Of a stretch of 35,409 bases of DNA, positions 1 through 35,409 are shown piece by piece. A program made the position numbers and the translations under genes. How positions within the stretch are numbered: position 1 is the first letter of the stretch; the number at the start of each line of letters is the position of its first letter. The notes beneath the pieces are model-generated. The model searched no databases, was not told the origin of the DNA, and saw only the letters and a list, made by a program, of their open reading frames with translations. The stretch spans positions 1 through 35,409 of IMG/VR virus record IMGVR_UViG_3300010392_001183. The stretch is one strand, 5' to 3'. The DNA is from a virus.

Positions 1-78
1 CTCAAACATACATGGCTCGAAACAACCTTAAAACGTATCGAAGGTAAAATCGATACAATCAATGGAGGATCACAGTAA
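1..78 (+). CDS. C-terminal end of a truncated coiled-coil-like protein
   Basis: The first frame is open from the left edge to a TAA at 76-78 and encodes 25 residues. The tail (LETTLKRIEGKIDTING) alternates hydrophobic and charged residues as in an amphipathic or coiled-coil helix. Its stop overlaps the ATG of the next gene by one base (TAATG), as at many true junctions in this genome. The start and the bulk of the gene lie outside the window, so no function can be assigned. Confidence 0.5.
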   Translation, partial: LKHTWLETTLKRIEGKIDTINGGSQ

Positions 79-242
79 TGAAGTACCCCAAAACCAAGGC
101 TATGGAAAAGAACCTCGGCTACGGAAAGGCCAAAAAGGGTGTCAAAGTCAAAGAGATCAAAGGCCCCGCTAACAAAGGCGTTCTCCCTTCAAACCCGACC
201 AAGAAGGGCGGCATCTTCCGCGCAACTAAAGGGAAAAAGTAA
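78..242 (+). CDS. Small Lys-rich basic protein (54 aa)
   Basis: An ATG at 78 follows a GGAGG ribosome binding site at 64-68, and the ORF ends with TAA at 240-242. The protein has 16 Lys and 1 Arg but only 2 Glu, with repeated KK/KG/GK steps, and no transmembrane segment or signal peptide. It looks disordered and nucleic-acid binding. The next gene begins in the overlapping TAATG and encodes a second tiny basic protein, so the two look like a translationally coupled pair. A DNA-condensing or virion-internal role is a guess from composition alone; no family was recognised. Clean coupling and a strong binding site make it likely to be a real gene. Confidence 0.65.
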   Translation: MKYPKTKAMEKNLGYGKAKKGVKVKEIKGPANKGVLPSNPTKKGGIFRATKGKK

Positions 243-376
243 TGGCTAAGAAGAAAGACGGCCCGGTCCAGAAATCCCGCACTGTTGCCAAACGCGGCAA
301 CCCCGCAAAGGGCAAGAAAAAGGTCTTCGGCAATTGGCAACCCGCAAAGCGTATTCGAAATGTAAAAGTGTCGTAG
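242..376 (+). CDS. Small Lys/Arg-rich basic protein (44 aa)
   Basis: An ATG at 242 overlaps the previous stop (TAATG), and the ORF ends with TAG at 374-376. The 44 residues contain 11 Lys and 4 Arg with a single Asp, and begin MAKKKDGP. It resembles its upstream neighbour in composition but is not clearly homologous to it. The last 43 bases overlap the TTG-started DUF1566-like gene in another frame. No motif, membrane segment or cysteine is visible. A nucleic-acid-binding role is inferred only from charge. Confidence 0.6.
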   Translation: MAKKKDGPVQKSRTVAKRGNPAKGKKKVFGNWQPAKRIRNVKVS

Positions 377-885
377 TTCTGCTATTCATTCTCCTGTTGC
401 CCATTTTCGCCTACGCTGCTCTCGTCGATCAGAAAGATGGGACTATCTTAGATGACAGCAGCAATCTTCAATGGACAACCCAATTATTCGGACCTGAAAA
501 TTGGGCAGAGGCAACGACAGAAGCGGCGGCGTCTGAGTATAACGACTTTACAGATTGGCGGTTGCCTACTCTCGCTGAGTTGAATGCGCTTGTGGATAGT
601 AGCTACTGGCCTCAGATCGACCCGGTCTTCAGTATGGGTTCTGGTATCAGTAATTGGATGCAGTGGACTTCCGGTACCATTGACGATGAGAACTTTGTAA
701 TCTCCGACCGAGCTTACACAGTCTTCTTCGATGACGGCACAGATAGGTCAGTACCTAAAACGAACCACTTCTACTACCGTATAGTACGAGACTTCTCTGG
801 CGGCGAAGTAGGCGAACCAATGATGTGGGACACAAGTGACACTATGGCATGGACAACAGGAGGCGATCACATAGAATGGGATTAA
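334..885 (+). CDS. Secreted DUF1566 / Lcl C-terminal-domain-like protein
   Basis: This 183-residue protein uses a TTG start at 334, needed to include the basic residues before the hydrophobic stretch VVVLLFILLLPIFAYA, a Sec-type signal peptide probably cleaved after AYA. Residues about 28-157 carry hallmarks of the DUF1566/Lcl_C family: an opening DGTILDD..NLQWT segment, DWRLPTLAEL with a following Leu and Asp, a later W..GT segment and a closing YYRIVRD. That family includes bacterial surface lectin-like domains (Legionella Lcl binds glycosaminoglycans) and variable proteins of some diversity-generating retroelements. No reverse transcriptase or template repeat was seen here. A short Trp/Asp/Thr-rich tail follows the domain. 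It likely acts outside the cytoplasm as a glycan- or surface-binding protein. The first gene of the secreted block, it overlaps the next gene by 10 bases. Confidence 0.8.
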   Translation: MATRKAYSKCKSVVVLLFILLLPIFAYAALVDQKDGTILDDSSNLQWTTQLFGPENWAEATTEAAASEYNDFTDWRLPTLAELNALVDSSYWPQIDPVFSMGSGISNWMQWTSGTIDDENFVISDRAYTVFFDDGTDRSVPKTNHFYYRIVRDFSGGEVGEPMMWDTSDTMAWTTGGDHIEWD

Positions 886-2057
886 AACATAAGAAGAAGA
901 TGATCTTCTGGTACGCGCTGGTGATATTCCTCATTCCGGTACTCGCCTACGTCGCATCAGTTGCCATCAACGACCAGACCAAAACCACCGATGTTGCAAC
1001 AGACGACGTATATCCGCTCTATGATACTTCTGCTACAGCGGGCCGAGGTATCACTGGTCAAAACCTCGCATCCGGCCTAGCTGCTATCATCGTGGAGGGG
1101 GATTTAACAGACTCCTCCGTAGTCTCTGCTGACATCAAGAATGCCACTATTGCCCAAGACGATGTAGCTCAAACTCTCACATACGGTGCATCTGAATCTC
1201 AAACGATCACATCTGCTCAAGATGAATGGGCAGGTGTAACCATCTCAAACTCACACACAGCCGTAACAGCCGAGACTAGGCTACTCTTACTCGATTTCTC
1301 GGAAGATGAGGATGATACAAGCCTCACCTACCTCGACATCCACGACTCAGGTGGCTCAATTTTCAAATTCGCTGGCGCCGCAACCCGCGCACAGATGACC
1401 GGCGACTTCGATATAGTCATCACCGCTCTGGACCTCGGGGACAATGATATAACTAATATAGGTAGTATTGCGATTGATGCTATAACAGCAGATGGTACTA
1501 ACGTACTATTTGGCACCGGTGCAACAACTCAGCTACAATTTAGAGACACAGCTATTTACATCGCTTCACTCAATGACGGCTACCTCGACATCGAAGCCGA
1601 CACCCAAATTAGATTCCTTGGTCCAATGTACACTGGGGAAACATTTACCTCCACCAACACAATAACCACATCAGCTGCAATCATCGGCGAACTGGATGAG
1701 GTAGATGAGTCTCTAGTGGCGGGTGATGCTCTTTCCGCCACCCAATGTCGGGGTAGGCTTCTTACCAACGAAGGCGATGCAGACGGCGAAACGTGGGAAC
1801 TCCCCACAGCCGAAAAGGGACTCCATTTCAAAGTAATCTGCGCTGTAGCCCAAGACATAGTTCTTGATGCTGATACCAACGATATGATCCTAGTCTCAGA
1901 CGACGACGCCATAACAGGCGACTCTGATGACAACAACGTAACAATGGACTGCGCTAACGTAGGCGAATCAATGACATGCGTGACATTTTCAACAGACGGT
2001 TCTGCTTGGGATTGGCTGTGCGAATGTGGAGCAGGTGAATGCGACGAAGCTGCATAG
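876..2057 (+). CDS. Signal-bearing fibre-like repeat protein (cassette copy 1)
   Basis: The ATG at 876 is preferred over one at 849 because AGGAGG lies at 857-863 and the preceding stop is overlapped. The 393-residue product starts with a Lys-rich tip and a hydrophobic leader (MIFWYALVIFLIPVLAYVAS), either a signal peptide or an anchor. The middle has beta-rich fibre-type repeats (DLGDNDITNIGSIAID and LQFRDTAIYIASLNDGYLDI), a pattern common in phage fibres and baseplate-distal proteins. The C-terminal third, from about TQCRGR onward, resembles the C-terminal part of the protein at 7651-8664, with shared V.LDADT.DMILV-like and V.FS.DG..W.C segments. It would normally be called a tail fibre, but the leader argues for export. 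It overlaps the next gene by 19 bases. Confidence 0.7.
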   Translation: MGLKHKKKMIFWYALVIFLIPVLAYVASVAINDQTKTTDVATDDVYPLYDTSATAGRGITGQNLASGLAAIIVEGDLTDSSVVSADIKNATIAQDDVAQTLTYGASESQTITSAQDEWAGVTISNSHTAVTAETRLLLLDFSEDEDDTSLTYLDIHDSGGSIFKFAGAATRAQMTGDFDIVITALDLGDNDITNIGSIAIDAITADGTNVLFGTGATTQLQFRDTAIYIASLNDGYLDIEADTQIRFLGPMYTGETFTSTNTITTSAAIIGELDEVDESLVAGDALSATQCRGRLLTNEGDADGETWELPTAEKGLHFKVICAVAQDIVLDADTNDMILVSDDDAITGDSDDNNVTMDCANVGESMTCVTFSTDGSAWDWLCECGAGECDEAA

Positions 2058-2665
2058 GAATACTACTAATCCTCGCCCTCCTTTGCATCGGCTGGGGTCC
2101 GATGATGTTGAGTGTGAAGCCTTCAACTGTCACTTGCGATACCGCCTACTATACAGGTACGTTTACCCCCGACAGCACGAAACCCATAAATTCAAACACA
2201 TCTGAAGATACGTTTCAAGGTGTCGAGCATTACAGCGCAACCACCGCAAAGACCATTTGTAAGATAACCTTCTATCCGCTTCACTCTGAGGGTGACATTA
2301 CTGGTTTGACTTATCATGTTGAAGTTAATGAAATAGATGGTTCCTACCACCATACTGGTCAAGTTGGGTCTGACAGTGACAGCTTTGCAGGAGTTAATGA
2401 GTGGGCTGGTGCTACGGCAGTTACTTTTACCTTTCCAGCACCCATAGTTCTAGCGGCTACCAAACGCTACGCCATTCAGATGACTACCGACGATGCTGCC
2501 TCTGGTGTTAACTATGCGAGTTTGCAATATGACAACAATATTGTAGCAGAGCCAGATGACTGCGATGGAGGCACTTTTAAGTATTCGCAGATTGCGAATC
2601 AGAGTAATGGTACTTATTACGGAAGAGACAGAGACGACTGTTACGATGTGATAGCTTATGAATAA
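2039..2665 (+). CDS. Secreted beta-sandwich-like protein, function unknown
   Basis: The 208-residue product starts MRR followed by a hydrophobic core (CIGILLILALLCIGWG), a likely signal peptide. There is no proper lipobox because the Cys is preceded by Leu. The mature part is rich in Thr, Asp and aromatic residues. It contains alternating strand patterns such as AVTFTFPAPIVLAATKRYAIQMTT, which resembles carbohydrate-binding or jelly-roll accessory modules. The gene starts inside the end of the fibre-like gene and overlaps the polysaccharide-lyase-like gene by 8 bases, so these three are probably translated together. It has no obvious counterpart in the second cassette copy. The family was not recognised with confidence. 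Confidence 0.6.
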   Translation: MRRSCIGILLILALLCIGWGPMMLSVKPSTVTCDTAYYTGTFTPDSTKPINSNTSEDTFQGVEHYSATTAKTICKITFYPLHSEGDITGLTYHVEVNEIDGSYHHTGQVGSDSDSFAGVNEWAGATAVTFTFPAPIVLAATKRYAIQMTTDDAASGVNYASLQYDNNIVAEPDDCDGGTFKYSQIANQSNGTYYGRDRDDCYDVIAYE

Positions 2666-4814
2666 AAGACTACTAATCCCCATAATTCTAGCAATCCTGC
2701 TCATGGCGTGGAGTAATGCCCATGCTGCCCTTATTTTTTACGATTCTTTTGAGGATGCCATTGTCAAAACATACACTGCTGGAACATATATAGAAGAAGA
2801 TCCACCAGGAAACGATAATTGGCAGTCAAAACATAGGGCGCAAGACGAGTGGCCTTATCTATACAATAAAGTAGACGATACTTGGGCCTCACATGGAGAA
2901 AAATCACTCCATAATCACACAATGAAAACTTCTCACGATGGACAGGAGGGTGCGGCCAAAGCAAAATCAAGGGCTGAATGGCAACTCACCATTGGTGGGA
3001 GTAAGTACAAATTTCAGCGAGAAACCAAATATTATATCGGCTACGTTATGCGGTATTCTGAAGCTGCTGATAGGCCCGCAATATGGACTGTCGTTCAACA
3101 ACTACACCCCGAAAACGATTATTCTTGCAGAGATAACGCAATGCTGTTTATGTATTGGTTTGATACTACTAGCCCCATCTGGAATGCTGCATCCCAAACT
3201 GCTGCGTGTGGTTCTTGTCCTGGTAATTGTCCACAAAATGAATCGGCAGATTGGAGTGACAGCCACACGGTATCAGGTATAGATCCAGGAGAGCATCATG
3301 TAGTCTGGATATTTACTGTTGATACAGATGCCGATCAAGGATACTTGCGTGCATATGTAGACGGGGTTGAACTAACTGACCTTTCCAGAACAAACGCAAA
3401 CTTTGGATACTGGGGTCAGGCAAATAACCTTCCCTATTTGCATCTAGGATTCTATCACTATCAATGGGGAATTGCTGGGAAAAGAGACTCCACCGATGAT
3501 GTAGACAAGGTATGGTGGGATGAGTTCAGGCTAGGAGATGCAAACTCGAGCTACGCCCAAGTTGCTCCGCACATACCCCCCGCAACTCCGGTAAACACGA
3601 ACTTCACCCCCGCAGACGGTGCAACGAATCAAGGTCTTAATCCCACACTTGATACCAGTGGTTATACTTACCTTAACGATACTACTACCTATCCTGCTGA
3701 TGCCCAAAATACGTTTGACCACTACCGCACCAACTGGCAGCTCCTTGAAGACTCCGACGATGATGGTGACTGCACAGACGAAACATGGGCGGCTGGAAGC
3801 GACGGTTGGCAAGAATCAAACTTGCCACTCGTCGATTTAGAAAACCACACATTCTCAGGACTAACTGAGGCAACTCGTTACTGCTGGCGCGTACGCTACG
3901 CATCATGGGCCGGAGATATTGACCGCGATGGTGACGGCACAACTGCCGCAGGTGACACAGACGACTATTACTGGTCCTCCTTCTCAACCGCAATCAAATT
4001 CACCACACAGGGTGAAGGGCTTCCAGCAGGTACGCACGAAGGTCACGATTGTTGCGACAATGGTTGCGGCACCGCTGGTGATGACTGCACCCAACTCGAA
4101 GACTCAGACTCCGGTTGGGGCGCCGACAATTTAATCGGCTACGAAGTAGTCAACACTTCCCAGAGTAACAACTTATGTGTGGTTACAGACAATACCACCA
4201 CTACCGTAATCTGTACTCTCTCCGGTGGTGCTGATTGGGACATAGGTGACAGCTACACCCTAACCGACTACCCAGCAACCCACGACGGAGCGGACGCCGC
4301 AGCCACACTACGTGACCTGAACGCTGGATGGACTCCAGCCGCAGAGGAAGGCAAAACAGTCACTAACACTACCAACGGTGAAACTTGCGTAGTCACAGAC
4401 AATGATGAAACAACCGTAACCTGCACACTTTCAGGCGGTGAAACTTGGGATTACAAAGACGCCTACACCCTCACCGTCACCCCAGGCGCTCACGAAACAT
4501 ACGCCAACTCAGCTTTCTTGTATGATTCAGACGGCTTATTCGACACCACTACCGTCACTACAGAAGGTATCGGTCTCGTAGGTTGCACAGTAACCAACAC
4601 AACCAAAAGTGAGTCCTGTGAAATTACAAGCAACACTGCCACCAACATAGTTTGCACACTCTCTGGTAGCGCTGATTGGGACATCGGAAACACATACACA
4701 GTAACCGACTGCCCCGATCCTCCCTCAGAGACCACCGGCACAATCACAATAGGAACTTCCGGCGGCAGCGCAACCGTCGGCACATCCGGCGGCTACATAA
4801 GGGTACATCCATGA
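2658..4814 (+). CDS. Secreted polysaccharide-lyase-like protein with FnIII and C-terminal repeats
   Basis: The 718-residue protein has a clear signal peptide (MNKRLLIPIILAILLMAWSNAHA). Residues about 24-297 look like a ConA-type beta-jelly-roll as in heparin-lyase-I-like or PL20-like polysaccharide lyases: FYDSFED near the start, a central YYIGYVMRYS strand, HHVVWIFTVDTDADQGYLR, then a Tyr/His-rich strand (LHLGFYHYQWG) and VWWDEFRLGD at the end. Residues about 309-451 resemble a fibronectin-III domain (LENHTFSGLTEATRYCWRVR). Three Cys-containing repeats and a Gly/Thr-rich tail follow. It probably binds and may cleave an acidic extracellular polysaccharide. Catalytic residues cannot be assigned by eye, so a binding-only role is possible. 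Codon choice changes at the end of the jelly roll, suggesting domain mosaicism. Confidence 0.72.
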   Translation: MNKRLLIPIILAILLMAWSNAHAALIFYDSFEDAIVKTYTAGTYIEEDPPGNDNWQSKHRAQDEWPYLYNKVDDTWASHGEKSLHNHTMKTSHDGQEGAAKAKSRAEWQLTIGGSKYKFQRETKYYIGYVMRYSEAADRPAIWTVVQQLHPENDYSCRDNAMLFMYWFDTTSPIWNAASQTAACGSCPGNCPQNESADWSDSHTVSGIDPGEHHVVWIFTVDTDADQGYLRAYVDGVELTDLSRTNANFGYWGQANNLPYLHLGFYHYQWGIAGKRDSTDDVDKVWWDEFRLGDANSSYAQVAPHIPPATPVNTNFTPADGATNQGLNPTLDTSGYTYLNDTTTYPADAQNTFDHYRTNWQLLEDSDDDGDCTDETWAAGSDGWQESNLPLVDLENHTFSGLTEATRYCWRVRYASWAGDIDRDGDGTTAAGDTDDYYWSSFSTAIKFTTQGEGLPAGTHEGHDCCDNGCGTAGDDCTQLEDSDSGWGADNLIGYEVVNTSQSNNLCVVTDNTTTTVICTLSGGADWDIGDSYTLTDYPATHDGADAAATLRDLNAGWTPAAEEGKTVTNTTNGETCVVTDNDETTVTCTLSGGETWDYKDAYTLTVTPGAHETYANSAFLYDSDGLFDTTTVTTEGIGLVGCTVTNTTKSESCEITSNTATNIVCTLSGSADWDIGNTYTVTDCPDPPSETTGTITIGTSGGSATVGTSGGYIRVHP
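4110..4720 (+). repeat. Three tandem beta-domain repeats within the lyase-like protein
   Basis: Three protein repeats of about 55-60 residues lie near residues 484-539, 550-609 and 628-687 of the polysaccharide-lyase-like protein. Each follows V.NT+....C.+T.N..T.+.CTLSG..-WD.G-.YT+T, with two Cys placed to form an intra-repeat disulfide. The same NTT/CTLSGG/WD.GD style of small beta repeat occurs in bacterial surface proteins and environmental phage proteins. They probably serve as spacers or glycan-contact modules outside the cell. The copies are diverged at the DNA level, so this is not a recent duplication. Confidence 0.75.
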
Positions 4815-5308
4815 AAAGACTATTACTCATAATTTTATTGTTACCCTTCTTGATGGGTGCTGGTACGTGGCAACATCGGGTGGTTAAGACCAAGCCGAAC
4901 GGCACCTGGATAGTTGCTTTTACCAGGGACACTACTGGTGAGGTACGAGATGTTCACTTCTCCCGTAAGATAGATGATGGCTCTGATCAGTTGAATCGTA
5001 AGAAGTGGAATCTGGAAGTTGCCTACTCACAACTGATGTCCTTCTGCCAAGACAAGGGCTTTGACGAGTGTGATGAAATACTGGTGAAGTTGATTAAGGC
5101 TATCAGACAGAACCCAAATCTCACTGTAGCTCAAGCAACAACTTGGTACGATGCCAATTATCCTGATTCGCCTTGGAAGGGGTTGAGTCTACTGAATGCT
5201 CTACAACGCAAAGTCGAGCAACAGACAGGTCAAACAGTCTCATGGACCCAATTCAAAACCTACGTTCAGAACAATATCTTTGAGGGGATAGATGAATACA
5301 CTCCGTAA
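4811..5308 (+). CDS. Secreted helical protein, unknown function
   Basis: The start at ATG 4811 is chosen over upstream in-frame codons because it overlaps the previous stop as ATGA and places a signal peptide (KRLLLIILLLPFLMGAG) at the very N-terminus. The 165-residue product is unlike its beta-rich neighbours: after a short beta segment it is mostly helical, with LNRKKWNLEVAYSQLMSFC and LVKLIKAIRQNPNLTVAQA. Two Cys sit close together (CQDKGFDEC) and could form a disulfide after export. It overlaps the beta-helix gene by 17 bases. No family was recognised. A chaperone, adaptor or partner role for the neighbouring secreted beta proteins is conceivable but unsupported. Confidence 0.65.
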   Translation: MKRLLLIILLLPFLMGAGTWQHRVVKTKPNGTWIVAFTRDTTGEVRDVHFSRKIDDGSDQLNRKKWNLEVAYSQLMSFCQDKGFDECDEILVKLIKAIRQNPNLTVAQATTWYDANYPDSPWKGLSLLNALQRKVEQQTGQTVSWTQFKTYVQNNIFEGIDEYTP

Positions 5309-7025
5309 AATACTGCCGATACTGTTGATAGTGGGTCTCTTCACTGGGACTGCCTGGGGTGGTATCTGTACTGCGAATAAATATGTAGATACTGCCTGTG
5401 ACGATAACGGGGATGGCACTTGGGATTCTTCCGGTGATGGTTGTGACGATGATGGTGGTGAGTCAGATGGAGCTTGGAATAACTTACACGATGTAATAGA
5501 GGCTGCCACCTATACCCCTGGTGATTGTATTTGGACACGCAGAACTTCTGGTTGGGACCAAGCCGTTGACGCACAAGGAGAACTTGAACCCGCAGACGAT
5601 GGGACTGCCATTGCACCACTTTACTTCATTGGGTATCCAAGGGCTGCGATCCCCAACACAACCCTCACAGAAGCAACGTGGACTAACGGCACTGCTAACA
5701 TTGATGCAATAGTTGGCGACCTCATGGTTAGGGAAGAGCATCAGGGACGATGGGCTACAGCTCCCGATGGTTTTGATTATCTAATAACTGATATAACAGA
5801 TAATGATACCGTCATCATAGACCGTCCATACGCAGGTGGTACTGTTAGTGGTGGAGATGGTAAATTTGCTATTAAAGCAGACGAAGACTACGCAGAAGCA
5901 GCGGCCCTAGAAGGAGGGGAAGTCTTAGTAGATTGGGGCGGTGATGCAATCGCTTTGCCCTTCATAGATTTTAATGACGAAGATTTCCAAATGAAAATGG
6001 ATAGTGATACCTTCTATGTTTTTAAGAACTTTGAATTTAGGGATTCTACCGACGGTAATGGCATAATATATTTGAGTAATGTTCAAGAAGTATTATTTGA
6101 GGGCTGTTTGTTTATTCAGAGTACCCAAACAGACGAGTGCTTTGTTACCTGGGTAACATCCCCTATGGGAGTGACCATTAGGCGTTTTACTATGGAGGGA
6201 AATCACGGCGATCTTATGACAATGCGGGGAGGGGGACACTTTCAACTACTTCATGGTGCGCTTTATGATGGTTCAAATGCGCTGGATTTGGGTTCTGGTG
6301 CCGAAGTATATATGGAAAATATCAATATGGGGGTAGAAGAAAATAATGAAAGTGATGATATTCGCATCAGCTATGCGGAGGGAGATCAAATATGGGGTAG
6401 AGATGTAATGCTGGGGGCTGCAAATGGTGACGTAAGCATAGAAGCTACTGTACCAGGTAAACTATCGGTGAAAATAAGTAATTTCAATAAAGTTCTTGGT
6501 GCGTATAAAATGTACTATCCTGGTGGTACAGCAGAGAAAATAGCTGTGACAAGTGAGGCTGCTACCAATAAGAAACTCTCTGATAATGTAATAGAGGTAG
6601 TTCCACTTACAGCAGCAACTTTCGATTTTTCCCCCATACAATGGATGGTAAAAGTTTGGGAGAGTAGAAAAACTTATGACGCTGGGACGTACAATATAAA
6701 GGTCTGGATACTGAATGATACTGGAGCTGCTCTTAACGATGACGCTGCACCAACCAAGGCCACTGAAGATATTCTCATGCGGTGTCGAGCAGAAGCGGGA
6801 GAGTATGGTGACGCAACTACTGAGTATGCTGGAATGCCCTGGATATACTCAGACGAGATAGACATACAAATCCCAGACCCCGTGGGGAGCGATTGGGATT
6901 TTCTTCAAGCAGACTCTGTGGTGGTAGACGTATCCGGCTCCAAAATCTACTGTGAAATACTTGTATCCTTCTCCGATGCAGATGCAGATGAAATTTACAT
7001 AGACCCACAATCGGCTAATCCATAA
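5292..7025 (+). CDS. Secreted right-handed beta-helix protein (cassette copy 1)
   Basis: This 577-residue protein has a signal peptide (LRKILPILLIVGLFTGTAWG) followed by a segment typical of secreted pectate-lyase-fold proteins: KYVDTACDDNGDGT..., Asp/Gly-rich loops, W.NLHDVIEAA and PGDCIWTRR. Residues about 220-400 show the short-strand periodicity of a parallel beta-helix (FYVFKNFEFRDS, VQEVLFEGCLF, VTIRRFTMEGNHG, HFQLLHGALYDGSNALDLG). The last 150 residues form a separate beta-sandwich-like domain. It may bind or cleave surface polysaccharide in the manner of tailspikes, but tailspikes do not carry Sec leaders. A GAGGGG site precedes the ATG. It parallels the beta-helix gene at 9406-11247. 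Confidence 0.72.
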   Translation: MNTLRKILPILLIVGLFTGTAWGGICTANKYVDTACDDNGDGTWDSSGDGCDDDGGESDGAWNNLHDVIEAATYTPGDCIWTRRTSGWDQAVDAQGELEPADDGTAIAPLYFIGYPRAAIPNTTLTEATWTNGTANIDAIVGDLMVREEHQGRWATAPDGFDYLITDITDNDTVIIDRPYAGGTVSGGDGKFAIKADEDYAEAAALEGGEVLVDWGGDAIALPFIDFNDEDFQMKMDSDTFYVFKNFEFRDSTDGNGIIYLSNVQEVLFEGCLFIQSTQTDECFVTWVTSPMGVTIRRFTMEGNHGDLMTMRGGGHFQLLHGALYDGSNALDLGSGAEVYMENINMGVEENNESDDIRISYAEGDQIWGRDVMLGAANGDVSIEATVPGKLSVKISNFNKVLGAYKMYYPGGTAEKIAVTSEAATNKKLSDNVIEVVPLTAATFDFSPIQWMVKVWESRKTYDAGTYNIKVWILNDTGAALNDDAAPTKATEDILMRCRAEAGEYGDATTEYAGMPWIYSDEIDIQIPDPVGSDWDFLQADSVVVDVSGSKIYCEILVSFSDADADEIYIDPQSANP

Positions 7026-7034
7026 GGAGTAGCA

Positions 7035-7154
7035 ATGCCAGATGAACAAGTGTGTATTTGTGGCTACCGAGGTAATTGGCTTAATGGAGAGTGGTGCTGT
7101 TTCAACGACTCGTGTGGGAGTAATAGACCGAAGTGGTTGATGAACAAGACATAG
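7035..7154 (+). CDS. Tiny Cys-rich protein (39 aa)
   Basis: The ATG at 7035 has an AAGGAG site just upstream, and the TAG is at 7152-7154. The 39-residue product has five Cys arranged as CxC, then CC and a final Cys (CICGYRGNWLNG then EWCCFNDSCGS). This could bind zinc or form disulfides, but does not match a standard zinc ribbon that I can name. It has no signal peptide. It lies between the beta-helix gene and the AFTGK-repeat gene and overlaps the latter by 22 bases. It has no counterpart at the equivalent junction in the second cassette copy. Its small size makes the call moderate. Confidence 0.5.
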   Translation: MPDEQVCICGYRGNWLNGEWCCFNDSCGSNRPKWLMNKT

Positions 7155-7651
7155 GTGGTTGGGTAGAGACAGACGGCGACGTTGAGTGGGATATTGACGG
7201 GGTCGTCGAACGCGACTCCGATGCAGCACCCGTAACCGTAACCCTCACAAAAGTAGCAATGGCGTTTACGGGTAAAGCTATGCTAATGAACGAAGGTTTC
7301 GTAACATCCAAGGATACCTTAGCCTTCACAGGCAAAGACCTTGGTTTTGACCACAGCCCCATACTAACAAAGGTCGCACTCGCTCTCACAGGCAAAACCA
7401 CTTGGATAAACGAAGCTCCAAAACTTGTAAAAGACACACTCGCTTTCACAGGCAAGGCACTCGCAGATGCCGTTATTCATTATGTAACTTTTGTCAAAGA
7501 TACTTTAGCATTCACTGGTAAGGATTTGACTTGCGACCACGGTGTAACTCTAGTGAAAGGCACCATAGTCTTCACAGGTAAGCTATTCCATGTACTTAAA
7601 TTTGGACTCTCTCGTGGCCTAAAGAGACTAGGTCTATCAAGGCGTATGTAA
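7133..7651 (+). CDS. AFTGK-repeat protein, six repeats (cassette copy 1)
   Basis: The 172-residue product starts at GTG 7133. After an acidic Trp-containing N-terminus (GWVETDGDVEWDIDG) it consists of six near-regular repeats of the type LVKDTLAFTGKAL, five spaced by exactly 20 residues and one by 22. The C-terminus ends FGLSRGLKRLGLSRRM. It lacks the signal peptide carried by its neighbours. The protein at 11249-11587 shares the Trp/Asp-rich N-terminus, the repeat and the LGLSR-type tail, so the two are paralogues. The repeat does not match a family that I can name. A beta-solenoid or extended fibrous structure is likely. Its fixed place after each beta-helix gene suggests it works with that protein. 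Confidence 0.7.
   Translation: MVDEQDIGGWVETDGDVEWDIDGVVERDSDAAPVTVTLTKVAMAFTGKAMLMNEGFVTSKDTLAFTGKDLGFDHSPILTKVALALTGKTTWINEAPKLVKDTLAFTGKALADAVIHYVTFVKDTLAFTGKDLTCDHGVTLVKGTIVFTGKLFHVLKFGLSRGLKRLGLSRRM
7238..7588 (+). repeat. Six 60-base coding repeats (AFTGK units)
   Basis: The conserved Phe/Leu codons of the TGK core begin at 7265, 7325, 7385, 7445, 7511 and 7571. The spacing is 60, 60, 60, 66 and 60 bases. The DNA core is close to TTCACAGGCAAAG in most units, so similarity is visible at DNA as well as protein level. The exact period suggests expansion by in-frame duplication. Confidence 0.85.
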
Positions 7652-8664
7652 TGATTAAAACATTAAAGTATCTACTCCCGCTTTTATTTGTAATCTTTCT
7701 CGTCACCCCTTCACACGCCGTGGTTCAGTTTGTTCCCTTCAACGATCTAACCGGCGGTTCCGCAGGCGATTTAGACAACATCGAATGTGAAGATGCCTCG
7801 GGTGACGATGATACAACCTCAGACGCACTTTCAGACGGTGATGTCGCAATAGGTGTAGTACATACTGGCGGCACAGCCGGTCAGCTCTATTTCTATACCT
7901 ACGATGCCGAGAACAACAACACCACCAACCCCGAGGATTCTCCCTACGTCGTCGAACCAAACGATGTAGACGATGACTGCTCCGACGCTGGTGCATGGAT
8001 ACTCGTCCAACAGCTCTACATGGACAGATCCACAGAACCTCGGGTTATCTTCCGCGATGCAGACGCTACCGACAAAGATCAGAATGCTAAGATTGTTGTC
8101 AACTGCACCACAACAACCACCGGGTCCGAGGACTGCGACATTTACTTCTGCGCCCAAGAAGCCGGTGCTGACATCTCAGCAGACCCATGCGCCACTTACA
8201 AAATCTTCATAGACGCAGACGGTAACATCGAAGTCGCAGACGATATGGACCTCGCTACAGGTAAGCAGTACAAAATCAACAATGTTCAAATAGGCTCCAG
8301 CAACCTTAAAAGCGGTGGCATGGCTACCGCGAGTAAGTCAGCCAACTACACTGTAGGCACCGACGATGCCAACGAATGCTACGGCGGAGTCATCTACGTT
8401 ACAAGCACCTGTGACGTCACAGCCTGTGACGATTTAGCTGCTGGCATGGCTTTTTCTGTTGTCACGATCGGAGCCACACAGGTAGACGTAGACGTCCAAG
8501 CAGACGATAAGATGGTTCTTGACGGCACTACCTTAGATGACGGTGACAAAGCAGTCAACACATCAACCACAGGTGACATAATTGTCTGCGTTTACTACTC
8601 CGCAGACGGTTGGTATTGTGCATCCGGCTCTAACGACGGTGATCCCTGGACGGATGGTGGCTAA
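7651..8664 (+). CDS. Secreted fibre-like protein (cassette copy 2)
   Basis: The ATG overlaps the previous stop (TAATG). The 337-residue product begins with a clean signal peptide (LPLLFVIFLVTPSHA). The mature protein is very acidic and Cys-containing, with a middle segment of fibre type (YKIFIDADGNIEVADDMDLA). Its C-terminal region (VDVDVQADDKMVLDGTTLDD, then IIVCVYYSADGWYC) aligns by eye with the C-terminus of the protein at 876-2057. This marks the start of the second, shorter copy of the secreted cassette. It could be an adhesin or an exported fibre. Third codon positions are rich in C, unlike the next two genes, which look differently sourced. Confidence 0.7.
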   Translation: MIKTLKYLLPLLFVIFLVTPSHAVVQFVPFNDLTGGSAGDLDNIECEDASGDDDTTSDALSDGDVAIGVVHTGGTAGQLYFYTYDAENNNTTNPEDSPYVVEPNDVDDDCSDAGAWILVQQLYMDRSTEPRVIFRDADATDKDQNAKIVVNCTTTTTGSEDCDIYFCAQEAGADISADPCATYKIFIDADGNIEVADDMDLATGKQYKINNVQIGSSNLKSGGMATASKSANYTVGTDDANECYGGVIYVTSTCDVTACDDLAAGMAFSVVTIGATQVDVDVQADDKMVLDGTTLDDGDKAVNTSTTGDIIVCVYYSADGWYCASGSNDGDPWTDGG

Positions 8665-9425
8665 TGCGTAAATACTTCATTCTACTTATACTGCTCACCC
8701 CCTTCCTCCTTGCAGGAAGCATCCACCAAAAGTTCATGGTGATAATTGGACAAAATAATTCTGGTGGTGTTGTTGCTCCCACTTATCTATACACAGAGGA
8801 TGCAGAAAGTGGTGCACAAACCTGGGGTGGTGACAGTGATAATGAAATAGCTTTTACAGTTATAAAAGGAACCTGTGACGCAGACGAAAAAGGCACGGTT
8901 CTTGAGGGGTCTGAATCCATTGAATTTATAGATGGAGGAGCTACCGAGTGTCGAATAGAGTCCCCCGATCTTACCACTGGTGATGGAAATATCTATTTTG
9001 CCTTCCACGTAAAAACTCCGCAGGGGGAAGGTGAGGTTTGGTATCCAATAAAAATAGAAACATCGGGTGGTGATTGTATAGCAACATGGTATCTAAATTG
9101 GAGTGGAGGGACGAATAAGTGGAATGTTAGGCTTTACTATGATGATAGCGATGATGGTACTTGCAATGCCACTCCAGGGTCATCTGGGTATATATTTGAT
9201 CCAGAAACAGAATATTTAATACAGGTTATGGTAAATAATGCCTCTGAGATTAGTTTTGAGTATTCAACACTGCCGTTTAGTTCGTGGACGACCGTAGCTA
9301 ATGGAAGTATTGTTTCGGCTGATGTGGAGGATAGTCAACCGCAACAAATGCAGTTTGATGGAGTTAATAACTCGCCTCACTTCATTGACGACATAAGGGT
9401 GGATAATGAAAGCATTAATTACTAG
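8664..9425 (+). CDS. Secreted ConA-like (LamG/lyase-fold) protein (cassette copy 2)
   Basis: The ATG overlaps the previous stop (TAATG). The 253-residue product has a signal peptide (MRKYFILLILLTPFLLAGS). The mature part has the pattern of a concanavalin-A-like jelly roll: YTEDAESGAQTW at the start, GNIYFAFHVKTP, WNVRLYYDD, YLIQVMVNNASEISFEYS, and a closing PHFIDDIRVDNE, the typical final strand of such domains. It occupies the same slot as the polysaccharide-lyase-like gene in copy 1, but consists of the jelly roll only. A glycan-binding role is more likely than catalysis, which cannot be judged here. It overlaps the beta-helix gene by 20 bases. Confidence 0.7.
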   Translation: MRKYFILLILLTPFLLAGSIHQKFMVIIGQNNSGGVVAPTYLYTEDAESGAQTWGGDSDNEIAFTVIKGTCDADEKGTVLEGSESIEFIDGGATECRIESPDLTTGDGNIYFAFHVKTPQGEGEVWYPIKIETSGGDCIATWYLNWSGGTNKWNVRLYYDDSDDGTCNATPGSSGYIFDPETEYLIQVMVNNASEISFEYSTLPFSSWTTVANGSIVSADVEDSQPQQMQFDGVNNSPHFIDDIRVDNESINY

Positions 9426-11247
9426 TTTACTCATAGTATTACTTTTGGCCTCTCCTGCTTGGGCTGCTCCTGTCCTCGTTCCCACTTTTGAATCCATTGG
9501 CATAACTTGGAGTCCAGTAGGTGGAGTGCTTACTAATGAAGCAAAGGTAGAGTATCAACCGACTGCTGGTGGAGATTATGTTCGAGCGCATAGCCTTTGG
9601 TATGACAATCGAGGGGGTGCTCCTGGTGGTGAGTACCGTGGCTCTATTGTGGGGCTTGTTGCTGGTACGGAGTATAGGGTTAAGTGTACTCTGCAAGACG
9701 CACCGGGAACCAGCGAAACAGCAACGGTTACCACATGGGCAGAAACCGCTGCCTGGGGTATAGGCACTATAACCAAAGTACCTAATCAAGCAACTACTCT
9801 AACCATTGAATCTACGGATTCCGGTAGTGCTGGTTCTTATCACCTTTATGTTCCCGCTGATGGCGGAGGTACTATTGATGTAAACGCTGGAGCTGATTTT
9901 AACATTATTATAGATGACAATACTCATCACATCATTATTAGAGGCTTGACATTAAAGGATGCCAGAGATGAGGGGATAACCCTTGGTAAAACTGTCTCCG
10001 ATATTGTGATAGAAGATAACGAAATAACCGGATGGGCCACAAACGCAGGAGATTATAAGGGAGCGATCTCGTATGGTTGGTATCTTGATGCTTGCCGTTC
10101 GGGGGCTACATACTCACCCTTGAGATTAGTTATACAAAGGAACTATATACATGACCCTGCTACTTCTTCACAAAGTTGGGAGTTTGGGCACCCATCCGGC
10201 CCACATGGAATTTATATATGTGATACTCAGACGAACACCTATGCCGATATAGCGAATATGGGCAATCATGTTATTCGCTACAATACTATTACTTCAGCCA
10301 TTTCTGGCAATTATTACAACGACATTATGGGTGGTGGCTCTAACTTCTCCTGGCTAGGATTTCCAGGCAGGGACAGTGATATTTATGGAAATTATCTGTC
10401 ACACAGTTGGGACGAGTGCATAGAGTCTGAGGGAGCAAACGAGAACGTGCGTATTTGGGGAAATTACTGTGACAAGATCGGCAGCGGCTACGTTGGAATA
10501 GCTGCCAATACAGTTGGGCCAGTGTATATATTTAGAAATGTATCAGATGAGAGCAGATATAGTACAGCCTCTGATGATTCTGATGATGAGTCTGGTTATT
10601 TTCGAGGACCGTTTATTAAAGGTGGGGTTGGGGGTTGGCCCAATGGAGAAGGAAGAAGTTACGTCTATCATAATACCATACTTCAGCAAGATGCCCCCGG
10701 AAAAACATATAATTTAGGTACGCTGGGAATATCTGGCAGTTGGGGTGGTGGTAATACTGAAGAAATGGTTATTGCTAACAATATTCTACAAAGTGCTTGG
10801 GGTCCGAAGTCAGCCGGTGGTGCCCGTATGGGATATGCGGTTGAAAATAAGGCCAACAATCTAGGGGACTACAATTTAACCTATAATCTTTTTTCTCCTG
10901 CCATTAACCCTGACCCGCATTACGACCTTCACGCAGATTTAAAGGACCCAACTGCAAACGAACAACATGGATCAGCGGGCATTCCAACTTGGGAATCAGG
11001 TCATGGAGATGAAACCGGAGATTCTGGCTTGTACGAAACTACAGGTGCAGATACCAAAGATGCAGGAGTAGTTATCTGGGGATTTAACGATCTTAATTCA
11101 AAGTGGCCTTACGCCGGAGCTGCGCCGGATATAGGAATAAGCGAAACTGGCCGAGCTGCATGGGAGTTTGGGATTGAGGCATATTTAACGCCAGTAATAG
11201 CAGTACAAGTTCCGGGCGGTGTAGGTTCAGGAATAATCATACAATAA
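9406..11247 (+). CDS. Secreted FnIII plus right-handed beta-helix protein (cassette copy 2)
   Basis: The 613-residue protein has a textbook signal peptide (KALITSLLIVLLLASPAWAA). Residues about 22-110 resemble a fibronectin-III domain ending LVAGTEYRVKCTLQD. Residues about 130-560 form a pectate-lyase-type parallel beta-helix, with repeated strands such as HHIIIRGLTLKDARDEGITL, SDIVIEDNEITGW, LRLVIQRNYIHDP, HVIRYNTITSAISG, VRIWGNYCDKIG, and a terminal APDIGISE motif common at the end of secreted beta-helix polysaccharidases. It probably binds or degrades a host or matrix polysaccharide outside the cell. A catalytic triad was not identified by eye. The AFTGK-repeat paralogue starts one base after the stop. 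Confidence 0.75.
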   Translation: MKALITSLLIVLLLASPAWAAPVLVPTFESIGITWSPVGGVLTNEAKVEYQPTAGGDYVRAHSLWYDNRGGAPGGEYRGSIVGLVAGTEYRVKCTLQDAPGTSETATVTTWAETAAWGIGTITKVPNQATTLTIESTDSGSAGSYHLYVPADGGGTIDVNAGADFNIIIDDNTHHIIIRGLTLKDARDEGITLGKTVSDIVIEDNEITGWATNAGDYKGAISYGWYLDACRSGATYSPLRLVIQRNYIHDPATSSQSWEFGHPSGPHGIYICDTQTNTYADIANMGNHVIRYNTITSAISGNYYNDIMGGGSNFSWLGFPGRDSDIYGNYLSHSWDECIESEGANENVRIWGNYCDKIGSGYVGIAANTVGPVYIFRNVSDESRYSTASDDSDDESGYFRGPFIKGGVGGWPNGEGRSYVYHNTILQQDAPGKTYNLGTLGISGSWGGGNTEEMVIANNILQSAWGPKSAGGARMGYAVENKANNLGDYNLTYNLFSPAINPDPHYDLHADLKDPTANEQHGSAGIPTWESGHGDETGDSGLYETTGADTKDAGVVIWGFNDLNSKWPYAGAAPDIGISETGRAAWEFGIEAYLTPVIAVQVPGGVGSGIIIQ

Positions 11248-11248
11248 A

Positions 11249-11587
11249 ATGGCTGATTGGAAATGGGTAGATACACCTGATGCTGAGTGGACAGACACAA
11301 CGGCTACGGTATTCAGAGATGCCGGTGAAGCATCTGAGGTAGTTACTCTAATCACAGGTACTCTAGCCTTTAGCGGGCAAGATTTAGATATAAACAGCGC
11401 CTTCTTTCATGTTATGGTCAAAGGTGCTTTGACTCTAACGGGTAAGACAGCATCAACAGTTGTCGCAATAACAGCCACACTAACGAAAGTTGCGCTGGCT
11501 TTCACCGGCAAGACAATCAATATAGTTTTAGGTCTCTCAAGGCTTCATCGCGGTTCAATGAAATTAGGTCTCTCACTTCGCCTATAA
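11249..11587 (+). CDS. AFTGK-repeat protein, three repeats (cassette copy 2)
   Basis: This 112-residue protein is a shorter paralogue of that at 7133-7651. It has a Trp/Asp-rich N-terminus (DWKWVDTPDAEWTDT), three repeats (TLAFSGQDL, ALTLTGKTA, VALAFTGKTI) spaced by 22 residues, and a C-terminus with two LGLS motifs. It lacks a signal peptide. The ATG follows the beta-helix stop by a single base. Repeat number differs between the copies (six versus three), as expected for a repeat array that expands and contracts. The function is unknown; the conserved N- and C-terminal caps suggest they dock onto something while the repeats set length. Confidence 0.68.
   Translation: MADWKWVDTPDAEWTDTTATVFRDAGEASEVVTLITGTLAFSGQDLDINSAFFHVMVKGALTLTGKTASTVVAITATLTKVALAFTGKTINIVLGLSRLHRGSMKLGLSLRL
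11342..11512 (+). repeat. Three 66-base coding repeats (AFTGK units)
   Basis: The repeat cores begin at 11369, 11435 and 11501, a period of exactly 66 bases (22 residues), compared with 60 bases in the paralogue at 7133-7651. The conserved protein core is (A/T)L(A/T)(F/L)(S/T)G(K/Q). Confidence 0.75.
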
Positions 11588-11602
11588 GGAGGAAATTGTA
11601 AA

Positions 11603-11860
11603 ATGGGTCTCAAAGATTTATTGAAAGGTGGAAAGGAAGTTGCTCCGCCTAAAGAGGTAACCAAAGTTGGTGTCGAGGGCAAAGAACTCAATGTAAACCC
11701 TTCCCTTGACATCTCACTTGATCGCCTCGAACAACGTCTCAAACGTGTGAAATGGCTCCTTGAGAATAAATTCCAAAAGAAACACCCCCGCTATAGTGAA
11801 TTTATGAAAATCAAGGGCCGTTTACAATCGCAGATCAAACTCAAAAAAGGAGAATTCTAA
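11603..11860 (+). CDS. Small basic helical protein, unknown
   Basis: The 85-residue product starts at ATG 11603, preceded by a strong AAGGAGGAA site at 11587-11595. The C-terminal half is a charged helix (LDRLEQRLKRVKWLLENKFQ) likely to form a coiled coil; the N-terminus is Lys/Pro-rich. It lies between the end of the second secreted cassette and a small phage structural-type gene, with which it overlaps by one base (TAATG). No family was recognised. A small virion or assembly protein is the simplest reading of the context. Confidence 0.6.
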   Translation: MGLKDLLKGGKEVAPPKEVTKVGVEGKELNVNPSLDISLDRLEQRLKRVKWLLENKFQKKHPRYSEFMKIKGRLQSQIKLKKGEF

Positions 11861-12303
11861 TGGCTTGGGTAGCATTCGCAAAGTTTCTTGAGAGCCAGTT
11901 CTCCGCTACACCAAAGGCTGCTATCAACTTCGATTCAGGTGACATTCGACTCTTGCTTCTAACTGACGCTGCTGTACCACCTCAAGCAACTGAGGATGTC
12001 GCAGATCTCCTTGCAGGCTCTCCTGTAGAAGTAACCGGCTCCAACTACGCTCGGAAAGACCTCTCTGGTGTTGCGCTGACGCTCTCGTCCGTAACCATCA
12101 CCTTCGACGCATCTGATCCCGCAGCCTATGCTCAACACGCATCCGGCTTCTCAGATGCTCGCTATGCTGTGCTCTATCTCTTTAATTCAGCCGATGCGTC
12201 TACAGCAGTAATAGCCTACTACGATCTCGGAGCAAACAAGAGTAACGTAACCGGTTCACTCACGCTCCAGTTCAGTGCAGCAGGTGTCTTCACAGTAGCA
12301 TAA
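11860..12303 (+). CDS. Conserved phage structural-type protein (147 aa)
   Basis: The product begins MAWVAFAKFLESQ and reads as a small all-beta virion protein. The layout is an opening amphipathic helix, a strand carrying DSGDIRLLLLTDA, a Y.RK.L strand (SNYARKDLSGVALTL), TFDASDP, a DARYAVLYLFNSADAS segment, VIAYYDLGA and a final beta strand. This arrangement is familiar from small conserved proteins found near portal genes of environmental tailed phages, but I cannot give a precise family name. It probably is a head or fibre component. The start is fixed by the one-base overlap and GGAG upstream. Confidence 0.6.
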   Translation: MAWVAFAKFLESQFSATPKAAINFDSGDIRLLLLTDAAVPPQATEDVADLLAGSPVEVTGSNYARKDLSGVALTLSSVTITFDASDPAAYAQHASGFSDARYAVLYLFNSADASTAVIAYYDLGANKSNVTGSLTLQFSAAGVFTVA

Positions 12304-12320
12304 CACTAAAAGGGGGAGAG

Positions 12321-13067
12321 ATGTATCGCAAACTTAAGTTCGACAAGCGAGTTCGCCGGGGGGTAACGGAGTTAGAAGGTTTATGGAAGATTGGTCAAGG
12401 TGGCAAACTTGTTCCAGCCAACCTCAAGGGTGCTCGGGCACTTCCTTGGGTGTTCACACACCAAGACAGTCGCAAGAAGTTCTGCACACACTGGAACAAT
12501 ACATACTGCATCACCTTCAATCACATTCCGACCTACTGCCGCTTCTCGTGCTACAAGGTGGTCATCAAACCACGCAATGTAAAAGAGACCTTCGAAGTGC
12601 ATGACATTATGTTAGGTATAAATCATCCAGGCAAGATAGGCATGGACCTGCGTGACTACACTTACGGTGCTTGGGCAGGGTTTCTCTACTGTGACTCGCT
12701 CAAAGAAGGCAGAGAAATCTGGGCAATTGCACGAGAGCGTATCCCAGATGAAATACCAGTCATTCTCAAACGTGGCTGCACCGAGATGGAAAAACTTGTC
12801 CCATCTAATCTCTGGGATGCGCTTTCAGCACCAGAAATTGAGTTCGAGGAGCGCCTGAACGACATTTTCTCCTTTGACGAAGTGCATTTCTTTCAAGCAG
12901 ACTGGCTCATAAGTGAGATAAGAGAGCGCTGGATAGAGAGGGCAATACAAATCGGAGACCCGACAGCGCGAGAGACCGCAGAAAAGTATTCCGATGACCC
13001 CGACATCTGGCAAAAGCTTGTGGTAAATTCTATAACGTATCACGAGGTAGAAGAGGATGAAACTTAA
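12321..13067 (+). CDS. Unknown protein with a four-Cys cluster
   Basis: The 248-residue product starts at ATG 12321 after AGGGGGAG. I do not recognise the family. Notable are four Cys at about residues 55, 63, 73 and 77 (FCTHWNNTYC then YCRFSCYK), spaced to allow metal binding, in a soluble alpha/beta-looking protein without membrane segments. The C-terminal half is acidic and helical (LISEIRERWIERAIQIG). It overlaps the following coiled-coil gene by 11 bases. Context between small structural genes and the portal suggests a late-expressed accessory or virion protein. Confidence 0.6.
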   Translation: MYRKLKFDKRVRRGVTELEGLWKIGQGGKLVPANLKGARALPWVFTHQDSRKKFCTHWNNTYCITFNHIPTYCRFSCYKVVIKPRNVKETFEVHDIMLGINHPGKIGMDLRDYTYGAWAGFLYCDSLKEGREIWAIARERIPDEIPVILKRGCTEMEKLVPSNLWDALSAPEIEFEERLNDIFSFDEVHFFQADWLISEIRERWIERAIQIGDPTARETAEKYSDDPDIWQKLVVNSITYHEVEEDET

Positions 13068-13632
13068 TTTAGGTGGTAAGAGACGTGTTGTCAAAGTAAC
13101 AGATGACAATGTCAAGAAACTTCTTGGTGAGTTTGAAAAGAAAGTTCAGAGTCTAAAGACTAAACTAAACGAAGAAGTAAAACGCAGTGGTGAGTTTCGT
13201 CAGGAGGTAAAAGATAAAAGAGCTGCCTATGACAAGCTCGTGGTTGACACAGAGTCAGCCGAGGACGCTTTTGATGAACTCTACACACGCATAGATAAGA
13301 TAGGTCACAAACTCTCTTATGACGGTTTCAAAGATGCCTTCAAGGGAATGCACGAGTGTTACGACTCATGTATCAAGTTACTCGGAGATGTACTAGACAA
13401 CACCGAGACTGTGCTTATCCAGCGTGACCTTCAAATAGACAAACTCCACGAGAAGATTGTAAAGAAGGACTTAGAACTCCAACAAGTGGAGAAACTCCAC
13501 TCGAAAACTCTTGTAGAAGTTGAGACTGAACTTCTTGACAAGGTTCAAATAGCTAAAAGTAAGATTGAAAAACTCCAACGTACCTTCAAGCAGAAACTTG
13601 ATGGTTGGATGCACACAGGACGTTGGGAATAA
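13057..13632 (+). CDS. Coiled-coil protein, unknown
   Basis: The 191-residue product is almost entirely helical. It has long heptad-like stretches (VKKLLGEFEKKVQSLKTKLN and LQIDKLHEKIVKKDLELQQV), is rich in Lys and Glu, and has two Cys near the middle (ECYDSCIK). The start at 13057 lies in the end of the previous gene, preceded by GAAGAGGATG. Its position shortly before the portal gene would fit an assembly factor, but scaffold function is better assigned to the gene at 16504. No family was recognised. Confidence 0.62.
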   Translation: MKLNLGGKRRVVKVTDDNVKKLLGEFEKKVQSLKTKLNEEVKRSGEFRQEVKDKRAAYDKLVVDTESAEDAFDELYTRIDKIGHKLSYDGFKDAFKGMHECYDSCIKLLGDVLDNTETVLIQRDLQIDKLHEKIVKKDLELQQVEKLHSKTLVEVETELLDKVQIAKSKIEKLQRTFKQKLDGWMHTGRWE

Positions 13633-13644
13633 CAGGAGGCAAAA

Positions 13645-14040
13645 TTGGCATCATCAAATTCAGTAGTTATCTACAACAACATTGTGCAATGGAATCTGGA
13701 GGACGCAACTGGCGTGGTTGAGGCTACCAGTAGCCTTGCTTGGTATTCCACACAAGCTCCGGCGGTAAAGAGTGCTGCTCAAAACGCAGACGCCACGAAT
13801 ACCTTTTGGAGGGTGAAGACCATCACTTTCATCCCTGCTGTTGCAACGGCGACTGGCGGCTATGTGAGGTTATTTGAGAAAGACGCAAGTGGCCCCACTC
13901 TTTTCACAGCATACTTCGAGACCGCTGTGGATGTCTATTCTCAGACTTACGACCCACCGCTCGAATGTCGGCCTTACTGGATTACATCTGGGAGCACAGG
14001 GCTCGCAACCGGCTCACAATGGGTCTTTCATCTAGCATAA
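13645..14040 (+). CDS. Small beta-rich structural-type protein (131 aa)
   Basis: A TTG start at 13645 is supported by AGGAGG at 13634-13639. The product is beta-rich without charged clusters (TFWRVKTITFIPAVATATGG, then VRLFEKDASGP and PYWITSGSTG), with a Trp near the end. It is of the kind seen in small phage head or fibre accessory proteins. No signal peptide is present. It sits directly before the portal gene, nine bases away. The specific role is unknown. Confidence 0.55.
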   Translation: MASSNSVVIYNNIVQWNLEDATGVVEATSSLAWYSTQAPAVKSAAQNADATNTFWRVKTITFIPAVATATGGYVRLFEKDASGPTLFTAYFETAVDVYSQTYDPPLECRPYWITSGSTGLATGSQWVFHLA

Positions 14041-14049
14041 AGAGGAATC

Positions 14050-15918
14050 ATGGCACGTTATATAAACGTCCACACGAAGAAGCGTCCTCTCGACCTGTCG
14101 GAAGACCAGCGTAAGGACTTCGAAGGCTTCTTGACCCGTGAGATAGAAGACGCAATCTCCTCCCGACACGCATTGGAGTCCACTTGGCGTACCCTCATGC
14201 GAATGTACGAAGGCGTACCCAAGAACCCGACCCGGAACTTCCCGGTTGAGAATGCGCCTAACATCGAGATCACCCTCGGAGCCATCGCCTGCGACGCACT
14301 CTACGCATCTGTCATTGACCTGATATACACCACGTCCCCCCTGGTCACGGTGCGTGGTATCCCGAAGCAGTCGGGAGACCAAGAATATGCCGACTCCGTC
14401 AAAGCGTTCCAACGCTGGATCAACTGGGTAGCAACCAACGAGGCTAAGATACGTGAAGCCTCAGATGATGCTATCCTAGACGATGTTCAGCTTGGAACCG
14501 GCGCTCTCTACATCCCGTGGACAGAAGAGGTACGCAACACCCGTGTCTCAAAGGTCATCACCAGAGGTCCCCGAGTCTGGGCAATCCCGATCGAAGACTG
14601 CCTCATCCCCGGCGGCTCCAAGACCCACGATATCGACCAACTCCCGTGGATAGGACTCCGGTTCTGGCTCACAGAGCACGAGATGAACGAGCGAGGTCGC
14701 AAGAACAACTGGGACACAGACCTAGCCGAAAAGGCAGCAGCTCAAGATTGGGTATCTGTACGTCGTGAGACTCTCGGACGTCACATTACAGGTGTTGAGA
14801 GAGCAGGTCAACTCTATGAGATCATAGACTGCTACTGCTACTACGACATCGACGGTGACGGCATCCGAGAAGATCTCTACTGTGTATTCGACCGTACCTC
14901 ACGCAACCTTCTCGCTGTCTACTACAACCCATACGACCGCAGACCAATCGAAACTATGGTCTACCAGCGCCGTGCTCACATGCCTTACGGTCTCGGTGTC
15001 CTCCAGATGCTCGCTCCATACCAGGAGGAGATGTCAGATCTGCACAACTACGGCACCCTCAACGCACTCCTAGCCAACTGCCGTATGTGGAAGGGTCGTG
15101 AGGGTCGTATCCCGGAGAACATGAAGATATGGCCGGGTCGTGTAATCGAACTCCTCAACCCCGACGATGATCTCAAAGCCGAGGTCATGGCAGACGTGTA
15201 CCCATCCATCATGCAGAATCAAGTGATGGTTATGCAACTAGCTGAGAAGAGAGTAGGAGCCAATGAACTCTCCCCACAACCCAGCCCGCAGATGTTCGGA
15301 TCTCGAATGCCGGGTATCACTGCTATGTCAATGCTGCAACAGGTTAATAAGCGTTTCACACCAGCTTTCGACTCTGCTAGAGGAGCGATCGCTTCAAGTC
15401 TTATGCAGTGTATGTACCGATACCAAGAGAAAGTCTTGGCAGGAGACCAGAAAGTTATCGACCACATCTTCGAAGTCCTCGGAGTAGAAGACGGCTCCCG
15501 AGTAGTCGCTATGCTCTCCGAGCAAGCCTTCGACGAGAACATGATAGTCGAACTCACCGCCGCTACAGCTTCCATCAACAAGGAAGCCGACCGCCAGAAT
15601 GCTATGATGCTAGTGCAAGTCTTAGCAGGCTACTACCAACGCACTTTGGAGCTTGTAACAATCGCCTCCGACCCGCAGGCTCCACCCGAGGTCAAAGCCG
15701 TAGCTCTAAAAATAGCCAACGCCGCAGGTGAGGTAATCGATCGTACCATTAGAACCTTCGACCAAGTCCGTGACCCAGCTCTCTTCATGGTGGAAATCGA
15801 TGAGGAGATGGAAGCTGCGATGGCTAACGCCCCTCAGCAGGGACTCCAGCAACTCATGCAGATGATGGCAGGTGGTCTAGGACAAGGCGGACAACAACCA
15901 CTCTTACCGGGAGCGTAA
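14050..15918 (+). CDS. Phage portal protein
   Basis: At 622 residues this has the length and layout of podovirus-type portal proteins, the dodecameric ring at the capsid vertex through which DNA is packaged and ejected. The N-terminal wing contains a helix pair and PNIEITLGAIACDALYASVI. The central part has ILDDVQLGTGALYIPW and a DIDGDGIREDLY strand followed by RNLLAVYYNPYD. It then has AHMPYGLGVLQMLAPYQEEM with DLHNYGTLNALLANC, the latch-like segment usual after the wing. A helical stem/crown region follows, ending in a Gln/Met-rich tail (NAPQQGLQQLMQMMAGG). An AGAGGA site precedes the start. Portal identity is an interpretation of these patterns plus the capsid and adaptor genes downstream. 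Confidence 0.85.
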   Translation: MARYINVHTKKRPLDLSEDQRKDFEGFLTREIEDAISSRHALESTWRTLMRMYEGVPKNPTRNFPVENAPNIEITLGAIACDALYASVIDLIYTTSPLVTVRGIPKQSGDQEYADSVKAFQRWINWVATNEAKIREASDDAILDDVQLGTGALYIPWTEEVRNTRVSKVITRGPRVWAIPIEDCLIPGGSKTHDIDQLPWIGLRFWLTEHEMNERGRKNNWDTDLAEKAAAQDWVSVRRETLGRHITGVERAGQLYEIIDCYCYYDIDGDGIREDLYCVFDRTSRNLLAVYYNPYDRRPIETMVYQRRAHMPYGLGVLQMLAPYQEEMSDLHNYGTLNALLANCRMWKGREGRIPENMKIWPGRVIELLNPDDDLKAEVMADVYPSIMQNQVMVMQLAEKRVGANELSPQPSPQMFGSRMPGITAMSMLQQVNKRFTPAFDSARGAIASSLMQCMYRYQEKVLAGDQKVIDHIFEVLGVEDGSRVVAMLSEQAFDENMIVELTAATASINKEADRQNAMMLVQVLAGYYQRTLELVTIASDPQAPPEVKAVALKIANAAGEVIDRTIRTFDQVRDPALFMVEIDEEMEAAMANAPQQGLQQLMQMMAGGLGQGGQQPLLPGA

Positions 15919-15919
15919 T

Positions 15920-16231
15920 ATGAAAAAGATACTGTTAGTTTTGGCTTTACTGGCACTCTTAGCCACACCAGCTTTTGCAGAAGTTCGCTTAACTTGGGAT
16001 GCTTATTCACCCGAGGTACTTGTGGATCTGTTTCAAGTTGAGGTGGATGGTCAAATCGTGGCTGATGTTGTGCCCAATGAGTTTGTCATTGTCTCACTCG
16101 CGGGCGGCGCTCACATCGCACGAGTACGTGCCCACAATCCGTGGGGCTGGAGCGAATTCTCTGCCGCTTTCGATTTCGTAAGCGGTGTACCGGACGCACC
16201 TGTAAATATAAGATTAGAATTAGGCCCATAA
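15920..16231 (+). CDS. Secreted single fibronectin-III-like protein
   Basis: This 103-residue protein has a perfect Sec signal peptide (KKILLVLALLALLATPAFA, then EVRLTW). The mature part is essentially one fibronectin-III domain: LTWDAYSPEV, FQVEVDGQIVADV, AHIARVRAHNPWGWSEFS. It lies one base after the portal stop and before scaffold-like genes, in the middle of the head module. It may decorate an extracellular surface or accompany the secreted block upstream. Export at this point is unexpected because capsid assembly is cytoplasmic. Immunoglobulin-like domains are common on phage virions, but normally without leaders. Confidence 0.72.
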   Translation: MKKILLVLALLALLATPAFAEVRLTWDAYSPEVLVDLFQVEVDGQIVADVVPNEFVIVSLAGGAHIARVRAHNPWGWSEFSAAFDFVSGVPDAPVNIRLELGP

Positions 16232-16241
16232 GGAGAAAAAG

Positions 16242-16514
16242 ATGACACAGGGGGTAATAAAAGAGGACCGGACACCGAGAATTTACACAGAGGCACCGTT
16301 CTGGATGACGCATGTGATGAACAACACGAAAGCATATGGAGACTTCTACTTGGACCTCTCCAACTCCATCCAACGGTGTGAATCACAAATCGCAGACTTT
16401 CTATCGGGAGACAAGTCAGAGGAAGCTAAGATTATGTTAGGCAAGCGTGAGGCGCTATTGGAACTGCGCTTCATACTAGAAGCCTACGCAAAGGAGGAGA
16501 GAAATGCCGGATAA
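16242..16514 (+). CDS. Small helical phage protein (90 aa)
   Basis: The ATG at 16242 follows AAGGAGAAA. The 90-residue product is helical and charged, with AYGDFYLDLSNSIQRCESQI and a C-terminal helix rich in Glu/Lys/Leu. It overlaps the scaffold-like gene by 11 bases. The position between portal and scaffold suggests a head-assembly accessory protein. I recognise no specific family. Confidence 0.6.
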   Translation: MTQGVIKEDRTPRIYTEAPFWMTHVMNNTKAYGDFYLDLSNSIQRCESQIADFLSGDKSEEAKIMLGKREALLELRFILEAYAKEERNAG

Positions 16515-17322
16515 GTACATTGAAGAAGAGATTGAGAAGACTGAGGTCGAGGAGGAAGCACCACCTGCTCCCGAACCCGAACCTTGGCGGGATGAGATGA
16601 TGAGCTTAAAGGGAGCTGTTGAGAATCTCACACTTCAGTTCCAAAACTTCGGCCAAGTGCAACAGGCTCCATCTGCACCCGCTGGCCCCACACAGGCAGA
16701 GCAAATCGCAAAGATCGATGAACAGCTTGTGAAATTAGACACAGCATTGGACAATGCAGCAGCGGAAGGTCAACCCCTCGCAGCCATCCAACGCAAGCGT
16801 GAGGAACTAATCCAACACAAGACTGACATCAAGTACACCACCAAGATAGATGAACTTCAGTCCTTTGGTGCCTACGCCATCGATCAGCTAACCGACAAGG
16901 TAGTAGCAGGCGACATGCCGATGCTCAAGTACCCCGAGGTCAAGGAAGCCTACGAGACGGCTGTCAGCACAATGGGACCAGACCAGAAGATGAACCCCGA
17001 AGTCCGCATGACCGCATATCAGTACGCGTGCGGTAAAAACCAAACCGTTATCTTCGACAAGATGTTCGAGGAGCGTATGCGAGCAGATAAGGAGGTCGAG
17101 ACTCAAGCACCATCAGCCCCCGGACGCACAGTCTCTCAATCAGATGACCCCAACCGCATACCAGACCCATCGGAATACTTAACCCCAGAGAACCTGCAAG
17201 CTCTCGAATCCGCTGGCAAGACAGTAGATTCCTACTACAAGTCCCAAGGCTACGCTGACTGGGCAGACTTCTGGACCCAAACCGGGAAAGCACACTTCAT
17301 AGGAGAGGAGGAAGAAGAATGA
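16504..17322 (+). CDS. Scaffold-like protein
   Basis: The 272-residue product has the composition of a capsid scaffolding protein. It opens with an acidic Glu/Pro-rich N-terminus (EEEIEKTEVEEEAPPAPEPE), continues with a coiled-coil segment (IAKIDEQLVKLDTALDNAAA), then a helical middle and a disordered Pro/Ser-rich linker, and ends in a short helix and an acidic tail. Scaffold proteins direct capsid-shell assembly and are then released or degraded. Its place between portal and major capsid genes is the usual one. No protease was identified nearby. The call rests on composition and context. Confidence 0.65.
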   Translation: MPDKYIEEEIEKTEVEEEAPPAPEPEPWRDEMMSLKGAVENLTLQFQNFGQVQQAPSAPAGPTQAEQIAKIDEQLVKLDTALDNAAAEGQPLAAIQRKREELIQHKTDIKYTTKIDELQSFGAYAIDQLTDKVVAGDMPMLKYPEVKEAYETAVSTMGPDQKMNPEVRMTAYQYACGKNQTVIFDKMFEERMRADKEVETQAPSAPGRTVSQSDDPNRIPDPSEYLTPENLQALESAGKTVDSYYKSQGYADWADFWTQTGKAHFIGEEEEE

Positions 17323-18095
17323 GCGAAGACCTATTAACACTAAAGATACCCGAGCTGCGTGAGAAGTGTCGTGACCGTGGAATGAATGCCCCGGAGACTG
17401 CCACTCGACAGGACCTTATCAAGTCCATCATGCTCTACGATGAGGGTATGAAATCAGCAGACCTCAAACCTGCTGGCTACAAGCGTGACGAGCAACTCGC
17501 CCAACGCCAGGATGACCTGGACGAGCGCCTTGAAACTTCAGAAGAAGACACAGGAGTCTACCGAGTAGACCCCGAAGCCTTCAAGGAAGACCGTGAGATC
17601 CTCTACAAGTCCATCGACCAGCAGATGATTGATGTGACTTCCAGGCAACGTGGCTATAAATACGCCTGGATCTACTATGGTCAGTCAGGCCAGATGGTAT
17701 GGGCCAAGAAAGCCCTCGGATGGGTTGTAGTCACCGGAGACGACCCCGAGTGTATCGAGCACAAGGAAGCTGATGGCTCCCGGCGTATCGGTGACACCCT
17801 GCTCATGCGAGTACCCGAGGAACGCTGGCATCGACTGGAAGAGGATGCTGCTCGCCGCAAGGACAGACAATATGAGGGCATCACCTCTCGACTCCGTGAC
17901 CTAGCTGAACGAGGTAAATCACACGGCATCAAGCTCCACGAAGACATTTCACAAGTCGCCAGCCCTTCCGGTGGCACTTTAATGGACGTGGTCGAAGGTC
18001 GCTCAGGCGACGCTAAACGAACCGCGCTAAAGCATATCGATAAAAAACTGCGTGATGGGGACGTACCCGGTATCCCGTCACCAAAAAAGAAGTAG
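17319..18095 (+). CDS. SAP/HeH-like domain protein in the head module
   Basis: The ATG at 17319 overlaps the scaffold-like stop as ATGA. In the 258-residue product, residues about 5-40 look like a SAP/HeH helix-extension-helix DNA-binding motif (LKIPELREKCRDRGM, then ATRQDLIKSIMLYD). The rest is charged and helical with a central beta segment (YAWIYYGQSGQMVWAKKALG) carrying a conserved-looking WVVVTGDDPE strand. SAP-like domains occur in several phage head-region proteins. A role in DNA contact at the head or in maturation is plausible but not shown. A 59-base gap, the longest within the structural operon, follows. Confidence 0.65.
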   Translation: MSEDLLTLKIPELREKCRDRGMNAPETATRQDLIKSIMLYDEGMKSADLKPAGYKRDEQLAQRQDDLDERLETSEEDTGVYRVDPEAFKEDREILYKSIDQQMIDVTSRQRGYKYAWIYYGQSGQMVWAKKALGWVVVTGDDPECIEHKEADGSRRIGDTLLMRVPEERWHRLEEDAARRKDRQYEGITSRLRDLAERGKSHGIKLHEDISQVASPSGGTLMDVVEGRSGDAKRTALKHIDKKLRDGDVPGIPSPKKK

Positions 18096-18154
18096 GAGGT
18101 GCCTGGGAAAACTAGACGGCTAGAACGATTCTATTAATTAGGAGTATTTAACAA
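18096..18154 (+). promoter_or_regulatory. Intergenic gap before the capsid genes, possible regulatory site
   Basis: This 59-base gap is the longest between rightward structural genes. It contains the symmetric element CTAG-ACGG-CTAG at 18112-18123, directly followed by AGAACGATTCT (18122-18132), a small inverted repeat. The AT-rich ATTAATTAGGAG with the ribosome binding site for the next gene comes next. The capsid and candidate decoration genes need high expression, so a promoter or RNA-processing site here would make sense. No convincing -35/-10 pair was found. Confidence 0.25.
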
Positions 18155-18688
18155 ATGGCTGTATCAAGTGCATCAAGAATCAAATATGAGTATATGCTTG
18201 GTGGTGGTGTACCGGCTCTCGTGTCTCTCCCTGAGGCTTATGATACTACTGGTTGGGACTTTGGAACCATCTGCGCATTAGACTCCAGCGGTCACGTCAC
18301 CAAAGTTAGTTCAGGTGACCTAAGCTCGGCTTCGAATGTCTATTGTCTGGCATTGAGTAACATGAGTTCTACTGCTGACGGATCTGTGAGAAAGCCTTTC
18401 TTGCTTATCACACCGAACACAGTGTTCTCTGCTATCGTTGCTCACGCAACCACGGCGAGTGCTCTGACGCAGGCTTCTCAAGTTGGAAACATTTATCAGC
18501 TTACCAGTTCTGCTACTCTCTGTCCCTCAACCAACGTATATGTAATGGAAATCGCCACGACCGACCAGTTTGGTGCTTACGTAATCGCCAACAAGGACGC
18601 AACTGGCACGGCTTATGGCCGTAATTACTTTATCTTCCCCCACGGTGCTTACTCATCCGACTCCCCGTGGTGGTCACCGAGTACCTAA
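18155..18688 (+). CDS. Candidate capsid decoration / head protein
   Basis: The 177-residue product is beta-rich, low in charge and rich in Ser/Thr/Ala. It starts MAVSSASRIKYEYMLGGG with a later WDFGTICALDSSGHVTKVSS segment and a C-terminal aromatic end (SPWWSPST). Such a protein immediately before the major capsid gene is typically a head decoration or stabilising protein. The start has AGGAG upstream. Family assignment is by position and composition only. Confidence 0.55.
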   Translation: MAVSSASRIKYEYMLGGGVPALVSLPEAYDTTGWDFGTICALDSSGHVTKVSSGDLSSASNVYCLALSNMSSTADGSVRKPFLLITPNTVFSAIVAHATTASALTQASQVGNIYQLTSSATLCPSTNVYVMEIATTDQFGAYVIANKDATGTAYGRNYFIFPHGAYSSDSPWWSPST

Positions 18689-18720
18689 ACACTAACACCT
18701 AACTAGGAGGATAATAAGCT

Positions 18721-19626
18721 ATGCCCCCGACCACCAGAGGTTACATCAGCGCGCTATTAGCGCCCGACCTCAGAAAAGTTTACGTGGACACAGGGAAAGA
18801 GCGCCCTCTGGAGTACCCCAATTTCTTCAACGTCCAAGACATGGAATGGAACCCTGTGACAGATCAACAGGTCTCCGGTCTTGGCACGCTTCCCGCCAAA
18901 GATGAAGGCACCCCGTTCTCACTGGACGAGCTGCTCATGGGCGGAACGAAACAGTACACCGCATCTCCATTCGGTATGGCTGTAGAGATCACATGGGAAG
19001 CATGGAGAGATGAATTGTACGGTGTGCTCCGCGAGATGGTCGCTGAACTTGCCCGCGCATCACGTAACCGTCAGGAAGTTGACGCATGGTACGTCCTGAA
19101 CAACGCCTTCACCTCCGGCTCCGGCAAAATGGGTTTCTCCGCAGAACCTCTTTGCTCGACTGGTCACGTAGGCTTGGACGGAGTATCCCGCGCCAATGAA
19201 CCTAACGTCGCAATTGGCTTCTCACAGACCTACTTGCAGAACGCTATCATTCGGTTTGAAGACATGACCGACGAGCGTAATCTACCTCGCCTGATGCGTC
19301 CTAGCATGTGTCTCGTGACCCCCACTAACAAGTTCGCGGCTCGTGAGATTCTCGGCTCGCCCCACAAGGCTTACCGAGCTGACAACGAGATCAACGCGCT
19401 CATTGATGAGGACCTCACATGGATGGTATGTCATTATCTCACCACAGCAGCGTATCACTTCCTAGCCGCTTCCAAGGGTGACCATGACCTCAATTTCATG
19501 TGGAGAGATCATCCCATCTTTGACATGTTTGATGATCCGTGGACCAAAAACGCCATCGCAACCGTCTACCAGCGCCACACCAAGGGCTACGGTACTTGGA
19601 GGGGCATCGACGGTAGCCCAGGATAA
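18721..19626 (+). CDS. Major capsid protein (HK97 fold)
   Basis: At 301 residues this fits an HK97-type major capsid protein. It opens LLAPDLRKVYVDTGKERP and then EYPNFFNVQDMEW, followed by a flexible loop with GLGTLPAKDEGTPF. A spine-helix-type segment with FGMAVEITWEAWRDELYGVL comes next, then helix RNRQEVDAWYVLNNAF, a domain with RPSMCLVTPTNKFAAREILG, and a C-terminal strand ending YGTWRGIDGSPG. This order matches capsid proteins of many environmental tailed phages. An AGGAGG site precedes the start. The portal and scaffold-like genes upstream and adaptors downstream support the call. Confidence 0.85.
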   Translation: MPPTTRGYISALLAPDLRKVYVDTGKERPLEYPNFFNVQDMEWNPVTDQQVSGLGTLPAKDEGTPFSLDELLMGGTKQYTASPFGMAVEITWEAWRDELYGVLREMVAELARASRNRQEVDAWYVLNNAFTSGSGKMGFSAEPLCSTGHVGLDGVSRANEPNVAIGFSQTYLQNAIIRFEDMTDERNLPRLMRPSMCLVTPTNKFAAREILGSPHKAYRADNEINALIDEDLTWMVCHYLTTAAYHFLAASKGDHDLNFMWRDHPIFDMFDDPWTKNAIATVYQRHTKGYGTWRGIDGSPG

Positions 19627-19636
19627 GGAGGGATAA

Positions 19637-20638
19637 ATGTCAGCAAGATCAAGAGATTTACTCTCCGCCTCGCTAATTGGTGCGGGGATCATGGGTGCTG
19701 GTGAGCTGTTCTTCGCCTGTAGGGCGTCAACGCTCGCTATGGGTTCTTATTGGAAAGACTGGTTTGACAGAGAGAAATACTTCTCAGGCAGCAACGCTAT
19801 CCTGACCGCTCATGGGTCAATGGCAAGTCTGCGAAACGATGTTCTCCTTGTCTCTGCCGATGCCTCGATTGTTAGTACCACATCCATCCTCTGGACCAAC
19901 AATGAATGTCACATGGTTGGTATGTTTCCAGCGGGTGGTGGACGTGGAGGTCGTGCGAGAATCAGTCAGTCAGGTAACTTCACTCCGCTTATGGCAGCTA
20001 GTGGTTATGGTTGTTTATTCCATAATATGCACTTCATGTACGGAGCAGGAAGTACCGCCAATGAGAACATAATCATCAACACAGGTACTAGGAACATATA
20101 CACCAACTGCCATATTGCTTGCTATAACGCTACTGAGCTTCTTGGTGCGTCTTTTAGTATGGTTCAGTTAAGTGAAGAGCTTGGTGATATAGAGGTAACA
20201 TTCAATAAATGCTTCTTTGGTTCTGAGTCACTTAAATCATCGGGTCCAGGTTGCCACATTGAATACGCCGGTAATTCTACCATCAAGGCTTTTTACAACG
20301 ACTGTAACTTTGTGATGCAGGCAAGTTCAGCATCGGCTGTATTCATCAGAGTGGCGGCTGGAGCTGGTAAGGGTACGTCGATATTCAAGAATACCACGTT
20401 TATCAACAACAGCTCTACGAAGTGTACTGTGGGTATTGCGAGTTCTGGTTTAGTCAATACTGGGCATCAGTTCTACTTTGATGCGAACAGTTACTTTGCT
20501 GGTGTTACTGATGTTTGTAATGAGGCTGAAGAGTCTTACGTCATGTTCGCACCAGCCGCTCACGTTGCCTCAACAATCGGTGAGTTAGATTCTGTTTATA
20601 CTGGTCACGCTATGCCGGTTACGCATACTAGCGGCTAA
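19637..20638 (+). CDS. Beta-helix-like virion protein next to the major capsid gene
   Basis: The 333-residue product has an N-terminal Ala/Gly-rich helix (ASLIGAGIMGAGELFFA), then repeated strands of parallel-beta-helix type: TNNECHMVGMFPAGGG, GCLFHNMHFMYGAGS, RNIYTNCHIACYNATELLG, VTFNKCFFGSESL, KAFYNDCNFVMQASS, SIFKNTTFINNSS. No Sec leader is evident, unlike the beta-helix proteins at 5292 and 9406, so this one may be a true cytoplasmically assembled virion protein. The position right after the capsid gene suggests a head fibre or surface decoration. The GGAGG site at 19627-19631 supports the start. Confidence 0.65.
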   Translation: MSARSRDLLSASLIGAGIMGAGELFFACRASTLAMGSYWKDWFDREKYFSGSNAILTAHGSMASLRNDVLLVSADASIVSTTSILWTNNECHMVGMFPAGGGRGGRARISQSGNFTPLMAASGYGCLFHNMHFMYGAGSTANENIIINTGTRNIYTNCHIACYNATELLGASFSMVQLSEELGDIEVTFNKCFFGSESLKSSGPGCHIEYAGNSTIKAFYNDCNFVMQASSASAVFIRVAAGAGKGTSIFKNTTFINNSSTKCTVGIASSGLVNTGHQFYFDANSYFAGVTDVCNEAEESYVMFAPAAHVASTIGELDSVYTGHAMPVTHTSG

Positions 20639-20649
20639 GGAGGTAGTCT

Positions 20650-20943
20650 ATGGCTATTAGTACAGGAGACATTTGTTCTGATGCTATGGCTGCTCTCCAA
20701 GCCGAGGTTGCGAAAGGTGCCGGTGTTGATCTGTCGCTTAAGAATCTATGCTTTATCTTCAGGAAAGGTATAGACTACTCAGACGCAGATATGCTTGTAA
20801 ACTTCCAAGATATGTGTGATTACTTAAGCACACAACCTTGGATAGAAGATAGTAGCATGGTCTTCTACACAGATTGGCTCAAGCAAACAGCGGTGATTTC
20901 GCGAGCACCACAATTAACAGCTAGCACTAGAGTGGGTCCATAA
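20650..20943 (+). CDS. Small phage protein, unknown (97 aa)
   Basis: The 97-residue product starts after TAAGGAGG and shares a TAATG junction with the next gene. It contains a hydrophobic-charged helix near the start (DICSDAMAALQAEVAKGAG) and mixed strands, with no motif that I recognise. Position after the capsid block and before the neck genes suggests a connector or head-completion accessory. Confidence 0.55.
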   Translation: MAISTGDICSDAMAALQAEVAKGAGVDLSLKNLCFIFRKGIDYSDADMLVNFQDMCDYLSTQPWIEDSSMVFYTDWLKQTAVISRAPQLTASTRVGP

Positions 20944-21149
20944 TGGGCCTTTGGATCGAAGGCGAATACTTCAAGAAGTCTCGTGACTCAGGCCCGTGGA
21001 TTCCACCCAAAATTGGTGCCTTGTCGGACAAGTATCTGGAAAACTATGATCTAATCCGCTGGGACAAACCTCAAACAGGGGAGGACGAGGATGAAAGAAG
21101 ACAAGGAGACTCAAGCGGCGGTTCAAGCTGCAATGGGTCAGCACGCTAA
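20943..21149 (+). CDS. Small phage protein, unknown (68 aa)
   Basis: The ATG overlaps the previous stop. The first 50 residues have a pattern familiar from short conserved proteins in the neck region of phages: GEYFKKSRDSGPWIPPK, then LSDKYLENYDLIRWD. The last 19 residues (low-complexity Ser/Gly) are read from DNA that also encodes the start of the next gene in another frame, a 59-base overlap. The conserved part therefore probably ends before the overlap. Confidence 0.5.
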   Translation: MGLWIEGEYFKKSRDSGPWIPPKIGALSDKYLENYDLIRWDKPQTGEDEDERRQGDSSGGSSCNGSAR

Positions 21150-21414
21150 ACTCGTAATCGGGGACGACCAGACACGTCAGCAGGAAGCTATGCGTGAAAT
21201 ACAAGATGTCCTGGCTAGGTACAACGTGTCTCTAGTCCCCCGTGCTATGATCTCACCGGGAGGGATCGAGTTTATGATTGAGACGCAGGCTATTCCTCCA
21301 GAGGTATTGGCGAAGCAAGCTGAAAAACAAGCAGAGAAAGTAGCTGCTCGTAAGGGGGGTAAAAGAAAGCGGAAGAAGGTTCAAAACAAAACCAAAAGCA
21401 AGTGGGATAAATAA
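21091..21414 (+). CDS. Small charged protein with basic C-terminus
   Basis: The ATG at 21091 follows GGGGAGGACGAGG. The 107-residue product has an N-terminal helix (MREIQDVLARYNVSLVPRAM), a short beta region and a strongly basic C-terminus (KGGKRKRKKVQNKTKSK). The basic tail suggests nucleic-acid contact. It overlaps the upstream gene by 59 bases and the next by one base (TAATG). Function unknown. Confidence 0.55.
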   Translation: MKEDKETQAAVQAAMGQHAKLVIGDDQTRQQEAMREIQDVLARYNVSLVPRAMISPGGIEFMIETQAIPPEVLAKQAEKQAEKVAARKGGKRKRKKVQNKTKSKWDK

Positions 21415-22373
21415 TGGCAACAACTGAAGAAGTCGCACGCGACTTACTTGCATCGGTCAACACAGATGCCGGTTTCCTGAAAGCAATCAAGTGGATCGAC
21501 TATAGATACAAGCAACTATGCTCCCGAGTTCGCTTCAGACACCTACGCGAGATCGGTGAATATCAAATCCCCGCTTATGTTTCTACTGGCGTAGTTGCAT
21601 CCACCCGTGGCGCAACCGGTATAGTTGGCACCTCAACCACGTGGGCCACAGCGCCCGCTACCACATCTGTCGCAGCGAATTGGTATTTCCGTGACCAGTC
21701 CGCTTGGTACAGTGTATCCTCTTGGACTGATGATACCAATTTCACGTTGGCGACAGCGTATTCCGAGGACGGTGGTTCCTCTCGATCATATAGTCTAGTT
21801 CAACGATACCACTCACTCAACACCAACGCTCGGTGGCTAGGAGACTTCGTTTTCACTCGTCTCCGTACCACGCTGGACGTAGTCAACCTCGGTGAGATGG
21901 ATAGAGAAGCACCCGGTCGTGTTCAAGCAGGCACGTATCCCATCATGGTGTCTCAAATGGGCACTGATACGTCCGGTGACGTGCAGGTAGAATTCTATCC
22001 ATACTCCAGAAAATCAGAGATAGTTCACTACGTTTACTGGGCTATGCCATCCACCCTCTCAATCACCACCACGATACCCACACAAATTGATCCAGGAGTG
22101 CTCTTACGAGGCGCTAAGATCGATTTATATGAGTATTTAATGTCCAAGGCTGCATTGGCAGGTAATATCGACGCAGCGGCTCTATTTCGCAACCAGATGA
22201 ACACTCTTGAGACTCGGTGGGAGCGAGTAATTCAAGAGGCCAAACGAGCAGACCGTGGTATCGATGACACATCATTCATCCTGAAAAAATATGGTGACCA
22301 CTACCCGAGAGGAGCGGGTGACATCACCGACGCACGGGATGAAATATACTATAGGGGGGATAGAAACTGGTAA
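21414..22373 (+). CDS. Head-tail adaptor / tail-tube-like protein
   Basis: The 319-residue product begins with helices typical of portal-docking adaptors (VARDLLASVNTDAGFLKAIK, then WIDYRYKQLCSRV). A beta insertion rich in Thr/Ser/Trp comes next, then a long C-terminal helical part (LYEYLMSKAALAGNIDAAAL, then ERVIQEAKRADRG). This resembles P22 gp4 or T7 gp11-like neck proteins, which seal the portal and mount the tail. Size and position after the capsid genes agree. The call is by architecture rather than a diagnostic motif. Confidence 0.6.
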   Translation: MATTEEVARDLLASVNTDAGFLKAIKWIDYRYKQLCSRVRFRHLREIGEYQIPAYVSTGVVASTRGATGIVGTSTTWATAPATTSVAANWYFRDQSAWYSVSSWTDDTNFTLATAYSEDGGSSRSYSLVQRYHSLNTNARWLGDFVFTRLRTTLDVVNLGEMDREAPGRVQAGTYPIMVSQMGTDTSGDVQVEFYPYSRKSEIVHYVYWAMPSTLSITTTIPTQIDPGVLLRGAKIDLYEYLMSKAALAGNIDAAALFRNQMNTLETRWERVIQEAKRADRGIDDTSFILKKYGDHYPRGAGDITDARDEIYYRGDRNW

Positions 22374-22646
22374 ATGGCTGATAAATTCAACGAGAAAAAG
22401 TTTCAAGAGTGGTATGCAAGCCACGCTAAAGCACTCAAGCTGAATCCAAACCCCGATGATCCTCGGCACTTTTACAATTGGCGTGCTGCATATACAGCAG
22501 GTGCTAAACCAGACAAAAGTGGTCATTGGCCATCAACCTTCAAAATAGAGGGTCATCCCCGTATGATTGTGGGTGGTATCAATACCAAAACCGGGCGGGC
22601 AGTACGACAGGAGAAGCGTGCGCCTCGAAAGGTATTATCAAAATGA
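22374..22646 (+). CDS. Conserved phage protein with GHWPS motif (90 aa)
   Basis: The product carries a motif that I recognise from many phage proteins of unknown role: HFYNWRAAYTAGAKPDKSGH, then WPSTFKIEGHPRMI. It begins with a helix (FNEKKFQEWYASHAKALKLN) and ends basic. It lies directly after the adaptor gene and overlaps the M15 peptidase gene by 4 bases (ATGA). Probably a small virion or assembly protein. Confidence 0.62.
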   Translation: MADKFNEKKFQEWYASHAKALKLNPNPDDPRHFYNWRAAYTAGAKPDKSGHWPSTFKIEGHPRMIVGGINTKTGRAVRQEKRAPRKVLSK

Positions 22647-22948
22647 TAAGCATTAAACCGGGAGTAATAGTTCGGGCTTGTCAGCCTGAGATACTGCTGG
22701 CTGTCCCAATCGTAGCCAGTATTTTACAACAATACAACGGTGCGGAGTGTGTCATCACCGGAGCAAGAGAGGGTGAGCACATGAAGCGTTCCTTGCACTT
22801 TGTAGGGTACGCACTGGATTTCCGCACTCGACACATAGCAATTGGCTGGCATGAGAAGATAGCCAAAGATGTGCAGCGTGCACTTGGTGAGGAATACGAC
22901 GTAGTGTTGGAAAAGACACACTTGCACGTAGAATATGACCCGACATGA
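22643..22948 (+). CDS. M15-family peptidoglycan peptidase (endolysin candidate)
   Basis: The ATG at 22643 is chosen because it forms an ATGA overlap with the previous stop; upstream in-frame residues do not look conserved. The 101-residue product matches the M15 (VanY/endolysin-type) zinc peptidase core: HxxGxAxD with His52, Gly55 and Asp59 (SLHFVGYALDFR), and ExxHxH with Glu90, His93 and His95 (VLEKTHLHVE). His52, Asp59 and His95 are the expected zinc ligands, with Glu90 as catalytic base. These enzymes cut peptide stems of peptidoglycan. There is no signal peptide. The one-TM peptide gene starts in its stop codon, suggesting a lysis pair or a virion-associated wall hydrolase. Confidence 0.85.
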   Translation: MISIKPGVIVRACQPEILLAVPIVASILQQYNGAECVITGAREGEHMKRSLHFVGYALDFRTRHIAIGWHEKIAKDVQRALGEEYDVVLEKTHLHVEYDPT

Positions 22949-23076
22949 TGGAATATGCCGAAGAGTTCTTCACAAGTTGCGAGCTTTCACGCTTGCAATG
23001 GTGGGGGTTGCTATTCTTGGGTGTATGTTTATTGGTACTCTGGCGATTAAAAAGGCCGAAGAAAAATGGCGACTGA
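22945..23076 (+). CDS. 43-residue single-TM peptide, holin or pinholin candidate
   Basis: The ATG at 22945 overlaps the stop of the M15 peptidase gene (ATGA), and the TGA is at 23074-23076, overlapping the next gene by 11 bases. The peptide has an acidic N-terminus (MMEYAEEFF), one hydrophobic span (WWGLLFLGVCLLVLW) and a basic C-terminal tail (RLKRPKK). This is a classic small membrane protein with a basic inner end. Coupling to a wall hydrolase suggests a holin-like, pinholin-like or spanin-related role. A second, better holin candidate lies at 33845-34117. Confidence 0.6.
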   Translation: MMEYAEEFFTSCELSRLQWWGLLFLGVCLLVLWRLKRPKKNGD

Positions 23077-23671
23077 TGCAGAAAATGTAAGAGATGAGTT
23101 GAAGGCACGGCTACGTGCTACCACGGTGACTATCTCCGACGCTAATTCCTACCTCGTTCAAAACTATGTCCAAAAAACCCTTAACTATGCTCTGGAGCGT
23201 AGGCTTACAACTGGGACACTCACTGAGACAACTAAGACAAACCTCTATTACACCACCACTTCCGTTGCGGCAGATTGCTTGAAGGTCATCTCACTCTATC
23301 AAGTAGCCACTTCTCGGACAATACCACAAGAAGATTGGAAGGAATTCTGGCACTTTGACCGTGATTGGATGTACTCTTCAGTAGCAGCAGGTACGACCAC
23401 ACTAGGCGACATCTATGCTTGGTCACATATTGGACACAATATGATAGCCACATACCCAGGCACAAGTGGAGCATTCATTGCTGTCTACTTACAGGACACT
23501 ACTACACTCAACTCAGCCGACGACGCCTACTACTTGGACGATAAGGACATAGATTTAGTGTATGACTTGAACGAGATTATATGGCATCTCCACCTACGCA
23601 ACTACGCTGAACTTAAAAATAAGATAGAAGCATTCGCTAAAACCATAGCCCCATATGTAGGGGGTGAGTAA
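23066..23671 (+). CDS. Neck/tail-tube-like virion protein (201 aa)
   Basis: The product starts MATDAENVRDELKARLR with a helical N-terminus that includes VQNYVQKTLNYALERRLTTG. A beta domain follows, then a C-terminal helix pair with LVYDLNEIIWHLHLRNYAEL. The length and helix-beta-helix order resemble its neighbour at 23671-24231. Two adjacent proteins of this size in the neck region suggest adaptor or tail-tube completion proteins. The start lies within the TM-peptide gene. Confidence 0.5.
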   Translation: MATDAENVRDELKARLRATTVTISDANSYLVQNYVQKTLNYALERRLTTGTLTETTKTNLYYTTTSVAADCLKVISLYQVATSRTIPQEDWKEFWHFDRDWMYSSVAAGTTTLGDIYAWSHIGHNMIATYPGTSGAFIAVYLQDTTTLNSADDAYYLDDKDIDLVYDLNEIIWHLHLRNYAELKNKIEAFAKTIAPYVGGE

Positions 23672-24231
23672 TGGCTCTGACCCAAGATAACATTGTAGAC
23701 TTAGCCAATACCATCGGTGGTACGACAGGCTCCACCGTATCCATGAATATCTATTACGATGAGGTGATGCAAGGACTAGGCACACGCTTCAACCCACCTC
23801 TCGTGGAGACCACCACCTTCGCCATCTCATCCGGTACAGCTTCATACGCTTGGCCCTCAACCGCATGTTCCATACTCGCTATATTCTCTGAGAGTAGACA
23901 GATACTTCCGGTCAGTCGTTTGGAGTTAGATTCTTATGACGATGGTTGGAGAGCAAGTAGCTCTACGGATGGTGTGCATTGCCACTACTCTGGTGAGGAC
24001 ACTCAACGCTCATTCAGACTCTACCCGATACCCTCGACCGCTTCAACAGGTACACTCATCATGAGTGTAGCCTCTTCTGCTGACGTCCCCGACTACTTCG
24101 GGATCTATGTGGCATGTGAGATACTCAAGCGTGAATTTGCTAAACCCTCGGTACACCAAGATAAACAGTTCGCCAAGGCTGCTGGAGATGTAGCCGGTTT
24201 GTTCGGTATGTTGATAGGATTGGGACCATAA
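23671..24231 (+). CDS. Neck/tail-tube-like virion protein (186 aa)
   Basis: The ATG overlaps the preceding stop (TAATG). The N-terminus is helical (LTQDNIVDLANTIGG, then YDEVMQGLGTRFNP), the middle is beta-rich (TTTFAISSGTASYAWPST) and the C-terminus is a helix (YVACEILKREFAKPS then FAKAAGDVAGLFGML). This is a common plan for connector proteins of short-tailed phages. Likely paired with the 23066 gene product in the neck. Confidence 0.5.
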   Translation: MALTQDNIVDLANTIGGTTGSTVSMNIYYDEVMQGLGTRFNPPLVETTTFAISSGTASYAWPSTACSILAIFSESRQILPVSRLELDSYDDGWRASSSTDGVHCHYSGEDTQRSFRLYPIPSTASTGTLIMSVASSADVPDYFGIYVACEILKREFAKPSVHQDKQFAKAAGDVAGLFGMLIGLGP

Positions 24232-24912
24232 ATGCCCAAGAGACACTTCAGAGTTGAACCCCCAACTGATGCTACCGATGACCAACGTCGTGCATGGGAT
24301 GACCTGAATAGGCAGTTGGCTGAGGTCACTGATGCTCTCACCAGTGTTCGTATAGATACTGGTGACACACTAGAATTTCTGGGTGACGGTACTGTTGACC
24401 ACGACCTTCGAGTACCTCTCAGTGCTATTAGGGTAGGAGGGTCTGCTGCACCAGAGCTTGGTACATTCCTTGGTAACACTCTCGCCTATCTATTTGATGA
24501 CTCCTCTGGTGAGTTTGTGTACTTCGCAGCTCAGCTACCCCACGATTACAAAGAAGGCTCTGACATGGAACCCCACGTCCACTGGGCACCAACGGACGCA
24601 ACCACAGGCACAGTAACTTGGGCGTTCGAATACACTTGGGCTAATAATTGGGACGTGTTCCCAGCACCTTCAACTATATACACTAGGCAGACAACAAAAG
24701 AAAAGTCACACATGATGCACAAGGCTGAGTTCGCTGACATCGATGGCTCAGGTAAGAAAATCTCCAGCATGTTAGTGTGCCGTCTGTACCGCTACGCATC
24801 TGACACTCTTGACACCTACGCAGCCGACGCAGCGTTACTTGAATTTGACTTTCATTACACAGCAGATACAATAGGCAGTTATCACCACGACCATAAGAGG
24901 AAAGGTGATTAG
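24232..24912 (+). CDS. Conserved phage virion protein with PHVHW motif
   Basis: The 226-residue protein has an N-terminal helical segment (DDQRRAWDDLNRQLAEVTDA) followed by a beta domain. The segments LPHDYKEGSDMEPHVHWAPT, VTWAFEYTWANNW and LLEFDFHYTADTIGS are a pattern that I recognise from conserved structural proteins of many tailed phages. The last looks like a shared edge strand. It sits directly before the large tail-hub-like gene, sharing one base with it, so a tail or fibre-attachment part is likely. The precise role is unknown. Confidence 0.6.
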   Translation: MPKRHFRVEPPTDATDDQRRAWDDLNRQLAEVTDALTSVRIDTGDTLEFLGDGTVDHDLRVPLSAIRVGGSAAPELGTFLGNTLAYLFDDSSGEFVYFAAQLPHDYKEGSDMEPHVHWAPTDATTGTVTWAFEYTWANNWDVFPAPSTIYTRQTTKEKSHMMHKAEFADIDGSGKKISSMLVCRLYRYASDTLDTYAADAALLEFDFHYTADTIGSYHHDHKRKGD

Positions 24913-27395
24913 TGAGAATACGAGTAAGAGATTTCAGCGGAGGACTTGTCTGCACTCCCCCAGCGGACAAGATACCTGACAACGCACTCTATATAGCCAA
25001 AGGCATCGACCGCCGTGCTCGCGGTGGCGCACTCATCCAACGCTCCGGCTCCACCCAGCTCCACACGTGCACCACGACTTTCGACGGAGCACTCGGGCTT
25101 ACTGGTATCACCTATTGGGACTCCGTATGGTTCTATGGCACCTCCAACTCACTTTACCAAGGCTCAAGTAACATATCCACAGGCACTTACGACGGCAACC
25201 GAATCACTTTCGTCTCAGCAGCTCCAACCGCCGGTATAAAGGACTATCTCTTTGTAGTAGGTGGCTCCACAGCAACTCTTCGTAAGATTGACTCTGCTGC
25301 GTCTAAGACTGTAACCGCTTGGGGTATCACACCCCCACCCTCTATTGGGACACGCGCCGCAAGCGGTGGTGTAGCAGGTGCGTTGACCAGTGGCACAACC
25401 TACAAATATCGTTTCACCTACTACAACTCCGAGACAGGAACTCGCTCCAACCCGACTTCAGTACCATCAACAAAAGCAGGTACCGCAGCCACCGTGCTTC
25501 TTATTGCAGCCACAGGAGCAAACGCTTCTACAGTAGCAACAGATGCAGGTCCATCTGCACACACAATAGCAACCACAGGATCTTGTCATTGCACCGACAC
25601 ATACGATGATCCCTTTGGAGGTAACGCAGGTGCATTGGAGTGTCCCACTTCAGGAGACATCTTCTACGCAGCCAACCACGCTGACTTTGGTTTTAGCTCA
25701 AGCCCATTTACAATAGAGTTCTTCACATATCTCAAAGATGTTTCACAGGATGTGGCTTGGTTCCGTAACTTTGCTTCATCTCTTGACTTCTATGGTATGG
25801 GTTGGGATGTGGAGAGTAGCAATCTCTACTTTAGTTGTTATCAAGGTGGCGCTATCGTGGTCAACTGTTGGGCTGATTGGGCACCCAGCACTGGTCAATG
25901 GTATCACATGGCTTTCATCCGAGGCTGGGGAGATAACTCCGATCAAGGCGCAATCTGCGTTGATGGTGTCTGCAAAAATATTGGTGTAGGAACTACAGGC
26001 AATGGCATCATCCTTGATGGATCTGTTGTTCCAACTAATGCAGCCTTAGAGTTCGGCATAGGAGCTTTCTCCACAGCAGGTGTAACAGAGACAACTGGAA
26101 GTGAGTGTGATGCCATATTCTCGCAAGTCCACATTGCTAAGGAAGCTATCTGGACGGAGAACTTCACAGCACCAACTGGTGTTAGATATGGTACTGTAGG
26201 TCTCACCGCTGCTTCTAAATCCATTGCCATCACAGGACTCACCGCTGCAACTGACACACAAGTAACACACCACGAGATTTGGCGTACTCAAGGCAATGGC
26301 ACTGCCTACTTCCTTGTTGAGCGTATCGACGAAGACGACACTACCTACACTGACATCACAGGCGACACCAACCTCGGCAACGACGAACTCCAAACCGACA
26401 ACCTCAAGCCCTACTACTGGTTCGACGACGCAGTATATCACAACGCATCAATGTTCTGGCTGACTCGCACTCAAGCAGGCGAGAAGGGTAGAGTCTACTA
26501 CTCTCCCATTGGTCGCAGTGAGGCCGTCCAAGGCTTCATCAACGTCTCTGACGACGCCGAGCCACTTCAGCGGTTTGTGAAATATGGTACAGGACTTGGT
26601 GTATTCACCAACGGTGGGTTCTATGAGATACTAGGTGAGAATCCCTACTACTCCCGACAAGTAACCGGTGTCCCTGGCACCACCGAACCATTCTCCGTCG
26701 CAGTCACCCCCTATGGTATAGCCTATGAAGCAGCCGATGGTCCAAGGCTCCTGACTGGTTCACAGGCTGTCCCGCTTGGTGTGGATACAGTAGATACTCT
26801 CTTCCAGGGTGAAAGTGCTGGAGGGATAGCGTCGTGGGGTAGTACCGGCGGCACCTTTGCTGACTATGCCCGAGATGAATATATTATAGGTTTCCACAAC
26901 AGCTCAGATTCAACAGCAAGTGCTACACTCGCCTGCAACCTACGCAACAAGCGCTGGCGTGAGGTGGGGATCGTAGCAGACAACATCTACTATGCAGACG
27001 AGATAGACAAGATAGCTATCCACCACGTAGGCTCATCTTCTGTCTATGAGCTGGAGAAAGAGACCGCACTAGACGACAGCGGTTCCGCAATAGTCTACCA
27101 GATAGAGACCAAGCACTTCAACGTACCATCACAAGAAGAGGTACTCGTCCGCAACGTGTTCGTGGATGTGGATACCACACGCTCGGTGGTCTACGGTCTG
27201 CAATACGACTACGGCTCAACGCTCGACTTCACGTTCGCCACTAACACAGCGGGCCGACGCACCGTCGAGATACCCTGCAACACATGGACCAAAGATTTCG
27301 CACTCCGTGTAACACCAGCAGGAAGTTCTACCGGGGACTTCAAGTTATACGGCATTGATTTTGATGTATACATACCCGAGGAGGAGAAGGGATAA
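24912..27395 (+). CDS. Large tail-hub-like protein with inserted LamG/ConA domain
   Basis: A GTG start at 24912 is backed by GAGGAAAGG. The 827-residue product starts with VRDFSGGLVCTPPADKIPDN followed by GGALIQRSGSTQL, the opening typical of large short-tail hub or nozzle proteins of the T7 gp12 / P22 gp10 type, which are beta-propeller-rich. Around residues 165-190 a fibronectin-like segment (YKYRFTYYNSETGTRSNPTS) begins. It appears interrupted at about residues 195-428 by a LamG/ConA-like domain (FTIEFFTYLKDVSQDVAWF, then GQWYHMAFIRGW), and resumes with IAITGLTAATDTQVTHHEIW. The rest returns to the hub fold. The insert could add glycan binding to the tail tip. Confidence 0.65.
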   Translation: MRIRVRDFSGGLVCTPPADKIPDNALYIAKGIDRRARGGALIQRSGSTQLHTCTTTFDGALGLTGITYWDSVWFYGTSNSLYQGSSNISTGTYDGNRITFVSAAPTAGIKDYLFVVGGSTATLRKIDSAASKTVTAWGITPPPSIGTRAASGGVAGALTSGTTYKYRFTYYNSETGTRSNPTSVPSTKAGTAATVLLIAATGANASTVATDAGPSAHTIATTGSCHCTDTYDDPFGGNAGALECPTSGDIFYAANHADFGFSSSPFTIEFFTYLKDVSQDVAWFRNFASSLDFYGMGWDVESSNLYFSCYQGGAIVVNCWADWAPSTGQWYHMAFIRGWGDNSDQGAICVDGVCKNIGVGTTGNGIILDGSVVPTNAALEFGIGAFSTAGVTETTGSECDAIFSQVHIAKEAIWTENFTAPTGVRYGTVGLTAASKSIAITGLTAATDTQVTHHEIWRTQGNGTAYFLVERIDEDDTTYTDITGDTNLGNDELQTDNLKPYYWFDDAVYHNASMFWLTRTQAGEKGRVYYSPIGRSEAVQGFINVSDDAEPLQRFVKYGTGLGVFTNGGFYEILGENPYYSRQVTGVPGTTEPFSVAVTPYGIAYEAADGPRLLTGSQAVPLGVDTVDTLFQGESAGGIASWGSTGGTFADYARDEYIIGFHNSSDSTASATLACNLRNKRWREVGIVADNIYYADEIDKIAIHHVGSSSVYELEKETALDDSGSAIVYQIETKHFNVPSQEEVLVRNVFVDVDTTRSVVYGLQYDYGSTLDFTFATNTAGRRTVEIPCNTWTKDFALRVTPAGSSTGDFKLYGIDFDVYIPEEEKG

Positions 27396-27904
27396 TGCAG
27401 GAGAAGGCAAAGGAGCTAGGGCTTGTAGTCTACCAACCGTCCTTCGAGATGGACAATGCACTGTTCCGTTGGTGGCACGAGCTTAATCTAACGGGGGACT
27501 TCGACCTAGCTTTTACTAAACAAGAACGACCACTCTCTACTTTCATGGATAGTTTCAAACCACCCACTGTACTCATACTTGCCCTTGATGATGAGGCAGA
27601 AATTTGGTGCGCTGGATGGTTCAGACCCTTTAGTACCTCTGCACTCTGTGGTGCTTGGGTCAGAGAAGATATGCGTAAAACTCCCAAGAGTGTTGAGGTG
27701 GCACATTTCTGTCACCAGACCGGTTTTAAGCTGTGGCCGACAATCATCAACGTCACACGCCACGAGTATCTCTTGAAACTACATCGCAACTGGGGTTATA
27801 AAATATTAGGTCAGATACCAAACATCGTAGACGGTGAAGATGCTTGGATGCTGTACTTGACTGAAGAAAATTATAAACAAAGTAAAGTTTACAAGGAGTT
27901 ATAA
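27395..27904 (+). CDS. GNAT-like phage virion protein
   Basis: The 169-residue product shows the layout of GNAT-fold proteins found beside internal virion proteins of podoviruses (compare T7 gp13): a central strand with AEIWCAGWFRPFSTSALCGA, a helix with VEVAHFCHQTGFKLWP, then IINVTRHEYLLKLHRNWGYK and a closing IPNIVDGEDAWMLYLT. Whether it still transfers acetyl groups cannot be told. Many phage members seem structural. It is fused to the operon by one-base overlaps on both sides, followed by the candidate ejection protein genes. Confidence 0.65.
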   Translation: MQEKAKELGLVVYQPSFEMDNALFRWWHELNLTGDFDLAFTKQERPLSTFMDSFKPPTVLILALDDEAEIWCAGWFRPFSTSALCGAWVREDMRKTPKSVEVAHFCHQTGFKLWPTIINVTRHEYLLKLHRNWGYKILGQIPNIVDGEDAWMLYLTEENYKQSKVYKEL

Positions 27905-28536
27905 TGGGTGGTTTTAGCGCAGGAAAATCAAGCTCCGAAATGCCCAAGGAGATGATAGCAATTATCGAACAGGTGTTCGGTGAATCTAATGAGCTTAGGC
28001 AAGGCTTCCTCGGACAACTCATGGGTGTCCTCACAGGACAGGGTCCGCGTAAATGGGTGGATGAAGTTCGACCTGGACGCTATGAAACAGTAACACAAAG
28101 AACCGGTATCCAACAGGACGGTAGAGAAACCTACGAGAATGTAAAGAAGTGGATACCAGGAGGTGAAGTAACAGGTGGTCACTGGGAAGACTCGGGTGAT
28201 CCCGATATGACGCTCCCCATGATCTCCCAAGCCCAAGAAGCCCAACGACGCGCTACATCTCAAGCCATGACTGGCACGCAGGAGAATCTTGCCCAAAAAG
28301 GTCTTGTGGGCACTCCCTTTGGTGAGCTGATTATGTCACAGCAACGCCAGCAAGGTGCTCAGGCTGTGCAGGGTGTGGAGTCAAACATCCTCCAACAATT
28401 CCTCCAGATGATACCCGGTATGGTTACTGGCAATATCCAATCCATCATGGGAGCGTTGCCTGGAACACGGGAACAAAGCGCGTGGAATTTCGGTGCTAGT
28501 GTTACGGCACCCGAGATCACGTTGTCCGGAACATAA
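27904..28536 (+). CDS. Candidate internal/ejected virion protein (210 aa)
   Basis: The product has Gly/Ser at the start (MGGFSAGKSSSEMPKEM), a charged middle and then a helical region with LAQKGLVGTPFGELIMSQQR, followed by QGAQAVQGVESNILQQFLQM. The GLxGTPFGxxIM pattern recurs in proteins lying between tail-hub and large internal protein genes in short-tailed phages, which probably act in DNA ejection (like P22 gp7/gp20 or T7 gp14). The hydrophobic C-terminal helix (MIPGMVTGNIQSIMGAL) could insert into a membrane on ejection. Confidence 0.58.
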   Translation: MGGFSAGKSSSEMPKEMIAIIEQVFGESNELRQGFLGQLMGVLTGQGPRKWVDEVRPGRYETVTQRTGIQQDGRETYENVKKWIPGGEVTGGHWEDSGDPDMTLPMISQAQEAQRRATSQAMTGTQENLAQKGLVGTPFGELIMSQQRQQGAQAVQGVESNILQQFLQMIPGMVTGNIQSIMGALPGTREQSAWNFGASVTAPEITLSGT

Positions 28537-28545
28537 GGATAAAAT

Positions 28546-29739
28546 ATGGCTGAAACAATGAGTGAGAAAAAAGGTGGGAAACGTGATCTCGATAGCGGCT
28601 TCCCCAACTTCATATCAACGATGTTTGACCCCGGCGGTGCGGCTCGTAGGCGTAAGCGTAAACTACGTATAGAGGACGAAAAGCGTCACGCGATGCAGGC
28701 AATGATTACCCGCTATCAAACAGAGGGTAATATTCCCGCACTTAAAGCTCTGCAAGAACCCGCTAAGAAAATGGGTTTAGAGATAGGCCCAGAAGATCAG
28801 TTATCGGCACTAATCTTTGAAATGGCACAAGCTGGTAAGCTGAAACGTATCCATCCTCAACAGATGAAGGAAAGGGGTGAGACTCTCCCACCTCCGGCAG
28901 CGGTAGTTTCAGGTGAGGTGGGTGAGCCGACACCAGGACCAGTGAGAGGTCCGGCTGCGCAGAAAGGAATAGATGAGGTCTTCGATGAGGAAGGTGTAAG
29001 GAAGTATAGCCCTACCACAGCATACTACACTTACACATCAAAGGGTGAACGAATTATAGCAGATCAAGAGGCAACTCAAACGGGTGTTGCTTTAGGGGCA
29101 GAAAAAGGTAGAGCACTCACAGAAAAGCGTCGTCAAATCCGTGAAGATCGAGAAGCGAATAGAGCATTTACCCGTTTGAAAAGAGAGAAAACTGAGCTGC
29201 TTCGTCTACAACACGGCATTGCAGAGGAGTATGATGCACCCAAATCAATGTATAAAGATACGATGAATGATAAGGGTGATACCTTCAGACAATATTACAA
29301 ACTCTCCTCTCCAGTAAAAGATCAACCGCGTACATGGGTGCCTGATGAAAGCCCTGGCGGAAGAGTAAAAATCAAATTCGCTGTTACAAAGGCTGATAAA
29401 AAGTCAATCAGAGCGAAGGTAATGCAATACCGCAAAGACCTCTATGATCTGAATGAGATGAGCCCTCAAGACGCTATGCGTTCAGCTATCATAGCTCAGA
29501 TGTCGAAGGATAATCCAGAATTTGCTAAGAAGGTACAACAAGCCGCAACAGAGAATGACTTCAGAGAAATATATCAAAGGGCACTTGAGCAAGAGATAGA
29601 AACTTTGATGACATCCGGTGCGTTCTCAGCAGAAGAAAGAGAAGCAATGAAGACAGAGGCAGTTGAGGCTATAGCGGCACCTCCCGCCGATTGGTATCCT
29701 GATCCAGACAGGCCAGGAAAGTTCAAACAAGGTAAATAA
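28546..29739 (+). CDS. Candidate internal virion protein (397 aa)
   Basis: The ATG at 28546 follows AAGGATAAA. The product is very charged and helical: a basic segment (GGAARRRKRKLRIEDEKRHA), a Pro-rich linker near residues 110-140, then long helices rich in Lys/Glu/Arg (TEKRRQIREDREANRAFTRL). A C-terminal helical part ends in a Trp/Pro/Asp-rich tail (PPADWYPDPDRPGKF). There is no enzyme motif. It lies directly upstream of the largest protein, as the middle ejection or internal proteins do in podoviruses. Confidence 0.58.
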   Translation: MAETMSEKKGGKRDLDSGFPNFISTMFDPGGAARRRKRKLRIEDEKRHAMQAMITRYQTEGNIPALKALQEPAKKMGLEIGPEDQLSALIFEMAQAGKLKRIHPQQMKERGETLPPPAAVVSGEVGEPTPGPVRGPAAQKGIDEVFDEEGVRKYSPTTAYYTYTSKGERIIADQEATQTGVALGAEKGRALTEKRRQIREDREANRAFTRLKREKTELLRLQHGIAEEYDAPKSMYKDTMNDKGDTFRQYYKLSSPVKDQPRTWVPDESPGGRVKIKFAVTKADKKSIRAKVMQYRKDLYDLNEMSPQDAMRSAIIAQMSKDNPEFAKKVQQAATENDFREIYQRALEQEIETLMTSGAFSAEEREAMKTEAVEAIAAPPADWYPDPDRPGKFKQGK

Positions 29740-32700
29740 ATGGCAAGAATGCACCTCCCTTGGGGAGAAACAGCCGAAGTACCCGATGATTGGACTGAGG
29801 AACAAGTAAACGCGGGCTATCGAGACATCACCGCCCAACGAGTCCGCGATAACAAGCCCGAAGTCACCATGAACGACCAAGAGTTCCCCTTCGAGGCTGA
29901 GTATGGTACACCCATTGGAGCTGACCCAGGTGAAGCGCTTCACTATCTAGCCGCACCCTTTCAAGCTATCATAGATAAGGTTGCAGCAGGTTATGTCTTC
30001 GCCACTCAAGCGATGCAACTACCCGAAGGTCAAGTTCCCACCGAGGAGATGATGGAAGAGGAACGTATCATGTCCTCCTTCGGTCTCCCTGACGCACGGC
30101 TGATGACAAAGCAAGAGGCTGAACTTGGTGGTAAGGCGTTGGGAGAATTTGCTGCATGGTATGGTGCTGAAGCTGCTTTTAAGTATGGTCCAAGACTTGC
30201 TGGTGCAGTCAGCGAGAGCATGGCTGAGTTGTTTCGTGGTCCTGCTCAACGCTTTGACAACGCTGCTGCACAGATCCTACAAGCCAAGAAAGTATCCGAT
30301 GTTGCCTTTGAAGCTGAGATGGCTGCGGAGACAGTTGCAGATGCTATTAAAGCTAGACCTGAACTGGCTAAACTTGTTAAACAGACAGAGCTTGAAGCTG
30401 TGGCTCGCCCGTACAACCCAGCCGATGAGGCTATCTCCCACGCTGATGCCATCGATGACATTGAGAAGATACATGGGAGTCAGTATGGTGAGCCTGCAAA
30501 GCCTGAGATACAGTCAGTTGATGATGTGGTTGATGTTGTTGATGAGCCACTACCAAAATTCAAAAAGCAAACAGGTGTTAAGACAGTCGAAGGGGAGTTC
30601 GTACCCGCAGAACCCTACTTCAAAGAAGAACAATACATCTCCAACAACCCCCTCGGTGGTGAAGAAGAGTTCATTGCAGAGATGGCGGAGGAGAATGCGC
30701 AGCGGGTAGTGGCAAAGGCTAATATGTCACCCGAAGAGGCTAAAGCCGCTATCGCTGAGGAATATGCAGCAGACGGTTTACTTGCAGAAGGTCAAGGTGA
30801 AGTGGACCTTGTTGAATCCCACCGCACCGGCCTACTCGAAACAGCCAAAGAAACTATCAAATCAGAAGCAGGTTTTGTCGAATCCGCTAACCTGCGCGAG
30901 ACCATCAAAGACACCATTGTCCCTGGTGTCGAACGCATCGGTGGCAGGCTTGGAAGAATCTGGAAAGCCTTTCAAGAGGGCTGGCTCTCACCTGACTTCG
31001 TGGCTGAGATAATCCACGGAGATGCTGAAGCCTTACTTCACATCAAGCACGCCGGTCGCTACGACCGAGGCAAGGTTGGCTTCCTCGTCGATGAGTTCAA
31101 CGAGCTAAAGCAGACAGCAGGAAAGATCCTCAACACACAAGAGGCAGACGTTCGTGTGGGTCGCTGGCTTGATAATGTAGATGATATTGCTGACGAGGTT
31201 GAACGTGCTCGTACACTTGGTATGAGCCGGGAGGAACTCAACGTCGGGCAATGGATGAAGAAGAAGTACGAGGATCTCATCGAGAAGTGGGGACGGAACC
31301 GCCTCGTAGACGCTGACGGTAATGTCATCGGTGATATTGATAAGGTCAGCCGTTATGTTAATGAGGGAGCAACGGCGGAGCAAATAGCTACACTCAATCC
31401 AGCAGAGAAGGAAGTCTTCGCTCTCTACAAGCGCAAGTTCAAGGACTATCTCCCTCACATGATGGAGAAGGATGAGATACTCGCACACATCGAGGGGAAT
31501 TTACAGAAGTTTGAGTCAGTGGATATGGCTACACTCAATGAGACGGATAAGTTGAGACTCAGCAAGAAGATTGTAGCCTTTAAGAAGCTACAAGAGAGAG
31601 TCAAAGGTGGTATGATCCCCCTCTACGACGAGCTTCCGCAGTCCCTACGCATGGCAAACTTTGAACCACGTACAACTAACCTCCCCTACTCCTTCTCAGC
31701 CAACAGAGCATACCGTTCCTACCTCTCAGGTATAGCGAGGAAGATATACGACGAGCCTATCGCTCGCAACTTCTTAATGAAGCAAGCGGATATGCTACCC
31801 GAATCCCGTGCGTACATGAAATGGTTCACCGAGCGTTACCTTGGCATGAATGCACAGCCTCTTGGAGAACTATGGCAGACTGTTCGTAACGCTGAGTGGA
31901 TACGCACCCTCGGACTCAACCCACGTTCAGCCATTGGAAATTTAACGCAGAGAGTTAATACTGTAGCTGAGATGGACATTCACTCCATCCCCGGTCAATG
32001 GCGAGCGCTGCGTATGAGGTGGAACCCCGCCGACCAACGCCTCTGGAACATCTCCGGCATTGAAAACAACATACCTCAAATCCTTATGGGACCACTATCT
32101 CATGGCAAGTGGTTGGATGCTCAAGAGAGATTCCGGCGTGCTACTGGCTTCTTCTTTACTCAAGTGGAGCGAGGCAACCGCAAACACACATTCTTCTCCG
32201 CTATGGAGAAGTTTAAGAATCTCCCTGAAGGAGAAATGATACAGAAGGGTATTGAGGCAGTAGAGAAAACGCAGTTTATATATGGGCGTACTGGTATGCC
32301 CCGCGCTCTCGGTGAGGGATTCAGCTCCGTCGCCTTTCAATTCTGGTCCTTCCCTGTGAAACAAGCTGAATTGATGCACAGATGGTGGACAGGTGGGCCG
32401 AAGGGTATCCTCAAGCTAACAGGCTTCCTCGCTATGGCAGAGGGTGGCAACAAACTCATGCGAGATCACCTCAACACTGATCTCTCCAACTACCTCGGGT
32501 TCGGCCTCAACTGGGGTGAGTTCTACGAGATGGCAAAGTCTGCTAGTCAAGCCCAATGGGAGTCAGCTTTCAGGCACTACAATCTAATGGTTTCACGAGG
32601 CACAGGTATCCTACCCCAAGGTCCAGGCCCAGGCTTCTCAGCAATGGTAGATATGACTAAAGTGATGGGCGGCAACAAGAAGATGAGTTGGTGGGTCAAA

Positions 32701-33171
32701 AACCACATAAATCCCATCATGTATAATAGGTGGATGCAAGCTGTGGAAGCTGCTGGAGGTGAGGGGAAGGTACTTGAGATGATAACATCCGGCGACGAGA
32801 CCTTCCCTGTCTTCGACACAGAGACGGGTGAACGTATCTCCGATCTCACCGGCACAGAGCAGGGCATGAGACTACTCGGCCCACGTCCAGCGCGTGAGGT
32901 AGACAAACAAATAGAACACTACTCTCGTACACTCAGCACAAGAGAGATGCAGGGCTTCTCCCGCGCACTCACTGATGCTCTCGTTCAAGGTGACATGAAG
33001 ACTTACAACAACATACTCAAACGTGTCCCCGCTGCTGCACTACCTTATGTAACCGTGCCATCTCCTCAGAGCCTCGAAGCTGCGATGATACGTCGAGCAC
33101 TTCCACGCTCCATGCGTGACTTCATGCGAACAGGCAAATTCTACCTCTACCACGAAGCAGTGAACGAGTGA
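29740..33171 (+). CDS. Very large internal/ejection-type virion protein (1143 aa)
   Basis: This is the largest gene of the window. The N-terminus (HLPWGETAEVPDDWTEEQVN) is a short beta-helix pattern common at the start of large phage internal proteins. A long mostly helical body follows, with acidic, low-complexity stretches near residues 230-320. A conserved-looking C-terminal half contains LGLNPRSAIGNLTQRVNT (about residue 722), TQFIYGRTGMPRALG (about residue 845) and FQFWSFPVKQAELMHRWW (about residue 866). No lytic transglycosylase signature was seen. It likely travels in the capsid and is injected with the DNA, as T7 gp16 does. Its size and last-in-series position support this. Confidence 0.65.
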   Translation: MARMHLPWGETAEVPDDWTEEQVNAGYRDITAQRVRDNKPEVTMNDQEFPFEAEYGTPIGADPGEALHYLAAPFQAIIDKVAAGYVFATQAMQLPEGQVPTEEMMEEERIMSSFGLPDARLMTKQEAELGGKALGEFAAWYGAEAAFKYGPRLAGAVSESMAELFRGPAQRFDNAAAQILQAKKVSDVAFEAEMAAETVADAIKARPELAKLVKQTELEAVARPYNPADEAISHADAIDDIEKIHGSQYGEPAKPEIQSVDDVVDVVDEPLPKFKKQTGVKTVEGEFVPAEPYFKEEQYISNNPLGGEEEFIAEMAEENAQRVVAKANMSPEEAKAAIAEEYAADGLLAEGQGEVDLVESHRTGLLETAKETIKSEAGFVESANLRETIKDTIVPGVERIGGRLGRIWKAFQEGWLSPDFVAEIIHGDAEALLHIKHAGRYDRGKVGFLVDEFNELKQTAGKILNTQEADVRVGRWLDNVDDIADEVERARTLGMSREELNVGQWMKKKYEDLIEKWGRNRLVDADGNVIGDIDKVSRYVNEGATAEQIATLNPAEKEVFALYKRKFKDYLPHMMEKDEILAHIEGNLQKFESVDMATLNETDKLRLSKKIVAFKKLQERVKGGMIPLYDELPQSLRMANFEPRTTNLPYSFSANRAYRSYLSGIARKIYDEPIARNFLMKQADMLPESRAYMKWFTERYLGMNAQPLGELWQTVRNAEWIRTLGLNPRSAIGNLTQRVNTVAEMDIHSIPGQWRALRMRWNPADQRLWNISGIENNIPQILMGPLSHGKWLDAQERFRRATGFFFTQVERGNRKHTFFSAMEKFKNLPEGEMIQKGIEAVEKTQFIYGRTGMPRALGEGFSSVAFQFWSFPVKQAELMHRWWTGGPKGILKLTGFLAMAEGGNKLMRDHLNTDLSNYLGFGLNWGEFYEMAKSASQAQWESAFRHYNLMVSRGTGILPQGPGPGFSAMVDMTKVMGGNKKMSWWVKNHINPIMYNRWMQAVEAAGGEGKVLEMITSGDETFPVFDTETGERISDLTGTEQGMRLLGPRPAREVDKQIEHYSRTLSTREMQGFSRALTDALVQGDMKTYNNILKRVPAAALPYVTVPSPQSLEAAMIRRALPRSMRDFMRTGKFYLYHEAVNE

Positions 33172-33311
33172 AACGCCTCCGCTCCAGACTACAACATAAC
33201 TTGCACCCGGTCAACGTCGAGTGCAGATTTTATAATTTCTGCCGGTGGTACGACCGTACCATCTGGAAAAAGTTTCTCAAGAAAATCCTCTACAAGAAGG
33301 AGGGAAAATGA
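33168..33311 (+). CDS. Tiny basic protein (47 aa)
   Basis: A GTG at 33168 overlaps the stop of the 1143-residue gene (GTGA), and the TGA at 33309-33311 overlaps the next ATG (ATGA). The product has 14 Lys/Arg against 3 acidic residues, two Cys (VECRFYNFC) and several aromatic residues, followed by a basic amphipathic helix (IWKKFLKKILYKK). It might bind membranes or nucleic acid. Double coupling to its neighbours favours a real gene; no family was recognised. Confidence 0.5.
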   Translation: MKRLRSRLQHNLHPVNVECRFYNFCRWYDRTIWKKFLKKILYKKEGK

Positions 33312-33655
33312 AATTCAAAACTTCAGCGGTACTTTTAATGCTTGTGATTTTTATCACAGGTTGTGCTGCATTGATGCCTCAAGTTCCTCAAACGCCACGG
33401 GACAAGTCAGCGGTCTTTATGAGTTACTACATGGCTCAGTTGCAGGATTACGAGGCACGGTACACACAAGCTGAACTTGGTGTGCCGACCGATCTCGACA
33501 TCAAGATTCTCACAATCAAGTACGAGTTCCTGCAAAACGCTTGGAAGCCTATTGCGCTCTATGACTCCTATGTGACATCCGGCACCATCCCACCAGCAAC
33601 ACTGGAAGCAGAGATCAACGGTTTGATAGGTATGCTCGAACGATCACTTCAATAA
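33308..33655 (+). CDS. Phage lipoprotein (115 aa), possible lysis or envelope function
   Basis: The start at ATG 33308 is chosen because it puts the lipoprotein leader at the N-terminus, follows AAGGAGGG and overlaps the previous stop. The leader (TSAVLLMLVIFITGC) ends in a good lipobox (I-T-G-C), so Cys19 should be lipidated. The mature part is short and helical (SAVFMSYYMAQLQDYEARYT, later LEAEINGLIGMLERSL). In a diderm host it would sit in the inner or outer membrane. An outer-membrane spanin subunit is possible given the holin-like gene nearby, but no matching inner-membrane spanin was found. Exclusion of other phages is another possibility. Confidence 0.7.
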   Translation: MKFKTSAVLLMLVIFITGCAALMPQVPQTPRDKSAVFMSYYMAQLQDYEARYTQAELGVPTDLDIKILTIKYEFLQNAWKPIALYDSYVTSGTIPPATLEAEINGLIGMLERSLQ

Positions 33656-33665
33656 GGAGGGGAAA

Positions 33666-33845
33666 ATGGGAAACCAAGTAGCATTAATCGCATTAGCATT
33701 AGCCCGTGAGATACTGCTCGGGTACTTTAGGCTACTCGAAGTAGCTGGAATGTCCGAGGAGGATAAGCTCATCCACTACGAGTCAGTCAAGGGAGAGTTC
33801 TACGCAGTTGAACTTGATCTGATTCCTGACCCGGAGGACTTATAA
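33666..33845 (+). CDS. Small helical protein (59 aa)
   Basis: The ATG at 33666 follows a strong AAGGAGGGG, and the TAA at 33843-33845 overlaps the next ATG (TAATG). The first 25 residues form a hydrophobic helix (VALIALALAREILLGYFRLL) broken by Arg and Glu, probably amphipathic rather than a full TM span. The tail is acidic (LDLIPDPEDL). Its place between lipoprotein and holin-like genes hints at a lysis accessory function. No family was recognised. Confidence 0.58.
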   Translation: MGNQVALIALALAREILLGYFRLLEVAGMSEEDKLIHYESVKGEFYAVELDLIPDPEDL

Positions 33846-34117
33846 TGGAAATAAACTTTGGGACGTATGCCTTACCTGTCGTGCTGATGGTCGTACTCGC
33901 ACTGTTCTACCGTATCGTTGGTACAGAGGTCAGCAATAGATGGAAGAGTGTTATAGCGATATTGGCAGGTTGTGGCTTAGGTATTGCAGGCATTGCTTAC
34001 AACGAGCAACCCTGGACAGCGAAGATTGTTATTGACTACGCCCTCTACGGCTTCATGCAGGGTGCTGCTGCTGTAGGACTCTGGGAAGTTACAACCAAGG
34101 GTGTGTTGAATAAGTAA
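33845..34117 (+). CDS. Holin-like membrane protein (90 aa)
   Basis: The product has two or three hydrophobic spans: YALPVVLMVVLALFYRIVG, then SVIAILAGCGLGIAGIAY, and a weaker one in YALYGFMQGAAAVGLWEV. The N-terminus is short and the C-terminus slightly basic. Size, topology and the closing YGFM.GAAAVGLWE pattern fit small phage holins, which form the membrane lesions that release or activate the endolysin. It is the last substantial gene of the rightward operon. The wall hydrolase that it would serve is probably the M15 peptidase 11 kb upstream. Confidence 0.72.
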   Translation: MEINFGTYALPVVLMVVLALFYRIVGTEVSNRWKSVIAILAGCGLGIAGIAYNEQPWTAKIVIDYALYGFMQGAAAVGLWEVTTKGVLNK

Positions 34118-34215
34118 TGGCAAGCGCAGCCCGCCGTGAGCAAGGCCGCTCGGTGGGTTGCGTGACTACGCCTGCCATATCTGAATACTTGCTCATATAC
34201 TTAACCAAGCGATGA
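34117..34215 (+). CDS. Possible 32-residue ORF at the operon end
   Basis: An ATG at 34117 overlaps the holin-like stop (TAATG), and the ORF ends with TGA at 34213-34215. The 32 residues have an Arg/Ala-rich start (MASAARREQGRSVGC) and a short hydrophobic stretch (EYLLIYLTKR). The DNA also carries a strong hairpin (34126-34161), which may explain the composition without coding. Listed because of the coupling, but it may well be spurious. Confidence 0.25.
   Translation: MASAARREQGRSVGCVTTPAISEYLLIYLTKR
34126..34161. terminator. GC-rich hairpin at the end of the rightward operon
   Basis: The arms 34126-34136 and 34151-34161 form an 11-bp stem (two G-U pairs). Three more pairs follow beyond a two-base bulge, with a six-base loop (AAGGCC at 34142-34147). 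It lies nine bases after the holin-like stop, between convergent transcription units, the usual place for a terminator. No T-run follows on either strand, so a classical intrinsic terminator is not supported; it may be a 3'-end-stabilising or processed structure. Confidence 0.45.
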
Positions 34216-34260
34216 CAACAGAATCAAAAGAATAGCCGCAACTAGCAATAGTTCCATCAT
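34201..34260 (-). CDS. Possible 19-residue hydrophobic membrane peptide
   Basis: On the minus strand an ATG at 34260-34258 overlaps the stop of the leftward ATPase gene (ATGA), with GGAGGGG immediately upstream in the end of that gene. It encodes MMELLLVAAILLILLSSLG and ends with TAA at 34203-34201. The peptide is one hydrophobic span, as in very small phage or bacterial membrane peptides. The binding site and coupling are better than expected by chance, but such a short ORF needs comparative support. The binding-site spacing is short. Confidence 0.4.
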   Translation of the reverse strand: MMELLLVAAILLILLSSLG

Positions 34261-35408
34261 CCCCTCCACGTAAAAATGTCCTTGCCATACTTAACTGGTT
34301 TGTGCTCGATCAACTGCATCAGTAAGAGTTGACTCACAGCAGCCCCTACCCGCTTACCGTCCAACCCTTTGTGAAATACCTTCTTAGTGATGTCACTCCT
34401 GCAAATCTCCCCCGCTCGCTTAATCACATTGCCTACAACCTTCGTGTCCGAGGTCTCGGGGGTTTGGGACGCTAGTTCCATCAGCTCTAGCACATCCCGC
34501 TGCAACACACCATAGTGCTGTCTAGCTAGATCAAAGTGCTTCCACTCTATCCGCATCTTCTCGTTGTCGGCCAGCGCGAACAGCATAGCCAGTTTCATAA
34601 TCATCTCTCGACGGCGGTTATGATACGGAGCCAATCCATCCTCCATCGGCTTCTCCTCATTCATGTACCATTGTTCTATTCGAGAGTCGGCATCTGAGGC
34701 TATCTTCACAGGACCGTTTAGGTGAATTAGATTATACACCCGCTTCACCAACCCCTCCCATATCTTATGCCTATCCTTGGGATACTTGGGTCGGTAGACA
34801 GGCTTCTCGGGGTACAATCCTGAGTAGAACACTGGGATACAGCGGGCGAAGAACCCACCCCTAATATCCTCCGGCTTCACAGCTTTCATCAGCCACTCTT
34901 TGGTAGTGCCTGCAAGCCAGTTGATACACGGGTTGTCCACCTCAATCTGGTCATTGGTGCGAGTTCGGTCCTTGAAGGTGGTGCCACATGCGCTCCAGAG
35001 TTCAGTCATGGTAAGGATTAGGGACTGAGCCATGTCAGGCTGACCCATAGAATTTCGCAGCTCGGGTGTGACGAACCACACATTGGCATTAGGTGGGGTG
35101 TAGATGGCCTCTTCTTCGTTGAATACCTCTTTACCCAGGAGGTCGTAGAGTGCAGGACCCGTAATCTTCCCTCGGTAGTGGTTTATGAAGCCCCTGAGCT
35201 GCTTATCATGCAATATGAGCTTCTCTACGGCAGTGATTGCGATGTTCTTCCCGATACCGGATGGGGCTATGAGGTAGGTGAAGAGATGTGGGTAGATAGG
35301 CTGGTCTCGAATGAGTTCAACCCAAACGCGGTTGGCTACGCACGCGGCGATTAGGGAGATGCAGCTCCAGATGTGGAAGGGAGTTGGGATCTCGCTCTCA
35401 CCTTGTGC
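34257..35408 (-). CDS. DUF3987/primase-helicase-like phage ATPase, 5' end truncated by window edge
   Basis: The minus-strand frame is open from the right edge to TGA at 34259-34257, giving the last 383 residues. Near the truncated end is TPFHIWSCISLIAACVANRV and then a Walker A motif (APSGIGKN, about 35244-35267). Next come a segment with NPCINWLAGTTKEWL and GGFFARCIPVFYSG, the pattern of DUF3987-type phage helicase/primase-associated ATPases (sensor and Arg-finger-like region). The C-terminus carries a winged-helix-like region (VVGNVIKRAGEICRSDITKK). It probably works in phage DNA replication. Being leftward, it belongs to the early or replication operon, converging on the late operon. Confidence 0.7.
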   Translation of the reverse strand, partial: AQGESEIPTPFHIWSCISLIAACVANRVWVELIRDQPIYPHLFTYLIAPSGIGKNIAITAVEKLILHDKQLRGFINHYRGKITGPALYDLLGKEVFNEEEAIYTPPNANVWFVTPELRNSMGQPDMAQSLILTMTELWSACGTTFKDRTRTNDQIEVDNPCINWLAGTTKEWLMKAVKPEDIRGGFFARCIPVFYSGLYPEKPVYRPKYPKDRHKIWEGLVKRVYNLIHLNGPVKIASDADSRIEQWYMNEEKPMEDGLAPYHNRRREMIMKLAMLFALADNEKMRIEWKHFDLARQHYGVLQRDVLELMELASQTPETSDTKVVGNVIKRAGEICRSDITKKVFHKGLDGKRVGAAVSQLLLMQLIEHKPVKYGKDIFTWRG

Positions 35409-35409
35409 C

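Follow-up and report, generated by a model that had tools for sequence, protein, structure and literature searches.

The stretch of DNA analysed here (the window) is a whole virus record of 35,409 bases, a linear fragment that holds the late part of a short-tailed phage. The portal/head-tail adaptor gene at 14050-15918 (+) (phrog_332, E 2.6e-19) anchors the structural module and is followed by an MCP-like gene at 18721, a structural gene at 23671, a distant relative of the tail nozzle at 24912-27395 (+), and a large ejection-like protein at 29740, the latter read from size and place rather than from a clear family hit. Portal, MCP-like and tail genes occur in podovirus order, with further hits to phrog_133/371 and phrog_399. 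A DUF3987 gene lies on the other strand at the end of the window, and neither a terminase nor an integrase was recognised in it.

Upstream of the portal gene, ten genes on the plus strand fill positions 334-11247, and nine of them begin with basic residues followed by an uncharged hydrophobic core of 10-14 residues, as expected of a Sec-type signal peptide (SP). Clear signal peptidase I-type sites were seen in 334-885 (AYA, aa 1-28; a 183-aa protein with a TTG start and a weak ribosome-binding site), 2658-4814 (AHA, aa 1-23; 718 aa with 18 Cys), 5292-7025 (AWG, aa 1-23; 577 aa), 7651-8664 (SHA, aa 1-23; 337 aa, C-terminus WTDGG), and 9406-11247 (AWA, aa 1-20; 613 aa). Weaker sites were found in 876-2057 (VLA or VAS near aa 24; a 393-aa fibre-like protein with a Cys-rich C-terminus), 4811-5308 (LMG/GAG, aa 1 to about 16-18; 165 aa), and 8664-9425 (AGS, aa 1-19; 253 aa), whereas the hydrophobic leader of 2039-2665 (208 aa) has no clear cleavage site. 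The only block gene without an SP, 7133-7651, encodes xLAFTGK repeats and the C-terminus FGLSRGLKRLGLSRRM. Neighbouring genes overlap by up to about 20 bases or abut, apart from a gap before 7133, so that the block looks like one polycistron and translational coupling is suggested; no excess of promoter- or terminator-like sites was found.

Directly downstream, 11249-11587 (+) encodes a second TGK-repeat protein without a convincing SP (one weak hit from an alternative start), and 11860-12303 (+) encodes an SP-less phrog_644 family protein. A further SP gene of the same kind as those in the block, 15920-16231 (+) (AFA, aa 20; 103 aa, with the FnIII-like start EVRLTWDAYSPE), sits right after the portal gene, while the short gap at the same place in the related contig L002 leaves no room for it.

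Signal peptides cluster in the 334-11247 block

To test whether this clustering could arise by chance, we scored all genes of the window with one heuristic of our own (charge, h-region, -3/-1 rule). Nine of ten block genes scored, compared to 2 of 31 other genes (15920-16231 and a lipoprotein at 33308-33655; Fisher p = 1.5e-6). Whole-protein shuffles gave a mean of 0.06 of 10 (maximum 2 in 2000), shuffles of the first 40 residues 0.77 (maximum 4), and antisense ORFs 4 of 68. Together with the coupled starts, these controls rule out an artefact of frame or start choice. The observation made in the first-pass annotation, that nine genes in this block start with export-type leaders, was therefore confirmed, and all nine starts exist as open frames, although 7133-7651 inside the block lacks an SP and the set does not end at 11247 but includes 15920.

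The same annotation had read these proteins as carbohydrate-active-looking, with Lcl/DUF1566, ConA-like or polysaccharide lyase, FnIII, and parallel beta-helix domains, a reading that is only partly supported. Only Lcl_C on gene 334 passed a curated cut-off (PF07603, E 1.1e-15, 58.4 bits against a gathering score of 34.9). An FnIII-like domain on 9406 is merely hinted at, as its best matches remained below cut-off (fn3, 13.7 bits against 25; PF16656, E 0.0028, 18.6 bits against 30). Beta-helix and ConA domains were not revealed for window proteins by Pfam, PHROG or PDB searches, with no match to such families for 5292 or 9406, and a single-sequence AlphaFold model of 9406 reached a pLDDT of only 31. 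Likewise, 876, 2658, and 5292 matched no family, and no PF03906 or PHROG tail hit, that is, no known virion-binding N-terminal domain, was detected in the block. Searches of phage records for relatives of 876, 2658, 7651, and 9406 returned none; in viral contigs, 9406 had no relative and 7651 only one. Cysteine enrichment, expected of exported proteins, was not significant (p = 0.10 in the window, 0.50 in relatives).

Leaders on tail proteins of related phages

In order to find out whether SP blocks recur, we used the gene at 12321, which led to 44 viral loci, and read several of these in full (G and L numbers denote such related contigs). G003 has three SP genes in a row upstream of its relatives of 11603, 11860, and 12321, and G004 has two on the same side. 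G017 has six or seven in a row between a terminase-like and a portal-like gene, with functions read by eye. One G003 protein is a relative of 7651 over its whole length, sharing the leader and the C-terminal WTDGG (22-26% identity; 26% in the alignment). The TGK repeats of 7133 are shared with G004, G003, G001, and L006. SP genes beside terminase, portal or tail genes were also seen in G022/L120 and in the complete record Caudoviricetes sp. vir555 (BK063671), which has five directly after its tail module. A contig binned as Omnitrophota (L178) carries three between an MCP-like gene and the nozzle, and a Methylococcaceae-binned contig (L192) carries one, although bins of this kind can be wrong about hosts.

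Undoubted tail proteins also carry leaders in these relatives. In two related contigs, L036 and L074/L077, the tail nozzle gene starts with MKKRISIYFGLLLLIAFTVFA (ending in TVFA) before GSRYNFIK and with MKKRLFIYTVLTVLCVTVFAFA (ending in FAFA) before ARYNFIK, respectively, whereas the SP-less relative L061 starts (M)SRYNFIK and is 76% identical overall, with 81-84% in the conserved segments. Both leader-bearing genes use TTG just after a good ribosome-binding site. A third nozzle, in L120, has MRALKLLLFFLLIPSLAWA (ending in LAWA) before VRVAPIQTSFNAGEF. The family is that of the solved tail nozzle, as shown by phrog_376 (E 1e-191), PDB 8ck1 (E 1.7e-167), and Foldseek hits of the L036 model to the Carin1 and T7 tails. 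Because each of these records has one nozzle gene, with no second SP-less copy, and no internal start codon was found at the cleavage site, the SP form should be the form that reaches the virion.

L120 in addition has a leader on a fibre (17081-18649) with the T7 tail-fibre N-terminal domain (PF03906, E 1.4e-7). Residue 28, the first after APALA in APALA-TVTSATNTITYTG, aligns to position 2 of nine PHROG families, among them tail and tail-fibre families, and lines up with the epsilon15 tailspike (M)TVST and HTVC010P (M)TVSS. G017 carries a leader on a phrog_644 protein, whose relatives in the window, G001, G003, G004, and L006 have none. In these cases the leader stands where the initiator Met would be, within a residue or two.

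As negative controls, T7, epsilon15, BPP-1, and HTVC010P were scored with the same predictor, which flagged only small membrane or lysis-type proteins and one chance antisense frame, but no known virion protein. Among 200 nozzle genes (176 distinct), three sequences in two lineages have a leader; one further flag, L245, was discarded since its start is not the nozzle N-terminus. Thus, the nozzle case is rare, while SP-bearing fibre-like cargo is commoner in this part of phage diversity. The window's own nozzle relative (L036 shares aa 192-422, E 1e-24) lacks an SP. A scan of genome contigs for the closest nozzle, performed to identify a host, gave nothing close; a broader scan gave 40 loci, with no SP on those nozzles whose N-terminus could be read, and readable nozzles in the phyla of L158 and L178 also lack SPs. 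Neutral simulations of the L036/L077 divergence retained an SP in 8-11% of runs (about 20% if the frame must stay open), making its retention only weak proof of selection.

Tail assembly outside the cytoplasm as a possible explanation

The best reading, which we consider about as likely as not, is that the block is a late, translationally coupled set of tail-fibre/spike-type surface proteins of a short-tailed phage, each fitted with a functional Sec signal peptide. In this view, they would be made together with the head and tail proteins, exported through Sec, cleaved by signal peptidase I, and joined to virions outside the cytoplasm, either in the periplasm or when lysis lets heads and envelope contents mix. 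In relatives the same would be done with the nozzle and an anchored fibre, which must end on the virion for it to infect, and the simplest joint reading is that these phages add distal tail parts outside the cytoplasm. What our analysis demonstrates is the presence of the SPs as sequence features, their clustering, their recurrence in related phages, and their exact placement on undoubted tail proteins of relatives, whereas translocation, cleavage, and attachment to virions are inferred from sequence alone. Addition of tailspikes to heads in lysates is established for P22. However, a nozzle closes the DNA-filled head in podoviruses, which makes late outside assembly mechanically demanding. The wider possibility of a lineage-spanning assembly route, in which nozzle, fibres, and spikes are exported, cleaved, and attached to DNA-filled heads outside the cytoplasm, so that virions become infectious only at or after the breach of the inner membrane, is not excluded but remains tentative and less likely than not.

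The interpretation given in the first-pass annotation was partly supported. Its premise that tail fibres and spikes do not need leaders holds for T7, epsilon15, BPP-1, and HTVC010P but fails in this group's relatives. Of its two inferences, loading of exported proteins onto virions is therefore better supported for the group than the export of matrix- or envelope-modifying proteins. The latter, with adhesins or depolymerases acting freely on the host envelope, matrix or neighbouring cells during or after infection and never joining virions, is unlikely but remains possible for individual window proteins, as no virion-binding domain was found on them. Lcl_C on 334, bodies unlike known virion-anchored fibres in Pfam and PHROGs, beta-helix or LamG domains on SP proteins of relatives, and the coming and going of SP genes as cargo (15920 is present here but not seen in L002) would fit a free-acting role. 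Yet it cannot account for SPs on single-copy nozzles and on a fibre with the T7-type virion-anchoring domain in relatives, and the block sits inside the structural gene cluster.

Leaky export, in which partly used SPs supply a cytoplasmic pool for virions and an exported pool for receptor masking or matrix digestion, is compatible with essential nozzles carrying SPs and with the weak or missing cleavage sites of several window SPs. We regard it as improbable because the absence of internal starts in the nozzle cases means that the split would have to come from inefficient targeting, leaving uncleaved leaders on virions. Even less likely are uncleaved N-termini working as membrane-active or anchoring segments of the tail tip. 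Some leaders, such as that of 2039, lack a good site, and phi29 has a membrane-active tail knob, but basic n-regions, AxA-type sites, and site positions that restore the normal mature N-terminus in the fibre and nozzle cases fit signal peptidase cleavage better. Equally doubtful is lysogenic conversion cargo (morons) captured from host secretome genes and expressed from a prophage. While some relatives look temperate (an integrase-like gene in G022, identified by eye) or lie in bacterial bins (L178, L192), the genes are co-directional, overlapping, and embedded in the late structural cluster, without an excess of promoter-like sites.

Tailed phages are taught to assemble wholly in the cytoplasm. 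Signal peptides placed exactly on nozzles and fibres would mean that part of tail assembly happens elsewhere, or that these phages use their own adhesins as exported tools. Either would provide a testable new step between assembly and release, and an SP in place of the initiator Met on a tail protein is a signature that annotation pipelines can search for at once. Literature searches, restricted to open-access papers, retrieved no report of SPs on tail proteins of tailed phages.

Compared with known systems, the L036, L077, and L120 proteins are by sequence members of the Carin1/T7/epsilon15-type tail nozzles (phrog_376, PDB 8ck1, T7 gp12), but known members start at the canonical Met, where these have a signal peptide. 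Similarly, the L120 fibre carries the T7 gp17/epsilon15 gp20-type N-terminal domain (PF03906, phrog_1640) directly after the leader, whereas known members have none. The known precedent for SP-bearing virion proteins is the filamentous phage coat proteins pIII and pVIII, which are made with Sec signal peptides and assembled after membrane insertion; those phages, however, extrude without lysis and have no heads or tails. Exported lambdoid or T5 morons (Lom, Bor, Llp), spanins, and SAR endolysins also use host export, but are usually one or two small lysis or exclusion proteins and not a block of nine tail-fibre-type proteins. Finally, vir555, with host listed as Methanomicrobiales, likewise has a block of SP genes, five of them directly after its tail module, but its nozzle and fibre anchor lack SPs and no sequence homology with the window SP proteins was detectable.

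TGK-repeat proteins and duplicated genes

Two window genes (7133-7651 and 11249-11587), together with genes in the viral contigs G004 (35698-37248), G003 (6124-8547), and L006 (123-1067), encode xLAFTGK repeat proteins with a basic C-terminus (GLSRGLKRLGLSRRM / GLSRLHRGSMKLGLSLRL). In G004 and G003, the repeats form the C-terminal part of a larger protein lacking a signal peptide (SP). In addition, two diverged copies of the 12321-type gene were observed within one phage genome, both in the viral contig G001 (22847 and 29167) and in G003 (9286 and 17795).

An inserted domain in the tail nozzle

Comparing the nozzle genes of the related contigs L061 (10952-14233), L036 (3456-5894), and L077 (8630-11074) showed that the nozzle carries an inserted LamG/ConA-like domain. 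While L036 and L077 have one copy, the L061 protein is about 280 residues longer and appears to have two. The window gene at 24912 shares this insert.

Putative lysis genes in the window

A lipoprotein (33308-33655) and a small membrane protein (33845-34117) near the end of the contig look like lysis genes (outer spanin and holin, respectively), although neither had a Pfam match. Likewise without a Pfam match, a short protein encoded among structural genes (22643-22948) contains a motif resembling M15-type zinc peptidases (SLHFVGYALDF...HLHVEYD) and is a possible endolysin.

Further signal peptides in other phages

In L302, a genome from the phylum of contig L158, a short phage-type protein (451-939) with a strong SP (PPALADSSTMTATKFVRVAG...) is encoded near an SP-less nozzle. 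Moreover, the beta-helix-type N-terminus (M)ATYYMRVDG of G001 (27424-29163) lacks an SP, whereas similar N-termini (similarity seen by eye only) carry one in Caudoviricetes sp. vir555 (41583-43157; IHA|ATYYMGG) and the viral contig G017 (13142-15037; AFA|AAYYVST).
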